Positions 1 to 64,000 of a stretch of 64,000 bases of DNA are shown in pieces. This stretch comes from Kordiimonas pumila (GTDB taxonomy: Bacteria; Pseudomonadota; Alphaproteobacteria; Sphingomonadales; Kordiimonadaceae). Both the position numbers and the translations under genes were made by a program. Location of the stretch: contig NZ_CP061205.1 in the NCBI RefSeq assembly GCF_015240255.1, positions 1,199,501 to 1,263,500 on the forward strand, read 5' to 3'. The notes under the pieces were generated by a model. The model saw only the letters and a program-made list of their open reading frames with translations, was not told the origin of the DNA and made no database searches. The first letter of the stretch is position 1. The number at the start of each line of letters is the position of its first letter.

Positions 1-1
1 A

Positions 2-589
2 GTGTTCCGTATGGCAGGCTTTGATGGAACCGACTACGGCTTGCCGCAGCCAGACTACCCGCTCGATGGTGCCCATCCGGTTATGAACTCGCAGATTTTA
101 TTCCATATTGCGCACCATGATGTCATCCCCAAGGGGGATGTTAAATCTTACAGTGGCAAAACCGTTACCTTTACTGATGACAGCACTGTCGAGGTTGACC
201 TTATTCTTCATGCCACCGGATATAAGCGCGATTTCCCGTTCCTAGAAAGTGATCTTCTTGAGTGGAAGGATAATATCCCTGACTTGTTCCTGCATGCAGT
301 GCCGCGCAATCATGATAATCTCTTATTTATGGGCTATATCAACACGGCAGCTGGGCTGGGTGACGGCATTAAGACCCAAGGAATGTTTGTGAAAAACTAT
401 GCCCTAGCATACGCGAAAAAATTACCGGGGCTTGAGAAGTTTTTAGAAGCCAAGAAAACGGATCAGCCTGATTTGGGGCAAACCTATTATATCGACTCTT
501 ACCGTCACAAGTGGGAGGCTGACCTCTGGAAGCTGTTGGGGCATTCACGCCGTTACCGTGAAATGCTGGTTGAGGGCTATAATGACTGA
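2..589 (+). CDS. Flavin-containing monooxygenase, C-terminal part (5' end outside window)
   Basis: The reading frame is open to the left edge, so only about the last 195 residues are present. The piece carries the FMO-type ATGY signature (HATGY, about residue 71 of the visible part), followed by a region rich in aromatic and charged residues that matches the C-terminal half of group B flavin monooxygenases. Such enzymes use FAD and NADPH to oxygenate a heteroatom or insert oxygen next to a ketone. The stop codon at 587-589 overlaps the start of the megasynthase gene by 8 bases, so the two are translationally coupled. This makes a tailoring role in the same natural-product pathway likely (inference). 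Whether it acts on a carrier-bound chain or on the free product cannot be seen. The nucleotide-binding N-terminus lies outside the window. Confidence 0.82.
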   Translation: MFRMAGFDGTDYGLPQPDYPLDGAHPVMNSQILFHIAHHDVIPKGDVKSYSGKTVTFTDDSTVEVDLILHATGYKRDFPFLESDLLEWKDNIPDLFLHAVPRNHDNLLFMGYINTAAGLGDGIKTQGMFVKNYALAYAKKLPGLEKFLEAKKTDQPDLGQTYYIDSYRHKWEADLWKLLGHSRRYREMLVEGYND

Positions 590-3500
590 GCGCGGACCAA
601 AGGACATAAGGCAGAAAATGGCTGCACTGTTAGACGCAGAGCTGGTCGCGCGTGGCCGTGCGCGTTACGCCGCCGAGCGTGCTACACAGGCCCCAGATGC
701 GCATGAGGCTCAGTCTAATTCAGGCACGATTGCAGATACGCCCGATATGACAAGCCTTTTGCGCAGGGATGTGACGCGGCTTGCTTGTCAGGCGCTGGAA
801 ATGCAAGAAGACCAACTGGACCCCACGGAAAATCTGGCTAATTTTGGTGTGGACTCAATCGCTATTACCGAAGTTATGGTTCAGATTTCGCGATTTTACG
901 GCGTTTCTATTGCGCCGACGACCTTCTTTGAAGCGAAGCATTTGAAGCATCTCAGTGATATTTTGGCTGATCGTTATGCCAAACAAATTACGGCGCATTA
1001 TCAGGCACAAGTATCTGATAAGGCTACTGAGAAAGCAGAGCAACCCAAGGCGGCTAAAACACCAGTTATGCCCGCCGCGTGGCTGGAGCGGCATAAAAAA
1101 CTGGGCAGCACGCTGACCAATATCAAACCTGTAAAGGTTGAGGCAAAAGCACCAGGCCGGGTTAAGGCTGAAAGGCCAGTACAGCCACAACCTGCTTCTC
1201 AAAAAGGTGATGCAGCAGTTGAACCCATCGCCATTATCTCGATGGAAGGCATGTTTCCTAACAGCCCGGATATAGAGAGCCTGCTTGAAAACTTACTGAA
1301 GGGTACGGACTGTATTGAAGAGGTGCCAACCAGCCGGTGGGATTGGCGCAAGGTAGAGGGTGACCCGAAAAAAGGGGCGTTTACACAGGTGAAACATGGG
1401 GGCTTTGTGCCGGATCATGACCTGTTCGATGCTTCTTTCTTTAACATTTCCCCACGTGAAGCAGAATTGATCGACCCGCAGCACAGATTGTTTATGCTGT
1501 CTGTCTGGCGGTTAATTGAAAAGGCAGGATATGCTTCAAGCTCTTTGGCGGGTAAAAAAATCAGCATTTTCCTTGGCATCAATTTGCTGGATCATGTGGA
1601 CCGTGTAAACAGTGCGGGCCTTATGGAGGCGCAGCAAATGACAGGCCTTGGGCATGCGTTCTGCCCCAACCGCCTTTCATTTATGCTGGATATTCACGGC
1701 CCAAGTGAAGTTGTGGATACAGCGTGCTCAAGCTCCCTTGTTGCTCTCCACCGTGCTGTCATGAGCATCCGCCATGAGGGCTGCGAAATGGCGATTGCGG
1801 GCGGGTCTAACCTGATGCTTGGCCCCAAGCAGCATATATTGTTTTCCAAAACCGGCATGTTGGCGGCTGATGGACGTTCAAAAACATTCTCCAAGAATGC
1901 AGACGGCTATGGCCGCGCTGACGGTGTTGGGGTTGTTCTATTAAAACCGCTCTCAAAGGCTGAGGCGGACGGCGACCAGATTTTAGGACTGATTAAGGGC
2001 TCTGCAGAACAACACGGCGGGCAAGGCAGTTCCCTGACGGCGCCCAATTCGGCAGCGCAGGCCCGCATGATTGTTGAGGCACACAGACGCGCGGATGTTG
2101 ACCCGCGTTCTATCAGCTATGTTGAATGCCACGGTACAGGTACGCCGCTTGGCGACCCAGCGGAAGTTGAGGGACTGAAGCTCGCTTTTGCACAGCGGTA
2201 TAAAGATTTGGGCATTGAAGCGCCTAAGGGTGCCAAAATTGGACTGGGGTCTATAAAGTCCAACATTGGCCACACGGAAACAGCGGCGGGTGTTGCGGGC
2301 ATTATTAAAATACTATTGTCCCTGCAACAAAAGAAACTGTTTAAAACCCTGCACTGCGACGATGTTAACCCGCTGCTTACATTGGAAGACAGCCCATTTT
2401 ACCTGTTGCAGGACGGTGCAGATTGGCAGTCCCCGGAATGTGAGGGGCAATTTGGCCCGCGTACGGCTTGCATCAGTTCTTTTGGGGCGGGCGGTGCTAA
2501 TGCACATGTCGTGATCGAGGAATACCACGCTGAGCAAAGGGCCGTTACCAATCCAGTATGGTCGGGTGCGCCAGCTGTGGTTCCGCTGTCGGCGAAAAAT
2601 AAGGCCGGGCTCAGACAAATTGTTGAAAATATTTTGTCGGTGGCAAGCCAGTATGATTTCTCTGATCTGGTTTATACGCTTCAGGTTGGGCGTGATGCCA
2701 TGCGGGAACGGGCCGCCTTTGTTGCCTCAAATACGGATGAACTGAAAGAAGCTATATTAGACTATCTATCTGGTAACGATAATCCGGCGTATCATCAGGG
2801 CACTATCCTACGCGGCGGCGATGATCATATGAATCCGGCAGGCTCGGGGGCAGAGGCTGTGGCAGCCGCGTGGGTCAAAGGCGTGAGTGTTGATTGGGCC
2901 AAATATTATGCTGAAAGTCAGCCAAAGCGCCTCTCATTGCCATTATACCCTTACGCGCTAAAAAGGTTCTCTTTACCGATAGAGAAAGGCGACCAGCAAG
3001 AAACTGTCCCTCAAGATACACCGAGACCAAAAGCGCCGCTCACACCGAAAGCGGTTAGCACGACAAAATTTGAACTGGAACTGACGGGGGACGAGTTTTT
3101 CCTGACCGACCATGTGATTTTGGGGCAGCAGATACTTCCGGGTGTTGCGTACCTTGAAATGGTACAGCAGGCGGCCTCCATGCTGATTAAAGCCCCAATC
3201 ACTTTGAAGAAAACAGTCTGGCTAAAGCCAATGGTGGTTGAAAGCGTGACGACTATTTCAATTGTCTTTTCACAGCGGGGGGATAGTGATTGGCTAGCGC
3301 AGGTTTATGCGAAAACGGCTTCAGGAGAGCAGATAGAATACGCCCAAATTAAAGTCATGCAAGTTGGGGCCTTCAGTGCCGCTTTGGCAGACTTGGATGC
3401 TTTGAAAGCACAGGCTGGGAACAGCTATTCAGCGGAAGACATTTACCGTATTTTTGATGATATGAAGCTGTCTTACGGTCCCGGGCACCGGCCGGTTCGC

Positions 3501-6500
3501 GAAATAAAATGCATGTATGTGAATGGCTTGCCTCAGGTACTCGGTAAGCTGGTGCTGCCTGAAAGCATTGCGGGATCGCTGGATCAGTTCGCTCTGCATC
3601 CGGGTTTAATGGATGGTGCTTTTCAGACAGTGGTGGGGCTGGGTTTGCATGCGACCAGCGCGCCTAATGAAACAGCCCTTCCGTTTGCCATTGATAGTGT
3701 GGAATATATCAAGCCCTTGCAAGATGACATATGGGTGCATGTGCGGGCTACAGGTGCAGCCGAGGCAGGTAGCCAGGTTCAGCGGTCTGATATTGACCTG
3801 ATCGCGGGTGATGGGTCCATTTGTGTGCGCCTCAGGGGCTTTATGGCAAGGCTTGTGAAACAACCACAGGCCCAACCGCAAGAAACACATATCTTCAAAC
3901 CCCACTGGTCAAAAGTGACAGAGGATACGCATTCAAATACGGTATTTGAGAAACAGCATGTGCTTGCCTTCAGCCCGTATATCAAGGAACTCAAAGACAA
4001 TGCGTATAGCGCAACCTTATATGATTTAGGACCGCTGGAGACAGATAACATAGCCGTACTTTATAAGGACATGGCTTCTCAAATCCTTACGGCTATTCAG
4101 AATATCGTGAAGGTCCCTAAATTTGGTCCTCAGCTTGTGCAGGTTGTCTTGCCGGATGATGTTGCGCTAAGTCCCTTAACGGGCATTGTCGGGATGTTAC
4201 GGACTGTTCGGAAAGAGTATCCAAAGGTGGCGGCACAACTGGTGTCAGTATCTGACCAGTCGCCTAAAGCTGTGTCTGATATCCTTGCCCTTGCAGCAGA
4301 AACTTTGGAAGCACCGTGGCTGCGCTTGTCTAGTGAAGGTGATTTAGAACAGCACCAGTGGGACTTGAGGGAAGCTTGTGAGGCTTCCCGTTCAGTTGCG
4401 TTTGAGGATGGCAAGGTTTACCTGATCACAGGCGGTAGCGGCGGCATCGCGGGACAACTGACCCGACATATCCTTGCGAGCGCCCCCAACGCCCATGTGG
4501 TTCTGACCAGCCGCTCAGCTATTGATGTTGATAAACTTCATTGGCTCAAGGAAGATGAGCGCAGGCAAGTTCAGTATATTTCGGCTGATATTACAGTAGC
4601 CGAGAGTACAGTTAGTCTAATTGACAGTATTAAGAAAAAACATGGCCATATAAACGGTGTATTCCATGCAGCCGGCATTCTTGATGATGGTGCTTTATTA
4701 AATAAAACAGAGGAAAGCCTACAGGCTGTACTAGCGCCCAAAGTGGATGGTATTGTTCACCTGGATAAGGTGCTTGCAGGGGAGAGGCTGGACTTTATGA
4801 TCCTCTTCTCGTCGATCGCTTGCGCACTTGGTAATGTTGGACAAACTGACTATGCCGCCGCGAACGGCTTTTTGGATGGTTTTGCCCGCATGCGGGAAAT
4901 GCGCTGCACGGAAGGTAGCCGATGCGGCAGAACAGTCTCTGTCGCATGGCCATTGTGGCGCGACGGCGGGATGCAGCTTAGCGATGATGCTGTCGCTGGC
5001 ATGACACGCACAACCGGGTTAACGCTTCTTTCCAGTGACGCGGCTATTGCTGCCATGATGACATTGCTGTCGGGTGAAAGCAGCCATGCACTCGTTACCT
5101 CAGGTGATGCAGAAAAAATCACTGCGTTTATAAAAGGGGGTGACCTCTTATCACATGATCAGAAAAGGTCCGTGAACCAGCCGGCACCAAGCCAAAGCGC
5201 GGCGATGTACGCGGATACGGGCGATATGTCTGCGGCGCTTATTCTGGCGCTCAAGACAATTGTCAGTGATGAACTGAAAGTGCCGGTGGATGAACTGGAT
5301 GTTGACGAACAGCTCTCGGAATATGGTTTTGATTCCATTGGTTTTGCGCAGCTTGCCAATGCCATTAATGACCATTTTAATCTCGACATTATACCGACAC
5401 TCTTTTTTGAATGCCCGAGCCTGGACGAACTGAGCGCGTACTTTATCAGCGAGTATGCTGATCAGATAAGCGAAAAACTTGGTATTTCAGCGCCTGCTGT
5501 GCCGACGTCCCAGCAAGAACCGGCTGTGACTGCGCCAGCCGCAGCACCCGTGAAGCAGCCTAAAAGGGTTGAAGACGGTGATGATCCGGTTGTAATTGTT
5601 GGGATGAGCTGTCAGTACCCTGAAGCAGAGAGTGTTGAAGAATATTGGCAAAATCTGCTGAATAATGTGGATGCGATCAGTGAAATCCCGGCTGACAGGT
5701 GGGATTGGCGCGATTACTGGGGTGACCCTCTCAAAGAAGCGGGCCGTACAAACATTAAGTGGGGTGGCTTTATCAAAAATGCTGGCGGCTTTGACCCTGA
5801 TTTCTTTGGCATCTCTCGTCCTGAAGCAAGGTTGATAGACCCGCAGCAAAGGCTTCTGTTACAGCAAACATGGCGGCTTTTTGAAGATGCGGGCTATGCG
5901 CCGAAAAGCTTCTCTGGGTCAGACATGGGTGTCTTCCTTGGTATTGCGGACTCTGCTTACAGTAATATCGTTGCTAGAGATGTTGAGCAGATCGAAGGTT
6001 ATACCATGGCGGGCCTTGCGCCGTCGCTTGGGCCAAACCGCATTAGCTATTTTTATAACTTGCACGGCCCTAGTGTGGCGGTTGAAACCGCGTGCTCCAG
6101 CGCACTGGTAGCGGTGCACAGAGCCATAGAGTCTATTGTAGCAGGGCGTTGCTCTTCCGCCATTGCAGGTGGCATCAACTTACTGTTAAGCCCCTACACA
6201 TACATCGGTTTCTCAAAAGCTGGCATGTTGGCCTCAGATGGCCGCTGCAAAACCTTCAGTGCTGACGCGAACGGGTATGCGCGCGGTGAAGGTTTGGGGC
6301 TTATTCTGTTAAAGCGTTTATCTGAGGCGGAACGCGCCGGCGATAAGATTTTAGCCATTGTGCGCGCAAGCGGTGAAAACCACGGCGGCTTTGCAACCAG
6401 CTTAACAGCGCCGAACCCCAAGGCGCAGGCCAGTTTGCTGCGCGATGTTTACCGCCGGTCTGGCGTTGACCCGCGCACAGTAAGCTATATTGAAGCCCAC

Positions 6501-9500
6501 GGCACAGGCACCCCCATGGGCGACCCGATTGAGGTGGAGGCCCTGACGGCGGCCTTTAAAGACCTGCACCGCGAGGCGGAAGTGCAGTACGGCAACAGCA
6601 TAGAAACACCAGCGCGTGGTTTGGGCTCTGTTAAGTCAAACATGGGCCATTTGGAAATTGCCGCAGGTATTGCGGGTTTGATGAAAGTGGTGCTGCAAAT
6701 GCAAGCTGGAACGCTTGTTAAATCGCTGCATACAGAAACCTTAAACCCATATTTGAAGCTGGATAAAGGTAACTTCTTTGTTGTTGACAAAAACCGGCCA
6801 TGGCAGCGGGTGCTAGACGGTGATGGTCATGCACAGCCATTCCGAGCAGGGGTTAGTAGCTTCGGTTTTGGCGGCAGCAATGCCCATGTGGTGCTGGAAG
6901 AATATATTGCGCCGTCTTCTTCGGTGGTCAGTTATTCAGAACCCGCCGGAAGTTATTTTGTTCCTATATCCGCGCGTACAGAAAACCAGCTTCAGCAATC
7001 TGTTGCACGGCTGAAAGACTATCTCGCTGCAACCGGTGATCAGCTTTCTGATATTGCCTATACGCTGCAGGTCGCACGTCAGGGGATGGACCAGCGCATT
7101 GCTATTGTTGCCCATTCTAAGTCGGACCTGGCCGATAAATTGTCGGCATATTTGAAAGGACAGGCGTGCACAGATCTTTATGCCAGCAGCGTAAAAGGTG
7201 GCCGTGAAACTGTTGATATCCTTAGAAATGACGATAATTTCCGTAAAGCTGCAGAGCAGTCAGTGGCCTCTGGTAACTATCAAACAGTTGCCTCCCTGTG
7301 GGTGCGCGGGTTTGAAGTTGATTGGCAAGTGCTGAACAATCAGCGCATATGCCAGAAAGTTGCGCTGCCGGGTTACCCATTTGAGACAACGTCTTACTGG
7401 GGAGCTGCGACTGCGGCGGTGCTACCGAAAGAAAAACCTGCCGCGATAATTGGTGCTACGGAGGCAATGCCTGCCACAAACAGCCCAGATGCAAATGTGG
7501 TGGCTAGTGTTGCGGTAGGGGCTGATGCCATTCTGGAAAAACTGGTTGAATTGGCAGCATCTGTTTTGGAAGTGGATACGGATGCTATAGATGTGGATGC
7601 AGAGCTTGGTGACTTCGGATTTGATTCCATTGTGATGACAACCTTTGCGGGGCATGTGAATGAAACCCTTGACCTGGATTTGTCACCCGCGGATTTCTTT
7701 GAGTTTTCAACGTTAGCGCAGCTCGCTGATCATATTGCTGCAACAGCAGATGTACAGGTAAGCACTGCCCCTGCTGTGCCCGAGCATACTCAGGCTATCA
7801 GTGCGGTGGAAGTGCCGAATTCTTCTGAAGGCAATGACCCCGTCGTAATCGTTGGCTATAGCTGTAATTTCCCGGGCGCAAGAGACGCTGATCAGTTCTG
7901 GCAAAACCTGAAGAGGGGGACTGAATCCATATCGCGTGTGCCGGAAGAACGCTGGGATTGGCGCGCCTTAGACGGTAACCCGAAAACTGACACTGGTAAA
8001 ACCAATGTACATTGGGGTGGTTTCTGCGATGGGATGCTGGAATTTGACCCAGCCTTCTTTAATATTTCCCCGCGCGAAGCCTTATTGATGGACCCGCAGC
8101 AACGTTTGCTGATGACGTATGTTTGGAAAACTATAGAAGATGCGGGGTATGATCCAACGTCCTTCACGGGCAAGAAACTGGCTATTTTTGCGGGCACTGC
8201 GGCGAGCGATTACCGACAATTAATTGGTAGTGCAGGGGGTGATGAGGGCTATGTGGCAACAGGCTCTGTTGCTTCAGTTGGCCCGAACCGCATGAGCTAT
8301 TTTCTTGATGTGCACGGTCCTAGCGAGCCGATTGAAACGGCTTGTTCCAGTTCGCTCGTTGCGCTGCACAGGGCTATACGATCCTTGAGGGACGGGGAAT
8401 GTGAAGCCGCAATTGCTGGCGGCGTGAACACAATGTTAACCCCAGATGCACACATTAATTTTTCGAAGGCGGGGATGCTGTCGCCGGACGGGCACTGCAA
8501 GACATTTTCCAAGGATGCGAATGGGTATGTGCGCGGCGAAGGTGTTGGTTTTGTACTCTTGAAAACGCTGTCCTCTGCCAAGCGTGACGGCGACCGCATT
8601 CTGGCTATTGTGAAGGCAAGCGGTGTGAACCACGGCGGACATGCCAATTCCCTCACTGCTCCTAACACTAATGCGCAAGCTGCTTTGCTGCGTGATACAT
8701 ATGCATCAGCCGGTGTTAATGCCTATGATATCGGATATATCGAAGCACACGGTACAGGGACAGCCCTTGGAGATCCAGTTGAGATTAACGCCTTGAAAGC
8801 AGCCTTCGGTGTATCACCGGAGAATGAAGCGCATTATGCATCAAGGCACTGTGCTATTGGGTCTGTTAAAACCAATATTGGCCATTTGGAACTAGCGGCG
8901 GGTATCGCGGGTATTATCAAAACCCTGTTGCAGATGGAGCATAAGATGCTTGTTCCGTCGCTACATAGTGCAGACCTAAACCCGCACATTAAACTTGATG
9001 GGTCGCCCTTTAGGATAAATCAGACGCTTTGCTCTTGGGAACCATTCAAGGATGCCGAAGGTCATGCTATACCAAGGCTTGCTGGGGTTAGCAGCTTTGG
9101 TTTTGGCGGTGTGAATGCCCATATCGTGCTGGAAGAATACATGGAGGCTGCCCATGCCGCCCCGGTGCCCCCAGAGACAGATAGACATGTTTTTATCCTG
9201 TCAGCAAAAACTGAATCAGCTTTAAGAGAGCAGGCGAAAACCCTATACGCTTCTCTCTCGAACTTTGAAGCAAAAGATGCCCGCAGTATTGCCTTTACCT
9301 TGCAGGTAGGGCGTTATGCCATGATCCAGCGTTTGGCAATCGTAGCTGCCAGCCTGTCTGAGTTGGGCCGGTATCTGCAAGCCTATCTTGCAGGCGAAAC
9401 ACATGATGATATTTTTGTTGGTAGCATACCGGAAAATCACAAAAGCAAAACCAATGGCATATTTGCGAGCGATCTACCGTCTGATATAGCATCAGCTTGG

Positions 9501-12500
9501 GTTGAAGGTCAGGCTATTGATTGGCATGCCTATTACAAAACGCCGGTGCAAAGGGTGCAGTTACCGACATATTCCTTTGCGCGTGATATATATCACATTG
9601 CCCTATCTGCAAAGAAACAAGCGCAAGAAGACAAACCTTATAAGGCCTTCAACGGCGTTATAGAGGCTGACGCCTTCTATCTTCGCGATCATATGGTGAT
9701 GGGGAAGAAAATCCTGCCGGGGGCAATGGGGTTGGAACTGGTGAGATTTCTCTCGCGTGATGGCTCTTTTACGCCTGTGATGCTTAAAAATGTCAGTTGG
9801 CGTCGCCCCTTTGAATTAGCGGAGGGTACTGCAAAGCCGCAGGTTAGTTTTACAAAAACGGCGGTTGGCGGGGTGAACTTTGTATTTGAGGCCGCTGATG
9901 GCGGTGATGCCTATATGCGCGGCACGATTGGCAACATTGGTAATGTTATAGATTTAGTTAGGCAGGATATTCACCAGCTTCAGGTTTCGCTGTTACCAGT
10001 TGATGCTGCAGTTCTATACGCTAAATACCAGGATTTAGGGATAGTTTACGGCTCCACGTTTCAGGTAATTGAAAACTTGTACGCGGGTGATGGGCGGGTA
10101 CTTGCCCATTTGAAACTTGGGCAGGAAGCGGCAAAAGCAAAAGAGCTTGCTTTGCATCCGTCCATATTAGACGGCGCTTTCCATGCTGCATTGGCTCTTT
10201 TTGGTGATGACACTGATGGTAGTTTGGCCCTGCCCATTGGACTAGAAAGCATAGAGGTTTATCGCCCACTGCAATCTAATATGTGGGCGCATCTTACTGT
10301 GCGCTCAGCAGCAGGGGGGCTTATAAAGCTTGATATTGACCTGATGGATGCGGACGGGTTGGTAACGGCCATCATAAAATCATTCACGCTGAAAACCTTA
10401 CCTAAGGTGAAAAAGCCGACCATTCACGAGCAAGAAAATGCGAGAGGCATTGAAAAGCCTGCTTCACTTGAGCTGTATTTAACATCGATGTTGTCAGGGT
10501 TCACTGATATCCCTGCTGAAGACATTGACATGGATGTCCCGCTTGAGCGGTACGGCATGGATTCAATGCTGCTCACCAGAATGACAGAAACGCTTGAGGC
10601 GGATTTTGGCGAACTTCCCGCAACACTCTTTTTCGATCATTTAACGCTTGGGTCACTTTTGCAGTATTTTGCAGATAATCACGCGGACAAGCAGGCAGAA
10701 ATTGTAAGCACCCAAACGCATGTGAAGCCGTTAAACGTGGGTATGAATGATACATCGGTTGCCCGTCCTTATTCTGAATATGATCATCCGGTGGATGATA
10801 TTGCTATTATCGGGCTGTCTGGGCGCTACCCGCAGGCTGACAATCTGGATGAGTTTTGGAATAATCTTGTTGCAGGCAAAGACTGTATTACAGAGATACC
10901 CAAAGCACGGTGGGACCACGCAGTTCTTGTGCAGGCCGCAAAGGATTCAAAGCTGAATATCAAGAGCAAGTGGGGCGGCTTTGTTGATGGGGCCGATAGG
11001 TTTGATCCGCTGTTTTTTAATATTTCCCCCGCTGAAGCGCATTATCTGGACCCACAAGAACGCCTGTTTATGCAGTGCGCATGGGAAACAATTGAGGACG
11101 CGGGCTATACACGCCAAACACTTGCCCCGATGGAACCACCACTGGGCGGCAGCCATGTGGGTGTGTTTGTGGGTGTGATGTGGCAGGAATACCAGCTGTA
11201 TGGTGCCGAGCGGTATGCTAGTGGCGGCGCGCCTATTGCTATGTCCGGGAACGGATCATCTGTTGCAAACCGGGTTTCCTATTTCTGTAATTTCCACGGC
11301 CCAAGCCTGACGGTGGATACCATGTGTTCATCATCGTTGACGGCTATCCATTTGGCTGTTGAAAGCATCAAAAGTGGTAGTTGCAGTGTTGCTCTTGCGG
11401 GCGGTGTTAACCTTTCTTCACATTCGAATAAGTATGTTGGATTAGCACAAGCTAATTTCCTATCCTCTAACGGGAAATGCGAAAGCTTTGGACAAGGGGG
11501 CGATGGTTATGTGCCAAGTGAAGGCGTTGGTGCTGTTCTCTTGAAGCCGCTTAATAAAGCGGTGGCTGATAAAGACCAAATTTACGGGGTTATTCGTGGC
11601 TCAGAATTAAACCACGGCGGGCAGGTAAATGGCTATACTGTGCCAAACCCACATGCTCAGGCCGCTGTTATAAGCCGGGCCTTGAAACGCGCTGGTGTTG
11701 ATGCTGGCCAAATTGAGTATGTGGAAGCACACGGCACAGGCACAGCTCTTGGCGATCCTATTGAAATCGCTGCCTTGACACGTGCATACGAAAGCAGAAA
11801 TCAGGCAGCACAAAAGTGTGCTATCGGGTCTGTGAAAAGCAATATGGGGCATGCAGAAAGCGCAGCGGGGATCGCGGGCCTAAGTAAGATTTTGCTCCAG
11901 TTCAAGCATGATCAATTGGTTCCATCCATTCACGCAGATACATTGAACCCTAAAATCAACTTTGATAAAAGCCCGTTCAGGGTTCAGCGCGAAAACGTGG
12001 CTTGGAAACGCCGGTATATCAATGGCTTAGTTCAGCCACGCATGGCGGGGCTTTCATCTTTTGGGGCTGGTGGGTCAAACGCGCATTTTGTGGTGGAAGA
12101 CTATCAGTATGAAACTGAAAGTTTGGCGCATTCAGGCCCTTACATTTTGCCATTTTCGGCCCATGACAAGGATACCTTGAAACAAGTGATTTCACGGTTC
12201 CGCGATTTTAGCAAACAGTTACCAGACAACAAGTTGGCCTCTGCTGCATATTGTTTGCAAGTTGGCAGAGAGGCTTTTGATGAACGGATCGTTTTGATTG
12301 TTCACTCAGTTGCAGACCTTGCCCATAAGATAGATAAAGCCCTGTCATCGGCGTTTGAGACATTGCAGGGGCCGCATATTTATTACGGTTATGTAACTTT
12401 TTCAGGAAAACGGGGTGTCGTGCCAGATGCCTCGCGGCTTTCTGATGTAGCCCGTGCTTGGACCGGCGGCGCGCAAGTGGACTGGTCACTATTGTGGGGT

Positions 12501-15500
12501 GAAGGGGTTCCTGTAAAAATAAGCCTGCCAACATACCCATTCGCGAGCGATATTTACTGGGTGCCGGGATTAGAGGCCCCTTCCCGTCACGCTGTTTTGA
12601 TAGAGCAGAAAGAGACGCTGTCATTGCTGTATGCGCCGTGTTGGCACGCAGAAGAGATTGTTAAACCTTCTAAAGCAAATGATGTGCGTAATCTGCTGGT
12701 TTTATGTCATGTGCGAGAGGAAGACAGTAAACAGATCAACGGCCTTGTCGCTGATGATGACCTGCATGTTTGGCATACAGGAAAGCCAGCGATTACCGGC
12801 AATTGTTATAAGGAATATGCAGCCAACCTTTTGGAATTGCTGAAAAAGGCTACGCAGAATACAAAAGAAAGAATCAATCTCCGTCTTGTTATTGATGCTG
12901 ATCATGACGGCGCATACCTGCGAGGCCTTGCCGGTATGCTGCGTTCCGCAAGCTTTGAAGCGCCGCATCTGTCCACGCAGCTTATTGAATATAGAGGCTG
13001 TAGCCATGAAATGTTGGTTTCCAATATTTCTAAAGAAGTTCAACAGCCTTTAGCGGGCGGCCATATTCGGTACAAAGATAACGAGCGTTTTAAGCAATAT
13101 TGGCGCGAGATCCCCACAGCTACTGATGGGCAAATGCCATGGAAAGACGGTGGTGTTTATCTTATTACTGGTGGGGCCGGGGGGATTGGCCTTCATATGG
13201 CCCGTGAGATTGCTGGGGCAGTTAAGAACGCCTCCTTATGGTTGATTGGACGCTCAACGCTTAGCGAGCAGCAGCAACAGGAACAGCACGCATTGACGGC
13301 AAACGTCTATTATAGGCAGGTTGACGTAACCTCTGAAGGCGACATAAGGGATTTAATTCAGGAAATCCAAAATACAGACGGCAAGCTTGACGGTGTTATT
13401 CATAGTGCAGGTCTAACCCGTGATGGATTGCTGCGGGTAAAAACAGCGCAGGATTTATATGATGTATTAGCGCCTAAGGTTGACGGCGCGATCAATATTG
13501 ATAAAGCAATTGGCGGTGCGCCGCTTGATTTCATGTTGCTGATGTCATCGGTTGCGGGTGCCCTTGGGAACGCTGGACAAACAGATTATGCCGCAGCAAA
13601 TGCCTTCCTAGATGGGTTTGCATCTGTGCGAAACAGGTTGACGCAACAAGGGCAGCGCCAAGGCCGAACGCTTTCAATGGATTGGCCTTATTGGCGAGAT
13701 GGCGGCATTACGTTAGATCAGCAATATATCCAAGCAATGGAACGTAATTACGGGGTGTTGCCGCTTGAGCTCTCCGAAGCTTTAATCGCTGTATCGACCG
13801 CGTTTGATAGTGAAAGTTTGGGTCAAGTGTTGGTGCTAAACGGTGATCATGACCGCTTGAGGGCAATGATGGCGTCGCAAGTTGTGCCCACCGCAGGCGC
13901 GGGGCTAGAGCAAGATGGTGCCTTTATTGCAGACGACGTTATCGGTTCACAGGGGCCGGTTTCTATGGGTCGCGAAGCAATAACCGCTGCTGTAGTTGCG
14001 GCCTTTGCTGAAACCCTGAGCATTCCGGCAGCGCGGCTGGATGCTGATAAGACCTTTGATAGATACGGGGTAGACTCTGTGTCAGCTCTGCATATTCTTG
14101 AACCGCTCAGTGACGTTTTTGGGGAATTGCCGCAGGCTATTTTGTTTGAGTATTCAACGATTAATAGCTTGGTTGATTATTTGTATGAAGCTTACGGCGG
14201 CCTATCTGTTGAGGCCCGTCAGGATGATAATATAGGTGCCCAAGAAAGCGTAAGGGGTGAAAATGAAATTAATATGTCGAAGGGGCTGGGTGAGGGTTGT
14301 TCGCCCTGGCTGAAACAAACGCCTGAACCGTGGCAAAGTCCTATGGGGGAAGGGCAAAGAGGCATCTGGATCGCCCAGCTAATGCAGCCGGATAGCAGCG
14401 TTTATAATGTGCCCATGGCTTTTCAGTTGAAGGGTATTGATGAAAAACTGCTTGGGCGGGCGTGCGCCCTCCTTTTACAGCGCTATCCTATCTTATCAGT
14501 TCGTGTTGACGATAGTGAAGCGTCTGCGCCCATGTTGCTTGCCTCGCCACTTGCTGAGGCACTTGTTCATATCACAATGTCCAAAGGTGTAAGCGCGGCA
14601 AACTTTATAAAATATCGAGCATCAATCCCGTTTGATTTGCGCAAGGCTGGCAAAATTAGGTTTGAATTCCTAACAGGCGGCCCCTTGAACAAAGGCGAGG
14701 CTATATTACTTGTCGTGGCCCACCACATGGTTGTGGATGCTACCTCCATGGCGACACTCGCCGCAGAGCTATGGCAAATCTATGATGACTTTACTCAAGG
14801 AATAACACCAAAGGCAGGGGACAGCCGCAATGCGCTTGATTATGCGCATTATATTGCGTGGGAGACTGCCTTATTACAGCGTGATCAAGGCAGGGCTGAA
14901 CTTGCTTATTGGCGGGACCAGTTGGCTTCTGACATACAAAAGCTGGATTTGCCTTTTGATGTTGCGGCTGACCAAGGTGCTGTTGCTAAACCAGAAACTT
15001 TAGAATGTTTCTTGCCCAGCGATGTGCTTGAATCTGCTGAAGCGGCAGCGCGGTTGATCGGTGTGTCTAAAGCCTCTTTCTTTATGGGGGTTTTCTCTAT
15101 GCTTTTGTATAAATATACGGGTCAAGGAGCGTTTACACTGGGTGTGCCAACAATGCGCCGGCCTGAAAGTGGCTTTGAGAAAACAGTTGGTTACTGTGCC
15201 AATATGATTCCTTTATCGGTTGATATGAAGGGGCATATGACAACGGATGTATTCTTCCGGTCACTGCATGCCAGACTGTTGACGGATCTTAAACATGGGA
15301 ATGTGCCTTACAGCCAGATTATTCGGGAAACCGCCATGCTTTACGGCAGTGATATGCTGTATCAAGCGACATTTTGTTATTTGAATATAGGGGGTGGTGC
15401 TGAAACTTCCTTGCAATTTAATCAGGGAAGCGCAGTTCTGGTGCCGAAGATCAGGCAGTCAAACGACACCTTTATTGGCGTTGATTTCTTTGAGCATACC

Positions 15501-18377
15501 AAGGGTGTCGATGCTGTATTTTCCTATGATGGTGCTCGTTTTTCGAGTGCATTCATTGATGACTTTATGGCGCATTTTAAGACATTGCTGCAAGAAGTGA
15601 TACGTCAGCCATCAGCAGCGATTGCCAACCAAACAGTCGTTTCACCAGAAGAAAAAAAACAGCAATTGAAATGGTGCGGCAAAGAACCCATCAGTAAGCC
15701 ATCTGTGCCAGTGCTTGATGCTATACGTGCGCGGGCCAAGGAAACCCCAGATGCACCAGCCATTGTGTGCGGCGAAAATGTGCTAAGTTATCGAGATTTA
15801 ATGAATAAAGTGAACCAGCTTTCGCGGTATTTTTTATCACAAGGCGTGAGGGCAGAGGATACTGTCGCTGTATTTTTGGAGCGCAGAGCTGATAGTATCG
15901 TCACACTTCTTGCGGTTATGTCGGTTGGTGCTGTTTGGCTTCCTCTGGACAGTGAAAGCCCAGGGGCTAGAAGCCGGTTAATTCTGCAAAATGCTTCTGT
16001 GCGGTTACTGATTACGCAGGCTCGTTTTGACGAAAAGGTGGCTACATTTGGGTTGAAACGAGGCCATATAGCTGTTCTTGAAAACATTGAGGAACATTTG
16101 CGGGCAATGAGTGACAGTGATATTGAACTTCATGCTGACCCGTTAAGCGCAGCTTATATAATATTCACATCTGGTTCTACAGGTGAGCCGAAAGGGGTTG
16201 TGGTTTCTCACGCATCTATTGCGGACCACGTGGGGATCATCGCAGAAAAATATAGCCTGCGAAATAGTGATGTTGTTTTACAGTTTGCATCCCACAGCAC
16301 GGACACGTCATTAGAGCAGATTTTGCCAACGCTGGCATGTGGTAGCAGCTTGGTCATGGTGGGTGAAAAATTACTGGCTCCAAGTGAGTTCTATAGGCTT
16401 CTCAATGGGGAAAATGTTACAGTTGCTGATATTCCCCCTGCCTACCTGCGGGAGATATTACTAGCGTGGCGCGGGAAAGAAGTGCCTGAAGGCCTCTTGA
16501 AACTTCGGCTGATTTTGGTTGGCGGTGAGGCTCTAACCGCGGATTTAGTCAGCCTTTGGCAAAACAGCATCTTGGGATGCGTGAAATTGATGAATGCTTA
16601 TGGCCCAACAGAAGCAACGATTACAACACTTACTTATGAAGTTACGCGTGACCAAAAATATGGCTCTATTGTACCCATTGGCCGCCCTCTTGATGGTGTT
16701 GTTGCCTATATTCTTGATGATAACGGTAACATTGTCCCTGAAGGCGTGAAAGGGGAGCTGTTTTTAGGGGGCAGACGCCTAGCCCTTGGGTATTTGGGTA
16801 ACGATAGCCTAACAGCGGAAAGATTCCCACTTATCGACATGGGGACTAATAGGGGCCGCCAACGATTATATCGTACAGGGGACCGGGTATCATATTTAAA
16901 AGGAAGTAATGGTGTCATTGTATTCCACGGGCGGATGGATAATCAGGTTAAGGTTCGTGGTTACCGTGTTGAACTGGGTGAGATTGAAGCAAAAATCCTT
17001 GACTATGATGATTGTAATGTAGCGGTACTGCCCCAATTAAACCAAAGCGGTGATACCGTTATAGTGGCATATGTTGAGGCGAATAGCGGTACTTTTGATA
17101 AAGCTGGCTTAAAGGATTATTTGAGGCGGGCGCTGCCAGAACATATGGTTCCTAACCGTATTCAATATCTGGAAAACTTACCTCTATCTAGCAGTGGAAA
17201 AATAGATAGGGTGATGCTTAAGAATCTTGAATTGCCTGCACTAGTGAGCGGTTATGAACAGGTTTCGCCTGTCAGTGATGTTGAAAAGCAGATATTAGAT
17301 TTATGGCAGCTGGTGCTGGATGATGTTGATACTAAAAGCATCAACAGTGTTGCAGTGCCATTTGACCAGTACGGCGGTAACAGTCTGTCAGCTGTACGCC
17401 TCATGGATGCGATTTCCACGGCTTTTAAGGTGCAGCTATCTTATGTGGAACTTCTGTCGGCACCGACGGTTGCCCAGCAGGCGAAAATTGTGGTTGATAA
17501 AATAGGCTCAGATGGTTCTGCCCGTTATGGGGATGACCCTTGCTTAGTTCCATTACAGATTTCTAACGATCCTAATCATGCAGATAAACCATTATTTTTA
17601 CTTCATCCTATTGGCGGTGAAGTAAGCTGCTATTTGCCACTGGTGAAGCAATTGCCACCAGAATTGTCTGTTTATGGTATCCGCGTGCCCGAAGGTGAGA
17701 ATTTATCCAGCGTACCTGATATGGCTAAACGGTATTTGAACGCCATTAAATCTGTTCAGCCAGAAGGCCCTTACCGTATTGCCGGGTGGTCGTTTGGTGG
17801 CTTGTTGGCGTATGAAGTTGCAGGTTTATTATCTGCAAATCAGGATGAAGTGAGCTTTGTTGGGCTTTTGGATAGCTATCCTTATGATATTATTGAGGAA
17901 ATGGAAGGTGAGTTTGATGCGGCTTCCTCTGCGAGCGATATATTTGAAAAGTTTTCCAGAGACTTGCTAAAGCTAACAGAAGGATACCCGGGGGCTACTC
18001 TTCCTGCCAGCATAGAAGAGTTAGCCAGCCAGGTCAGTAATCAGAAGCCATTGGCCACTATTGGTGTTTCGGATTTGCAAAATATGTATGATGTATTTGT
18101 GAATGCCTATGCTGCCTTTAAAACACACTCTTTATCAAGCAGTGAACTATCGATCACCTTGTTTCAGACTCAAAACGATTATACGAAGAAGGCTATCCGA
18201 TACTGGAAGTCATATACGAGTTTCGAGTGCAAAGTTTACTTAATGCCTGGGGATCATTATAGTTTCCTTCAGCATGAGAACTTGATGTCTTGGGTGTTGT
18301 GGTTACAGCTTGAACTTATGGACCCATCGACATCTGATCATCAGAAGAAAAGCTATAGCCTGATTGTTGAGGAGTAA
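582..18377 (+). CDS. Trans-AT hybrid polyketide synthase / nonribosomal peptide synthetase, terminal megasynthase with thioesterase
   Basis: A single frame of 5,931 residues encodes ACP1-[KS1-DH1-KR1-ACP2]-[KS2-ACP3]-[KS3-DH2-ACP4]-[KS4-KR2-ACP5]-[C-A-PCP]-TE. Active-site residues (numbered from the ATG at 582): KS cysteines 382, 1838, 2588 and 3582, each with HGTGT and GH histidine motifs; DH histidines 844 and 3037 in HxxxGxxxLP; KR tyrosines 1424 and 4336; carrier serines 92, 1585, 2349, 3328, 4499 and 5601; C-domain HHxxxDA from 4714; TE serine 5737 in GWSFG. No AT domain with GHSxG exists. Instead each KS is followed by the linker ending in (S/A)LPxYPF that is typical of trans-AT synthases, so a separate AT must load the ACPs. 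The ATG at 582 has a GAGGG ribosome site 6 bases upstream; a GTG at 558 in the same frame is less likely. The TE implies that this enzyme releases the finished chain. The product is unknown. Confidence 0.93.
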   Translation: MTERGPKDIRQKMAALLDAELVARGRARYAAERATQAPDAHEAQSNSGTIADTPDMTSLLRRDVTRLACQALEMQEDQLDPTENLANFGVDSIAITEVMVQISRFYGVSIAPTTFFEAKHLKHLSDILADRYAKQITAHYQAQVSDKATEKAEQPKAAKTPVMPAAWLERHKKLGSTLTNIKPVKVEAKAPGRVKAERPVQPQPASQKGDAAVEPIAIISMEGMFPNSPDIESLLENLLKGTDCIEEVPTSRWDWRKVEGDPKKGAFTQVKHGGFVPDHDLFDASFFNISPREAELIDPQHRLFMLSVWRLIEKAGYASSSLAGKKISIFLGINLLDHVDRVNSAGLMEAQQMTGLGHAFCPNRLSFMLDIHGPSEVVDTACSSSLVALHRAVMSIRHEGCEMAIAGGSNLMLGPKQHILFSKTGMLAADGRSKTFSKNADGYGRADGVGVVLLKPLSKAEADGDQILGLIKGSAEQHGGQGSSLTAPNSAAQARMIVEAHRRADVDPRSISYVECHGTGTPLGDPAEVEGLKLAFAQRYKDLGIEAPKGAKIGLGSIKSNIGHTETAAGVAGIIKILLSLQQKKLFKTLHCDDVNPLLTLEDSPFYLLQDGADWQSPECEGQFGPRTACISSFGAGGANAHVVIEEYHAEQRAVTNPVWSGAPAVVPLSAKNKAGLRQIVENILSVASQYDFSDLVYTLQVGRDAMRERAAFVASNTDELKEAILDYLSGNDNPAYHQGTILRGGDDHMNPAGSGAEAVAAAWVKGVSVDWAKYYAESQPKRLSLPLYPYALKRFSLPIEKGDQQETVPQDTPRPKAPLTPKAVSTTKFELELTGDEFFLTDHVILGQQILPGVAYLEMVQQAASMLIKAPITLKKTVWLKPMVVESVTTISIVFSQRGDSDWLAQVYAKTASGEQIEYAQIKVMQVGAFSAALADLDALKAQAGNSYSAEDIYRIFDDMKLSYGPGHRPVREIKCMYVNGLPQVLGKLVLPESIAGSLDQFALHPGLMDGAFQTVVGLGLHATSAPNETALPFAIDSVEYIKPLQDDIWVHVRATGAAEAGSQVQRSDIDLIAGDGSICVRLRGFMARLVKQPQAQPQETHIFKPHWSKVTEDTHSNTVFEKQHVLAFSPYIKELKDNAYSATLYDLGPLETDNIAVLYKDMASQILTAIQNIVKVPKFGPQLVQVVLPDDVALSPLTGIVGMLRTVRKEYPKVAAQLVSVSDQSPKAVSDILALAAETLEAPWLRLSSEGDLEQHQWDLREACEASRSVAFEDGKVYLITGGSGGIAGQLTRHILASAPNAHVVLTSRSAIDVDKLHWLKEDERRQVQYISADITVAESTVSLIDSIKKKHGHINGVFHAAGILDDGALLNKTEESLQAVLAPKVDGIVHLDKVLAGERLDFMILFSSIACALGNVGQTDYAAANGFLDGFARMREMRCTEGSRCGRTVSVAWPLWRDGGMQLSDDAVAGMTRTTGLTLLSSDAAIAAMMTLLSGESSHALVTSGDAEKITAFIKGGDLLSHDQKRSVNQPAPSQSAAMYADTGDMSAALILALKTIVSDELKVPVDELDVDEQLSEYGFDSIGFAQLANAINDHFNLDIIPTLFFECPSLDELSAYFISEYADQISEKLGISAPAVPTSQQEPAVTAPAAAPVKQPKRVEDGDDPVVIVGMSCQYPEAESVEEYWQNLLNNVDAISEIPADRWDWRDYWGDPLKEAGRTNIKWGGFIKNAGGFDPDFFGISRPEARLIDPQQRLLLQQTWRLFEDAGYAPKSFSGSDMGVFLGIADSAYSNIVARDVEQIEGYTMAGLAPSLGPNRISYFYNLHGPSVAVETACSSALVAVHRAIESIVAGRCSSAIAGGINLLLSPYTYIGFSKAGMLASDGRCKTFSADANGYARGEGLGLILLKRLSEAERAGDKILAIVRASGENHGGFATSLTAPNPKAQASLLRDVYRRSGVDPRTVSYIEAHGTGTPMGDPIEVEALTAAFKDLHREAEVQYGNSIETPARGLGSVKSNMGHLEIAAGIAGLMKVVLQMQAGTLVKSLHTETLNPYLKLDKGNFFVVDKNRPWQRVLDGDGHAQPFRAGVSSFGFGGSNAHVVLEEYIAPSSSVVSYSEPAGSYFVPISARTENQLQQSVARLKDYLAATGDQLSDIAYTLQVARQGMDQRIAIVAHSKSDLADKLSAYLKGQACTDLYASSVKGGRETVDILRNDDNFRKAAEQSVASGNYQTVASLWVRGFEVDWQVLNNQRICQKVALPGYPFETTSYWGAATAAVLPKEKPAAIIGATEAMPATNSPDANVVASVAVGADAILEKLVELAASVLEVDTDAIDVDAELGDFGFDSIVMTTFAGHVNETLDLDLSPADFFEFSTLAQLADHIAATADVQVSTAPAVPEHTQAISAVEVPNSSEGNDPVVIVGYSCNFPGARDADQFWQNLKRGTESISRVPEERWDWRALDGNPKTDTGKTNVHWGGFCDGMLEFDPAFFNISPREALLMDPQQRLLMTYVWKTIEDAGYDPTSFTGKKLAIFAGTAASDYRQLIGSAGGDEGYVATGSVASVGPNRMSYFLDVHGPSEPIETACSSSLVALHRAIRSLRDGECEAAIAGGVNTMLTPDAHINFSKAGMLSPDGHCKTFSKDANGYVRGEGVGFVLLKTLSSAKRDGDRILAIVKASGVNHGGHANSLTAPNTNAQAALLRDTYASAGVNAYDIGYIEAHGTGTALGDPVEINALKAAFGVSPENEAHYASRHCAIGSVKTNIGHLELAAGIAGIIKTLLQMEHKMLVPSLHSADLNPHIKLDGSPFRINQTLCSWEPFKDAEGHAIPRLAGVSSFGFGGVNAHIVLEEYMEAAHAAPVPPETDRHVFILSAKTESALREQAKTLYASLSNFEAKDARSIAFTLQVGRYAMIQRLAIVAASLSELGRYLQAYLAGETHDDIFVGSIPENHKSKTNGIFASDLPSDIASAWVEGQAIDWHAYYKTPVQRVQLPTYSFARDIYHIALSAKKQAQEDKPYKAFNGVIEADAFYLRDHMVMGKKILPGAMGLELVRFLSRDGSFTPVMLKNVSWRRPFELAEGTAKPQVSFTKTAVGGVNFVFEAADGGDAYMRGTIGNIGNVIDLVRQDIHQLQVSLLPVDAAVLYAKYQDLGIVYGSTFQVIENLYAGDGRVLAHLKLGQEAAKAKELALHPSILDGAFHAALALFGDDTDGSLALPIGLESIEVYRPLQSNMWAHLTVRSAAGGLIKLDIDLMDADGLVTAIIKSFTLKTLPKVKKPTIHEQENARGIEKPASLELYLTSMLSGFTDIPAEDIDMDVPLERYGMDSMLLTRMTETLEADFGELPATLFFDHLTLGSLLQYFADNHADKQAEIVSTQTHVKPLNVGMNDTSVARPYSEYDHPVDDIAIIGLSGRYPQADNLDEFWNNLVAGKDCITEIPKARWDHAVLVQAAKDSKLNIKSKWGGFVDGADRFDPLFFNISPAEAHYLDPQERLFMQCAWETIEDAGYTRQTLAPMEPPLGGSHVGVFVGVMWQEYQLYGAERYASGGAPIAMSGNGSSVANRVSYFCNFHGPSLTVDTMCSSSLTAIHLAVESIKSGSCSVALAGGVNLSSHSNKYVGLAQANFLSSNGKCESFGQGGDGYVPSEGVGAVLLKPLNKAVADKDQIYGVIRGSELNHGGQVNGYTVPNPHAQAAVISRALKRAGVDAGQIEYVEAHGTGTALGDPIEIAALTRAYESRNQAAQKCAIGSVKSNMGHAESAAGIAGLSKILLQFKHDQLVPSIHADTLNPKINFDKSPFRVQRENVAWKRRYINGLVQPRMAGLSSFGAGGSNAHFVVEDYQYETESLAHSGPYILPFSAHDKDTLKQVISRFRDFSKQLPDNKLASAAYCLQVGREAFDERIVLIVHSVADLAHKIDKALSSAFETLQGPHIYYGYVTFSGKRGVVPDASRLSDVARAWTGGAQVDWSLLWGEGVPVKISLPTYPFASDIYWVPGLEAPSRHAVLIEQKETLSLLYAPCWHAEEIVKPSKANDVRNLLVLCHVREEDSKQINGLVADDDLHVWHTGKPAITGNCYKEYAANLLELLKKATQNTKERINLRLVIDADHDGAYLRGLAGMLRSASFEAPHLSTQLIEYRGCSHEMLVSNISKEVQQPLAGGHIRYKDNERFKQYWREIPTATDGQMPWKDGGVYLITGGAGGIGLHMAREIAGAVKNASLWLIGRSTLSEQQQQEQHALTANVYYRQVDVTSEGDIRDLIQEIQNTDGKLDGVIHSAGLTRDGLLRVKTAQDLYDVLAPKVDGAINIDKAIGGAPLDFMLLMSSVAGALGNAGQTDYAAANAFLDGFASVRNRLTQQGQRQGRTLSMDWPYWRDGGITLDQQYIQAMERNYGVLPLELSEALIAVSTAFDSESLGQVLVLNGDHDRLRAMMASQVVPTAGAGLEQDGAFIADDVIGSQGPVSMGREAITAAVVAAFAETLSIPAARLDADKTFDRYGVDSVSALHILEPLSDVFGELPQAILFEYSTINSLVDYLYEAYGGLSVEARQDDNIGAQESVRGENEINMSKGLGEGCSPWLKQTPEPWQSPMGEGQRGIWIAQLMQPDSSVYNVPMAFQLKGIDEKLLGRACALLLQRYPILSVRVDDSEASAPMLLASPLAEALVHITMSKGVSAANFIKYRASIPFDLRKAGKIRFEFLTGGPLNKGEAILLVVAHHMVVDATSMATLAAELWQIYDDFTQGITPKAGDSRNALDYAHYIAWETALLQRDQGRAELAYWRDQLASDIQKLDLPFDVAADQGAVAKPETLECFLPSDVLESAEAAARLIGVSKASFFMGVFSMLLYKYTGQGAFTLGVPTMRRPESGFEKTVGYCANMIPLSVDMKGHMTTDVFFRSLHARLLTDLKHGNVPYSQIIRETAMLYGSDMLYQATFCYLNIGGGAETSLQFNQGSAVLVPKIRQSNDTFIGVDFFEHTKGVDAVFSYDGARFSSAFIDDFMAHFKTLLQEVIRQPSAAIANQTVVSPEEKKQQLKWCGKEPISKPSVPVLDAIRARAKETPDAPAIVCGENVLSYRDLMNKVNQLSRYFLSQGVRAEDTVAVFLERRADSIVTLLAVMSVGAVWLPLDSESPGARSRLILQNASVRLLITQARFDEKVATFGLKRGHIAVLENIEEHLRAMSDSDIELHADPLSAAYIIFTSGSTGEPKGVVVSHASIADHVGIIAEKYSLRNSDVVLQFASHSTDTSLEQILPTLACGSSLVMVGEKLLAPSEFYRLLNGENVTVADIPPAYLREILLAWRGKEVPEGLLKLRLILVGGEALTADLVSLWQNSILGCVKLMNAYGPTEATITTLTYEVTRDQKYGSIVPIGRPLDGVVAYILDDNGNIVPEGVKGELFLGGRRLALGYLGNDSLTAERFPLIDMGTNRGRQRLYRTGDRVSYLKGSNGVIVFHGRMDNQVKVRGYRVELGEIEAKILDYDDCNVAVLPQLNQSGDTVIVAYVEANSGTFDKAGLKDYLRRALPEHMVPNRIQYLENLPLSSSGKIDRVMLKNLELPALVSGYEQVSPVSDVEKQILDLWQLVLDDVDTKSINSVAVPFDQYGGNSLSAVRLMDAISTAFKVQLSYVELLSAPTVAQQAKIVVDKIGSDGSARYGDDPCLVPLQISNDPNHADKPLFLLHPIGGEVSCYLPLVKQLPPELSVYGIRVPEGENLSSVPDMAKRYLNAIKSVQPEGPYRIAGWSFGGLLAYEVAGLLSANQDEVSFVGLLDSYPYDIIEEMEGEFDAASSASDIFEKFSRDLLKLTEGYPGATLPASIEELASQVSNQKPLATIGVSDLQNMYDVFVNAYAAFKTHSLSSSELSITLFQTQNDYTKKAIRYWKSYTSFECKVYLMPGDHYSFLQHENLMSWVLWLQLELMDPSTSDHQKKSYSLIVEE
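768..980 (+). other. Megasynthase domain: N-terminal acyl carrier protein ACP1
   Basis: A carrier domain precedes the first ketosynthase. The phosphopantetheine serine is at residue 92 in GVDSI. No KS lies before it in this protein, so it most likely completes a module begun on the preceding, unseen polypeptide, a common split in trans-AT systems (inference). The Trp after the DSI motif that marks beta-branching ACPs is absent. A linker rich in Lys, Pro, Ala and Gln joins it to KS1. Confidence 0.85.
1222..5460 (+). other. Megasynthase module 1: KS1-DH1-KR1-ACP2
   Basis: KS1 spans about 1222-2523 (DTACSSS with catalytic Cys 382), followed by a KS-to-LPLYPY linker. DH1 spans about 3061-3860, with His 844 in the HxxxGxxxLP motif and Asp 1011 in DGAFQ. 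KR1, with its structural subdomain, spans about 3890-5110. Its TGGSGGIA cofactor loop, SS...Y...N catalytic set and LDD motif (AAGILDDG) are the mark of B-type ketoreductases that make D-configured alcohols. ACP2 (Ser 1585 in GFDSI) closes the module. A B-type KR with an intact DH is the usual arrangement for making a trans alkene, so one C2 extension to an alpha,beta-enoyl chain is predicted (inference from family rules). Confidence 0.85.
5572..7740 (+). other. Megasynthase module 2: KS2-ACP3 without reducing domains
   Basis: KS2 spans about 5572-6906, with ETACSSA (Cys 1838), HGTGT and KSNMGH all present. It is followed by the trans-AT linker ending GYPFE and a low-complexity Ala/Pro linker. 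ACP3 spans about 7525-7735 (Ser 2349 in GFDSI). There is no KR, DH, ER or methyltransferase domain, so unless a stand-alone enzyme acts in trans the beta-keto group survives. A ketone at this position could be a substrate for the upstream monooxygenase (speculative). Confidence 0.82.
7834..14210 (+). other. Megasynthase modules 3-4: KS3-DH2-ACP4-KS4-KR2-ACP5 (dehydrating-bimodule order)
   Basis: KS3 (about 7834-9141, Cys 2588) is followed by DH2 (about 9636-10400; His 3037, Asp 3197 in DGAFH) and ACP4 (Ser 3328 in GMDSM), with no KR before the DH. KS4 (about 10795-12105, DTMCSSS, Cys 3582), KR2 (about 12600-13830; TGGAGGIG, Tyr 4336) and ACP5 (Ser 4499) follow. In trans-AT pathways the order KS-DH-ACP-KS-KR-ACP is known as a dehydrating bimodule, in which the second KS often passes the chain without extending it and the KR and DH cooperate. 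Here KS4 keeps Cys, the HGTGT His and the KSNMGH His, so it could still extend. KR2 has LTRD where KR1 has LDD, so the two differ in type. Confidence 0.8.
14320..18370 (+). other. Megasynthase NRPS module and release domain: C-A-PCP-TE
   Basis: The condensation domain (about 14320-15610) has HHMVVDA, with Ala in place of the usual Gly. The adenylation domain (about 15700-17240) shows A3 FTSGSTGEPKG, A5 NAYGPTE, A8-type VRGYRVELGEIE and the A10 Lys in SSGKIDR. The PCP (about 17270-17490) has GGNSL with Ser 5601. The thioesterase (about 17580-18320) has Ser 5737, Asp 5764 in LLDSY and His 5892 in GDHYS. By hand alignment to GrsA the binding-pocket residues read D,T,E,D,L,G,A,I,T,K. Asp235 fits an alpha-amino acid, and two acidic pocket residues suggest a basic or amide side chain (inference, low certainty). 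The module adds one amino acid and releases the product. Confidence 0.85.
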
Positions 18378-18659
18378 GTTTACGTGTTAATTGGCGTGCA
18401 AAATTGCCTGCCTTAGCAGGGGTATCATCATTTAAAACTGGGTAGTGTCTCAGTTTGAAATTTAACACCCTCTTACCTTCCACGGCAACTCCACCCACGT
18501 GACTGGTCTGAAAACGTAACTTGCATCAATGGGCTGAGATTATTGATGATTGGAAAATAAAGATCAGGCTTGCTTTTTCATTTATAGAAACTAAAAGTTG
18601 TTAACAATACACGCCAACAGTGCATTCTCCTTTTTCATGTGGGGGATAAGGGGAAAAAA
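18378..18659. other. Intergenic region after the megasynthase
   Basis: No gene was found in these roughly 280 bases. A short hairpin (CCTGC, loop CTTA, GCAGG at 18407-18420) lies 30 bases after the stop but lacks a T-run, so it is only a weak terminator candidate. A perfect 10-base palindrome TTGTTAACAA sits at 18598-18607, about 50 bases before the adhesin start, and could be a regulator site. The ribosome site AAGGGG at 18648-18653 belongs to the next gene. Confidence 0.5.
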
Positions 18660-19097
18660 ATGACGACTGCACCAGTGCTTTCCGGGCTTAACAGCCTGAG
18701 CTTTACCGAGGGCGATGGCCCTGTACAGATCGATAGTAATGTTATTTTTACCGACCCTGAAGGCGACTTTGATGGAAGTGTCCTGACCGTCGCAGGCACG
18801 CTAGCGGGCGATGAATTATCGATCCTCAATGTAGGAACAAATGCGGGTGAGATTGGCTTTAACGGCACCACCGTAACCTATGGCGGAATAACCATTGGTA
18901 CCGCATCCGGCGGCGCAGACGGCGCCAACCTTGTGATTACACTGAATGCTAATGCAAGCACGGCCGCGGTTGAGGCCTTGATGGAAAACGTCACCTTCGA
19001 TGCACCGGGTGACAACCCAACAGCCGGTGACCGCGACATCAGCTTCGATAGGGGATATCAACGCGGGCAACCTCGTTTATACGCCAGGGGCGAATGA
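18660..19097 (+). pseudogene. Truncated adhesin, N-terminal fragment (cadherin-like/RTX-type repeat)
   Basis: The ATG at 18660 has a good ribosome site (AAGGGG, spacing 6). About 127 residues are rich in Gly, Asp, Thr and Asn and resemble the first domain of large cadherin-like or RTX-type adhesins (PVLSGL...FTEGDGP, DPEGD, VTFDAPGDNP, DRDISF). No signal peptide is seen, as is usual for type I secreted adhesins. After DRDISF (about 19046) the homology jumps to another frame, and the remaining residues to 19097 read as nonsense. The family is normally thousands of residues long, so this is a fragment. The repeat piece just downstream is in a different frame and belongs to the same family. Confidence 0.75.
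19049..19067 (+). repeat. 19-base direct repeat, copy 1, at a coding junction
   Basis: The bases TAGGGGATATCAACGCGGG occur here and again at 19394-19412, exactly 345 bases (115 codons) apart. They encode the GDINAG motif of the adhesin repeat. This copy sits where the first adhesin fragment switches frame. Confidence 0.9.
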
Positions 19098-19393
19098 TTT
19101 TGGCGACGACCTGCTAACGTTCACGTTCAGCGTGAATGATGGTACTGACTTTGCAGCCGCACCAAGCACACTAGATGTTACGGTTACAGCAGCCAGTGAT
19201 GCGCCGACGGCAGCCAATGCTGACATCACGATCGCTGAGGATGCCGCCCGCGTCTTGACCGCTGCAGATTTCAACTTCGCGGATGTGGACACAGGCGATA
19301 GTCTTGCGTCCGTCCGGATTGATACCTTAACAGTGACAAGTGGTACCTTCCAGCTTTCGGGCGCTGATGTCAGTGCAAATGACGTCATTACGG

Positions 19394-19412
19394 TAGGGGA
19401 TATCAACGCGGG
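19394..19412 (+). repeat. 19-base direct repeat, copy 2, at the adhesin/glycosyltransferase junction
   Basis: This is an identical copy of the 19-base sequence at 19049-19067. The glycosyltransferase-like coding sequence starts within about three bases of its end. The two copies therefore mark both ends of the adhesin repeat segment. Confidence 0.9.
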
Positions 19413-19414
19413 TA

Positions 19415-19738
19415 AGGAAATCGGATACTTTTAAAACAGTAATCCCGTCAAAAATTTTTGAAGCTGCAGCAATGAATAAGCCCATATTGCTTGGGGTTGA
19501 CGGGCAGGCGCGGGAAATAATTGAGCACTATGCAGCAGGTATTTATTTTGAACCTGAAAATGAGAAGGCCTTGATCGAAGCCATACAAGCCCTGAGAAAT
19601 GACGAAGCGCTTCAAATAAGCTTGGGAAAAGCAGGCACGGATTTGGCGAAAGCATTTGACAGGAAAACTCTGGCCAATAAGATGGCGCAAATTTTAGTTG
19701 ATTTTTACCAGTCTAAATTTTCAGCCCGGGAAAAATAA
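19415..19738 (+). pseudogene. Glycosyltransferase family 4, C-terminal fragment (5' part missing)
   Basis: From about 19415 the frame reads RKSDTFKTVIPSKIFE, then AAAMNKPILLGVDG, QAREIIEHY and AAGIYFEPEN. This is the donor-binding C-terminal region of a GT4 glycosyltransferase of the WbuB type. About 107 residues remain of a normal length near 400, and everything upstream has been replaced by adhesin sequence in another frame. An internal ATG at 19472 opens a frame but cuts inside the conserved domain. The stop at 19736-19738 overlaps the wecB ATG by one base (TAATG), so the intact ancestor was translationally coupled to wecB in a polysaccharide operon. Either a real deletion or an assembly join is possible. 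Confidence 0.8.
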
Positions 19739-20859
19739 TGAAAATCCTGCAAATTTTTGGAACGCGGCCTGAGGCGATCAAAATGGCGCCTGTTGTGCAT
19801 GCGCTGGAAGCTGACCCAGCTATTGATAACCGCGTGTGCATTACAGCACAGCATAGGGATATGCTCGATCAGGTACTGGGGTTCTTTGATGTTCGGGTTG
19901 ATCATGATTTGAACGTGATGAAAGAGGCGCAAGGCTTAGCGGACGTTACCGCACGTATATTAACCGGCCTTACCGCAGTTTTAGAGGCTGAAAAGCCTGA
20001 TATGGTGCTTGTGCACGGCGATACCAATACCACAATGTCAGCGTCCTTGGCTGCTTACTATCAGAAAATCCCCATCGGCCATGTAGAAGCGGGCCTCAGG
20101 ACCCATAATCTTTATTCCCCGTGGCCCGAGGAAGCAAACAGGCTGATTACCGATAACTTATCCAGCCTTTGTTTTGCGCCGACAGAAGGGTCGCGCCGTA
20201 ATTTGCTGCGCGAAAGCATTAGCGACAGTAAAATTACAGTAACGGGCAACACGGTGATTGATGCGCTTTTTATGGCGCGTGATCGCATTCTTGGTAATGC
20301 AGAAACCGTCAAGGCCTTTGAGGCGCAGTTCTCTTTCCTCAACCCTGAGAAAAAACTAGTCTTGGTGACAGGCCACCGGCGTGAAAGCTTTGGTAAGGGC
20401 TTTGAGAATATGTGCACAGCCCTTGCAGCCCTTGCTGAGCGGGCTGATACAGAAATTCTCTATCCCGTGCATTTGAACCCAAATGTAAAAGGCCCTGTAC
20501 ACAAGGCACTTGGTGGCAGTGCCAATGTACACTTGATTAGCCCGCAAGATTACCCGGCCTTTGTCTATCTTATGAACCGCAGCCATATTATTTTGACGGA
20601 TTCTGGCGGCGTGCAGGAAGAGGCGCCCTCGCTTGGCAAGCCTGTGCTGGTGATGCGGGATACGACCGAGCGCCCCGAGGCGGTGGACGCCGGCACCGTG
20701 AAACTTGTCGGTACTGATACAGATGTGATTGTTCATGAAGCATCCCGCTTGCTCGATGATGCCACACACTATAAAACCATGTCAGAAGCCCATAACCCTT
20801 ACGGGGACGGAACGGCTGCAAAACAAATTCTGGAGGCCATAAAGCGTGCAACCTTTTAA
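19738..20859 (+). CDS. wecB: UDP-N-acetylglucosamine 2-epimerase (non-hydrolysing)
   Basis: This cytoplasmic enzyme of 373 residues interconverts UDP-GlcNAc and UDP-ManNAc. The N-terminus [18 protein letters not shown] is the family signature. Also visible are [40 protein letters not shown], the GHRRE motif, and [29 protein letters not shown] near the C-terminus, all typical and at the expected spacing. Length is normal. The start overlaps the preceding glycosyltransferase stop by one base, and the end overlaps the next gene by 14 bases. With wecC it makes UDP-ManNAc uronic acid for a surface polysaccharide. Confidence 0.96.
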
Positions 20860-22084
20860 AAGTTTATGTGTGATAGGCCTTGGTTATATTGGCCTGCCAA
20901 CGGCTGCGGTATTTGCCAAAACCGGCCTCAAGGTGACAGGCGTTGACGTTAGCGAAAAAGCTGTCAAATCTATCAATAGTGGCAAAGCCCATATTGTTGA
21001 GGTTGATCTGGACGGTCTTCTTCAAGGTGTGGTGGCAAACGGCAGCTTGAAAGCACAAACAGTACCTGCAGAAGCTGATGCCTTTATCATTGCAGTGCCA
21101 ACGCCGTTTATGGATGGGCACGTGCCTGATCTTACGTATGTTGAGGCGGCTACGCGGTCGATTGCCCCCTTTGTGCGGGAGGGCAACTTGATTGTGCTTG
21201 AATCGACCATTCCGCCGGGCGCAACCGACAAGATGGTGGCATGGCTTGAGGAAGAGCGCCCTGATCTTGCGGTAGCAGGTGGTGCGGGCAAAGCTTACTT
21301 CGCAGCCCACTGCCCAGAGCGGGTTCTGCCGGGCCGGGTGCTGATCGAGCTTGTGCAAAATGACCGTATTATCGGCGGTATAACCGATGAGTGTGCAGAG
21401 CGTGCTCAGGCGCTTTACGAGCTGTTTGTAAACGGTGATTGTTACCTGACAAACGCCCGCACGGCAGAAATGGCAAAGCTTTCTGAGAATGCGTTCCGCG
21501 ACGTGAACATTGCCTTTGCGAACGAGTTATCAATCATTGCAGACAAGCTTGATATTGATGTATGGGAACTAATTGCACTTGCGAACAAGCACCCACGTGT
21601 GAACATCCTGCAGCCCGGCCCCGGTGTGGGTGGCCACTGTATTGCGGTTGATCCGTGGTTCATTGTCGATGCTGTACCAAATGAGGCGCGACTTATCCGC
21701 ACTGCACGCGAGGTAAACGACAGTAAGCCGCTTGTGATAATCGATAAGGTCAAGCGCGCGGTTAGCCGGTTTAAAAGCCCAACCGTTGCTTTTATGGGCC
21801 TCGCCTTCAAGGCGGATATTGATGACCTCAGGTCAAGCCCGGCGCTTGATATTACGGTACAGCTTGCTGGTGAGCTTGACTGTACCATGTTGGCGGTTGA
21901 GCCAAATATCAGCGAGCTACCCGCAAGTCTGGCGGGCCTGCCCATTACCCTAACAGACACACTTGAAGCCGTTGAGAGGGCAGACATTCTTGTGCTACTA
22001 GTGGACCATAAGCCTTTCAAGCGCTTGCCACCTAATAAACGCGCCGAAAAAATCATCATCGATACTAGAGGGATTTGGGGCTAA
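20846..22084 (+). CDS. wecC: UDP-N-acetyl-D-mannosamine dehydrogenase
   Basis: A nucleotide-sugar dehydrogenase of 412 residues that oxidises UDP-ManNAc twice with NAD to UDP-ManNAcA. The Rossmann GxGxxG ([12 protein letters not shown]) is at the N-terminus. PERVLPG, the [21 protein letters not shown] helix, [13 protein letters not shown] and [16 protein letters not shown] with the conserved Lys are all present. In this family the catalytic Cys lies in the GGHC motif, which is intact. The GTG start at 20846 with TGGAGG about 9 bases upstream is favoured, and it overlaps wecB by 14 bases. UDP-Glc 6-dehydrogenase is less likely given the pairing with wecB. Confidence 0.94.
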
Positions 22085-22228
22085 CGAGTGATTATACTGT
22101 AGGGCTCAATTTCTGTGATAAGGAACACAGGGTGTGCCTGAATTTAATGGTAATTGACGCACTGTTTATCTATAATCACTTGTGCGATATTATGATAATT
22201 CGACAGATAGAGTTTTAGGGACCTTTTC

Positions 22229-23242
22229 ATGAGCCTTATCATTGCATACCTTGGTATTATGACTGTGCTTCTTATCGCGCTGAACGCACGGTATTTTGGC
22301 GAGCTTTTAGGGATTATGGATGATCCTAAAAATGAAGCGCACAAAAGCCATAAATTACCAACACCGCTTGTGGGTGCATTGATGGTTGGCTCTCTGGCGA
22401 TTTTTATGCTTCTTAACAACTATCTCTTTGATGCAAGTTCAAGGATGGTGGGTGTGAGTGTGTGCACTATTTTGGCCGGTGTTCTTGGCCTTGTGGATGA
22501 TAAATTGCAACTTAGCTGGCAGATACGCCTTTTGGCCATTGCGGCGATTTCTGCTCTATTAGTCTTTTGGGTTCCTGAGCTGCGTCTGGATCAGCTTATT
22601 TGGTCTTTTGGGTTTACAACTACGCTGGGCCCGGTTTTTGGCAGTATCTTTACAATTATATGCCTGATGACCTTGGTGATTGCCTTCAACATGATGGACG
22701 GCTTCAACGGCGGCGTTATTGGCATGAGCCTTATCCTGTTTCTTATTATGGCGCTGGTTGCAACAAATCCGCACCGGCAAGCGATTTGTCTCTTTCTGGC
22801 GTCTGCATTAGGCGTGATGTTTGTGTACAATATGAAGGGTGAGTTTTTCCTCGGCGACGGCGGTGCTTATGCGCTTGGTCTGCTCGTTGGGTCTGTTGCA
22901 ATTCTGACCTACAATGTTGGGGCTAACATCACTATTTATGCTGACACAATTTTTGTGTGGCTGGCGCTACCAACGCTAGATTGTTTGCGGGTTGTTATTT
23001 CGCGCAAGATTAGTAAGGCCAGCCCTTTTTATGCAGGGCGAGATCACTTGCATCATATGCTGATGGCGGCGAGCGGACCAAAGCGCACGTTGCTGGTTTT
23101 TTGTCTCGTTATTACTACCTTTTCAGCCCTTTCCCTATTTGCAGGCCAGTATACATATTTGGTCTTTTTAGCAGAAGTGGCGGCGTTGGCTTTACTTGCT
23201 ATCAGCTCCAGAAAGTATAAACGAAATAAAGTTGCTGCTTAG
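22229..23242 (+). CDS. Undecaprenyl-phosphate sugar-1-phosphate transferase, WecA/MraY family
   Basis: An integral membrane enzyme of 337 residues with about ten hydrophobic segments. It transfers a sugar-1-phosphate from a UDP-sugar to undecaprenyl phosphate, the first step in making a lipid-linked glycan. The family motifs are present: LGLVDDKLQLSW, FNMMDGFNGG, FFLGDGGAYALG and a histidine cluster GRDHLHHML. The histidine cluster and the context after wecB and wecC favour a WecA-type GlcNAc-1-P transferase over MraY. The ATG has AGGGA about 9 bases upstream. It is 144 bases after wecC and in the same direction. Confidence 0.88.
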   Translation: MSLIIAYLGIMTVLLIALNARYFGELLGIMDDPKNEAHKSHKLPTPLVGALMVGSLAIFMLLNNYLFDASSRMVGVSVCTILAGVLGLVDDKLQLSWQIRLLAIAAISALLVFWVPELRLDQLIWSFGFTTTLGPVFGSIFTIICLMTLVIAFNMMDGFNGGVIGMSLILFLIMALVATNPHRQAICLFLASALGVMFVYNMKGEFFLGDGGAYALGLLVGSVAILTYNVGANITIYADTIFVWLALPTLDCLRVVISRKISKASPFYAGRDHLHHMLMAASGPKRTLLVFCLVITTFSALSLFAGQYTYLVFLAEVAALALLAISSRKYKRNKVAA

Positions 23243-23545
23243 CCTGCTTTCTTGCCCCTAACGGATAATACTTTTTGCAAAGGTGACGCTGGTAGGCTTT
23301 TTGACCGGCCTCTGCTTTGAAGGTACTTATTGGTAAAGGCAGGGTGCAGCGCTTCTAGTGGCCGCCCCCGCCAAAACAAGCAATTTCATTCTGTGCTCTC
23401 TGAAATGGCGTTAATATTTTATTGTTATATATAAATAGTTGACATGTAATATAATTATAAGTAACAAATACTTTAAGCTTAAAACACTTGGCTTGCTGCT
23501 TTGACTCAAAAGTGGCCTGCCCTGAGTTTAAGATGGGAGGAAATA
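23243..23545. other. Intergenic region before the amidohydrolase
   Basis: No gene was found. The second half (about 23410-23480) is strongly AT-rich and contains TTGACA at 23439-23444, followed by TATAAT-like bases at suboptimal spacing. It probably holds the promoter for the amidohydrolase/TonB-receptor group, but no exact -35/-10 pair can be assigned. A GGAGG-type ribosome site at 23535-23541 belongs to the next gene. Confidence 0.45.
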
Positions 23546-24946
23546 ATGATAAAATCTTTTGTTGCGGCGGGTCTTGCGCTTTTACTTTTGGTGGCGGCTT
23601 CAGCAGCGGACAGTAAGGACAACCTTGGCCGCCCTGATCCTGAAAAAATGAGAGCAGCTATTGCCAAAATGGCAGGCAAGGAAACAGCTACTGTTATTTA
23701 CACAAATGTCAAAATGGCTGATGGTAAATCAGACGCCTTGCAAACTGATCTAGCAATTGTAGTGGAAGGCGAGAAGATCGCCCGTATTGCTTCGATGTCT
23801 GACCTTGCCTCACTGAAGGTGGATGGTGCTTCTGTCGTGGATGCAGGCAACTGGTATTTAACACCGGGCCTGATTGATACACATGTTCATCTCGCAACCC
23901 TGCCTGCTGCTGATATCGCTGCCGCATATCTAAAGCGCTTTATCTATTCTGGTGTAACCACAGTGCGCGACATGGCGGGGGATGTTCGCTCGCTAGCAGA
24001 TCTGTCGCGGGCCTCGCTTATTAATGAAATTCCGTCGCCTGATATAAAATATTCGTCGCTTATGGCGGGGCCTTCTTTTTTTAAAGACCCAAGAACTTTT
24101 GCCTCAGGGCTTGGTGAAACCCCCGGCGAAATACCGTGGATGAATGGTATCACTGAAGAGACAGACCTGAAAATTGCGGTTGCAGAAGCGCGGGGCACAG
24201 GGGCGTCAGGTGTGAAGATTTATGCAAACTTACCCGGCAGTCTTGTGCGCAGTATCATGAAGGAAGCAAAGCGGCAAAACATCCCTGTGTGGACACATGC
24301 GCAGGTTTTCCCTGCAACGCCGTTTGATTCAGTTGAAGGTGGTGCAGTCGCTGTTTCTCATGTTTGCATGGTTGCGCAGTATGCTGCAAAGCCGGGTGCT
24401 GCATACCATGACAAGCGGCCTGATATTACAGCTATTAAGGCTGATAACCCTGTGATCTTGAAATACATCAAAGCCTTGCAAAAGGCAGGTACAGTCTTTG
24501 ATGCAACCCTGTTTGTGTATCCGCCAGCGAGTGATGACATGGAGCCAAGCACATGTTCCCGCGAGTTTGCAGGGGAACTGGTGAAGGCTTTTGTGGCGGC
24601 TGGTGTGCCTGTTTCTGCAGGTACGGACGGTGTATCCAAGGCAAATGACCCGTACCCTGCTTTGAATATGGAGCTTGATAATCTCGCCCTATATGCAGGG
24701 CTGACGCCAGCCGAAGTTATTAAAGCTGCAACCATTAACGGCGCCAAAGCAACGGGCGTTGATGCAGAAGTTGGCACTATTGAAGTTGGCAAATTGGCAA
24801 ACTTTGCTTTCTTTGAAGCGAACCCGCTCGAAGATGTAAAGAATTTTCGCAGCGTTGCGCTCACTGTTAAGCGCGGTAAAAAATTCTACCGTGCAGATTA
24901 CAAGCATCAGGGCATTCCGGCAATGCCGTGGCCTGAAGTGGATTAG
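23546..24946 (+). CDS. Exported amidohydrolase (metal-dependent, imidazolonepropionase/prolidase-like)
   Basis: A protein of 466 residues with an N-terminal signal peptide (IKSFVAAGLALLLLVAASAAD), so it acts in the periplasm or outside. The amidohydrolase barrel is complete: LTPGLIDTHVHL (HxH metal ligands), GVKIYANL with a candidate metal-bridging lysine, WTHAQ and VSHV histidines, and AGTDGVSK with the catalytic Asp. It ends in the usual beta-sandwich (GTIEVGKLANFAFFEANPLEDV). Relatives hydrolyse Xaa-Pro, Xaa-Lys/Arg or other amide and lactam bonds; the substrate cannot be read. The ATG at 23546 follows GGGAGGAAA; an upstream TTG at 23501 would spoil the signal peptide. It lies 109 bases before a TonB receptor, suggesting breakdown of an imported peptide-like compound. 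Confidence 0.88.
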   Translation: MIKSFVAAGLALLLLVAASAADSKDNLGRPDPEKMRAAIAKMAGKETATVIYTNVKMADGKSDALQTDLAIVVEGEKIARIASMSDLASLKVDGASVVDAGNWYLTPGLIDTHVHLATLPAADIAAAYLKRFIYSGVTTVRDMAGDVRSLADLSRASLINEIPSPDIKYSSLMAGPSFFKDPRTFASGLGETPGEIPWMNGITEETDLKIAVAEARGTGASGVKIYANLPGSLVRSIMKEAKRQNIPVWTHAQVFPATPFDSVEGGAVAVSHVCMVAQYAAKPGAAYHDKRPDITAIKADNPVILKYIKALQKAGTVFDATLFVYPPASDDMEPSTCSREFAGELVKAFVAAGVPVSAGTDGVSKANDPYPALNMELDNLALYAGLTPAEVIKAATINGAKATGVDAEVGTIEVGKLANFAFFEANPLEDVKNFRSVALTVKRGKKFYRADYKHQGIPAMPWPEVD

Positions 24947-25055
24947 AAAATCATTGGTCTGTGCCGGAGCAAGGGCAGGCCTTTTGTAACTTGGTTTAAG
25001 ATACATCACATACCTGGCTGTCCAGTAAATTATAAATATTCCTAGGGAGGAAATT

Positions 25056-27254
25056 ATGAGGAAATTTAAAAGGTCGTTTGCATACTGTAGCCGAGCAAAG
25101 GTTTCGCTTATTGCGATTAGCTCTGTTGCACTGTTGGCCTCCGGTGAGGCTGTTTTTGCAGCTGGTGATAAAGGCGCAGCTGATTTCGAAGAGATAACGG
25201 TAACGGCATCAAAGCGCGGGGCGGCGACAGTACAGGATACGCCGTATAATATTTCAGCCATTGGCGCTGATACACTTAGCCAGATTAATGCTGTTGGTAT
25301 GGATGATTTTGCGCATCAGATTGCTGGCCTTAATGTTCTGGACAGTGGCCCTAGTAACAAGACAATCCAGATTCGAGGCCTTTCAGGTGCGGCGCAAGTA
25401 AGTGTATATCTTGATGAAGTACCTTTCCTGAGCAGTATCGGCGCTAATGTGCAGCAAACAGATGTTGCCCTTTATGATATGGAACGTGTTGAAGTATTAC
25501 GCGGCCCGCAAGGCACGCTGTACGGTGCTGGCTCGCAGGGCGGTACTATTCGCTATATCACCAACAAGCCAGATTCGAGCGCATTTGCAGCGTCTGTTGA
25601 GGGGGATATTGCAACCCGCTCTAGAGATGCAGGCGAAGCCCTGAGTTTGAATGCGATGGTCAATGTGCCTGTGATTGCAGACAAGTTGGCGATCCGCGCC
25701 GTTGGTTTTTACCGTGATGTAGACGGCTATGTGGATTTGCCAGAACTTGGTGCTGAAAACACAAATACGCTGGAAACAAAGGGTGGCCGCGTTCAGGTCG
25801 CTTTTGATATGAGCGATAGCACAAAGCTCAGCGGCATGATCTACCATCATAAAACCGAGGCTGGCGATTCCGGCAATGTAACGGAAGCGGGTGACAGCCG
25901 TTTGGGTACCATTAAAGAGCCATTCTTTGATGACCTGACCATGTATAACGTGACCCTTGACCATACAATTGACGCGGGTGTGTTTACGGTTACTGGCTCA
26001 TTGTTTGACCGTGAGGCGCTGTATGTGTTTGACGTATCTCAGTTTGTGCCACCGGGACAATCAGCATCGATAAACCAGAAAGGCCCTGAAAAGAACTATT
26101 CAACCGAAGCACGGTTTGCCTCGTCTTTTGATAGCCCACTGCAATTGATAGCCGGTGTGTTTTATGAGAAGCACAAGCGCGGCTCTCTCTCGCAAGGGTT
26201 TATAACCGACCCAGAGACAGGGCTTGTGCCTGAAAACGCAAGCAAGTTCTTTGATACACGCACTGACGTTGAAAACACCAATAAAGCCATTTTTGGTGAG
26301 GTCAGCTATCAGGTAAGTGATCGCTTTAACATCGTGGCCGGTGGCCGTTTGTTTGAAATGACAAGCTGGTCGCAGACAAACGAGCTTGCCACGCCGTTTG
26401 GTGTGCCGGGCGGTCTTGCTGATCCTTTATCCTATAAATCAGGTACTAAGTTTGCGGGTAAATTTCAGGCGTTCTACGAATGGTCAGACGATGTGCTGAC
26501 ATACCTGACGTTCTCACAAGGTTTCCGCCGCGGCGGACCAAACAGGCCGTCTTTGCAAACGGCGTCAGGTGCAGATGTGCCGGTTGGGTACGATCCTGAT
26601 TTTGTTGATAACTATGAGTTTGGCTGGAAAACCCAGTTTATGGATAAACAGCTTACTTTTAACGGTGCTGTTTATTACATGCAGTTCAAAGATATTCAAA
26701 CGTCGCTGCTCGATTCCAATCAGGCATTTGAATATGTAACAAACTCTGGAAAGGCTAAACTGTACGGGATTGAGCTGGAAACTGTTCTTCGCCCGGATGC
26801 ACTGGAAGGCTTTTCTGCAAGCCTGAATCTGTCTTTGGCAGACCAGACCCTTGCTGAAGATGCTGTTGACGCAGCGACAAACCCGGAAGCTGGCCGGAAA
26901 GGCGAACGCCTGCCCGATACATCACCGTTTTCAGCGGGTGCTGTGTTTGAACAGCGTTTTGAAGTTGGCGGGTATCAAGCCTCTGCTAACATGAACTTCT
27001 CCTACACCGGCAAAGCCAATACAACTTTCTCGGCAGAGCGTGTCGCAAGTGACCGCGAATGGGGTGGTTTTGTTCTGGCAAATGCCCAATTTGGCCTGCG
27101 CGGTGATAATTGGCATGCCAGCATCTATGCGAAAAACATCTTTGATAAACGCGAAGCTGTAGATTGGGTTGTTGAGACGCGCCCGGGTATTCCTGACCGG
27201 ATACTGACAACGCAGCCACGCACAATAGGCCTTACGCTCGGTTACGATTTTTAG
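25056..27254 (+). CDS. TonB-dependent outer-membrane receptor
   Basis: A protein of 732 residues with a signal peptide ending near AVFAAGD, a TonB-box-like EEITVTASKR, a plug domain (DTPYNISAIGADTL, NKTIQIRGLSG, VEVLRGPQGTLYGAGSQGGTIRY) and a 22-strand barrel ending TIGLTLGYDF with a C-terminal Phe. It imports a ligand across the outer membrane using TonB energy. The ligand is not evident; neighbours (amidohydrolase, M19-like protein, SBF symporters) suggest an amide or carboxylate organic compound rather than a siderophore (inference). AGGGAGG lies 5 bases before the ATG. A hairpin follows the stop. Confidence 0.95.
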   Translation: MRKFKRSFAYCSRAKVSLIAISSVALLASGEAVFAAGDKGAADFEEITVTASKRGAATVQDTPYNISAIGADTLSQINAVGMDDFAHQIAGLNVLDSGPSNKTIQIRGLSGAAQVSVYLDEVPFLSSIGANVQQTDVALYDMERVEVLRGPQGTLYGAGSQGGTIRYITNKPDSSAFAASVEGDIATRSRDAGEALSLNAMVNVPVIADKLAIRAVGFYRDVDGYVDLPELGAENTNTLETKGGRVQVAFDMSDSTKLSGMIYHHKTEAGDSGNVTEAGDSRLGTIKEPFFDDLTMYNVTLDHTIDAGVFTVTGSLFDREALYVFDVSQFVPPGQSASINQKGPEKNYSTEARFASSFDSPLQLIAGVFYEKHKRGSLSQGFITDPETGLVPENASKFFDTRTDVENTNKAIFGEVSYQVSDRFNIVAGGRLFEMTSWSQTNELATPFGVPGGLADPLSYKSGTKFAGKFQAFYEWSDDVLTYLTFSQGFRRGGPNRPSLQTASGADVPVGYDPDFVDNYEFGWKTQFMDKQLTFNGAVYYMQFKDIQTSLLDSNQAFEYVTNSGKAKLYGIELETVLRPDALEGFSASLNLSLADQTLAEDAVDAATNPEAGRKGERLPDTSPFSAGAVFEQRFEVGGYQASANMNFSYTGKANTTFSAERVASDREWGGFVLANAQFGLRGDNWHASIYAKNIFDKREAVDWVVETRPGIPDRILTTQPRTIGLTLGYDF

Positions 27255-27264
27255 GCTGAAATAT

Positions 27265-27289
27265 GAGGGAAGGGATATTCCTTTCCCTC
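27265..27289. terminator. Hairpin after the TonB receptor
   Basis: GAGGGAA (27265-27271) pairs with TTCCCTC (27283-27289), with a further GG/CC pair inside. It lies 10 bases after the receptor stop and is followed by AT-rich sequence but no long T-run. It is likely a terminator or attenuator ahead of the M19-like gene. Confidence 0.55.
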
Positions 27290-27380
27290 AAATATACCGG
27301 GGATAAGCAGGTTTCTGCTTTTGGGCTGCGATCAGTGCTACCACGCACATAGCCAGTTTTGAACATTGATAGGGAATGAC

Positions 27381-28535
27381 ATGAGAGAAATGGAAAGACG
27401 TCAGTTTTTAAAAGCGGCCGCCGCTGGCCTTGCTGCAATGCCGGTTGCCATGTCGGGTGTGTCGGCCTTTGCAGGCCAAAGCCGCTGGCCGGGGCTGGCT
27501 GATGCCATTGTTATTAATGCGTTGGGCGGTGTTAGCGACCCCAATAAGCGCGGGCAGCAAGGTCGCGACACGATGGAACTGGGCGAGCGCGCAATAAAGG
27601 ATGCCCTTGCATCAGGCACTACGGCGGTCAATATGACAATTGGCTATGTTGATGGGCCAATGGAGCCTTTCGAATATTCGGTTCAGACCATTGCCCGGTG
27701 CAATGACATGATTAAACGGAACCCTGAGTATTTGCTGAAAGTGGAAAGTGTGGCCGATATTCTTGCAGCCAAGCAGGCAGGGAAAATTGGTATCATTCAA
27801 GGCTTCCAGAATGCTGCGATGATGGGCGACAAGGCAGAGCGTGTCGATATTTTCGCAGGGCTAGGTGTTAAAATCATTCAGCTTACCTACAATATCGCCA
27901 ATCAGATCGGTGATGGTTCCATGGCACCTGAAAACAGGGGGCTTAGCGAATTTGGCCGCGACGTGGTTGCGCGCCTGAATGCAACAAACACCCTTGTTGA
28001 TTTATCTCATAGCGGCGAACAAACATGTCTGGATGCTATTCGCATTTCAGATGGCCCTATCAGTATTACGCATTCTGGCTGCCGTGCGCTATCTAATGTG
28101 CCGCGTAATAAAACCGATGAAGAATTAAGGCTGCTCGCAGATAAAGGCGGTGTTGTTGGTATATATTTCATGCCGTTTCTGAAAGAAGACAGCTTCCCGA
28201 ACACGATGGATGTGGTGAGGCATATTGAGCACGCAGTGAATGTGTGCGGCGAGGACCATGTTGGTATTGGAACGGACGGCGGCACAACCAAGATCGATGA
28301 TATGCAGGCGTTTCATGCCATGGTTGATAAAGAAATTGCGAGCAGGCAAGCGGCGGGTATTTCGGCAAAAGGCGAGAAAATGGGCGTGGTACCTTTCGTG
28401 GAAGACCTTCAGGGTCCAGACCAGTTCCAAAAAATCGCTGATATACTTTATGCAAATGGGCATTCATCTGCTCGTATTGAGAAAATTCTGGGGAAAAACT
28501 TTGTGCGTCTGATGTCTGATGTGTGGGGTGCTTAA
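27381..28535 (+). CDS. Tat-exported M19 (renal dipeptidase-like) metalloprotein with altered metal site
   Basis: A protein of 384 residues starting with a Tat signal (ERRQFLKAAAAGLAAMP). The body follows the M19 dipeptidase fold: GLGVKIIQLTYN, VDLSHSG (His), ISITHSGCRALSNVPRNKTDEEL (His), GVVGIYFMPF, and DHVGIGTDGG (Asp). The N-terminal HxD of canonical M19 enzymes (DGHND) is absent; the matching place reads VINALGG, near residue 46. The bridging Glu (IEGG) reads IIQG. Only part of the two-zinc site is therefore left, so a different reaction or a single metal is likely. The ATG at 27381 follows AGGGA; a TTG at 27366 is less likely. It lies 126 bases after the TonB receptor, in the same direction. 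Confidence 0.8.
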   Translation: MREMERRQFLKAAAAGLAAMPVAMSGVSAFAGQSRWPGLADAIVINALGGVSDPNKRGQQGRDTMELGERAIKDALASGTTAVNMTIGYVDGPMEPFEYSVQTIARCNDMIKRNPEYLLKVESVADILAAKQAGKIGIIQGFQNAAMMGDKAERVDIFAGLGVKIIQLTYNIANQIGDGSMAPENRGLSEFGRDVVARLNATNTLVDLSHSGEQTCLDAIRISDGPISITHSGCRALSNVPRNKTDEELRLLADKGGVVGIYFMPFLKEDSFPNTMDVVRHIEHAVNVCGEDHVGIGTDGGTTKIDDMQAFHAMVDKEIASRQAAGISAKGEKMGVVPFVEDLQGPDQFQKIADILYANGHSSARIEKILGKNFVRLMSDVWGA

Positions 28536-28667
28536 TTCGTAAAAGCATGTGCGATAATTGCTCTCGAATACTGTGTCAGGCCTGTTTTAGGGGCGGCATC
28601 TAAGTGATACCGAGAGCAGCCTCTGTGTACTATAAAGAATAGCGCCAATAGTTGTTAGGGTAGAAAA

Positions 28668-29546
28668 ATGGGTGACGCACAAATCAATTTCATAAATACA
28701 GCGGTGGTGCCCATCGGCCTGATCGCCATTATGTTTAGCCTTGGGTTGTCTTTGACCTTGAAGGATTTTAAACGGGTTGGGCAGCAAGGCACCGGGTTGG
28801 GGCTTGGGGTGTTGGGCCAGTTGATTTTATTGCCGCTGCTTGGCCTTTCTGTGGTGGCGGCATTTCATTTGCCGCCAGAAATGGCTGTTGGCCTGATGAT
28901 CCTGGCAATCTGCCCCGGTGGTGTAACATCGAATGCTATTGCTTTTGCTGTTCGTGCCAATGTTGCTTTGTCTGTATCGCTTACGGTTATTTCCAGTTTG
29001 GTGACAATTGTCACTATACCTATTCTTATGGGTGTTATTCTCGATCATTATTTAGGCAGCGGTGATGCACCGCCCTTTTCGCCGCTTAATACCTTTATGA
29101 AGCTTTTTCAAATGACCGTTATACCTGTGGCGCTTGGCATGGTGCTACGCCGCTTCTTGAATGCTTTTGCAGATCGTTTGGTTATCTGGCTGCGCCCGGT
29201 CGCACTTATCGTTTTGGTGAGCGTTATTGGTTTCTCCCTTTATGCCAGCGCAGATTTGTTGCTCGATAATATAACAACGGCAGGGCCAGCGGCCTTTGTG
29301 CTTAATATATCAGCCCTTCTTGGCGGGTATTTGCTTGCAAGGGCTGGTGGGCTAAACGAGCAAGACCGTATGACGGTAAGTATTGAAGTGGGCGTGCAAA
29401 ATGCCACGGTAGCTACATTTTTAACCCTAACGGTTCTGGATGATATGGCTTTGGCAATCACGCCGACCCTATACGGCCTTATCATGATTTTAAATACGCT
29501 TGTTGTGCCTAAGCTTCTAACAAAAGCATGGAAACAGGCGGCATAA
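28668..29546 (+). CDS. SBF-family (bile acid:sodium symporter-like) transporter, copy 1
   Basis: An inner-membrane protein of 292 residues with nine or ten hydrophobic segments. It has the BASS/SBF fingerprints ICPGGVTSNAIAF and SIEVGVQNATVATF; in ASBT homologues the residues in these crossing-helix motifs bind sodium. The family moves bile acids, pantoate, pyruvate or other organic anions with sodium; the substrate is unknown here. A second family member lies after the intervening MarR gene and has the same length. The ATG at 28668 gives the usual family length. Confidence 0.9.
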   Translation: MGDAQINFINTAVVPIGLIAIMFSLGLSLTLKDFKRVGQQGTGLGLGVLGQLILLPLLGLSVVAAFHLPPEMAVGLMILAICPGGVTSNAIAFAVRANVALSVSLTVISSLVTIVTIPILMGVILDHYLGSGDAPPFSPLNTFMKLFQMTVIPVALGMVLRRFLNAFADRLVIWLRPVALIVLVSVIGFSLYASADLLLDNITTAGPAAFVLNISALLGGYLLARAGGLNEQDRMTVSIEVGVQNATVATFLTLTVLDDMALAITPTLYGLIMILNTLVVPKLLTKAWKQAA

Positions 29547-29584
29547 AGTCAGTTACTTTAGATGTGTAAATATGATATATCTTT

Positions 29585-29600
29585 ATATGATCCATCATAT
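29585..29600. promoter_or_regulatory. Candidate MarR operator (inverted repeat)
   Basis: ATATGAT (29585-29591), two bases CC, then ATCATAT (29594-29600) form a perfect inverted repeat in an AT-rich stretch, 18 bases before the preferred MarR start. Size and symmetry fit a MarR-family dimer site, suggesting autoregulation (inference). Confidence 0.6.
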
Positions 29601-29618
29601 AAAATAACGAAAGCCACT

Positions 29619-30086
29619 ATGAGTAAATATAGTTCAAAAGCAATTTCTACCTGGCATCAATTGTTGCAGTGTTACAAATCTATGGAACGTAACATTGGTG
29701 GGCAATTGCAGAACAAGCATAGTCAAAGCCTTTCCCGCTTCGATGTGTTGTCGCAGCTCTGCCAAGCAAGCGAAGACTGGTTGCAGGTTGGTGAACTTAC
29801 CCGGCGCTTGCTAGACACGGCTGGCAGTGTTTCTGCACTTCTGACCCGCATGGAAAAAGAAGGCCTTATTGAGCGCCGCCTGAACCCTGATGACCGGCGC
29901 AGCTTTCAGGTTACTGTAACCGCGAAAGGCCGCTCGCTTCATAAAGAAATGGCCAGCGATTATGCAAAATGGGTTGCTTCTGCGATGGAAGATATTTCAG
30001 ATCAGGAACGTGAAGTGTTGATGGGGCTTCTGAACCGTTTGAGCCGTGCACAAAAAGGCTCCGCCACCGGGGAAATATCAGGTTGA
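29619..30086 (+). CDS. MarR-family transcriptional regulator
   Basis: A winged-helix regulator of 155 residues from the ATG at 29619. The core runs SRFDVLSQLCQAS, LQVGELTRRLLDTAGSVSALLTRMEKEGLIERRLNPDDRRSFQVTVTAKGR; the DDRR wing is the MarR signature. The frame opens at an earlier ATG (29562), but that start has no ribosome site, would add 19 residues unlike the family, and would put the AT-rich inverted repeat at 29585-29600 inside the gene. The shorter start is therefore preferred. It sits between two SBF transporter genes and probably represses them in response to their substrate (inference). Confidence 0.9.
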   Translation: MSKYSSKAISTWHQLLQCYKSMERNIGGQLQNKHSQSLSRFDVLSQLCQASEDWLQVGELTRRLLDTAGSVSALLTRMEKEGLIERRLNPDDRRSFQVTVTAKGRSLHKEMASDYAKWVASAMEDISDQEREVLMGLLNRLSRAQKGSATGEISG

Positions 30087-30104
30087 TCTTAAGGGGGCAA
30101 AGCC

Positions 30105-30983
30105 GTGCTTGAGCTATCGCCCGAAACGATAGATTTTGTCTCGGGCTATCTGTTGCCGTTTGGCCTTGTTACCATCATGTTCAGCTTGGGGCTTTCCCTT
30201 AGTATACTGGATATTACCCGCAGTCTTGTTTTTCCGAAGGCAATTCTAATTGCGGTCAGCGCTCAAGTGCTGTTGCTCCCCATCATTGCTGTTGCGCTGG
30301 CATGGGCGGCCCAGCTTGGGCCTGTTCTAACCCTTAGCCTGATTGTAATTGCGGCCTGCCCTGGTGGTATTACATCTAATGCGCTCACCTTTTATGGCCG
30401 GGCCGATGTGGCCCTGTCGATTATGATCACGGCCCTGTCGACGCTTATTACTGTTGTAACCGGGCCGCTGGTTATTTCTGTGGCGTTACAATATCTCGAT
30501 GTGGTGCCAGATACCCACATGCCTGATTTGGCAAGCTTAACAGGGAACCTGTTTCTTTTCTCTACGATACCGGTTTTGGTTGGGATGGGGTTTCGTATTT
30601 CTGCGCCGAAGAAGGCCGCCACGGTCCTTGTGTTACTGAGGCCTGCTGCCCTTGGCATATTGCTCTCGATCATCGCATTTTCAATGGCTGTTAATAAACA
30701 GTTGGTGACATCTGTTTTTCTGGATGTGGCACCAATTGCCATTATTCTTAATCTTGCAGGGATGGCTGTGGGGCTTGTTCTTTCCCGCAGGTTTGGCTTG
30801 TCTAGCATACAAAGTGTAACAGTGAGTGTTGAACTGGGTGTGCAGAATGTGACGATGGCAACATTCCTTGGCCTCTCGGTTTTAGGACGGGCTGAACTGG
30901 CAACAATTCCCACCATTTACGGCGTTGTGATGGTTGCTAATGCCTTGATATTCTTAAAGGTCTGGCAAAAATTCTTCCAGTAG
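30105..30983 (+). CDS. SBF-family (bile acid:sodium symporter-like) transporter, copy 2
   Basis: A polytopic inner-membrane protein of 292 residues. It is clearly homologous to the SBF protein at 28668 but well diverged: AACPGGITSNALTF and SVELGVQNVTMATF match that copy's two sodium-site motifs. The GTG start at 30105 follows AAGGGGG with 7 bases spacing, and it lies 18 bases after the MarR stop, so it is co-transcribed with the regulator. Two diverged paralogues of one length around one regulator suggest related but distinct substrates or transport in opposite directions (inference). Confidence 0.9.
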   Translation: MLELSPETIDFVSGYLLPFGLVTIMFSLGLSLSILDITRSLVFPKAILIAVSAQVLLLPIIAVALAWAAQLGPVLTLSLIVIAACPGGITSNALTFYGRADVALSIMITALSTLITVVTGPLVISVALQYLDVVPDTHMPDLASLTGNLFLFSTIPVLVGMGFRISAPKKAATVLVLLRPAALGILLSIIAFSMAVNKQLVTSVFLDVAPIAIILNLAGMAVGLVLSRRFGLSSIQSVTVSVELGVQNVTMATFLGLSVLGRAELATIPTIYGVVMVANALIFLKVWQKFFQ

Positions 30984-31004
30984 GCACGAATAGAACTCAT
31001 GCGA

Positions 31005-32312
31005 TCAATAAGATTTTGTCTGATAGCGACTTCTGCTTATTAAAAAAGCAACAGCACTTAATAGGGTGATATACAGATAAGATATAGCAGGCATTTGCAG
31101 TGAAAAATCCACAAGGGAATGCAGGCCTATCTGCACGGATACAGACGCCCCAAGTAGCAGGAAAATTTTATACTCAGAATTTTTCAATGCCTTTAAAAAT
31201 ATCCAGATGGTAATAAATATAAACGATAGAACAAACAGTGTGCCTGCAATTAGGCCTGCGGTCATCAGGATTTCGAGAACATCATTATGGCCTTTGTTGA
31301 AAGGCAAAATCATTGCGTCTATGCGGTACTGGGCAAACACCTCGGCAAAGGCTCCTATGCCCGTCCCCTTCACTGGGGTGCTTTCTAGGGCGTCGATCAT
31401 AAGCGGGTAGGCTAGAAAGCGCATATCATTGTCACCAACAGCTTCAATCCTTTTGCTAAACAAATCCCCACTCATGCTGAAGGTTAACAGAGCTATGGCT
31501 GCTAAGCCTGCCAGAAGGAGGTATTTTTTTGTAGGGTTTGGCCCCTCAGTATGATGAGAGGAAGTGCCTAAAGTTGAGAAAAGAATTAACAGTGCCGCGC
31601 CGATAAGGCTCGTTATAATACCTGCTCTTGAGGCTGTTAGGAATAGGCTTGAGAGGAGCGTGATTAGCGATAAAACAATAATAACCGTTTTTGTCAGGTC
31701 TTTGCTCAGGAACTGGATGAACTGCTCTTTGAAGGGTAAGTGAATAGTGTTTTTATGCGTGTATGTCCAAAGAGCATAGGCCATCATGCACTGAAAACCC
31801 ACACCGACATACGTTGAGAAACTGTTCCTGTTCACAAAAGTCGAGGTTAAGGATTCGTGGTTGGTCCACTTTTTGTACCAAAGAATGGTTTCATTGCCGG
31901 TAAAATAAACGATAAGACCGTAAATACAGTATACTGTGATTATAAGCCCGAGCATCAGGACCAGCTTGGGCACATCATGTCGGCGCTTGAAGCTTTTAAA
32001 AACCAAAAAGAACCACACCAGATAGGTGAAGAAAAACAGGCTGGTGCCAATTGTCTCGTGGGGCGAGGGTGTCCAGCCGTTGATAACCTGCAAGCCACCC
32101 CAAAACACCAGGAAAAGCGTGGCGCTAACGGGAAAATAAAATGCTTTTGGCAGGTTGGCTGTGTTCAGGGCCTTCCATCTGAGTGTATAGATAATGCCGG
32201 ATAAGCCAATGAAGATCACCCACATATATTGCCAAACAGGGCGTGCGCTCGCAAATGGTAGCGGTGACAGGAAAAGCAGTAAATACAGGAAACGCACAAT
32301 CCGTAGCCTCAT
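31005..32312 (-). CDS. O-antigen ligase / Wzy-like polymerase family membrane protein
   Basis: A membrane protein of about 435 residues with some twelve hydrophobic segments and a large periplasmic loop. It has the hallmarks of the WaaL/Wzy/PglL superfamily: FVNRNSFSTYVGVG, SLFLTASRAGIITSL, and GTGIGAFAEVFAQYR...NKGHNDVLEILMTAGLIAG, where the HND motif matches the conserved ligase residues. It joins or polymerises lipid-linked glycan in the periplasm, so it may act with the wecA-like, wecB and wecC products. An in-frame GTG at 32342 would add ten residues; neither start has a clear ribosome site. It is convergent with the SBF gene at 30105 (21 bases between stops). Confidence 0.85.
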   Translation of the reverse strand: MRLRIVRFLYLLLFLSPLPFASARPVWQYMWVIFIGLSGIIYTLRWKALNTANLPKAFYFPVSATLFLVFWGGLQVINGWTPSPHETIGTSLFFFTYLVWFFLVFKSFKRRHDVPKLVLMLGLIITVYCIYGLIVYFTGNETILWYKKWTNHESLTSTFVNRNSFSTYVGVGFQCMMAYALWTYTHKNTIHLPFKEQFIQFLSKDLTKTVIIVLSLITLLSSLFLTASRAGIITSLIGAALLILFSTLGTSSHHTEGPNPTKKYLLLAGLAAIALLTFSMSGDLFSKRIEAVGDNDMRFLAYPLMIDALESTPVKGTGIGAFAEVFAQYRIDAMILPFNKGHNDVLEILMTAGLIAGTLFVLSFIFITIWIFLKALKNSEYKIFLLLGASVSVQIGLHSLVDFSLQMPAISYLYITLLSAVAFLISRSRYQTKSY

Positions 32313-32550
32313 TATTGAACGGTTATAGAGTGTTAACGCCACCGGGCCAGAAATGCAATTACGAGTTATGTAAACCGCGTTGGGCGAGTAGGACCGTTTT
32401 TAGGGCTGGGCAAATCCCTTAAAGCTTTCAGACCATCCCGCCAAAATATCTGGACTTGGTTTCCAGCCTTATATAGCCTGACTATAAGGATGTGGTTCTT
32501 GTTATCGATACGCCACACAGAGATTAAAGCAGGCAAGGCTGGGGAATTTC

Positions 32551-33234
32551 ATGAATTTTGATGGCAGTTTTTTGCGGCACGGCGAGGCAGATATGTCGCT
32601 TTTGAAAGACCTTGTTCTGCAACTGACACCTGAGCACTGGTCGCTCGAAGATACCCGCCAAAACCGCTATGAAGTGCATAAAAGCACACAGGCTATCGGG
32701 CTGGTGTATGATGAAGATTTTCGCCATATCAACCCAACAGTTAAGCCAGCTTATAACCTTTTTGCCCCTGCGCTGCGGCAACTTTTTGCGATGATTGCTG
32801 ATTGTTACGAAGCATCCCCTGCTATTTTGGCCAAGTTCGGCCGGCGGGTGGAGGGCTATTTTATCCGCGTTAATCTGGTGAAGCTTGCCGCAGGCGGGGA
32901 GATTGCGGAGCATAAGGATATGAATTTTTCTCTGGCGCATTCGCACCGCATTCATGTGCCAATTATCACGAACGACAAGGTTGTTTTTAAGGTGGGGCAG
33001 GAAGCTCTCTCGATGAAGGAAGGCGAAATCTACGAGATTAATAACCGGCGCACCCATGCTGTTGTAAACGGCGGCACAGAAGACCGGGTGCATTTGATTC
33101 TTGATTGGGTTTTCCCTTGGGAACGCTGCTGTTGCAGCGACAAAGTACACCCCGGTGTTGCGTGCAGCCCGCAAGCCTGTGTCGAGATCGACCGACTAAA
33201 AATCCCGTGCACCTGTTTCCCCGAAGCGCATTAG
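32551..33234 (+). CDS. Aspartyl/asparaginyl beta-hydroxylase-family dioxygenase with Cys-rich tail
   Basis: A protein of 227 residues. The cupin core of the Fe(II)/2-oxoglutarate Asp/Asn hydroxylase family is visible: GGEIAEHKDMNFSLAHSHRIHVPIITND, then MKEGEIYEINNRRTHAVVNGG and RVHLILDW. The His of EHKD and the His of RTHAV are the likely iron ligands. The last 40 residues contain a cluster of Cys (CCCS, ACS, QAC, PCTC) that is not part of the core and could bind metal or form disulphides. No signal peptide is seen. The stop lies 22 bases before the sulfotransferase start, so the two are probably one operon. Hydroxylation of a protein or peptide followed by sulfation is an attractive but unproven link. 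Confidence 0.82.
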   Translation: MNFDGSFLRHGEADMSLLKDLVLQLTPEHWSLEDTRQNRYEVHKSTQAIGLVYDEDFRHINPTVKPAYNLFAPALRQLFAMIADCYEASPAILAKFGRRVEGYFIRVNLVKLAAGGEIAEHKDMNFSLAHSHRIHVPIITNDKVVFKVGQEALSMKEGEIYEINNRRTHAVVNGGTEDRVHLILDWVFPWERCCCSDKVHPGVACSPQACVEIDRLKIPCTCFPEAH

Positions 33235-33256
33235 CGCTGACTAGGGGGCAATAGGC

Positions 33257-34189
33257 ATGCAACAACCGCCAGACCTTATAAGCGCTGCACGCCGTGCCAC
33301 AAGCGGGTTAAGCGCGGGTGATGTGCTGAACATGCTTGCCAGCCCGGTTATTATTCTTTCTGCGCCGCGCTCTGGCAGTACACTTTTGTTCGAACAGCTC
33401 GCGCAGCACGACCCCTTCTGGACAATTGGCGGTGAAAGCCATGCGGTGTTTCGGGCGTTCCCGCACCTGAAAGCAGAGAACGCAGAACTGGATTCCATGA
33501 CCCTCACCGCAGCGCATGCAGACGATGCCACTAGTGACGCTATGCGTCGCTGTTTTTTATATTTACTGCGCAGCCAACAGGGTGTTCCATATCTTGCTCT
33601 GCCGCCAGCGCACAGGCCGCCGGCGTTTTGCTTTCTAGAGAAAACACCGCGTAATGCGCTGAATATAGCTTTTCTGTTGAAGGTTTTTCCCCGCGCGCGT
33701 TTCCTTTATTTGCACCGCGACCCACGCCAAACGGTTTCCAGCTTGATAGAGGCATGGACAGTTGGCCTGCAAACAGGCCGCTTTGTGACGTTCCGTGATC
33801 TGCCGGGCTGGCCTTTGCCTGCATGGTGTTTTGTATTACCGCGGGGGTGGCAGAATATGGCCGGTAAACCACTTGCCGAAATTGCAGCCTTTCAGTGGGC
33901 TGCCAGTAACCTTGCGATTATGGAGGGGTTAAAGGGGCTAGATAGAAGCCGGTTTACCACCCTCGCCTATGACCAGTTCATTCGGGATCCTAAAGGCGCC
34001 CTAGCATCTGCTACTGAAGCGCTTGGCGTTCAGGTGCACGGTACGCAGGCCCCTGCCGCTGGGGCCTTGCCGCTTTCCAGAACCACACTGTCACAGCCAC
34101 ACGCTGAAAAATGGCGTCGTCATGAGGCCGAAATAATGGCCTTAATGCCAATGCTTTCAAGTGTTATGGAACAGATCGAAGCTTTTTAA
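33257..34189 (+). CDS. Sulfotransferase (PAPS-dependent)
   Basis: A protein of 310 residues. The 5'-phosphosulfate loop is IILSAPRSGSTLLFEQL, and the 3'-phosphate site is FLYLHRDPRQTVSSLIEAW. A third family segment reads RFTTLAYDQFIRDP. The architecture matches the Sulfotransfer_1/3 group that moves sulfate from PAPS to hydroxyls. The acceptor is unknown. AGGGGG lies 8 bases before the ATG. It directly follows the hydroxylase gene; a hairpin separates it from the convergent nhaC-like gene. Confidence 0.9.
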   Translation: MQQPPDLISAARRATSGLSAGDVLNMLASPVIILSAPRSGSTLLFEQLAQHDPFWTIGGESHAVFRAFPHLKAENAELDSMTLTAAHADDATSDAMRRCFLYLLRSQQGVPYLALPPAHRPPAFCFLEKTPRNALNIAFLLKVFPRARFLYLHRDPRQTVSSLIEAWTVGLQTGRFVTFRDLPGWPLPAWCFVLPRGWQNMAGKPLAEIAAFQWAASNLAIMEGLKGLDRSRFTTLAYDQFIRDPKGALASATEALGVQVHGTQAPAAGALPLSRTTLSQPHAEKWRRHEAEIMALMPMLSSVMEQIEAF

Positions 34190-34205
34190 GCGTAAATGTA
34201 CACCT

Positions 34206-34259
34206 AAAAAAAGAGCCACCTTAATGGTTCTGGCTGAAGGTATCGCGACCTTCAACCAG
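34206..34259. terminator. Bidirectional terminator between the sulfotransferase and NhaC genes
   Basis: Two overlapping hairpins are present. CTGGCTGAAGGT (34230-34241) pairs with ACCTTCAACCAG (34248-34259) with one mismatch, loop ATCGCG. On the minus strand AGCCA (34235-34231) pairs with TGGCT (34218-34214) and is followed by a run of seven T (34212-34206). The second is a standard intrinsic terminator for the leftward NhaC operon. Confidence 0.8.
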
Positions 34260-34274
34260 ATATTTAAACGCCGT

Positions 34275-35744
34275 TTAGGCCGTTTCACTTTCATCAAGTT
34301 TGGTAATCTTGATGTTTAGGAAGCCATATACGATCGCCGTTATTGGGCTGATAATGTTGAAGAATGCAAAGGGCGCATAAGCGAAGGTTGCAACCCCGAG
34401 GGTGGAGGCCATAAAGGCCCCGCAGGTGTTCCACGGCACAAGGGCGGAGGTCATGGTGCCCGCATCTTCCAGAGTACGAGACAGGTTCTGGGGCGCAAGG
34501 CCGCGCCGCGCAAATTCCATCATATACATACGGCCGGGTAGCACGATGGAGATATACTGGTCGCCCGCTACAATGTTCATGCCGATAGCGGTGAACACGG
34601 TGGTCATGATAAGCGAACCAGTGCCGCGCACATGCTTTAGGGCACCTGTCACAATGCGCGTTAGCAGGCCGGTTTTCTCCATAACGCCGCCAAAACACAT
34701 GGCAGAGATAATCAGCCATACGGTGCTGAGCATGCTGCTCATCCCGCCGCGCGATAGCAGTTCGTCGAGCGTGGCATCACCTGTGCTGGCCACATACCCA
34801 TGTGTCATGGCAGCCCACAGGCCTTTAAGAACGGCAAGCGGTGTGCTGAGGTCGCCAGCACTGTCGCCGAACGCACGGGTGGACTCGAACTGGAACAGGA
34901 CAGCCACGATACAGCCCGTAACGGTGCCAATGGTAATGGTTGGCAGAGCGGGCACTTTTTTAACGGCAAGGGTAAGCAGAACAATAAGCGGAATGAAGGC
35001 CACAAAACCGAGGTTGTAGTTTTCTTCCAGCAGCGCACGGGTTTTGATAATGCTTTCTACAGTGCCTTCGCCGTTTACACCGCCCCAGCCGATCCAGGTA
35101 AAGAGGATAAGTGAGATGATAAGGGACGGGGTTGTGGTCCAGAACATATGACGGATATGGGTGAACAGGTCTACGTTCACCATGGCGGGCGCTAGGTTGG
35201 TAGTGTCTGATAGCGGCGACATTTTATCGCCGAAATAGGCACCGGAAATAACGGCACCGGCGGTAATTTCCGGCGAAAGGCCCAGAATGTTTGAAATGCC
35301 AACAAGGGCCAGCCCCACGGTGGCCGCTGTTGTCCACGAGCTACCAATAGAAGCGGCCACGCAAGCGCAAATAATAAGGGTAGCCGGGTAGAAGAAGCCG
35401 GGGTCAAGCACGCCGAGACCAAGGTGGATAACAGCGGGCGCCGTGCCTGCCAGCATCCAGCTACCAATCATGGAACCAACCATAAGAAGGATAAGGCAGG
35501 CGCGCATTGCCAGCATAATGCCGTCAATAATAGCGCTTTCAAGGTCTGCATATTTTTGCCCGCGCGATAAGCCAACAATGACAGCAACTGCAGCTGAAAA
35601 CAAAAGCGCAAGCTGGTTGGGGCCGCCTGCTGCGCCGTCGCCGAAAAGGCTAACAGCCGCAGTGAGCATCAAGATAAGGCTGACAAGCGGCAGAAAGGCG
35701 AGCCATAATGGGATGTTTTCGGCTTTTGAGGTATTAGTGGTCAC
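34275..35744 (-). CDS. NhaC-type Na+/H+ antiporter family permease
   Basis: An inner-membrane protein of 489 residues with about twelve hydrophobic segments. Family features include IGSSWTTAATVGLALVGI, SGAYFGDKMSPLSDTTNLAPA, GDQYISIVLPGRMY and LSRTLEDAGTMTSALVPWNTCGAF, all typical of the NhaC/ArcD-like ion transporter superfamily. Members exchange Na+ for H+, or carry malate/lactate or amino acids, so a substrate role in the neighbouring catabolic unit is possible. The GTG start at 35744 has AGGAG 9 bases upstream. It is the last gene of the LysR-aminotransferase-deacetylase-NhaC row, 38 bases after the deacetylase stop. Confidence 0.88.
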   Translation of the reverse strand: MTTNTSKAENIPLWLAFLPLVSLILMLTAAVSLFGDGAAGGPNQLALLFSAAVAVIVGLSRGQKYADLESAIIDGIMLAMRACLILLMVGSMIGSWMLAGTAPAVIHLGLGVLDPGFFYPATLIICACVAASIGSSWTTAATVGLALVGISNILGLSPEITAGAVISGAYFGDKMSPLSDTTNLAPAMVNVDLFTHIRHMFWTTTPSLIISLILFTWIGWGGVNGEGTVESIIKTRALLEENYNLGFVAFIPLIVLLTLAVKKVPALPTITIGTVTGCIVAVLFQFESTRAFGDSAGDLSTPLAVLKGLWAAMTHGYVASTGDATLDELLSRGGMSSMLSTVWLIISAMCFGGVMEKTGLLTRIVTGALKHVRGTGSLIMTTVFTAIGMNIVAGDQYISIVLPGRMYMMEFARRGLAPQNLSRTLEDAGTMTSALVPWNTCGAFMASTLGVATFAYAPFAFFNIISPITAIVYGFLNIKITKLDESETA

Positions 35745-35782
35745 AGTGTTTCGCTCCTGATCGGCCCTGTTATGATTATCTG

Positions 35783-36808
35783 TTATGGTGTTTCAAGGCC
35801 GTTTAAAAATTGTGTTAAATTATGTCCCAAAATATCACTCAAATATCCACCTTCCTGTATCACAGCAGTGGGGCAAGGAAGGCTGGCGGCGATCATACAG
35901 CCAATTTCGCGGAAGCCAACAGGGGAAATGCTAAGGCCCCCAAAAGGGTCATCCTCTGAAGCATCAAGCCCGAGCGCAATGACAAGGGCATCAGGTGCAA
36001 AGGCTTCAATACGGGTAAGGGCGGTTTGTAGTGTTGCCAGATATTCAGCATCGGCTGTTTTGCGCGGTAGTGGCAGGTTCATATTATAGCCAAGTCCGCG
36101 CCCTGCGCCGCGCTCTGCCGCATGGCCCCAGAAAAACGGGTAAAATCGCACCGGGTCTGCGTGGATCGATACGGTAAGCACATCGTCGCGGTTATAAAAA
36201 ATCTGCTGTGTGCCGTTGCCGTGGTGCAGGTCTACATCCAGAATGGCAACACGCGGGTATTTTTGTTGCAGGTGTGCGGCGGCAATAGCGCTATTGTTGA
36301 AATAGCAAAAACCCCCGGCAATATCTGCGCTGGCATGGTGGCCGGGTGGGCGGCATAGGCCGTAGGCCAGCTTGTCGCCAGTAAGGACGGCATTGGCGGT
36401 ATCAACCGCTGTCCATGCGCTCCAGCAAATGCTGTCCCATGTGTCGGCGGTGATCGGGCTTGAAGCATCTGACATATGATAGCCTGCCTGCGCCACCACA
36501 GAGGCGGGGTAATGGCCATCCCGTGTGGTGGGGCGAATGTCGGGGATAACAGCGTCAGATGCACCTTTGATATACCCCCAGCGCTTGTAGGCGTGTTTCA
36601 GAAAGGCCAGATATTCCGGTGTATGAACTTTGGCGATTGGCCCCATGCCGTGGTTTTGTGGTTCGTGCAGGCTGCAACCAGCAGCAAGGGCACCTGCGCG
36701 CAGCCGGTTTATTCGCTCTGGCATTTCTGGGTTTTGTTCAAAAACACCATTTTCCAGAAAATGCTCTGGGTAGTGTGCGGCTTGCTTATCTGAGAGAAAT
36801 GCTTTCAT
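35783..36808 (-). CDS. HDAC-like acetylpolyamine amidohydrolase family deacetylase
   Basis: A zinc deacetylase of 341 residues. The full active site of the class II HDAC / acetylpolyamine amidohydrolase family is present: LCRPPGHHA (His pair), ILDVDLHHGNGTQ (Asp and His zinc ligands), LGLDASEDDPFGGLS (third zinc ligand) and EGGYLSDILG (catalytic Tyr). Bacterial relatives remove acetyl from N-acetylputrescine, N-acetylcadaverine and similar omega-acetamido compounds. It lies 12 bases after the aminotransferase gene, has AAGGA 8 bases before its ATG, and is in the LysR operon. A role in deacetylating an omega-acetamido acid, such as 4-acetamidobutyrate, fits the neighbours (inference). Confidence 0.9.
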   Translation of the reverse strand: MKAFLSDKQAAHYPEHFLENGVFEQNPEMPERINRLRAGALAAGCSLHEPQNHGMGPIAKVHTPEYLAFLKHAYKRWGYIKGASDAVIPDIRPTTRDGHYPASVVAQAGYHMSDASSPITADTWDSICWSAWTAVDTANAVLTGDKLAYGLCRPPGHHASADIAGGFCYFNNSAIAAAHLQQKYPRVAILDVDLHHGNGTQQIFYNRDDVLTVSIHADPVRFYPFFWGHAAERGAGRGLGYNMNLPLPRKTADAEYLATLQTALTRIEAFAPDALVIALGLDASEDDPFGGLSISPVGFREIGCMIAASLPCPTAVIQEGGYLSDILGHNLTQFLNGLETP

Positions 36809-36820
36809 GGTTTATGTCCT

Positions 36821-38149
36821 TCATAGGCCGTTTTCATGGGCGAACTGCTTTAGGCTGGCGGTAAGTGTTTCAAGGATTTCTGCCACATGGGCGGGGGTTG
36901 AAATCATAGGTGGGCAAACAAGGAAATGGTCGCCCTCAAACCCGCCTCGGGTGCGCCGTGGGTAAATAATCAGGCCTTTATCATAGGCTATGTCGCTTAG
37001 TTTGAGGTACGCGTTCATATCTTTGGGGAGCGGTGCCATGGTTTCCTTGTTGCTAACCAGTTCAAACGCGAGCAGCAGGCCTTTGCCGCGCACATCGCCT
37101 ATAAAGGAAAAGTCTGTCATCAGGCCTTCAAGACCCTGTTTTAGTAGGGTGCCGACCGTGACAGTGTTTTCCATCAGGCCTTTACTGGTTATTTCGTGCA
37201 GCACCGCAAGCCCTGCCGCGCAGGCAATAGGGTTGCCTGCATAGGTGTGGCCGTGTTGAAAGCCACCGGCATCAAGCACTGTTTCAACAATATGGTCTTT
37301 GGCTGTTACGGCACCAAGCGGCACATAGCCAGCGCCAAAGCCTTTTGAAAGCGCAACAATATCGGGGTTTATGTTCCAGTGTTCGGCTGCCAGAAAGGCG
37401 CCGGTTCTGCCTACGCCGGTCATCACTTCATCGTAAATAAGCTGCACGCCGTGCTCGTCGCAGATATCACGCACACGCTGATAATAGCTGTCGGGGGCTA
37501 CTAGTGCACCGGTTGAAGCACCGCCCACCGGCTCCATAATGAAAGCCAGAACTGTTTCTGGCCCTAGCTCCAGTATTTTATCTTGCAGCATATTGGCGTA
37601 GCGCAAGCCGCGCTCATGGTTGGTCAGGCTATCTGTATCAAGGTAGCAGCGCGGCGCTGGTATTTTGGGCATATCCTTGTACATGGGCCTAAAGGGGTCA
37701 TTGAGAGGGGCGTAGCCGGTAAGGGCAAGTGCCCCAAAGGTAGAGCCATGATACGACGGCAGGCGCGATATAACACGGTAGCGGCTATCTTCGCCCTTCG
37801 CGACAGCATATTGACGCGCAAGTTTGACAGCGCTTTCAACAGCCTCTGAGCCACCAGAGACAAAAAACACCTTGTCGTGGCCCTCTGGGCTAAGGCCCGC
37901 TACGCGCTCGGCCAGGTTTTCTGCGGCTTCGTTTTCAAAGTGCAGGCGGTAGCCAAAGGTGGCCTTTGCCATTTGCTTCTGCATGGCTGCCAGCACATTG
38001 GGGTTTGAATGGCCAATGTTGGAAACCATGGCCCCGCTTGAGCCATCCAGATATTTTTTGCCGTGAATATCCCACATATAAACGCCTTCGGCGCGGTCAA
38101 GAAACGGGCGGCGTAGGCGTGACTGGTAAAAAAGGTGCGATGGTTTCAT
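36821..38149 (-). CDS. Class III (omega) aminotransferase, PLP-dependent
   Basis: An aminotransferase of 442 residues from the group that handles omega-amino and beta-amino substrates. Landmarks: GKKYLDGSSGAMVSNIGHSNP, VSGGSEAVESAVKLARQ (phosphate-binding), LIYDEVMTGVGRTGAFLA (Asp bound to the pyridine nitrogen), and ALSKGFGAGYVPLGAV with the Schiff-base Lys. Length is normal. The ATG overlaps the LysR stop by four bases (ATGA), so translation is coupled. In the context of a divergent beta-keto acid cleavage enzyme, conversion of a beta-amino acid to a beta-keto acid is the most coherent role (inference). Taurine, beta-alanine or polyamine transamination are alternatives. Confidence 0.9.
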   Translation of the reverse strand: MKPSHLFYQSRLRRPFLDRAEGVYMWDIHGKKYLDGSSGAMVSNIGHSNPNVLAAMQKQMAKATFGYRLHFENEAAENLAERVAGLSPEGHDKVFFVSGGSEAVESAVKLARQYAVAKGEDSRYRVISRLPSYHGSTFGALALTGYAPLNDPFRPMYKDMPKIPAPRCYLDTDSLTNHERGLRYANMLQDKILELGPETVLAFIMEPVGGASTGALVAPDSYYQRVRDICDEHGVQLIYDEVMTGVGRTGAFLAAEHWNINPDIVALSKGFGAGYVPLGAVTAKDHIVETVLDAGGFQHGHTYAGNPIACAAGLAVLHEITSKGLMENTVTVGTLLKQGLEGLMTDFSFIGDVRGKGLLLAFELVSNKETMAPLPKDMNAYLKLSDIAYDKGLIIYPRRTRGGFEGDHFLVCPPMISTPAHVAEILETLTASLKQFAHENGL

Positions 38150-39216
38150 GCTGTTTTCTGTTTCATGCTGTTTTCAGGGTTTATCTTTTGGCTGCCATAG
38201 GTGCGTGCCGTGAGAGATGTTTTTTTAATAAGGCCTGTCAGGCTCTCAAGGAAGGCAGCCTCGGCCGCGTTCAGGTTTGCCTTTGGGTGGCTTACCAGAA
38301 ATATATCAACAGCGGGGGTCCCGGTGTAGGGTGGGAGTTGCCACAGGCGCTTGTTTATAATGTCGCGCTCTACCACATGAATGGGTAGGGGCCCAAAACC
38401 AAGGCCCGCCGTAATCATGCGGCGTACTTCCTCAAGGTTATTGGAAACACCAGCCACTTTGTCGCTAAACTGGGCCTGGGCCCTGACGGCAGCGACAGGG
38501 TGCAGCAAGCCGCCCAGGTCATCGGTTGAAAAGCTGACACGCTCAAAGTCGCGCATGTCTTCAAGCTTCAGGTTTTCCTTGCCGTAAAGCGGGTGTGTGG
38601 GGCCGCAAAAAAAGCCAAAATGTTCGCGGTAAAAAAGGGTAGACTCCAGTTCAGGGCGCTTGTCGCGCATCAGGCATACGCCGAAGGTTGCCTGCTTTGA
38701 AAGCACTGTCTCGACCACATTATGGCTGCTTTGGATCGAGATTGAAAAAGAGGTTAGCGGGTTTTCCTTATGAAAGGCTGCAATCGCTTGGTCCAGCAGC
38801 GGGGTCATGACATGGCTTGTCATGCAAATGGTGATATGGCCCTCAACTTGTTCGCTCATACTGGAAAGCAGGTTTGGCAGGCGGGTGATGGAGCCAAAAA
38901 TTTCCCGGCATTCATGGTACAGGGCCTTGCCGTGGCGGGTGAGCGTAAAATTACGCGGGTCGCGCTGCGCAAGCTGGCACCCCAGCATGGTTTCAAGCCG
39001 CCTGAGCGCGTTACTCACCGTTGGCTGCTTTAGACCCAGATAGCGCGCGGCACCGGTTATGCTGTTCTGTTCTGCAATAACCATAAAGGTGCGCAGCAGG
39101 TTCCAGTCCATGTTCCACGGGCTTGGGGCCGGGCTTTGGTCATTCGGCGTAAGCATATTTCTGGGTGTATCATCTTTTGGGGTCATGGTATCATTCATTA
39201 AAACTATGTTTGACAT
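38146..39216 (-). CDS. LysR-family transcriptional regulator
   Basis: A LysR regulator: an N-terminal winged helix (WNLLRTFMVIAEQNSITGAARYLGLKQPTVSNALRRLETMLGCQL, about residues 38-82) and a substrate-binding domain to the end. The first 35 residues before the helix are unusually long for LysR. In-frame ATGs at 39198, 39186, 39156 and 39111 are alternative starts, none with a clear ribosome site. It is transcribed away from the BKACE gene, with 71 bases between, and is the first gene of its own operon. It is therefore the likely regulator of both arms, sensing a pathway intermediate (family behaviour; the specific ligand is unknown). Confidence 0.9.
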   Translation of the reverse strand: MSNIVLMNDTMTPKDDTPRNMLTPNDQSPAPSPWNMDWNLLRTFMVIAEQNSITGAARYLGLKQPTVSNALRRLETMLGCQLAQRDPRNFTLTRHGKALYHECREIFGSITRLPNLLSSMSEQVEGHITICMTSHVMTPLLDQAIAAFHKENPLTSFSISIQSSHNVVETVLSKQATFGVCLMRDKRPELESTLFYREHFGFFCGPTHPLYGKENLKLEDMRDFERVSFSTDDLGGLLHPVAAVRAQAQFSDKVAGVSNNLEEVRRMITAGLGFGPLPIHVVERDIINKRLWQLPPYTGTPAVDIFLVSHPKANLNAAEAAFLESLTGLIKKTSLTARTYGSQKINPENSMKQKTA

Positions 39217-39287
39217 TTATAAGATAAGATAATCAAATGATAGAGCGTTAACAAACAAGATCAAGCGTTATTTGTGGTGAAACGAAT
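39217..39287. promoter_or_regulatory. Divergent promoter region, LysR / BKACE operons
   Basis: These 71 bases separate two divergent operons. The heptamer AGCGTTA occurs twice (39244-39250 and 39264-39270), 20 bases apart, close to two helical turns. Such spacing suits two regulator contacts on one face of the DNA. The left half is AT-rich and can hold the LysR-side promoter. The ribosome site GGTGA before the BKACE ATG lies at the right end. Confidence 0.5.
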
Positions 39288-40220
39288 ATGCCTCGAAAAA
39301 TTATCATTACCTGTGCTGTAACCGGCTCTATTTATACACCGACCATGTCGCCGCACCTGCCGGTAACGCCTGCTGAAATTGCGGCAGCTTCTATTGACGC
39401 GGCAAAGGCTGGGGCCGCGATTATCCACTTACATGCGCGGGTACCAGAAGATGGCAGGCCGAGCGCAGACCCTGCGCACTTTATGGAATTTTGCCCGGTT
39501 ATTGATGCGGCAACAGATGCGGTGCTGAACATCTCAACCGGGGGTAGCTCGCTGATGTCGCTGGACGAACGCCTTGCGCCCGCGCGGGCCATCAGCCCTG
39601 AAATGTGCTCGCTTAATATGGGGTCCATGAACTTTGGTATTTTTACGCTCAAGCGCAAATACGAGAACTGGAAACACGACTGGGAACCGAAACTGCTGGA
39701 GGCCACACGCCACACACTGTTCACTAATAGTTACGCTAATATTGAAGATATTCTGGCTGATCTCGGTGAAAAGGGCGGTTCGCGTTTTGAGTTTGAATGT
39801 TATGACATGAGCCATATTGAAACCCTTGCTTACTATTTGCGACAGGGCAAAGTGAAGGCCCCGCTTTATGTGCAATTTGTGCTGGGTGTTATGGGCGGCA
39901 TTGGTGCGAGCCCTGAAAACCTGATGGCGATGAAAGCCTCGGCAGACCGTTTGCTGGGTGATGCGTACCAGTTTTCTGTACTTGCGGCAGGACGGCACCA
40001 GATAGAGCTTGCAACCTTGGGCGTTATTTTGGGCGGTAACGTGCGGGTTGGGCTTGAAGACAGCCTTACCATTCCGCCCGGCAGGCTGGCGACCAGTAAC
40101 GCCGAGCAGGTGCGAAAAATCCGTACCATCATTGAGGAAATGGGCTACGGTATTGCAACCGCTGACGAGGCGCGCACCATGCTCGACCTTAAAGGCAGAG
40201 GGGCCATTAGTCTGGCTTGA
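39288..40220 (+). CDS. Beta-keto acid cleavage enzyme (BKACE, DUF849 family)
   Basis: A protein of 310 residues. BKACE enzymes are zinc TIM barrels that react a beta-keto acid with acetyl-CoA to give acetoacetate and a new acyl-CoA. Family marks: KIIITCAVTGS at the start, AGAAIIHLHAR (zinc HxH), LNISTGGSS, EMCSLNMGSMNFG, FECYDMSHIE, QFVLGVMGGI, and LGGNVRVGLEDSL near the C-terminus (second metal-site region and substrate Arg/Glu). Characterised members include 3-keto-5-aminohexanoate and dehydrocarnitine cleavage enzymes. It heads a rightward operon of six genes ending in a hot-dog thioesterase. The substrate side chain is not readable by eye; the neighbours suggest an acetamido beta-keto acid. 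Confidence 0.92.
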   Translation: MPRKIIITCAVTGSIYTPTMSPHLPVTPAEIAAASIDAAKAGAAIIHLHARVPEDGRPSADPAHFMEFCPVIDAATDAVLNISTGGSSLMSLDERLAPARAISPEMCSLNMGSMNFGIFTLKRKYENWKHDWEPKLLEATRHTLFTNSYANIEDILADLGEKGGSRFEFECYDMSHIETLAYYLRQGKVKAPLYVQFVLGVMGGIGASPENLMAMKASADRLLGDAYQFSVLAAGRHQIELATLGVILGGNVRVGLEDSLTIPPGRLATSNAEQVRKIRTIIEEMGYGIATADEARTMLDLKGRGAISLA

Positions 40221-40224
40221 CCAT

Positions 40225-40698
40225 ATGACGCTAGAGATACAACAGGCAACCGCTGAAGATGTGGGTGTTATCCAGCAAATGCTGGTTGAGCTTGCCTGTG
40301 CGCTTGGCAAGCCGGGCGGCTATAAAGGCACCCCCGAAAGCCTCTTGAAATATGGGTTTTCTAATAAGCCCGCCTTTGAAGTGATGCTGGCCTATTCGCA
40401 AGGGATGCCAGTTGGGCTGGTGCTGTATTTTTTTGAATTTTCAACGTGGCGGTCAAAGCCCGGCATTTATGTGCAGGATCTGTATGTGGCAGATAGCGCA
40501 CGCGGGCTGGGTGTTGGGCGCAGGCTAACGGCGGCTGCCATTCAGCGTGCGGCGGCACAGGGTGCCACATACATGCGCCTTAGTGTGCATGCGAGCAATA
40601 GAGAAGCTGCGGCCTTTTATAAAGCGGTTGGTTTTACAGAGGCCGCAGACGAGTGCATGATGGTTCTGGAAGGGCCAGCTTTTACAGAATTTGGCTAA
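40225..40698 (+). CDS. GNAT N-acetyltransferase, SSAT/thialysine-type
   Basis: An acetyltransferase of 157 residues. The acetyl-CoA loop is ARGLGVGRRL, preceded by YFFEFSTWRSKPGIYVQDLYV. That stretch closely follows the order seen in spermidine/spermine and thialysine N-acetyltransferases (YYF..., W, ...YLEDFFV...RGFGIG). VHASNREAAAFYKAVGF closes the fold. This points to acetylation of a primary amine on a side chain or diamine. The ATG at 40225 is 4 bases after the BKACE stop; the frame extends upstream to 40009, but that part is out-of-frame overlap with BKACE. Its place between a beta-keto acid enzyme and a divergent deacetylase suggests protection of an omega-amino group (inference). Confidence 0.85.
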   Translation: MTLEIQQATAEDVGVIQQMLVELACALGKPGGYKGTPESLLKYGFSNKPAFEVMLAYSQGMPVGLVLYFFEFSTWRSKPGIYVQDLYVADSARGLGVGRRLTAAAIQRAAAQGATYMRLSVHASNREAAAFYKAVGFTEAADECMMVLEGPAFTEFG

Positions 40699-40708
40699 GG
40701 GGGCAAAA

Positions 40709-43246
40709 ATGATACGCAGGCGTAACATATTATGGAGCATAGCGGCTGTATGCAGCCTGATAACAAGCCCCGTGGCAGCAGAGCCAACACGGGTACCGGT
40801 GCTGGCAGGAGTTGCCCACCCTCATAGCTATTATTGGCGCGAAATGTACATGCCACAGCTTACAAGCGGGCCGTCTGCTGCCAGCTTTAGCCCTGACGGG
40901 CAATCGCTTATATATACGATGCAGGGCTCGCTCTGGCGGCAAAAGATTGGCGATGATACAGCGTACCAGCTAACCGCAGGGCCGGGTTATGATTACCAGC
41001 CTGACTGGTCGCCAGACGGTAACTATGTGGTTTTTACCCGTCAGCAGCATAATGCCCTGAACCTGATGGTGTTTGATGTTCAGGCAGGCAGTGTGCGGGC
41101 GCTGACAGAAGGCACTGATGTTAACCTTGAGCCGCGCTTTAGCCCAGACGGCAAACAGATTGTATATGTCTCAAGCCGAGATAGTGGCTATTTGGGTATC
41201 TATATTGCGGGCTTTACGGGTACTGCCCTTGCAGGCGACAGGCCCCTTGTTGCCGGGCGGGTTTCTGATACGTACCGCTATTATTATTCGCAGGCCGACC
41301 ATGCGGTGAACCCGTCGTGGTCGCCAGACGGTAAAACAGTTTATTATGTATCAAACCAAGAAATTGCATGGGGTACGGGTAATATATGGGCGGTGGCGGC
41401 AAGCGGTGAGGGCACGCCCAAGCTGGTGCTTGAGGAAGAAACCACATGGGCGACCCGCCCGCAAATAGACCACGGCGGCAAGCGCATGATTTACAGCAGC
41501 TATAGTGGCCGCCAGTGGCACCAGCTCTGGATCGCGACAGCAGAGGGCAAATACCCGCTCCCGCTTACTTTTGGTGATTTTGACATATGGCAGACACGCT
41601 TTAGCCCGGATGATACGCACCTTGTTTATAGCAGCAACGAAGCCGGTGGCCTTAACCTGATATACCACACGTTTGTGGGCGGTGAACGACAACAGATTAA
41701 AGCGAAAAACCGGGTTTACAAACAGCCCGTAGTGCCGGTTGAAATTAGCCTTAAAGACGGCAAGGGCAAGCCGCTTGCTAGCCGGGTTTCTGTGTTGGCT
41801 GCTGATGGCCGCCACTATGGGCCTGATAATAGCCGCATGCACGGCGACGATTTTGTTGATGCTGCACAAGCGGACCATGAAACCCATTATTTCCACTGCG
41901 ATCAACAATGCACAGTGATGGTGCCTGTAGGGGAAATAGAACTAACAGCCTCGCACGGCTATGATTACAAGCTGGCCGCGAGCACAGTGACGGTAAAGGC
42001 TGCGCGAACGGTTGAACTGGTTCTCGCTGAAAACAGCCTGCCTCAAAAATTTGGCCAATTTACCAGTGCTGATATGCATGTTCATATGAACTACGGCGGC
42101 AAATACAAGCAAACAGCGGCAACAATGGCGGCGGATGCCCGCGCCGAAAACCTCGATATTATTTATAACCTGATCGTGAATAAGGAAGAGCGCATCCCAG
42201 ACATCAGCGAGTTTAGTACGGATGTGAAACAAATAGACGGGGTCACCATTTACGAGGGGCAGGAATACCATAGCAGCTATTGGGGCCATATGGGCTTGCT
42301 GCATCTGGGCGATCATTACTTGACACCTGATTTTACCAGCTATTGGCATACGGGGCTGGCCTCGGCTTACCCGACAAACGGCATTATTGAGGATTTAGCC
42401 CACAAGCAAGGCGCGGTAACGGGTTATGTTCACCCGTTTGACGGCGTGCCCGACCCGGCGGCAAGCGGCAAGCTTACCCACAGCCTGCCTGTTGGTGTCG
42501 CGCTTGGTAAAACCGATTATCTGGAGGTGGTTTCTTTTGCGAACCACGAGGACACCGCCGCCGTTTGGTATAAGTTTTTGAACCTTGGGTTCCGTCTGTC
42601 GGCCGGGGCTGGCACAGATGCCATGACCAATTATGCTTCGCTGCGGGGGCCCATCGGCCTTAACCGCATGTTTCTGGACGGGGTGCAGGCAGACAAACCT
42701 GCAACGCTGAAAAAAGCAATAAAAGGCGGGCATGGCTTTGTAACCAATGGCCCGCTTGTTGGTTTACTGGTGAATAAGGTTAAACCGGGCGGTAGCCTTG
42801 CCTTGCCCGCAAACGGCAGCACCGTGAAAATACAGGCGGCGCTTAGGTCACCCGTACCGGTGGAAGCCTTTGAACTGGTGATGAACGGCGTTGTTGTTGC
42901 AACATTTGAAACGGACGCAGACAAAACCAGCGCTGATATAACCCTTGATCTGCCCGTTACCAAAAGTGGCTGGGTGCTGGTGCGTGCGGTAAGCAAAACA
43001 TCGCATCCGTTTGTGCAGGATATTTTCACCTATGCAACGACAAACCCTGTCTGGCTGGAGGTTGAGGGCAAACCGCACCATGCGCCTGCTGATGCAGCTT
43101 ATTTTACCGCGTGGCTTGACCGCGCAGCAGAGCACGCTGGCGCGAGGGATGATTATAACCATACGTGGGAGCGCGAGGCCGTGCTCGCGGAAATAGCGGC
43201 GGCCCGAAAAGTGTACGAGCATTTGGCAGAAGGAACCGCCCCATGA
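40709..43246 (+). CDS. Exported TolB-like propeller fused to CehA/McbA-type metallohydrolase
   Basis: A protein of 845 residues with a signal peptide (NILWSIAAVCSLITSPVAA). The first half holds PD40/TolB-type beta-propeller blades with the repeating SPDG signature (ASFSPDGQSL, PDWSPDGNYV, PRFSPDGKQI, PSWSPDGKTV, TRFSPDDTHL). From about residue 450 there is a PHP-like metallohydrolase: SADMHVHMNYG (HxH), EYHSSYWGHMGLLHL, TGYVHPFDG and SAGAGTDAM. It resembles the CehA/McbA family, whose members cleave ester or phosphoester bonds. Substrate unknown. The ATG at 40709 follows AAGGGGG; its TGA overlaps the ATG of the peptidase gene (ATGA). Confidence 0.85.
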   Translation: MIRRRNILWSIAAVCSLITSPVAAEPTRVPVLAGVAHPHSYYWREMYMPQLTSGPSAASFSPDGQSLIYTMQGSLWRQKIGDDTAYQLTAGPGYDYQPDWSPDGNYVVFTRQQHNALNLMVFDVQAGSVRALTEGTDVNLEPRFSPDGKQIVYVSSRDSGYLGIYIAGFTGTALAGDRPLVAGRVSDTYRYYYSQADHAVNPSWSPDGKTVYYVSNQEIAWGTGNIWAVAASGEGTPKLVLEEETTWATRPQIDHGGKRMIYSSYSGRQWHQLWIATAEGKYPLPLTFGDFDIWQTRFSPDDTHLVYSSNEAGGLNLIYHTFVGGERQQIKAKNRVYKQPVVPVEISLKDGKGKPLASRVSVLAADGRHYGPDNSRMHGDDFVDAAQADHETHYFHCDQQCTVMVPVGEIELTASHGYDYKLAASTVTVKAARTVELVLAENSLPQKFGQFTSADMHVHMNYGGKYKQTAATMAADARAENLDIIYNLIVNKEERIPDISEFSTDVKQIDGVTIYEGQEYHSSYWGHMGLLHLGDHYLTPDFTSYWHTGLASAYPTNGIIEDLAHKQGAVTGYVHPFDGVPDPAASGKLTHSLPVGVALGKTDYLEVVSFANHEDTAAVWYKFLNLGFRLSAGAGTDAMTNYASLRGPIGLNRMFLDGVQADKPATLKKAIKGGHGFVTNGPLVGLLVNKVKPGGSLALPANGSTVKIQAALRSPVPVEAFELVMNGVVVATFETDADKTSADITLDLPVTKSGWVLVRAVSKTSHPFVQDIFTYATTNPVWLEVEGKPHHAPADAAYFTAWLDRAAEHAGARDDYNHTWEREAVLAEIAAARKVYEHLAEGTAP

Positions 43247-45252
43247 GCATAAGGTTAACTTTCGGCGGGGCGCTGGCTGTTTTTGCGGTTGCCGCTGGTT
43301 TAAGGGCGGAAGCAGATACCGCCAAAAGGCAGATGACGGTGGACGACCTTTACCTGATACAGGATGTATCTGGTCCGGCGCTGTCACCAGACGGCAAGCT
43401 TGTGGCCTATGTGGTAACTGGCCACGATACAGAGATAGACGCCGCTATCAGCGATATCTGGATGGTGGATTATAAGGGCGCTACCCCGCACCAGATAACA
43501 GCGGCAGATGATAAAAGCGAAAGCACGCCAAAGTTTAGCCCCGATGGCCGCTTTCTGGCCTATGTCGGGGAGGATGAGGATGACGGCAGCTCGCAGGTTT
43601 TTATCCGCACCTTAAAAGGCGGCAAAACCCGGCAGGCCAGTGATGTTGTGGGCGGTATTATTGATTTTGACTGGTCGCCAGACAGTAAGCGTATGCTGAT
43701 TACAGCCTTTATGGGCGGTGCTGAACCAAACGAGGCGGGAACAGAACCGCCCATCGTGATTGACCGCTTTCAATTTATGGAAGACTGGACCGGCTATTTG
43801 GCCGGGGCGCGGCGGCATATTTTGTTGTTGGATATAAAAACCGGCGATACACGCCCACTTACCCACGGCGACCAAGATTACTGGCTGCCGGCGTGGTCGC
43901 CAGATGGTAAAAGCATCGCTTATGTAACCAAAGCCGGGCCAGATGCTGACCGTACGATGAACTCAGATGTTTATATAATGGCAGTGGATGGCAATAGCCC
44001 GCCAAAACAGATTAGCACGTTTGAAGGCACCGATGCTGACCTTTACTGGGCCTCGCCGCCAGCGTGGTCACCAGATGGCAGAAAGCTGGCGTGGCTGCAA
44101 AGTGGTGAAAGCAAATGGATTTACTATGCGCCGTGGCAGCTTACGGTTGCTGACCTTAAAACAGGTACTGTAATGCCGCTTGCACGCGCTGATCGTAATT
44201 TTTATATGCCGAAATGGTCGGCGGATGGCACCGCGCTTTTTGCCTTGATGGAAGAAAACCGCAGCACCTATCTTGTGCGGGTAGATAGCACAACCGGTGC
44301 TATTACCCGGCTGAGCGACGGCAAGCGGTTTGCGCTAGACTATGCTGCCTCTGCAAACGGCAAGCTTGTGCTGCTGGATAGCACAGACACCAAGCCGTTT
44401 GAACTGTATGCGGTAGAGGGAGGCTTGCGCCCGCTTACACACCATAATGCGTGGCTTGAGGACGTGCAGCTTGCTGAAACAGAGGAATTTTCCTTTGATA
44501 GTGATGGCCACCAGATTGATGGTTTTATTGTGCGGCCAGTGGGTGCGGTGAAAGGTGTTCCGCTGCCTACCATATTTCGGTTGCACGGCGGGCCGGTGTA
44601 CCAGTTTAGCCACGAATTTATGAGCGACTGGCAGATTTATGCGGCTGCCGGTTATGCCGTTGTGGGTATTAACCCGCGTGGGTCATCGGGCAAGGGGTTT
44701 GATTTTGCCCGTTCTATTTATGCAAACTGGGGCCATGTTGATGTGGCTGATATTCTGGCAGGCACCGACCATATGGTGAATGCGGGTATTACAGACCCGA
44801 CCCGTATGGCGGTGGGCGGCTGGAGCTACGGCGGTATGCTTACCAATTATGTGATAGGCACGGACACGCGCTTTAAGGCGGCGATCAGCGGCGCGGGCAC
44901 CGCTAATATGTACGGCATGTACGGGCACGACCAATATACAGGCGGGTACGAGCTGGAACTGGGCACGCCGTGGCAAAACCCCGAAGCTTATGCGCGGGTT
45001 AGCTTTCCGTTTCTGCACGCCGATAAAATCACCACACCGACCCTCTATCAGTGTTCGGAAAAAGATTTTAACGTGCCGTGCCTTGGGGCAGAGCAAATGT
45101 ATCAGGCGCTTAAGTCTGTTGGTACCGAGACCCAGCTTGTTATATACCCCGGCCAGCACCACGGCATTAGCGTGCCCAGCTACCTGCACGACCGCATGCA
45201 GCGTAACCTGAACTGGTACGGGCACTATATTGGCACGGGAGCAAGCGAATGA
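43243..45252 (+). CDS. S9-family prolyl oligopeptidase-like serine peptidase, exported
   Basis: A protein of 669 residues with a short signal peptide (LTFGGALAVFAVAAGLRAEA). The N-terminal seven-blade propeller has SPDGK blades (ALSPDGKLVAY, PKFSPDGRFLAY, PAWSPDGKSIAY, PAWSPDGRKLAW). The C-terminal alpha/beta-hydrolase has RLHGGPVYQF, GGWSYGGMLTNY (nucleophile Ser), the Asp of SEKDFNVPCLGAEQ and the His of PGQHHGIS. Such enzymes cut short peptides, often at acyl-, Pro- or unusual bonds. Start and stop overlap both neighbours by ATGA, so it is tightly coupled in the operon. It may release free amino acid for the permease next door (inference). Confidence 0.92.
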   Translation: MSIRLTFGGALAVFAVAAGLRAEADTAKRQMTVDDLYLIQDVSGPALSPDGKLVAYVVTGHDTEIDAAISDIWMVDYKGATPHQITAADDKSESTPKFSPDGRFLAYVGEDEDDGSSQVFIRTLKGGKTRQASDVVGGIIDFDWSPDSKRMLITAFMGGAEPNEAGTEPPIVIDRFQFMEDWTGYLAGARRHILLLDIKTGDTRPLTHGDQDYWLPAWSPDGKSIAYVTKAGPDADRTMNSDVYIMAVDGNSPPKQISTFEGTDADLYWASPPAWSPDGRKLAWLQSGESKWIYYAPWQLTVADLKTGTVMPLARADRNFYMPKWSADGTALFALMEENRSTYLVRVDSTTGAITRLSDGKRFALDYAASANGKLVLLDSTDTKPFELYAVEGGLRPLTHHNAWLEDVQLAETEEFSFDSDGHQIDGFIVRPVGAVKGVPLPTIFRLHGGPVYQFSHEFMSDWQIYAAAGYAVVGINPRGSSGKGFDFARSIYANWGHVDVADILAGTDHMVNAGITDPTRMAVGGWSYGGMLTNYVIGTDTRFKAAISGAGTANMYGMYGHDQYTGGYELELGTPWQNPEAYARVSFPFLHADKITTPTLYQCSEKDFNVPCLGAEQMYQALKSVGTETQLVIYPGQHHGISVPSYLHDRMQRNLNWYGHYIGTGASE

Positions 45253-46520
45253 ACCGCACCCTTGGGCTTTGGGGTGTTGTTGCAACCCTTGTCGGTTATG
45301 TGATCGGTGCCAGTATTTTTATTCTGCCGGGGGAACTGGCGGGCACTGCTGGGCCGGGGGTTGTTATATCTTATCTGCTGGCGGCAGTGATAGCCGCTTT
45401 TTCCTGCCTTGTGGCGGGCCAGATAGGGGCTGTATTCCCCAGCGCAGGCGCGGGCTATGTGGCTGTGTCGCGGCTTTTGTCACCCTTCGCAGGCTTTATT
45501 GGCATCTGGCTGATGCTCGCAGCCTATATTATGGCGATTGTGCTTATTGCCCTTGGTTTTGCTGATTATTTTACCGCTGTATTCCCGGTTTTTAGCCGGT
45601 CTGCTGTGGCTTATGGGGTGGTGGCATTTTTTATCCTTGCAAACCTTGGTAACCTTACATTTCTGATGCGCATACAGGGCTTTCTGGTTTTGTGTTTTAT
45701 GGCGGCGCTTGTGGCGGTGTCTGGCGGGGGTCTTGCCGCGATTGAACCCGCAAACATTACCCCTTTTATACCGTCTGGCTGGGGGCCGGTGCTGTATGCA
45801 GCGGTGCCAGCCTTTTTTTCATACGGCGGCTTTATGGCAGTGATGGAAATGGCAGGCGAGATTAAGAAACCCGGTAAAACCATTCCTGCCGGGCTTATTA
45901 TCAGCTTTATTCTGGTGGTGGTTACTTATGTTGCCCTGTCGCTTGCGCTTGTGGGCATGATACCGTGGCAAGAGCTGGCGAGCGTGAAAGCACCGGTTAA
46001 AATAGTGGCGGAACAGCTTTTTGGTCGTGTGGGCGGTGTGTTCACAAGCTTTGCCATTATGGGGGCGGCAGCTACATCGATTAATGCGCTGGTGCTGGTT
46101 GCCTCGCGCGATATTTTTGCACTGGCACAGGACGGTTTACTGCCCCGCCGTGTTGCCCCGCAAGGCGAAACCAGCCTTGCACGCTCGGTTCTGGTTGTAG
46201 GTGTGTTTTCCCTGCTGGCTATCAGTCTTGGTAACTCTATTAGCGAATATGCTGTGTGGGTTTCGTCGTTCACACTTTTATTCCAGATCCTTGTTGGGGC
46301 GGCGCTGCTTTATGTGCCTAAAAAGGCTGCGGAGGCTTACGGGGCCTCAGGCTTTAAGCTTGGTATGGGCGGCATACAGTTTTCTGGCTGGGGGCTTATG
46401 CTTATTTCAGCTTTTTTCCTGTTGGTTGTGGTCGTGGGGTCACCCGCACATGCGGCATGGTCTGTGGTCTATATACTGGTGGGGGCTATGCTTTATAAAC
46501 TACGAAATAAAGGGGCATAA
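45249..46520 (+). CDS. APC-superfamily amino acid permease
   Basis: A membrane protein of 423 residues with twelve hydrophobic segments. The first helix has the APC unwound motif GYVIGASIFILPGELAGTAGPG, followed by PSAGAGYVAVSRLLSP and YGGFMAVMEMAGEIKKPGKTIP, typical of the APC family of proton-coupled or exchange amino acid and amine carriers. It starts in the ATGA overlap with the peptidase and ends 1 base before the thioesterase start. It probably imports the amino acid or amine released outside (inference). Confidence 0.9.
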   Translation: MNRTLGLWGVVATLVGYVIGASIFILPGELAGTAGPGVVISYLLAAVIAAFSCLVAGQIGAVFPSAGAGYVAVSRLLSPFAGFIGIWLMLAAYIMAIVLIALGFADYFTAVFPVFSRSAVAYGVVAFFILANLGNLTFLMRIQGFLVLCFMAALVAVSGGGLAAIEPANITPFIPSGWGPVLYAAVPAFFSYGGFMAVMEMAGEIKKPGKTIPAGLIISFILVVVTYVALSLALVGMIPWQELASVKAPVKIVAEQLFGRVGGVFTSFAIMGAAATSINALVLVASRDIFALAQDGLLPRRVAPQGETSLARSVLVVGVFSLLAISLGNSISEYAVWVSSFTLLFQILVGAALLYVPKKAAEAYGASGFKLGMGGIQFSGWGLMLISAFFLLVVVVGSPAHAAWSVVYILVGAMLYKLRNKGA

Positions 46521-46521
46521 T

Positions 46522-46938
46522 ATGGGTATGATGGAAAGTTACAGAGGAGTAGTGCACCCGTGGCTGTGTGACGGTATGGGGCACTTTACCACCCGGCACT
46601 ATACCGCAATGTTTGACGATGCCAGCTACCATTTGGCCTATGCCTGCGGGGTTGACCTAAGTTCTGAAAACCGGGAAAGCGGCTTTGTTGATGTGAAGCT
46701 GGAAATGAACTTCCTTTCAGAGCTGCGGAGCGGCGCGCTTGTTATCGTGCATAGTGGTATTTTAAAGCTGGGGCGCACATCTTTTACGGCGCGGCATGAA
46801 ATGCGAAATATTAAGGATATGTCGCTGGCGGCAACGCTGGACTCTGTTTCAGTGTTTTTTGACCTGAAAGCCAGAAAGGCTATGCCTATTGATGATACGT
46901 TCCGCACCAAAGCGGCAGCCCTAATGGTTGAGGGCTAA
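46522..46938 (+). CDS. Hot-dog thioesterase, carnitine-cluster type
   Basis: A protein of 138 residues in the 4-hydroxybenzoyl-CoA thioesterase-like fold: YRGVVHPWLCDGMGHFTTRHYTAMFDDASYHL places the catalytic acid in CDGMGH, and SGILKLGRTSFTARHEM is the central strand pair. This subgroup is known beside BKACE in carnitine degradation, where it hydrolyses betainyl-CoA. The same pairing with BKACE is seen here, so it likely hydrolyses the acyl-CoA that BKACE forms (inference from family and operon). The ATG at 46522 follows AGGGG. The frame is open from 46201, but upstream is overlap with the permease. It is the last gene before a hairpin. Confidence 0.85.
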   Translation: MGMMESYRGVVHPWLCDGMGHFTTRHYTAMFDDASYHLAYACGVDLSSENRESGFVDVKLEMNFLSELRSGALVIVHSGILKLGRTSFTARHEMRNIKDMSLAATLDSVSVFFDLKARKAMPIDDTFRTKAAALMVEG

Positions 46939-46944
46939 AAGAAA

Positions 46945-46968
46945 AGCGCGCGGCAGGGGCCACGCGCT
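46945..46968. terminator. Hairpin between the thioesterase and the convergent propeller lipoprotein gene
   Basis: AGCGCG (46945-46950) pairs with CGCGCT (46963-46968), with inner GGC/GCC pairing. On the minus strand it is followed by TTTTCTTTTA, so it terminates the leftward gene well. It may also stop the rightward operon. Confidence 0.75.
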
Positions 46969-46991
46969 CTATGGTGTGCTTTAAGGCCTGA

Positions 46992-48020
46992 TTAGTTCTG
47001 GCTAACAACAACGACCTTAAACTCTTTTTCCGCACCCATATATTCACCGTCTGGGCCCCATTCAACGTGGGCCGCGGGCAAATATAGCTCGTCTGCTATT
47101 GGGTCATAGGCTTCTGTGCGGGCGCCGTCTGCGGTTTTAATAGTTTGCAGAACAGTGGCGTTACCTTCTGTATCCAGATGGTAAACCGTTAGGGTGCCAT
47201 CAATACAAGATACGTAGCCGATACGGGTTTCAGGGTTAAAGATAGAGCCATCTGCTATTGAACCAATTTTAATATTGCCGTGGTTGCGGCCAGTTTCTGC
47301 CTCAATCAATTTGGCAATATTATTATGACATACAGAAATGATAAGGCCGGTTACAGGGTCGTACGCCATGCCGGTTGGCTCATCACAGTCAGGTAGGGCA
47401 TACCGTTTTGCTACAGTCAGGCTTGCTGTACTGATAACGGCAATTTCATTTGTGTCTTCGACATTCACAAAAACATGTCCTTTGCCGTCAGCATTGGCGG
47501 CCTCTGGCTTACCGCCCACTGGAATAGTGGCCAGCACTTCAGCGGTTGCTGGGTTGATCACGGTTACATCTTCGCTGTGGCCGTTCATTACAAAAATCAG
47601 GCCGCTTTTTTCTTCAAAAAAAGCGCCGTCTGGGCCGTCGCCTGTTTTTATATCGGCAATCACTGCACCGGTTTTACGGTTCAGGATTGTAGCATCGTTG
47701 CTGTCGTTGTTGGTGCTTAGCATCAGGTCTGTGTCCGGGATCAGCAGAACGGCGGCTACATCAGCGCGTTCCAGCAGAGTGGTTGTTTTGCCGGTTGCTA
47801 GATCAACTGTCATAATGCCATTGTCGCGCCCCACAAAAAGCTGGTTTGCGGCGTGGTCAACGGAAATATAGTCATAACCACCGTCTGGCGCGGTGATGGT
47901 CCTGCTCACTTTGTAGGCTGTGGTAACCTCGGGCGTTTGTTGCGCATTGCTACTGTTGTCAGCAGAGCAAGCAGAGAGAAGGGCGGTACTGATAATCAAA
48001 CTGGAAATATACTTTTTCAT
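46992..48020 (-). CDS. YncE-like beta-propeller lipoprotein
   Basis: A protein of 342 residues. A lipoprotein signal (MKKYISSLIISTALLSACSA, lipobox LSAC) is followed by a linker and a seven-bladed YVTN/YncE-type propeller: GGYDYISVDHAANQLFVGR, GIMTVDLATGKTT, DATILNRKTGAVIADI, DVTVINPATAEVLATIPVGGKPEAA, NEIAVISTASLTVAKR. No enzyme motif is seen, so it is likely a binding or scaffold protein of the envelope. It is 44 bases downstream of, and in the same direction as, the beta-barrel-like gene, probably one operon. Function unknown. Confidence 0.85.
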   Translation of the reverse strand: MKKYISSLIISTALLSACSADNSSNAQQTPEVTTAYKVSRTITAPDGGYDYISVDHAANQLFVGRDNGIMTVDLATGKTTTLLERADVAAVLLIPDTDLMLSTNNDSNDATILNRKTGAVIADIKTGDGPDGAFFEEKSGLIFVMNGHSEDVTVINPATAEVLATIPVGGKPEAANADGKGHVFVNVEDTNEIAVISTASLTVAKRYALPDCDEPTGMAYDPVTGLIISVCHNNIAKLIEAETGRNHGNIKIGSIADGSIFNPETRIGYVSCIDGTLTVYHLDTEGNATVLQTIKTADGARTEAYDPIADELYLPAAHVEWGPDGEYMGAEKEFKVVVVSQN

Positions 48021-48064
48021 AATTAGGCTTCCTGTTTAGTTAAAATAAGGCGGTTTGGCCCTCT

Positions 48065-48817
48065 TTAGAAGGCTTTTTCAAGAAAAAGAGCAGCGCCAAT
48101 AACACTGATGCCATCTTCGGTGTGCAGGCTATGACTGATACGGCCTTGCAGCTCTAAATCATTCCCCATGTCCCACGTGAAACCAACATCGCCTTCCAGC
48201 GCATAGCCGGTTTCATAGGCGAGCGGTACATCACCGCTTACTTCAACACCGAGACTAAGGCTTTCGGTTACATCATATTCTGCGACAGCGCCGAAACCCA
48301 GTTCATCTTCGTGCGATTCAAGGGAGGTAGCATAGGCGACAAAGGTTCTCAGACTGGTGCGACCTTGTTCCCAGCCCAGAATAACCGGAATTTCAAGTTG
48401 CCATTCATTTGATCCGATACCGTGTGTGCCGGTGGGGGCAAACAGTGCAGGCTCTGTTGTTAGGCCAAAGCCACCTTCTTCAGGCACGCGGATCACTTCC
48501 CATTTCAGGGCGATTTCTGTATCGAGCCAACCGCTTTCAGATGGCAGACCGTCTTCCTTCAGCCAGCCTTTACCAAAAGTAACCGAGGTTTCAAGGCCGG
48601 GTACGATGGGCAGGGTGGCGTCAATCGCCGGGCCCTCAAGGCTCCAGTCATCACCGGCGGATTCGTACTCGCTGAGAATTTTAATTTCGGGCCGGTCTGC
48701 AGCATCTAGACCAGTGGTATGGTAGGGCGATGCGGCAGCAGGGCTTGCTGCATAAAGAGATGCTAAAATAATGCTGGCTAGGCATGTGTACATAGGGTGG
48801 TTTGAGGAGTGTTTCAT
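48065..48817 (-). CDS. Exported outer-membrane beta-barrel-like protein
   Basis: A protein of 250 residues with a signal peptide (CLASIILASLYAASPAAAS). The rest shows alternating amphipathic strands rich in Gly, Glu and aromatic residues (VTFGKGWLKEDG, EIALKWEVIRV, PVILGWEQGRTSLRTFVAYAT, LSLGVEVSGDV, ISVIGAALFLEKAF) ending in Phe, the pattern of small outer-membrane barrels. No specific family is recognised with confidence. It precedes the propeller lipoprotein gene by 44 bases. Confidence 0.7.
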   Translation of the reverse strand: MKHSSNHPMYTCLASIILASLYAASPAAASPYHTTGLDAADRPEIKILSEYESAGDDWSLEGPAIDATLPIVPGLETSVTFGKGWLKEDGLPSESGWLDTEIALKWEVIRVPEEGGFGLTTEPALFAPTGTHGIGSNEWQLEIPVILGWEQGRTSLRTFVAYATSLESHEDELGFGAVAEYDVTESLSLGVEVSGDVPLAYETGYALEGDVGFTWDMGNDLELQGRISHSLHTEDGISVIGAALFLEKAF

Positions 48818-48917
48818 AAAGGGCCTCGCTTTCTGTTAGAGGCTTATTAATACACTCAGTCTGACAAGAGCTGCGATTACCGTGTCAGTAAAATATCAGT
48901 TTCACAATATGTGGGCT

Positions 48918-49322
48918 TTAGGCGCGACCGGCACTCTGTACCACGGTCTCCAAGGCATCTTCCCCGGTGATGTTAAAAACGACAGAACCACTGTATGTAG
49001 ACTTGAAGTTGCTGATCGTTGTGTATTCAAAAGTTGCATACCACGGGCCTGTGGCACCGGGCTCTGGTTCGTAGATAAGGTTGCCAAGCAAAATATCGAT
49101 AGCTGAAATAGAACAACCTGCCCCAACAAGAGGGGCATTATCGTATAATATTGTGCCTTTGCGCGGCATAATATCAAGGGTGACAAAGGTTAAGCGGCCA
49201 GATTGAACACTGAAGTCTGCAACTTTGAAGGTATATGTGCCCCCTTCTGGGAATGAAAGGCTTTTGTGCTGGTGTTTGTTCATGACGAATAGCTCGTATA
49301 ATTTGTTTAGTCTGTGCTTCAT
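48918..49322 (-). CDS. Orphan single-domain adhesin/cadherin-like repeat protein
   Basis: A protein of 134 residues with no signal peptide. The stretch GTILYDNAPLVGAG, ISAIDILLGNLIYEPEPGATG and PWYATFEYTT follows the consensus of a bacterial cadherin-like adhesin repeat (G-T-L-x-x-x-x-x-V-x-x-G, I-x-x-x-D-I-x-x-G-x-L-x-Y-x-P). Such domains normally occur in long tandem arrays inside giant adhesins; here one stands alone. Function unknown; it could be a remnant or a small surface protein. It resembles the adhesin fragments at 18660-19414 in type. The divergent AraC gene begins about 250 bases away. Confidence 0.6.
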   Translation of the reverse strand: MKHRLNKLYELFVMNKHQHKSLSFPEGGTYTFKVADFSVQSGRLTFVTLDIMPRKGTILYDNAPLVGAGCSISAIDILLGNLIYEPEPGATGPWYATFEYTTISNFKSTYSGSVVFNITGEDALETVVQSAGRA

Positions 49323-49569
49323 AATATGCAGTAATGTTTATGAGCAATATTCGTGCCGAAACCAGCAGCAGGCAACAGCATGACTGAAAAGAAAGATACC
49401 AGATACGGGGCGCTAGTGCGTGACGTACAGTTCATATTTTGTGATCGTGCGTTTCATTTTACAGGTAGTTTTGCTACTTTTTGCTGTATACAATCGTTAG
49501 GGCTGGATAATTTGCCGATTAGCAAAAACGCTGATATGGTAGCCTTTGGAACAATAGATGGGCTGATTG

Positions 49570-50598
49570 ATGCTGGATTCACCAACAGCAACAAAACCAG
49601 ATACCACGAACCTGCTTGCTCTTTTTGAAAGCAGAGAAGAGCGGGTTTTTGCAAACAGGGTAGATACCGCCGAAGCCGTTCCTGCGGAACAGTTTGATAT
49701 GTGGCAGCACTGCGCTGCGGGTATTGCAGAGCTGGGGCGGCCCGGGCCACTGAACGCCCCTTTTCGCGGTACGATGACCAACTATTTCACATCCTCTATT
49801 GGCTATGTGCAGCACACCATCCATGATCACTGCCACATGGACCGAACACAGAAGATTATAGATACGCAGGAAGTGGAACTGCTCGCTGTTCAGCTTAGAC
49901 TAAGCGGGCAAGAAGTTCAGCATAACCTAAAGGCAGACCAGCTTTTTAGCCCCGGTGACATCAGAATTGCGGACCTGAGCCAGCCGCTGTTTTCTGAAAA
50001 CCCGGCCTATGATAATATTGGCATTTTGGTTACCAAAAAAGAATTGCTGGACCGGCTACCAAGGCTGGACAAGCTGCACGGCTTTACCATGCAAGCCGGG
50101 CCGATGACTAACATTCTGAAAACCCACATGCAGTCTGTTATGGCGGAAATGCCGGGTTTGTCGCAGCTTGATGCCGAAAAAGTAGCAAGTGTGACGATCG
50201 AGATGCTAAGCGCGGCACTTCTTGGTATTGAGGCTCCGCATATTCTAGAATCAGAGAGTATGTCTGGTCCTGTTTTAAGGTCGGTTCGTATCTGTATTGA
50301 AAATAACCTGCATAAACCGGGCCTGAACCCGGATAGCATTGCCCGCATGGTTGGGGTTTCCAGAACTAAGCTGTTTCAGGTCTGCAAGCCCTACGGTAGC
50401 CCTATGGAGCTATTACATTACCGCCGTATGCGCCGGGCAACAGAATTGATGAAATCCGAGCCTAGCATTACCATATCAGAAGTTTCTTTTGCTGTTGGGT
50501 ATGAAAACCGCGAAACATTCAGCCGTATTTTTCGGCGTGAATTTGGCTTTTCGGCGCGTGATTTTCTGCAATCATATCGCCTGAATACCCCGCAGTAA
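49570..50598 (+). CDS. AraC-family transcriptional regulator
   Basis: A regulator of 342 residues. The C-terminal double helix-turn-helix is clear: LNPDSIARMVGVSRTKLFQVCKPYGSPMELLHYRRMRRATELM (first) and ITISEVSFAVGYENRETFSRIFRREFGFSARDFL (second, with the usual GY...F.R.F...G.....R motif). The N-terminal 200 residues resemble no ligand domain that can be named by eye. The ATG at 49570 is preferred over the TTG at 49567. It lies 82 bases before the PaaI-like gene in the same direction; its target is unknown. Confidence 0.88.
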   Translation: MLDSPTATKPDTTNLLALFESREERVFANRVDTAEAVPAEQFDMWQHCAAGIAELGRPGPLNAPFRGTMTNYFTSSIGYVQHTIHDHCHMDRTQKIIDTQEVELLAVQLRLSGQEVQHNLKADQLFSPGDIRIADLSQPLFSENPAYDNIGILVTKKELLDRLPRLDKLHGFTMQAGPMTNILKTHMQSVMAEMPGLSQLDAEKVASVTIEMLSAALLGIEAPHILESESMSGPVLRSVRICIENNLHKPGLNPDSIARMVGVSRTKLFQVCKPYGSPMELLHYRRMRRATELMKSEPSITISEVSFAVGYENRETFSRIFRREFGFSARDFLQSYRLNTPQ

Positions 50599-50680
50599 TA
50601 ATTCCCTATAAAAACCCTACTTTTCATTGAAACTTTTGCCGTCTGGCATATGTCATGCTGGGTAAGCAGAAAGGGATACT

Positions 50681-51097
50681 ATGACGGATGATATGCTGGC
50701 ATTTGGGCGGGGTGTGCTGGAAAGCCAGCCCTTTAGTGTGCTTTTGGGGACAGAGCTGACAGCTTTTGAAAAAGGCATGGCAGAACTGGCGCTTGACCTG
50801 AAGCCCGAGCACAGGCAGCAGCATGGTTATGCGCATGGCGGTATTATAAGCTATTTGGCAGATAATGCCCTCACTTTTGCGGGCGGCTCTGTTATGGGCG
50901 ACTGCCTAACGCTGGAATATAAAATAAATTATCTGCGCCCTGCTGTGGGCGAGCGCCTTGTTGCCCGGGCTCGCACAGCAGGCGTGGGCCGCAGTCAGGC
51001 GGTTTGCACCTGCGATATATATGCCTTGAAGCGCGGTGTGGAAAAGCTGTGCGCCACCGCACAGGGTACAATCTGGAAACTATCTAAAGGCGATTAA
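50681..51097 (+). CDS. PaaI-family hot-dog thioesterase
   Basis: A protein of 138 residues with the PaaI/YdiI fold: QQHGYAHGGIISYLADNALTFAG carries the HGG motif and the catalytic Asp, followed by TLEYKINYLRPAVGERLVARAR and CTCDIYAL. Members hydrolyse aryl or short-chain acyl-CoA. Substrate unknown. The stop lies 11 bases from the stop of the convergent SUMF1-domain gene. Confidence 0.88.
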   Translation: MTDDMLAFGRGVLESQPFSVLLGTELTAFEKGMAELALDLKPEHRQQHGYAHGGIISYLADNALTFAGGSVMGDCLTLEYKINYLRPAVGERLVARARTAGVGRSQAVCTCDIYALKRGVEKLCATAQGTIWKLSKGD

Positions 51098-51108
51098 ACA
51101 AGCAGCCT

Positions 51109-52659
51109 TTATTCCGGGATAGACCGAACAAGCCGGAAACCAATATTTTTACGCCGTTCTGTACCCTCTGTTTTATGCCGTGCCTGTGCGGCAAGCAGGG
51201 CAGGCATGGCCGAGTTCATACTGCCGCGCACCACGCCCATGCCTGTATCACAGGTTCCGTCTGTGCCCATAAAGGGTGCTGCATTTGCCGGCGCTTTGGT
51301 AAAATCATCCTGCCAGCAATCAGCAACCCATTCTGCTACGTTACCAAGGGTGTCATAAAGGCCGTATGTATTGGGTTTATATTGACCGACAGGGAAGGTC
51401 ATATCGAGGTCGGGCATGTCGGCGCATTCAGCACAGGTGCCACCCGCATTACTGAAGGCTGCGCGCTGGGTATCAATTTGGGCATTTTGCCCGCGTACCA
51501 TATAGGCCCATTCCACTTCACTGGGTAGCCGCCAAAAACCGGTGCCGCCTGCTTTTTGCCACTCGTTATTGAGCCATTCAATAAAGCTCGCAATGTCATT
51601 TTTGTTCACATTAATAACAGGCCGCTTCATGCGGCCCCAGCCCATGTCATTTGGCACATAGGCATTACAGCCACCGGCTTCAACACATTTGTCCCACTGA
51701 CTAAAGGTTATTTCATATGCCGTAGCTTCAAAGGCTTTGGGGATAATGTTGCCGTCTATTTTGGTAATAGTTTGGCCAATGCCTGATTTTTTATAGGTAA
51801 AAAAGCCAGCAGGAATGCGCACAACCGGGCCAGTTAAAGTATAGAGCGGCAGCGACTGTTCGGCCAGTTTCAGGGCCTTTTCAGCCTCACCTCTGTAAAG
51901 GCTGGTGGCATAAACAGAGAGAAAGTTTTTCAGGGCGGTCACAGACCCGCTTTTTTGGGCGCTGTAAAAAGCCAGCGCTTCTTCATGCTGCTTTGCCTGA
52001 TCGCGGAATTTGCCTTTTGGATAAGCGTCGAGATAGTTTTGATAGCTTGGGATAGTGTTTTGCTGGCGGGCAACACGCATGGCCGCCACATCAGCGCCGT
52101 TTGTGGCATCTATCACAAACTTACCGTCAGGCCAGTGTTCCAGATAGCGCAAAAATGATACCTCTGTATTAAGCTCTTTGGCGCGCCTAAAGCTCAGGAA
52201 ATCAGCAGATTCAACGTTTTCGCCTGTTGGATATTGCCGCCGGTAAGCTGCATATGCAAAAATGGTATGCTGTTTTTGGGCAAATTCAAAGGCCGCTTTT
52301 TCAGATGTAGTAAAGGCGCTTATGGCTTCCAGAATTTTTGCTTTAAGGGCGGCGGCTTCCGGTGCAAAAAGCGGCTTTTCCCCGGCTTCGGCCAAATAGG
52401 CGTTGATGAGCATTTCTGCACGCTGGTAGAAACCGCTGCCATAAGCGGCGCGTGCGGCATGGTAGCTAATATCAACCGGCAATGCCTGGTTGTTTTGCAT
52501 CAGGTCCTGAAACAGGTTGTCTGCCAATTTGAAGCGGCCAATGTCAAGCGCTTCTAAGGCAATTTGCAGCTCTGCATCTGTATCAAGCGCATGCGGCGAG
52601 GCTGTGGGAAAAATGGAGATCGAGCAAAATAAAAATAGAAAGCTGATTATCTTTTTCAC
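51109..52659 (-). CDS. Exported SUMF1-domain (formylglycine-enzyme-like) protein with N-terminal helical repeats
   Basis: About 516 residues from the GTG at 52659, which gives a clean signal peptide (KKIISFLFLFCSISIFPTASPHA) and has AAGG upstream. An ATG at 52716 in the same frame would add 19 residues in front of that signal. Residues about 30-280 look like alpha-helical tetratricopeptide-type repeats. The C-terminal domain has SUMF1/EgtB landmarks: RIPAGFFTYKK, FSQWDKCVEAGG, FWRLPSEVEWAYMVRG, YGLYDTLGNVAEWVADCW, VVRGSMNS and NIGFRLVRS. The canonical RGGS motif of true formylglycine enzymes reads RGSM, and no sulfatase is nearby, so sulfatase activation is not supported. Role unknown. Confidence 0.82.
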   Translation of the reverse strand: MKKIISFLFLFCSISIFPTASPHALDTDAELQIALEALDIGRFKLADNLFQDLMQNNQALPVDISYHAARAAYGSGFYQRAEMLINAYLAEAGEKPLFAPEAAALKAKILEAISAFTTSEKAAFEFAQKQHTIFAYAAYRRQYPTGENVESADFLSFRRAKELNTEVSFLRYLEHWPDGKFVIDATNGADVAAMRVARQQNTIPSYQNYLDAYPKGKFRDQAKQHEEALAFYSAQKSGSVTALKNFLSVYATSLYRGEAEKALKLAEQSLPLYTLTGPVVRIPAGFFTYKKSGIGQTITKIDGNIIPKAFEATAYEITFSQWDKCVEAGGCNAYVPNDMGWGRMKRPVINVNKNDIASFIEWLNNEWQKAGGTGFWRLPSEVEWAYMVRGQNAQIDTQRAAFSNAGGTCAECADMPDLDMTFPVGQYKPNTYGLYDTLGNVAEWVADCWQDDFTKAPANAAPFMGTDGTCDTGMGVVRGSMNSAMPALLAAQARHKTEGTERRKNIGFRLVRSIPE

Positions 52660-52858
52660 TAAGCAAACCTTAAAAATTGCTAACAGACAGTATATTAATA
52701 TGCGTTCTTTGATCATAGCGCAATAATTGTGGGCGACGATACTTTTCTTACATAGCCTTTGTTTTAAATGTCATTTTATAGGGCATCCATGTGGGTGCTT
52801 GCTAAATCACGCCTGCAGTTATAGTTTTTACAGACGGCAGCTAGCGTAAGGGAACCGC

Positions 52859-53281
52859 GTGTTTATACAGATTGCAATTGGCTCTTTTCTGATCGTTTGC
52901 ACCATTTTGGTGGAGGTAAGCTTTATCGAGCTTGCCATTATGGCGACTCGTCGCTTTGGTAAAAACCTGATGGACAGCAAACGCTTTAGCCATTTTGTTC
53001 TTGTGCTAACGGTAACAGCACTGTGGCTTTTGGCGGCCCTTAGCCTTGCCATGTGGGTGTGGGCTTTGGGTTTTCTCTATGTCGGGGCCTTTGATACGCT
53101 TGAGGCGGCGCTGTATTTTGCAATGGCATCCTTTACCACACTGGGGTTTGGTGACCTACTATTGCCGCTTGAATGGCGGCTGCTGTCTGGCTTTGCAGCG
53201 GCAAACGGGTTGGTGCTGTTTGGCCTTAATACCGCTTTCCTGATCGAAATAATGATGCGCATGCGCACATCGCGCCGCTAA
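52859..53281 (+). CDS. Small potassium-channel-like membrane protein
   Basis: A protein of 140 residues with a hydrophobic N-terminal helix, a second helix (LVLTVTALWLLAALSLAMWVWAL), a pore-loop-like stretch (YFAMASFTTLGFGDLLLP) and a final helix (NGLVLFGLNTAFLIEIMM). TTLGFGD matches the potassium selectivity filter, with Phe in place of Tyr. The GTG start has AAGGGA about 7 bases upstream. It stands alone between the SUMF1-domain and TetR genes. Transport has not been shown for such short family members. Confidence 0.8.
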   Translation: MFIQIAIGSFLIVCTILVEVSFIELAIMATRRFGKNLMDSKRFSHFVLVLTVTALWLLAALSLAMWVWALGFLYVGAFDTLEAALYFAMASFTTLGFGDLLLPLEWRLLSGFAAANGLVLFGLNTAFLIEIMMRMRTSRR

Positions 53282-53348
53282 TAACTTCTTATTTATCAAC
53301 AGGCTAATCTATGGTTTTTCTGCATCGCAGCATTTTTCTGTATTTTTG

Positions 53349-53377
53349 TTGACTATACCGACCAGACGGTATAGTAT
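53349..53377 (+). promoter_or_regulatory. Promoter with overlapping TetR operator
   Basis: TTGACT (53349-53354) and TAGTAT (53372-53377), 17 bases apart, form a sigma-70-type promoter. Between them a perfect inverted repeat, ACTATACCG (53352-53360) and CGGTATAGT (53367-53375) with a 6-base spacer, overlaps both promoter elements. It is 30 bases before the TetR gene. This is the expected place for an autorepressing TetR-family dimer to block transcription of the whole efflux operon. Confidence 0.85.
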
Positions 53378-53406
53378 GCCTTTCACTTAAAGAGGTAAGA
53401 AGCCCG

Positions 53407-53976
53407 ATGTCACCGACAGAACGAGTATATTCTAATTCTAAAGAAACGATCCTTGATGCCGCCCACAGGGTTGCAGAGCGTGATGGTGCCGGTAAGGTTA
53501 CGATCGATGCTGTTGCCCGTGAAGCGGGTGTGAGCAAAGGGGGGGTTCTTTATAATTTTCCCAGCAAGGAAATGCTTTTAAAAGGCATGCTGGAGAGAAA
53601 AATTGAAACGTCCCGTGCTGATATGAATGCGCTGCGAGAAGACCTCAAGCGAAAGGGTGAAAAAAACCCCACGCTTCGTGCAATGATCAGATCGGCCTGT
53701 TTGAAAGAATGTGAAACAGATAACGGGGTTTCGATGGCGATATTGGCGTCAGCGGCACAGAACCCTGACCTGTTAGAGCCTGCTCGGGTATTATTTCGGC
53801 AATACTGGGCTGATATTATGACGGAATGTGATGATATAGCCGGGGCAGCCGTTCTATTTGCTGCGATTGATGGTTTGGTTCTTACTTCAAAATTGGGCAT
53901 GGGTATGGCTCCCTACAATACCGATGACCTAGATAGTTTTATTGAAAAATTTGATCAGTTCGCCAAAGGCCTGTAA
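53407..53976 (+). CDS. TetR/AcrR-family repressor
   Basis: A protein of 189 residues. The helix-turn-helix is SKETILDAAHRVAERDGAGKVTIDAVAREAGVSKGGVLYNFPSKEMLLKGMLE, typical of TetR proteins; the rest is the helical ligand domain. Its gene follows the promoter/operator at 53349-53377, and the adaptor gene starts 4 bases after its stop. It most likely represses its own operon of adaptor and RND pump until a pump substrate binds. Confidence 0.93.
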   Translation: MSPTERVYSNSKETILDAAHRVAERDGAGKVTIDAVAREAGVSKGGVLYNFPSKEMLLKGMLERKIETSRADMNALREDLKRKGEKNPTLRAMIRSACLKECETDNGVSMAILASAAQNPDLLEPARVLFRQYWADIMTECDDIAGAAVLFAAIDGLVLTSKLGMGMAPYNTDDLDSFIEKFDQFAKGL

Positions 53977-53980
53977 TACA

Positions 53981-55063
53981 ATGACCATCTCCCCCCGAAA
54001 AATCTGCCATGTTGGCAGTATAGTATTTTTAATGTCTGCACTTGTTGCTTGTTCTGAACCAGAGCAGGTGGTGCAACCTGATGAAATTCATACCGTTGTT
54101 ATAAAAACCGCTGAAGGCGGTACTACCTCGGCGCTGATAAACCGGCGTTTTATTGGGCTTGTAGAGCCTGTAAGCACTGTAGATATTTCGTTTCAGGTTA
54201 CAGGCAACATGACCCAGCTACCGGTTAAAGAAGGCACCGTCGTGCCTGAAGGTGGCCTGCTGGCTGCGCTTGACCCCGCTGAATTTAAATCAGCTGTACG
54301 CGAGGCGGAAGTAGCTGTTGATGTGGCTGAAAGCGAACTTAGGCGCAAGAAAATCCTGCTCGATAAACAGCTGGTTGCCCCCGAAACATACGAGCAGTCA
54401 CGCAGTGTTTATGATCTGCGGAAAGTGGCGCTTGATAATGCGGAACGTAATCTTTCCTATACCACCATTAATGCGCCGTTTGATGCACTGATCACCCGCC
54501 GTTTGGTGGATGCCCACACAAATGTGCAAGCGCGGGAAGCTGTTCTTAGAATTCAGGATGTGAGCGAGCTGCGCGTGCGTATTTCAGTGCCAGAAGATCT
54601 GATGAGGGCATCCACGGACGCAAGCGAGGTTGACGTTAAGGCCCTCGTTAGTGCGGCGGGCACAGAATATTCTTATCCGCTTGAATACCGCGAGCATTCA
54701 ACTGAGGCAGATCAGGTTGCGCAAAGCTACGGTGTTGTTTTTGGCATGCCGCGCCCAGCTGAAGTTAACCTTTTGCCGGGCATGACAGTGTCTGTTGTGG
54801 TGACGCCGAAACTGGCTTCTGGTAGTGCGATTGTTTATGTGCCGGTTGGTGCCCTAGATGATAGTGCGGGTACTGGCATGCGGGTATGGGTTTATAACCC
54901 AGAAACAGAACTTGTTGCCCCGCGCCGTGTGCAGCAGGGTGCTATTATGAATGGCTATGTTTCGGTTGTGTCTGGGCTTGAGGCAGGCGAACAAGTTGTT
55001 GCCGCAGGTGTTCAGTCGCTTAAAGAGGGCATGAAAGTGCAGCCTCTTGGCAAGCTGAGGTAA
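53981..55063 (+). CDS. RND efflux periplasmic adaptor (membrane fusion protein), lipoprotein
   Basis: A protein of 360 residues from the ATG at 53981. The lipoprotein signal reads KICHVGSIVFLMSALVACSE (lipobox LVAC). The adaptor domains follow: a lipoyl-like half (VDISFQVTGNMTQLPVKEGTVVPEGGLLAALDP), an alpha-helical hairpin (AVREAEVAVDVAESELRRKKILLDKQLV), a second lipoyl half (NLSYTTINAPFDALITRRLVDAHTNVQAREAVLRIQ) and a barrel domain. It links the RND pump to an outer-membrane channel. The longer frame from 53942 overlaps the TetR gene and would hide the lipobox. It ends 4 bases before the pump gene. Confidence 0.93.
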   Translation: MTISPRKICHVGSIVFLMSALVACSEPEQVVQPDEIHTVVIKTAEGGTTSALINRRFIGLVEPVSTVDISFQVTGNMTQLPVKEGTVVPEGGLLAALDPAEFKSAVREAEVAVDVAESELRRKKILLDKQLVAPETYEQSRSVYDLRKVALDNAERNLSYTTINAPFDALITRRLVDAHTNVQAREAVLRIQDVSELRVRISVPEDLMRASTDASEVDVKALVSAAGTEYSYPLEYREHSTEADQVAQSYGVVFGMPRPAEVNLLPGMTVSVVVTPKLASGSAIVYVPVGALDDSAGTGMRVWVYNPETELVAPRRVQQGAIMNGYVSVVSGLEAGEQVVAAGVQSLKEGMKVQPLGKLR

Positions 55064-55067
55064 CCCC

Positions 55068-58000
55068 ATGAATATTGCTCGTTATGCTATTGATAAGCCC
55101 GTTAACACGTGGATTATTATTCTCGCCTGCTTGCTTGGTGGCCTATGGGGCCTTGCAACAGTGGGCCGCCTTGAAGACCCGGCCTTTACCGTTAAGCAGG
55201 CTATTGTTGTAACCCAGTATCCGGGGGCAACGGCAACAGAAGTGGAAGACGAGGTAACCGAGGTGCTGGAATCTGCCATCCAGCAGCTTTCCCAGTTGAA
55301 AAAAATTACTTCAAAGTCCATGCCGGGCTACTCCGAAATTCAGGTTGAGATCAAGGATAAATATAATAGCGAAACCATGCCGCAGGTATGGGACGAACTG
55401 AGGCGCAAGGTGGGTGATGCCCGGTCTTCCCTGCCAGAAGGTGTTGGTGCGCCTGTTGTGAACGATGATTTTGGTGACGTGTTCGGCATGTTTTATGCGG
55501 TAACGGCTAACGGTTTTTCAGACGAAGAAAAGCGCGATATAGCCCATTATCTGCGCCGCGAACTGCTCACGGTGCCCGGTGTTGCAAAAGTTTCTACTGC
55601 TGGCGAGCCTGAGGAAACCATTTATGTTGAGGTTTCAAACAAGCAGCTTATTGGGCTTGGTATTCCGGTCAGCGAGGTTTTGAAAACTATCCAGAGCGAA
55701 AATGCTGTAACCTCCGCCGGGTCTATCCGGGTGGATGATCAGCGTATCCGTGTTTCCATGCAATCAAGCTTTGATTCTGTTGAAGCAATACAGGCTTTGC
55801 GGGTTGGCCTGCCTGGGTCGACCGAACAAATCAGCCTTACAGACATAGCAACCATTTCGCGGGAGCCTACGGAAACACCAAGCCAGTTTATCCGCTTTAA
55901 CGGCGAATCTGCTTTTACACTGGCTGTGGCTGGTGTCTCGGACGCAAACATCGTGGAAGTAGGGCAGGCGGTTGATGCCCGCTTTGCCGAACTGGAAGAC
56001 CGTATTCCACTGGGTGTGAAGATCAGCCCGGTTTACGAACAGCACAAGGTGGTGGATACCGCCATTAACGATTTTATCCTGAACCTTGCCATATCTGTTG
56101 TGATTGTGATTGGCGTGCTGTGCCTGTTTATGGGCTGGCGCATGAGCCTTGTGGTGGGTGTTACGCTGTTGCTCACTGTTATGGGCACAGTCTTTTTTAT
56201 GGGTATTTTCAATATCGAGATGGAGCGTATATCGCTTGGTGCCCTTATTATTGCCATGGGTATGCTGGTTGATAATGCCATTGTGATTGCTGAGGGCATG
56301 TTGATTAACGTGCAAAAAGGCATGAGTGCCCGCGAGGCAGCGAGCGATTCTGCCGCCCGCACGCAGTTCCCGCTTTTAGGGGCAACCTTTATTGGTATTA
56401 TGGCCTTTGCGGGTATTGGGCTGTCCCCCGATGCAACGGGCGAGTTTTTATTCTCGCTGTTTGCAGTGATTGGTATTTCCCTAACCCTTAGCTGGATTTT
56501 GGCCATAACGGTAACGCCGCTGATGGGGCATTATCTCTTAAAGCCGCAGGTTGGTGACGCCACTATGTATAGTGGGCGTTTTTACGGTGTATATCGCCGG
56601 TTCTTACAGCGCGCTCTAAAGGCCAGCGGCCTAACCGTGGTTGTGCTTGTTGTTCTGACCGGGCTTTCTTTTTATGGGTTTGGCTTTGTGAAACAGGCGT
56701 TTTTCCCATCTTCAAACACGCCAATGTTCTATGTAAACTATCTGCTGCCGCAAGGGGTTGATATTAACGCCACCAAACGCGACGCTGAAGAGATTGAAAA
56801 AATCATTCTGGGTAAAGAAGGTGTTGAATCTGTTGCCACCTTTGTGGGGCGCGGTGCAACACGCTTTATGCTGACCTACCAGCCCGAGCAGCCCAATTCA
56901 GCTTACACCCAGTTTATTGTAACGATGACTGATCGCAAGCTGATCGACCCGCTGGCGGCTGACCTTCGCCGTATTATCAGTGAACAGTATCCAAGCGCTG
57001 AAGTGCGGACAGACCGTTTGGTATTTGGCCCCGGCGGTGGTGCCAAGATAGAAGCGCGTTTTTCTGGGGAAGATTCAGAAGAACTACGCCGGCTGGCCCA
57101 AAAAGCAATGGATGTTATGCATGGCTCCAGTTCGGTCATTGATATTCGGCAGGATTGGCGCCAGAAAGAGCTCACCATTACGCCGCGTGTATCTTCGGCG
57201 CGTACCTTGCAGGCTGGTGTTAGCCGTACGGATGTAGCAGAAACACTTGCGTTTGCCACCACGGGTGTCCGCGCTGGCACATACCGTGAGGGCGACAGGC
57301 TGATCCCGATTGTCGCCCGCCCGCCGGTTGATGAACGGCTCAATGCAAACCGCCTGCGCGAGCGGCTGGTGTGGAGTGCTACATCGCAGGTCTATGTACC
57401 CATAACACAGGTTGTCACCAGTTTTGATACAGTGCCGGAGGAAGTGCTGGTTCGCCGCCTGAACCGGGCGCGCACCCTAACGGTGCAGGCCAACCCGGCA
57501 GACGGCCTTACCACGCCGCAGGGCCTTGAAGGTATTAAAGCCAGCGTGGAGGCAATCCCTCTGAAGCCCGGCTATCATCTGGAGTGGGGCGGCGAGTATG
57601 AAAGCTCACGCGATGCACAAGCATCCCTTGGTTCACAGCTACCCTTAACCATGGTGATCATGCTGGTTATCTCTGTTCTGCTGTTCGGGCGGGTTAAGCA
57701 GCCGCTTATCATCTGGCTTGTGGTGCCTATGGCGCTGGTCGGTGTTGCCGCTGGTCTGCTTATATCAGGCTTGCCGTTCAGTTTTACAGCGCTTTTGGGG
57801 CTTCTGAGCCTGTCTGGCATGTTGATGAAAAACGCTATTGTTCTTGTTGATGAAATTGATATGCAGATCAGCGAAGATATTACCCCGGGTGATGCAATTG
57901 TGGAAGCCAGTGTTAGCAGGCTTCGCCCTGTGTTTCTAGCAGCCGCTACCACAATTCTGGGCATGTTACCGCTTTTGGGTGATGCGTTTTTTGCCAGTAT

Positions 58001-58094
58001 GGCGGTTACCATTATGGGCGGGCTGGCCTTTGCAACCGTGCTCACAATGGTGGCTGTGCCTGTGCTCTATAAGCTGATATTTGGTATTAAATAA
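55068..58094 (+). CDS. RND-family multidrug efflux permease
   Basis: An inner-membrane pump of 1,008 residues of the hydrophobe/amphiphile efflux type. The N-terminus has one helix followed by ITSKSMPGYSEIQVEIKDKYN in the porter domain. The transport core includes GMLVDNAIVIAEGMLINVQKGMSAREA (TM4, with the proton-path Asp; the AcrB Asp pair is DN here, as in many relatives) and SGMLMKNAIVLVDEIDMQI (TM10 Lys). The two-fold repeat structure is complete. It works with the adaptor gene just upstream; no TolC-like channel gene is in the window. A strong hairpin follows the stop. Confidence 0.95.
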   Translation: MNIARYAIDKPVNTWIIILACLLGGLWGLATVGRLEDPAFTVKQAIVVTQYPGATATEVEDEVTEVLESAIQQLSQLKKITSKSMPGYSEIQVEIKDKYNSETMPQVWDELRRKVGDARSSLPEGVGAPVVNDDFGDVFGMFYAVTANGFSDEEKRDIAHYLRRELLTVPGVAKVSTAGEPEETIYVEVSNKQLIGLGIPVSEVLKTIQSENAVTSAGSIRVDDQRIRVSMQSSFDSVEAIQALRVGLPGSTEQISLTDIATISREPTETPSQFIRFNGESAFTLAVAGVSDANIVEVGQAVDARFAELEDRIPLGVKISPVYEQHKVVDTAINDFILNLAISVVIVIGVLCLFMGWRMSLVVGVTLLLTVMGTVFFMGIFNIEMERISLGALIIAMGMLVDNAIVIAEGMLINVQKGMSAREAASDSAARTQFPLLGATFIGIMAFAGIGLSPDATGEFLFSLFAVIGISLTLSWILAITVTPLMGHYLLKPQVGDATMYSGRFYGVYRRFLQRALKASGLTVVVLVVLTGLSFYGFGFVKQAFFPSSNTPMFYVNYLLPQGVDINATKRDAEEIEKIILGKEGVESVATFVGRGATRFMLTYQPEQPNSAYTQFIVTMTDRKLIDPLAADLRRIISEQYPSAEVRTDRLVFGPGGGAKIEARFSGEDSEELRRLAQKAMDVMHGSSSVIDIRQDWRQKELTITPRVSSARTLQAGVSRTDVAETLAFATTGVRAGTYREGDRLIPIVARPPVDERLNANRLRERLVWSATSQVYVPITQVVTSFDTVPEEVLVRRLNRARTLTVQANPADGLTTPQGLEGIKASVEAIPLKPGYHLEWGGEYESSRDAQASLGSQLPLTMVIMLVISVLLFGRVKQPLIIWLVVPMALVGVAAGLLISGLPFSFTALLGLLSLSGMLMKNAIVLVDEIDMQISEDITPGDAIVEASVSRLRPVFLAAATTILGMLPLLGDAFFASMAVTIMGGLAFATVLTMVAVPVLYKLIFGIK

Positions 58095-58095
58095 G

Positions 58096-58123
58096 CACTG
58101 CAGCCTGAAGCAGGGCTGCAGTG
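58096..58123 (+). terminator. Terminator hairpin after the RND operon
   Basis: CACTGCAGCC (58096-58105) and GGCTGCAGTG (58114-58123) form a perfect 10-base stem with an 8-base loop, directly after the pump stop. Only a short TT follows, so termination may be partly factor-dependent. Confidence 0.75.
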
Positions 58124-58129
58124 TTAATT

Positions 58130-58151
58130 CAGCTTGTGTTCAGCTTGTGTT
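58130..58151 (+). repeat. 11-base tandem duplication
   Basis: CAGCTTGTGTT occurs twice without spacing, between the RND terminator and the next gene. It looks like a recent slippage duplication in the leader of the next gene; no function is evident. Confidence 0.7.
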
Positions 58152-58211
58152 GGCTATGGTCTCTGTAACGCTTGGTCTATATAAGACAAGAAACAGTGAA
58201 GGGACCGTATT

Positions 58212-58691
58212 ATGACACGATATAACAGAGATCACAAAGTGTGGCACAGCCTGCTGGTTGCGGGCGTTATGGTTGCCGGGCTTTCCGGTAGCCTTTATGC
58301 AGACGAAACACCCACGCCGCCAGAGCCAACAAAGCTTGATAAGGCGCTTGATGGCTATACCCGCACGGGCGAGATGAAACGCTGCCTTAGCCCTTCCCGC
58401 ATACGTCAAACACGGGTGGTGGACGATAATAATATTATCTTTGAAGTTTCAGGCCGCGAGAAATATCTAAACACGCTACCGCACAAATGCAGTTCACTGG
58501 GCTTTCATGAGGCTATTGCTTACGAAGTGCGCGGTGGTTTCCTGTGCTCTGGCGATATTTTCCGAGTGATAGATTCAACGCCTATTCCCGGCCCGTCTTG
58601 TCAGTTTGGTCAGTATGAAAAGCTGGAAAAGACAGTGGCTGATGCGGGTGACGGTGCTACAGCCCCTGATTCTGCACAGGATGCAGAATAA
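58212..58691 (+). CDS. Small exported protein, DUF6491-like
   Basis: A protein of 159 residues with a signal peptide (HSLLVAGVMVAGLSGSLYAD). The mature part has a pattern CLSPSRIRQTRVVDDNNIIFEVSGREKYLNTLPHKCSSLGF and a second Cys pair (FLCSGDIF, PSCQFG), similar to the small periplasmic DUF6491 family, then an Ala/Asp-rich tail. Function unknown. It probably has its own promoter, since a hairpin separates it from the RND operon. Confidence 0.7.
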   Translation: MTRYNRDHKVWHSLLVAGVMVAGLSGSLYADETPTPPEPTKLDKALDGYTRTGEMKRCLSPSRIRQTRVVDDNNIIFEVSGREKYLNTLPHKCSSLGFHEAIAYEVRGGFLCSGDIFRVIDSTPIPGPSCQFGQYEKLEKTVADAGDGATAPDSAQDAE

Positions 58692-58733
58692 CCCTGTATC
58701 ACTATGGCTATTATAGTGGGGGTGGGGTGCTTT

Positions 58734-58766
58734 GAAGGTCGGGTAATATTTACCCGGCCTTCTTTT
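58734..58766. terminator. Bidirectional terminator between the DUF6491-like and autotransporter genes
   Basis: GAAGGTCGGGTAA (58734-58746) pairs with TTACCCGGCCTTC (58750-58762) apart from one G-T pair. The loop is 3 bases and TTTT follows on the plus strand. It lies between two convergent genes. Confidence 0.85.
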
Positions 58767-58785
58767 GTAGGATTAGATTATCAGC

Positions 58786-61700
58786 TTAGAAGGTCAGCGC
58801 GAAATTAAAGCTCACCGCATGGCCTGTCAGATCATCAAGTTTTTCGTGGGCATAATGGATCTGCGCTGTGGCACCGTCGCCGAAGATGCTGAAAGCGCCG
58901 CCCATTTGTTCAACCGTTTCAGACATTTGGTCAATCTCAAGCGCGAACTTGGTATCGCCCGCCACAAAAATTGATTCAAGCGCGTCGGGGTCAGAGCCGC
59001 TGATGGCCTTGGTGTAGCTATAAAATATTTCAGGCCGAATAATACTGGTGTTATAGCGCGATTTTTCCCATTTGAAATCGTACCCAAGGGAAGCGCCGAA
59101 TGTACCTTCTGTCCGGCTAAAGCTGCGTTTGCCCACTTCAAGGTTGGCACTGCTGCCACCTTCTTCGGTGTAGCCGCCTTCGCTATAGCTTTGCATGGAA
59201 ATACGGCCATAAGGCTTTAAGAACATGCCGCCAAGATGAAGCTCGTACCCGGCCTCTGCTGTTGCTGCAAGGTTCCAGCCGCTTGCCGTGCTTTCCACCA
59301 GGCGGTCAAGGTCGCCGAAGGTTAGGGTACGTTCACGTTCTATGCTTGTGTACTGGCCAACAACCTGAGCACCCAGATAAAAATCACCCGCCCGGCCCAA
59401 GCCGTAGGCCGAAATAAACGGCGCAAAAGACGAGAACTGGCTATCAACAGGTTTCACGCCGTTCACCCCGTTTAGGGTAAAGCCGGTGCTAACACCCACA
59501 GCGATATTTTTAGAGACTGGGGCATCATAGCCAAAGGTAACCCCAACAGACAAAAGCTTGCCGTCAAGCTGGCTTTGACCAGCGCTAAGCTTGCCGTAAT
59601 TGGTTACTTCGCGTGCCCAGCCACCGCCAACAAACTTTTCTGCTACCATAAAGTCGGTCAGCCGGTCAGCAAGGTGGCCCTCGAACTGGCGTTTGCTGGC
59701 AAGCGCCACATTAAAGCTCGCGTTGGTTACATCGGGCAGCATGGATGAAAGGGCATCTTCAACACCGCCTTTGGTGGTGAGGCCTGCTAGGTTGCGTTCC
59801 AGTTCAGCGTCCAGATCAACAGATGTGCTGATCATATTGTCGTATAGGGCTGTAAGCGGCGCGGAAACCGCAAGTTCAGCCGCAGATTTTGCCCGGATGT
59901 CCAACGTAACCGTGCTGGTGGTTGCCCCGTCGATCTCGCCCAGCGTTATATCAAAAAGATAGGGTGTATCAACAAGTGCAAGAGTTGCGCTTGCGTCTGC
60001 AAAGCTGATATTACCCGCTGTGATCAGGTCAAATGACTGTTCGCCAACCGCAAAGTTTTGCAAAACAGGGGTGATGTTCACGCTAGAGCTTGCAGACAAG
60101 GTGTTGTCTACAACAATAGCACCCGCCAACTGGCTTCTGGGGTTTACGGCAAACACAAGGTTTGTGTTGCCGGTGAAGGTGGCATTGCTCACATGCAGCG
60201 TGTCTGTTTGGCCGAGGGCCAGGTCAGAATCGTTTACGGTGAGGTCAAGCGAGCCGCCAAAATCAAGCGAACCAAAGAAAGAGGCATCGTTTTTCAGCAC
60301 CAGCTTGTCACTGCCGGTGTTGAAGAAAATATCACCGTCTAGCGTGCCGCCGTTCAGGGTTATTGTATCATTTCCGCTCCCAAGGCGCAGATCGCCTACA
60401 ATATCGCCTGTGTTTACAAGGCTGAATGTGCTTGTGTTGGCACTTACATCAATAGCCGTTGCTGTGCCGGTATCTGTGTCTTCTCTCTGTGCCAAAAGAA
60501 CACTGTTGTTGGTGATGCTTTTAAGGGTGCCGGAAAGGTCGATAATGGCGGTAGCACTTTTGCCGGTACCGCGCGCGCTTGCCGTAAGGTTACCGTCGTT
60601 TACCAGCTCTGTCATGCTGCCATTTTCAGTGATCATCACACCGACAGCATTGCCGCCGGGGCCTTCCACTGTAACATCATCTGTTGTGGTGGATGAAATA
60701 TTACTGTCTACGTCAACGGTGCCCGCATTATGGAAACGGCTAACCGTGGCATAATCCCCCACCGTAATGCCGGTTGAATCAGCGTCCCCCGCGACAACAC
60801 TCAAGGTGCCGGTATCAAAATGGATGCCACCTTCAATAACAGCGCGGTTACTGGCGTCTTCGCCTTCAATAATGATACCTTTGGATTCAAGGCCGTAGGT
60901 AGAGCCATTCACCTGAATGCCGCCGCGGTGCACAAGGCCGTAATCCAGCCCGTCAACCGTGCCAATGGTTAGCCCGCCGTTGATATGCAGCGCTGGGGTG
61001 CCTGCCGTTGTGGTGATAATGCTGTCTGCGGTAATGTCGTCTTCGCCGTCACCGTCTAGGTCGGTTTCGTTATCCGCGCCAATACCGTCCAGCAGCACGC
61101 CGCCTGTAATATTGTTCTCAATATAAACGGCAGCTTTACCGGGGATAGCATCAACTTCGTTGCTGTCAGCATCCGTTGTTGTACCACGCCCTGCCCGAAT
61201 AGTGCCCCGGTTAATAAAGCCACCATCAATTTCACCCGATACATTAACGCCCGTACCCTCAGGGTTGCTGGACAGAATGGTCCCGGTGTTCAGGAACGTG
61301 CCTGTCAGGTTACCTTGAATGTCCACAGCCACGCTGCGGCTGCCTACTGTGGTAATTTCGCCATTGTTTGTCAGGTCGCCTGTCATATTGCTGCCAAGCA
61401 GCAGGCCGCGGCTATCACCGCCCCAAACATTAATGTCGCCGTTTTCTGTAACGGTAATGTCGCCCGTTAGGCCAAACGCGCCAGAAAGTTCCAGCCCGAT
61501 GTTTGATGTGGGTGTTTCATCGTCGTCAAACGTATCTTCTGGGGCTGCCACATTGATTGTGCCATCAACTGTAATATCTGCTAAGAGATTAGCGGTTGAG
61601 GCATCAAGGAACAGGCCGCGCCCTGCGGCTAGGTCTTCAGAGGTGATACTACCGGTTTGCACAAGGTTATGAGGGCCATTCACCGTGAGGGCTGTACCAG

Positions 61701-61905
61701 ATGTTACCGTGATCGAACCACCTGAATCAATGGTTAGGGTGCCAGCTCCAGCGCCCAGTTCATCTGTGGTGGTTGTGCTGCTGGTGCGGTCATCTGTTAT
61801 GGTTTCATCGGCGGCATACACTTCTGTTGCCATCATGGCAGACACAAGGGCAATGGTGGAAACGCGCATGTAATATGACTTTGAAATCGATTTGGTGAAA
61901 AGCAC
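58786..61905 (-). CDS. Large autotransporter (type Va secreted protein)
   Basis: About 1,039 residues from the GTG at 61905, which has GAGG 7 bases upstream and places an extended signal peptide at the start (SKSYYMRVSTIALVSAMMATEVYAAD). An ATG at 61980 in the same frame lacks that support. The passenger of about 700 residues is a string of Thr/Gly/Asp/Asn-rich short repeats, forming a parallel beta-helix (LTIDSGGSITVTSGTALTV, GDITVTENGDINVWG, LRLGSGNDTITLNGG, GSDKLVLKNDA). The last 280 residues are an autotransporter barrel ending HAVSFNFALTF with a terminal Phe. No protease motif is seen in the passenger, so adhesion or biofilm is the likely role. It stands as a single gene. Confidence 0.92.
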   Translation of the reverse strand: MLFTKSISKSYYMRVSTIALVSAMMATEVYAADETITDDRTSSTTTTDELGAGAGTLTIDSGGSITVTSGTALTVNGPHNLVQTGSITSEDLAAGRGLFLDASTANLLADITVDGTINVAAPEDTFDDDETPTSNIGLELSGAFGLTGDITVTENGDINVWGGDSRGLLLGSNMTGDLTNNGEITTVGSRSVAVDIQGNLTGTFLNTGTILSSNPEGTGVNVSGEIDGGFINRGTIRAGRGTTTDADSNEVDAIPGKAAVYIENNITGGVLLDGIGADNETDLDGDGEDDITADSIITTTAGTPALHINGGLTIGTVDGLDYGLVHRGGIQVNGSTYGLESKGIIIEGEDASNRAVIEGGIHFDTGTLSVVAGDADSTGITVGDYATVSRFHNAGTVDVDSNISSTTTDDVTVEGPGGNAVGVMITENGSMTELVNDGNLTASARGTGKSATAIIDLSGTLKSITNNSVLLAQREDTDTGTATAIDVSANTSTFSLVNTGDIVGDLRLGSGNDTITLNGGTLDGDIFFNTGSDKLVLKNDASFFGSLDFGGSLDLTVNDSDLALGQTDTLHVSNATFTGNTNLVFAVNPRSQLAGAIVVDNTLSASSSVNITPVLQNFAVGEQSFDLITAGNISFADASATLALVDTPYLFDITLGEIDGATTSTVTLDIRAKSAAELAVSAPLTALYDNMISTSVDLDAELERNLAGLTTKGGVEDALSSMLPDVTNASFNVALASKRQFEGHLADRLTDFMVAEKFVGGGWAREVTNYGKLSAGQSQLDGKLLSVGVTFGYDAPVSKNIAVGVSTGFTLNGVNGVKPVDSQFSSFAPFISAYGLGRAGDFYLGAQVVGQYTSIERERTLTFGDLDRLVESTASGWNLAATAEAGYELHLGGMFLKPYGRISMQSYSEGGYTEEGGSSANLEVGKRSFSRTEGTFGASLGYDFKWEKSRYNTSIIRPEIFYSYTKAISGSDPDALESIFVAGDTKFALEIDQMSETVEQMGGAFSIFGDGATAQIHYAHEKLDDLTGHAVSFNFALTF

Positions 61906-62169
61906 TTTTTTTCCTCGTTTCGGGTAACTACCCCAATATTTGCCGCTATCGTAACCGGGCCGGATTATGAATGAAATCATTTTATCGGTTTTATAGTATT
62001 TTCCATGCCGGTATAAAGCTGAACGCCAGATTAATTTTAGCTTGAAAACTTACCCTATATACGAATTTTGTCCCCGGTTACCTTCTGTTTGAATTCTAAT
62101 GCCTGTTATACTGCTAAAAATGGCAAGTTTACGGCGCTGTTACCGTGCTGTTTAAAGACTGTGAGGTAA

Positions 62170-62877
62170 TCAATCAAGCCCGCGCAGCATACGCACGCTG
62201 TTTGAGGCAAATTCCCGCCGGATAAGTACCAGCAAAACCACAATGGTAGCGGCGACAAAAAACACGGGCCCAACAAACCACGCTAGCCCGGCAAGTGCAA
62301 AAAAATAGGCCCGAATCCCCCGGTTATAGCTGTGCCCAGATGTGGAACTAAGGCTGGTTGCCACTGTAATGCGGTTTTGTTTTGCTGCGGCATTTTGGTT
62401 TGGTGCTGTGTCTGGCATGCCGCCAATAATAATGGCGCAGTAGTTTGCGGTTCTAAACGCCCAGGCAAACTTGAAAAAAGCATAGACAAATATGCCCAAA
62501 AGAAAGCAGAACCTGAGCGTTAGCCCGTCTGTGGTAACCGGGTTAATAAGCGGCAGGTGGGAAAAGGTAACCGCCAGCTTTTCGGCATAGCCAAGGGCTG
62601 CAATAAGACCGCCCATAACCAGCACAGTAGACGATGCAAAAAAGCTAATGCCGGTAATAAGGGTGCGCAGTACATTGGTGTCTACAATTTTTACCTCGCG
62701 GGAACTGGCTTCCGTAAGCCACCGGAGGCGCTGCCGGTCCATCGCGTATGAGATTGATTTTTTATGCAGGGAACTGTGATCTGCCACATAGGTATAGCCT
62801 ATCCACACAAGCAAAAAAAATGACACCACAAGCACATCAGCCATACTCACGCCAAAAATAACAAGTTTTTCAATCAT
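62170..62877 (-). CDS. DUF599-family membrane protein
   Basis: A protein of 235 residues with four to five hydrophobic segments. The N-terminal VSFFLLVWIGYTYVADHS, then DTNVLRTLITGISFFASSTVLVMGGLIAAL, FAWAFRTANYCAIIIGGMPD and FALAGLAWFVGPVFFV follow the DUF599 pattern. Function of the family is unknown. It is encoded alone, divergent from the DUF454 gene. Confidence 0.85.
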   Translation of the reverse strand: MIEKLVIFGVSMADVLVVSFFLLVWIGYTYVADHSSLHKKSISYAMDRQRLRWLTEASSREVKIVDTNVLRTLITGISFFASSTVLVMGGLIAALGYAEKLAVTFSHLPLINPVTTDGLTLRFCFLLGIFVYAFFKFAWAFRTANYCAIIIGGMPDTAPNQNAAAKQNRITVATSLSSTSGHSYNRGIRAYFFALAGLAWFVGPVFFVAATIVVLLVLIRREFASNSVRMLRGLD

Positions 62878-63046
62878 GGAGTATCCCGGAACAGTGACAG
62901 GTGCATTCTATTGTATTTATCATGCTACAGGAATGTTTTGATTAAAAGGCTATAGTTGCAGTGTTTGTTAATTTGCATGTGACCAAAAAAGAGAATGCGA
63001 CACATTCGCACACATGTGTTATTAACGATTACCAAATAGGTTGGGT

Positions 63047-63097
63047 ACCCAAATGGTTTGCTTACCCAAATGGTTTGCTTACCCAAATGGTTTGCTT
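63047..63097 (+). repeat. Three perfect 17-base tandem repeats
   Basis: The unit ACCCAAATGGTTTGCTT occurs three times without gaps (63047-63063, 63064-63080, 63081-63097), with a degenerate partial copy just before. The array ends about 38 bases upstream of the DUF454 start. Units of 17 bases change helical face with each copy, so it may be slippage-prone DNA or a set of regulator contacts. It is too short and lacks spacers for CRISPR. Confidence 0.9.
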
Positions 63098-63135
63098 ACA
63101 TAGTGTAGCTGGTAACGGCGTTTCAGGAGATCAGA

Positions 63136-63498
63136 ATGCGGCTTTTATGGCTGTGTGCGGGGTGGCTTGCGTTAGGGCTTGGAATTATCGGCATTTATCT
63201 GCCGCTTTTGCCAACCACGCCCTTTTTGCTGCTGGCCAGTTTCTGTTTCTCGAAAGGGTCTGAACGTATCCATGCTTGGCTTATGGGGCACGCATGGTTT
63301 GGCCCGCCGATTCAGGAATGGAACCAGCACGGGGCGATTGCACCGCGGGTTAAGTGGCTTGCAACAGGCATGATTATATTTTCTGTCGTGCTAAGCTTTT
63401 TATACGGCGTTCCTTTATATGCCTTTATAATACAGCTTGTTATTCTGGTGTGTGTTTCCTTTTTTATCCTGACCCGGCCAAACCCACCTACAGGCTAG
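63136..63498 (+). CDS. DUF454/YbaN-family membrane protein
   Basis: A protein of 120 residues with three hydrophobic segments and the family signature LGIIGIYLPLLPTTPFLLLASFCFSKGSERIHAWLMGHAWFGPPIQEWNQHGAI. The role of the family is not established. AGGAG lies about 8 bases before the ATG. The 17-base tandem repeats sit in its leader. Confidence 0.9.
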   Translation: MRLLWLCAGWLALGLGIIGIYLPLLPTTPFLLLASFCFSKGSERIHAWLMGHAWFGPPIQEWNQHGAIAPRVKWLATGMIIFSVVLSFLYGVPLYAFIIQLVILVCVSFFILTRPNPPTG

Positions 63499-63604
63499 AT
63501 TTAGTGACTGAAAGTAGCTGTTTTAAGCTGTTTTGATAAATAGCGATTGCGCTGCCCTTTGGGCTGGCTTATGTCATTTATACGCTTTGTGTTCGGAGGA
63601 TAAA

Positions 63605-64000
63605 ATGGCGGCCAGCCAGATACAGCGCGGCATGTTTTACATGGCCATTTATACAGTTCTGCAGTCGCTTGTCTGGGGTATTGTGCGCTATGTTGGCGAC
63701 GATCTTTCAACCGCTACCCTGTTTTTCTTCCGAAATCTTATTGGCTTTTGCACCATAATACCCTTGTTTATGAAGCAGGGGCCTGCGCTTTTTAAAACCG
63801 ATAAACTTCGCTTCCACTTGCTACGGGCAGCTTTTGCTTTTATTGGCGGTTTTTCGGTGTTTTTTGCAGTGGCACACGCGCCGCTTGCCTCGGTTGTTGC
63901 CATGACCTATGCCGCCCCGGTTTTTGCAGGCGTTTTTGCTATGGTGGTCTTTAAGGAAGGTGTAACCCTGCGCCGTATTGTAGCGCTTGGCATTGGTTTT
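63605..64000 (+). CDS. EamA/DMT-family transporter, N-terminal part (runs off window)
   Basis: The first 132 codons are open to the edge. CGGAGGA lies 4 bases before the ATG. The first helices read YTVLQSLVWGIVRYVG, ATLFFFRNLIGFCTIIPLF, FHLLRAAFAFIGGFSVFFAVAHAPLASVVAMTYAAPVFAGVFAMVVFKE and IVALGIGF, matching the first five segments of the drug/metabolite transporter superfamily. The substrate is unknown. Confidence 0.88.
   Translation, partial: MAASQIQRGMFYMAIYTVLQSLVWGIVRYVGDDLSTATLFFFRNLIGFCTIIPLFMKQGPALFKTDKLRFHLLRAAFAFIGGFSVFFAVAHAPLASVVAMTYAAPVFAGVFAMVVFKEGVTLRRIVALGIGF

What the first reader, a model, noticed from the sequence alone, without database searches (positions are those of the whole stretch)
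34206..46970. A divergent ten-gene unit that may encode an acetylation-dependent pathway for a beta,omega-diamino acid (beta-lysine type)
Seen: one 71-base divergent region with a LysR regulator separates two arms, each closed by a hairpin. The arms hold a class III aminotransferase, an HDAC-like acetylamine deacetylase, a BKACE, an SSAT/thialysine-like GNAT, an amino acid permease and a hot-dog thioesterase, with an exported S9 peptidase and a CehA-type hydrolase. Known: a route for beta-lysine in some bacteria acetylates N6, transaminates to 6-acetamido-3-oxohexanoate (EC 2.6.1.65), cleaves it with CoA, and removes acetyl from the 4-acetamidobutyryl product. Inference: each step has a plausible gene here (GNAT, aminotransferase, BKACE, thioesterase, deacetylase), giving 4-aminobutyrate and acetoacetate. 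To my memory this route has few firmly assigned genes.
Basis: partly seen in the sequence, partly recalled or inferred. Interest (0 to 1): 0.85.

Follow-up and report, generated by a model that had tools for sequence, protein, structure and literature searches.

The report
Beta-lysine breakdown genes with acetyl mask
A marine bacterium carries a gene set that probably breaks down the unusual amino acid beta-lysine (or its acetylated, salt-protecting form) while one amine is masked by an acetyl group, a route known from old enzyme work but with few genes assigned to it.

Summary
The ten-gene divergent unit is real and at the stated place. Only four genes form a mobile core: class III aminotransferase (AT3), BKACE, SSAT/thialysine-like GNAT and HDAC-like deacetylase. 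They recur in this order on Rhodobacteraceae contigs and rhizobial plasmids, and divergently in Kordiimonas-type and gammaproteobacterial loci. Thioesterase, permeases and exported hydrolases come and go. The BKACE pocket lacks the acidic residue of the lysine-fermentation enzyme, as a neutral, acetyl-masked substrate would need. One roseobacter operon type keeps AT3 but replaces BKACE by CoA-transferase plus thiolase and HDAC by an ArgE/DapE deacylase. Related operons on rhizobial plasmids, with a GNAT, sit beside or share a plasmid with a lysine 2,3-aminomutase-like gene, which points to beta-lysine. An HDAC relative exists in 13 of 13 core genomes, a close GNAT in 8, so N6-acetyl-beta-lysine, a known osmolyte, may be a direct substrate. 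Nothing is shown biochemically. Best reading: catabolism of beta-lysine and/or N6-acetyl-beta-lysine to acetoacetate and 4-aminobutyrate.

The parts
34275..35744 (-). NhaC-family Na+/H+ antiporter-like transporter; possible uptake of a cationic amino acid (inference)
   Evidence: TIGR00931 420.2 bits (cut-off 370), ArcD model 343.5 (cut-off 650); 75% relative in L016, 69% relative next to HDAC in L127
35783..36808 (-). HDAC-like N-acetyl-amine deacetylase
   Evidence: PF00850 240.2 bits; best solved relatives are acetylpolyamine amidohydrolases 3men, 9gkz, 6phr; PGHHA, DVDLHHG, GLDA and EGGY motifs
36821..38149 (-). class III aminotransferase (AT3), proposed N6-acetyl-beta-lysine transaminase
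   Evidence: PF00202 327.5 bits; best solved relative 3i4j; 28-row clade, SH-aLRT 99
38146..39216 (-). LysR regulator, transcribed away from BKACE
   Evidence: PF00126, PF03466; 44-47% relatives on rhizobial plasmids L129, L131-L133 (no control for how close unrelated LysR proteins come)
39217..39287 (.). 71-base divergent control region
39288..40220 (+). BKACE, proposed 6-acetamido-3-oxohexanoate cleavage enzyme
   Evidence: PF05853 340.9 bits; H47, H49, E170, R253, E257 invariant in 77 of 77 sequences compared
40225..40698 (+). SSAT/thialysine-type GNAT acetyltransferase
   Evidence: PF00583 57.2 bits; best solved relative 12jc 'Thialysine Acetyltransferase'; 39-42% to GNATs of plasmid operons of both builds
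40709..43246 (+). TolB-type propeller fused to CehA/McbA metallohydrolase, signal-peptide-like start
   Evidence: NF038032 224.1 bits, cut-off 80; found in L011 and L016 only, of 12 close loci
43243..45252 (+). S9 prolyl-oligopeptidase-type peptidase, signal-peptide-like start
   Evidence: PF00326 168.2 bits; L011 and L016 only, of 12
45249..46520 (+). APC-family amino acid permease
   Evidence: PF13520 122.4 bits; 3 of 12 close loci
46522..46938 (+). hot-dog (4HBT) acyl-CoA thioesterase
   Evidence: PF13279 58.0 bits; only NCBIfam match is the thioesterase end of the carnitine dehydrogenase model, 33.5 bits, cut-off 592
46943..46970 (-). terminator-like hairpin of the convergent gene 46992-48020, not of the plus arm

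Best explanation
The unit catabolises beta-lysine and/or its N6-acetyl form. Proposed order: uptake (APC permease, NhaC-family transporter), in this genome after exported hydrolases release bound material; the GNAT acetylates N6 of free beta-lysine (not needed if N6-acetyl-beta-lysine is taken up); AT3 transaminates the beta-amine to 6-acetamido-3-oxohexanoate; BKACE reacts this with acetyl-CoA to acetoacetate and 4-acetamidobutyryl-CoA; the thioesterase frees 4-acetamidobutyrate; the HDAC-like enzyme removes acetate, giving 4-aminobutyrate, which GABA transaminase and succinate-semialdehyde dehydrogenase encoded elsewhere finish, while a 3-oxoacid CoA-transferase takes up acetoacetate. The acetyl group keeps the amino-keto acid from cyclising and makes the side chain neutral for the BKACE pocket. 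Shown: genes, order, motifs, conservation, the replacement operon, the aminomutase linkage of related operons. Inferred: every reaction and the substrate.
For: Core conservation: AT3 lies on the opposite strand next to BKACE (LysR between them in 4) in 12 of 12 close loci (BKACE 72-85%); HDAC within 6 kb in 8, GNAT in 7. Among 39 of 53 more distant loci that have 3 kb on both sides, AT3 and HDAC occur together in 9, HDAC alone in 4, AT3 alone in 0, neither in 26 (score cut-offs were set). Of 12 plasmid records with AT3 at 60% or more, 10 hold an HDAC within 3 kb (3 of the 10 fetched); the other two are the replacement operon. Trees: core-partnered BKACEs need 3 label changes against 24 in shuffles; AT3s form one clade, SH-aLRT 99. 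Pocket: F197 and F229 together in 30 of 30 core-partnered BKACEs and 2 of 47 others (a pattern picked from the alignment). Position 15 is I or V in 30 of 30 (and in 43 of 47 others); the lysine-fermentation enzyme 2y7d has Glu there. A studied relative with Ile there, BKACE15, takes neutral beta-keto acids (PMC11961710, passages). Replacement: L110 and L114 (near-identical, so one case) have AT3 (66%), CoA-transferase A/B, ArgE/DapE deacylase and thiolase, nested in the AT3 tree. The L110 deacylase is 69%, thiolase 64% and CoA-transferase A 61% identical to those of an operon in Rhizobium C104 that also holds a GNAT (39% to the window's) and, just upstream, an aminomutase-like gene (TIGR03822, 555.9 bits, cut-off 396.25) with the residues aligned to D293, D330 and K337 of 2a5h kept (roles recalled). 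All 9 listed plasmids with this deacylase at 67-69% also carry this aminomutase at 79% or more. Four of 12 close loci have an S58 (beta-peptidyl aminopeptidase family, name recalled) gene within 6 kb. Own genome: 2 GABA transaminases, 1 SSADH, 2 3-oxoacid CoA-transferase A genes over cut-off.
Against: No lysine 2,3-aminomutase in the window's own genome (where controls ring, without control), so beta-lysine must come from outside. A close GNAT is missing from 5 of 13 core genomes. In L016's genome the best HDAC is only 46%, no closer than the window genome's second HDAC (47%), so the orthologue may be lacking there. The GNAT does not match the AblB beta-lysine acetyltransferase model. BKACE scores over the cut-off of a model named for 3,5-dioxohexanoate (469.7 against 430). 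The C104 aminomutase is below the cut-off of the proven lysine 2,3-aminomutase model (290.9 against 525.4), and its family also lies beside EF-P modification genes in 2 listed records; 4 further records (H110-H113) have the aminomutase at 78-79% without appearing among the listed deacylase records. The aminotransferases of L131-L133 are not of the AT3 group (26-29%), L129 has none within the operon, and L022 has BKACE-GNAT-HDAC with a 38% aminotransferase outside the AT3 clade. The aminomutase link runs through related operons, not the BKACE operon itself. S58 genes are common in these genomes (1-5 in 12 of 13), so their adjacency is weak evidence.
Confidence: 0.57

Rival explanations
1. Same chemistry on another beta-amino acid with a side-chain amine, for example beta-ornithine, giving N-acetyl-beta-alanyl-CoA instead of 4-acetamidobutyryl-CoA.
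For: The gene set fixes the reaction types but not chain length. Transporters beside the core differ.
Against: The aminomutase-like gene that travels with the related operons keeps the residues aligned with both lysine-contacting Asp residues of 2a5h (roles recalled). N6-acetyl-beta-lysine is a known natural compound (PMC4685198, passages).
Confidence: 0.16
2. A general beta-amino acid route (AT3 plus BKACE) for neutral beta-amino acids, with GNAT and HDAC serving unrelated amine handling.
For: AT-BKACE pairs without GNAT or HDAC nearby exist (L118, annotated; L112, my reading of the open frames). BKACE15 accepts neutral beta-keto acids and malonate semialdehyde (passages). BKACE passes the 3,5-dioxohexanoate model cut-off. 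In 4 of the 12 close loci no HDAC lies within 6 kb (L018 ends at a contig edge).
Against: An HDAC relative is in all 13 core genomes, 52% or more in 12, and among 39 distant loci this AT3 never lacks an HDAC. In the replacement operon a deacylase stands where HDAC does, which suggests that deacylation belongs to the pathway.
Confidence: 0.13
3. Polyamine or N-acetylpolyamine catabolism, with AT3 as an omega-transaminase and BKACE in a side role.
For: HDAC's nearest solved relatives are acetylpolyamine amidohydrolases. Pot-type transporter genes lie beside some core operons (L023, L048).
Against: BKACE needs a beta-keto acid, which polyamine transamination does not give (established chemistry). 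Transporter type is not constant. No aldehyde dehydrogenase is part of the core; two loci (L013, L017) have one a few kb away.
Confidence: 0.08
4. Carnitine-type route (dehydrocarnitine cleavage with a betainyl-CoA thioesterase).
For: The thioesterase's only NCBIfam match is the C-terminal part of the carnitine dehydrogenase model (33.5 bits, cut-off 592).
Against: No carnitine dehydrogenase over cut-off in 40 of 40 genomes searched, own included (none of the 14 control genomes passes the cut-off either, so there is no positive control). The core has an aminotransferase instead.
Confidence: 0.02

Closest known systems
Acetyl-dependent beta-lysine degradation (EC 2.6.1.65 route; recalled, and no held paper listed describes genes for it)
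   Same: Same proposed intermediates: N6-acetyl-beta-lysine, 6-acetamido-3-oxohexanoate, 4-acetamidobutyryl-CoA
   Different: Here the cleavage would be done by a BKACE and the deacetylation by an HDAC-like enzyme; none of the steps has been assayed for these proteins
Bacillus subtilis kamA/yod genes (KamA and YodT from PMC6522883, passages; the roles of yodP, yodQ, yodR, yodS recalled)
   Same: Aminomutase, class III aminotransferase, acetyltransferase, CoA-transferase and ArgE/DapE-type deacylase in one logic; the paper gives 3I4J as YodT's solved relative, and 3i4j is AT3's best
   Different: BKACE replaces the CoA-transferase step, HDAC replaces the deacylase, and no aminomutase is in this genome; no direct comparison with YodT could be made here
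Lysine fermentation with Kce and Kat (PMC3149608, passages)
   Same: A BKACE-family enzyme makes acetoacetate from a lysine-derived beta-keto acid
   Different: There the keto acid comes from a dehydrogenase and keeps a free amine; Kat acts on a CoA ester and is HemL-like. Score to the Kce model is 235.9 against a cut-off of 382
BKACE15 of Paracoccus denitrificans (8rio, 8rip, 9hnf; PMC11961710, passages and section 9)
   Same: Close subfamily (328.7 bits); its E171 and R254 align with E170 and R253 here
   Different: Genome context said to suggest aromatic degradation, physiological role unknown

Membership tests
BKACE (PF05853) | Pfam score over gathering cut-off | tested here: met
   340.9 bits against 24.8
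BKACE (PF05853) | zinc ligands and catalytic Glu/Arg present | tested here: met
   H47, H49, E257, E170, R253 in 77 of 77 rows; Glu and Arg by alignment to 8rio, zinc ligands recalled for 2y7d
BKACE (PF05853) | cleaves 6-acetamido-3-oxohexanoate with acetyl-CoA | not testable with these tools
   needs an assay; no docking tool here
3,5-dioxohexanoate:acetyl-CoA acetone transferase model (NF053538) | score over curated cut-off | tested here: met
   469.7 against 430
3,5-dioxohexanoate:acetyl-CoA acetone transferase model (NF053538) | gene context of phloroglucinol degradation (recalled context) | tested here: not met
   neighbours are aminotransferase, acetyltransferase and deacetylase
Lysine-fermentation Kce (NF052387) | score over curated cut-off; acid residue at the substrate amine | tested here: not met
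   235.9 against 382; I15 where 2y7d has Glu, mapped through L111
Aminotransferase models PRK07483 (NF005685) and PRK06917 (NF005375) | score over curated cut-off | tested here: not met
   452.4 against 485 and 418.9 against 535
N6-acetyl-beta-lysine transaminase (EC 2.6.1.65) | transaminates N6-acetyl-beta-lysine | not testable with these tools
   activity only; class III family met
HDAC-like acetyl-amine deacetylase (PF00850) | family score and catalytic motifs | tested here: met
   240.2 against 27.9; motifs
AblB beta-lysine acetyltransferase (TIGR03827) | match to the curated model | tested here: not met
   not among the 22 NCBIfam matches at E 0.001
Carnitine degradation | carnitine 3-dehydrogenase | tested here: not met
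   0 of 40 genomes over cut-off, own included; also 0 of 14 controls
Lysine-to-beta-lysine pathway | lysine 2,3-aminomutase in the same genome | tested here: not met
   none in G000
Lysine 2,3-aminomutase (TIGR03820), for the gene in L129 | score over curated cut-off | tested here: not met
   290.9 against 525.4; over the cut-off of the lysine-2,3-aminomutase-like model TIGR03822 (555.9 against 396.25)

The most novel reading that the evidence does not exclude
Gene-level solution of an aerobic beta-lysine / N6-acetyl-beta-lysine catabolic pathway that exists in two interchangeable builds: AT3-BKACE-(GNAT)-HDAC, and aminotransferase-CoA-transferase-deacylase-thiolase-(GNAT). Marine bacteria would use it to eat the methanogen and green-sulfur osmolyte N6-acetyl-beta-lysine and peptide-bound beta-lysine (hence S58 or S9/CehA hydrolases). 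On rhizobial plasmids the second build travels with an aminomutase copy and, in some, ATP-grasp or carboxylase-like ligase genes, as if beta-lysine compounds were both made and eaten there, opine-like.
Probability: 0.3. Interest if true: 0.8.

Novelty: new variant of a known kind. Interest (0 to 1): 0.6.

Why it matters
It would put genes on EC 2.6.1.65 and the 4-acetamidobutyrate deacetylation step, add a new physiological substrate to the BKACE family, and give a sink for N6-acetyl-beta-lysine, an osmolyte for whose consumers I saw no paper in the listings. It also offers S58 peptidases, which sit beside the core in some loci, a possible natural context. The predicted substrates are simple compounds, so the idea is directly testable.

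Tried and rejected
Carnitine route: set aside, no dehydrogenase over cut-off (no positive control). Free-amine lysine fermentation: rejected on model score and pocket residue. An endogenous aminomutase as source of beta-lysine: none in the own genome.

The KamA-like radical SAM proteins of L078-L083 first looked like the missing source. Their neighbours (PcaIJ-type CoA-transferase, 3-oxoadipyl-CoA thiolase, HemL-like aminotransferase) make a complete separate route, so I dropped them from the argument.

ORF calling in high-GC loci gave false frames and was replaced by tblastn. I first took the arginine in the AAGRHQ stretch of BKACE for the catalytic one; by 8rio numbering the proposed Arg is the one in RVGLED, so no point is made of its loss in 5 close loci. 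The BKACE tree is rooted on a very long branch (L111), so only the count of label changes is used. AT3 of L070 lies in two pieces and was left out of the AT3 tree by the length limit. Literature: the yod gene search and the last search returned mostly unrelated papers. Structure prediction and fold search were not used.


Full report
WHAT IS THERE. The window lies in a single-contig genome of 4.04 Mb. Its nearest listed relative at this locus is Kordiimonas gwangyangensis (L011, BKACE 85%), of the same genus by the tool's kinship (G010). Families were confirmed by Pfam and NCBIfam. The unnamed tenth gene is an NhaC-family transporter. Genes within each arm overlap or are 1-38 bases apart, so each arm can be one transcript (inference). 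The strong hairpin at 46943-46970 points the other way and would end the convergent gene 46992-48020.

WHAT IS CONSERVED. A pattern-based scan of 84,980 species genomes with the BKACE protein gave 65 loci (not exhaustive). Twelve have BKACE at 72-85% identity and 53 at 60% or less. In all 12, AT3 lies on the other strand next to BKACE, with LysR between them in 4. HDAC is within 6 kb in 8, GNAT in 7, thioesterase in 4 (a fifth, in L011, lies just beyond 6 kb), LysR in 4, permease in 3, CehA and S9 in 2, NhaC in 1, and an S58 peptidase in 4. L018 is cut off by its contig end beyond AT3, and AT3 of L070 lies in two pieces. The 12 come from Kordiimonadaceae, Emcibacteraceae, Halieaceae, Woeseiaceae, a xanthomonadal MAG and unplaced alphaproteobacterial MAGs, so the set seems to have moved between classes (inference). 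Of the 53 more distant loci, 39 have 3 kb on both sides. Among these, 9 have AT3 (65-67%) and HDAC together, 4 have HDAC without this AT3, none has AT3 without HDAC, and 26 have neither (the score cut-offs were set, and related genomes are not independent). The order AT3-BKACE-GNAT-HDAC on one strand was seen in L021, L023, L030, L048, L057 and L061; in L046, L063 and L069 the GNAT place gave no hit. On plasmids the same order appears in Phyllobacterium, Shinella and Pararhizobium, and without GNAT in Parasedimentitalea. Of 12 plasmid records with AT3 at 60% or more, 10 hold an HDAC within 3 kb (3 of these 10 fetched); the other two are the replacement operon below (both fetched). Transporters beside the core differ: by best match polar amino acid, Pot-type and branched-chain types, most scores below cut-off, and in Phyllobacterium a sugar ABC system. 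The conserved unit is therefore the four enzymes, not the ten genes.

TREES AND POCKET. In a BKACE tree of 77 rows (one fragment and three duplicates dropped) the core-partnered sequences (30, that is with AT3, or with GNAT and HDAC alone in L022, L051, L056 and L067) need 3 changes of label, against a mean of 24 in shuffles (the root is unsure, and near-copies favour clustering). All 77 keep the zinc and catalytic residues. F197 and F229 occur together in 30 of 30 core-partnered BKACEs and in 2 of 47 others (picked from the alignment, so a description, not a test). At position 15 the core has I or V, as have 43 of 47 others; the lysine-fermentation enzyme 2y7d has Glu (mapped through L111), which I recall as the contact to the substrate's free amine. 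[quoted passage not shown] A neutral pocket fits an acetyl-masked side chain, but would also fit other neutral keto acids, and BKACE passes the cut-off of a 3,5-dioxohexanoate model. An AT3 tree of 44 rows puts 25 core-partnered AT3s, the two of the replacement operon and L115 in one 28-row group with SH-aLRT 99. L070 was left out for length, and the 38% aminotransferase of L022, although next to BKACE-GNAT-HDAC, falls outside.

ISOFUNCTIONAL REPLACEMENT. Two roseobacter plasmids, L110 and L114, have the same type of AT3 (66%) after an amino acid ABC transporter, but then 3-oxoacid CoA-transferase A and B, an ArgE/DapE deacylase (PRK06837, 622.6 bits, cut-off 376) and a thiolase. They are nearly identical (deacylase 99%), so this is one case. 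Parasedimentitalea (L108) shares with them also the last two genes, annotated amidohydrolase and alanine racemase. Their AT3s nest inside the core group next to L023 (SH-aLRT 99). CoA-transferase plus thiolase does in two steps what BKACE does in one, and the deacylase stands where HDAC stood. This suggests that beta-keto acid cleavage and deacylation belong to one pathway.

LINK TO BETA-LYSINE. The L110 deacylase has 67-69% relatives on rhizobial plasmids. In Rhizobium C104 (L129) the order is aminomutase-like gene, CoA-transferase A, B, deacylase, thiolase, GNAT. In L131-L133 it is CoA-transferase A, B, deacylase, thiolase, GNAT, aminotransferase. These GNATs are 39-41% identical to the window's, about as close as the GNATs of BKACE operons on plasmids (39-42%); the window genome's own other GNATs are 29-31%. 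LysR proteins of L129 and L131-L133 are 44-47% identical to the window's (that of L129 lies some 5 kb from the operon, and no control for LysR in general was run). The aminomutase scores 555.9 bits to TIGR03822, 'lysine-2,3-aminomutase-like' (cut-off 396.25), but only 290.9 to the lysine 2,3-aminomutase model TIGR03820 (cut-off 525.4). It keeps the residues aligned with D293, D330 and K337 of 2a5h (recalled as the lysine contacts and the PLP lysine). All 9 listed plasmids with the deacylase at 67-69% also carry this aminomutase at 79-100% (one search counts 10 records in the 60-80% band, the tenth was not listed; five of the nine are Sinorhizobium meliloti). The distance from deacylase to aminomutase is about 2 kb in C104, 10 to 48 kb in seven and about 120 kb in one. 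Conversely, four more records with the aminomutase at 78-79% (H110-H113) are not among the listed deacylase records. The aminotransferases of L131-L133 are of another group (26-29%). The aminomutase family also serves EF-P modification (two listed records show it beside genX or epmA), so its presence alone proves little; its repeated company with this operon is what counts.

ACETYLATION LOOKS OPTIONAL. Among the 13 genomes with the 72%-plus core (own included), an HDAC relative exists in 13: 52% or more in 12, and 46% in L016's genome, which may not be the orthologue since the window genome's own second HDAC is 47%. In L015 and L025 it lies elsewhere; for L018 it starts another contig of the same genome, followed by NhaC and S58 (L127). 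A close GNAT exists in 8 of 13, at the core in each; the other 5 (L013, L014, L017, L019, L070) have none at E 1e-10. Those five are MAGs of unstated completeness, but at their core loci other genes follow BKACE. So deacetylation is the steadier step. N6-acetyl-beta-lysine is a known compatible solute of methanogens, green sulfur bacteria and a Bacillus (PMC4685198, passages). I therefore propose that the acetylated form is the direct substrate in GNAT-less members and one of two substrates in the window's organism.

REST OF THE ROUTE. The own genome has two GABA transaminases, one succinate-semialdehyde dehydrogenase and two 3-oxoacid CoA-transferase A genes over cut-off. It has no lysine 2,3-aminomutase (with ringing controls; without), so beta-lysine must be imported. 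The exported S9 and CehA hydrolases of the window, L011 and L016, and the S58 peptidases of L013, L014, L015, L025 and L127, could release it from peptides (inference). S58 genes are frequent in these genomes (1-5 in 12 of 13), so this is weak.

PRINT RECORD. In the held library, searches on BKACE (18 of 18 listed), beta-lysine degradation (25 of 41), the named intermediates (3 of 3), BKACE with HDAC and aminotransferase (7 of 7), beta-lysine catabolism (6 of 6, 12 of 71) and aminomutases in rhizobia (15 of 19,690) listed no paper that by title or abstract start assigns these genes; the library lacks most subscription journals. B. subtilis KamA makes beta-lysine in vitro and YodT is an uncharacterised aminotransferase with 3I4J as solved relative, also AT3's best (PMC6522883, passages). 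The roles of yodP, yodQ, yodR and yodS, the old enzyme work and the BKACE family paper of 2014 are recalled. PMC4922564 and PMC12133276 were seen in passages; they give substrate groups of the family but not residues.

VERDICT. Observation confirmed with small corrections.

Noticed in passing
L086:5157-10578, L087:4602-9950, L088:5712-11114, L089:9358-15600: A second beta-amino acid locus in core-carrying genomes: distant KamA-like radical SAM protein, PcaIJ-type CoA-transferase, HemL-like aminotransferase and a 3-oxoadipyl-CoA thiolase (675.3 bits, cut-off 605, in L086; families checked in L086 and L080 only). It could run 2-aminoadipate to 3-aminoadipate to 3-oxoadipate to succinyl-CoA, a route I do not recall as described.
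   Followed up: partly
L129, L131, L132, L133: Rhizobial plasmids combine the CoA-transferase/deacylase/thiolase/GNAT operon with an aminomutase copy and, in L129, L131 and L133, ATP-grasp or biotin-carboxylase-like ligase genes, as if beta-lysine compounds were both made and degraded there.
   Followed up: partly
L128:7392-8991: In Sinorhizobium meliloti ml56 the CoA-transferase genes of the operon are annotated as five short pieces, so that copy looks decayed.
   Followed up: no
L115:8348-8749: In Rhizobium sp. CB3171 a 402-base hypothetical gene stands where BKACE lies in the AT3-GNAT-HDAC operon.
   Followed up: no
L070:5999-7305: AT3 of this MAG matches in two pieces, so it is either broken or misassembled.
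   Followed up: no
L120:1600-10468: A Comamonadaceae plasmid has two annotated HDAC-family genes with class III aminotransferases, a phosphotransferase and a Zn-dependent hydrolase: another possible acetyl-masked amine pathway.
   Followed up: no
window 558-18377: One open frame of 5939 codons; its first third carries ketoacyl-synthase, ketoreductase, dehydratase and carrier domains of a large polyketide synthase.
   Followed up: partly
window 32551-34189: An aspartyl/asparaginyl beta-hydroxylase-like gene and a sulfotransferase lie next to the unit. In L011 and L016 the core is followed by two gene groups shared between those loci, which read to me as a TPR/sulfotransferase-like protein and a TonB receptor; no family search was run on them.
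   Followed up: partly
L051:10918-12398, L067:10915-12395, L022:10915-12404: BKACE, GNAT and HDAC overlap as three tightly linked genes without an AT3-clade aminotransferase nearby; L022 has a 38% aminotransferase instead.
   Followed up: no
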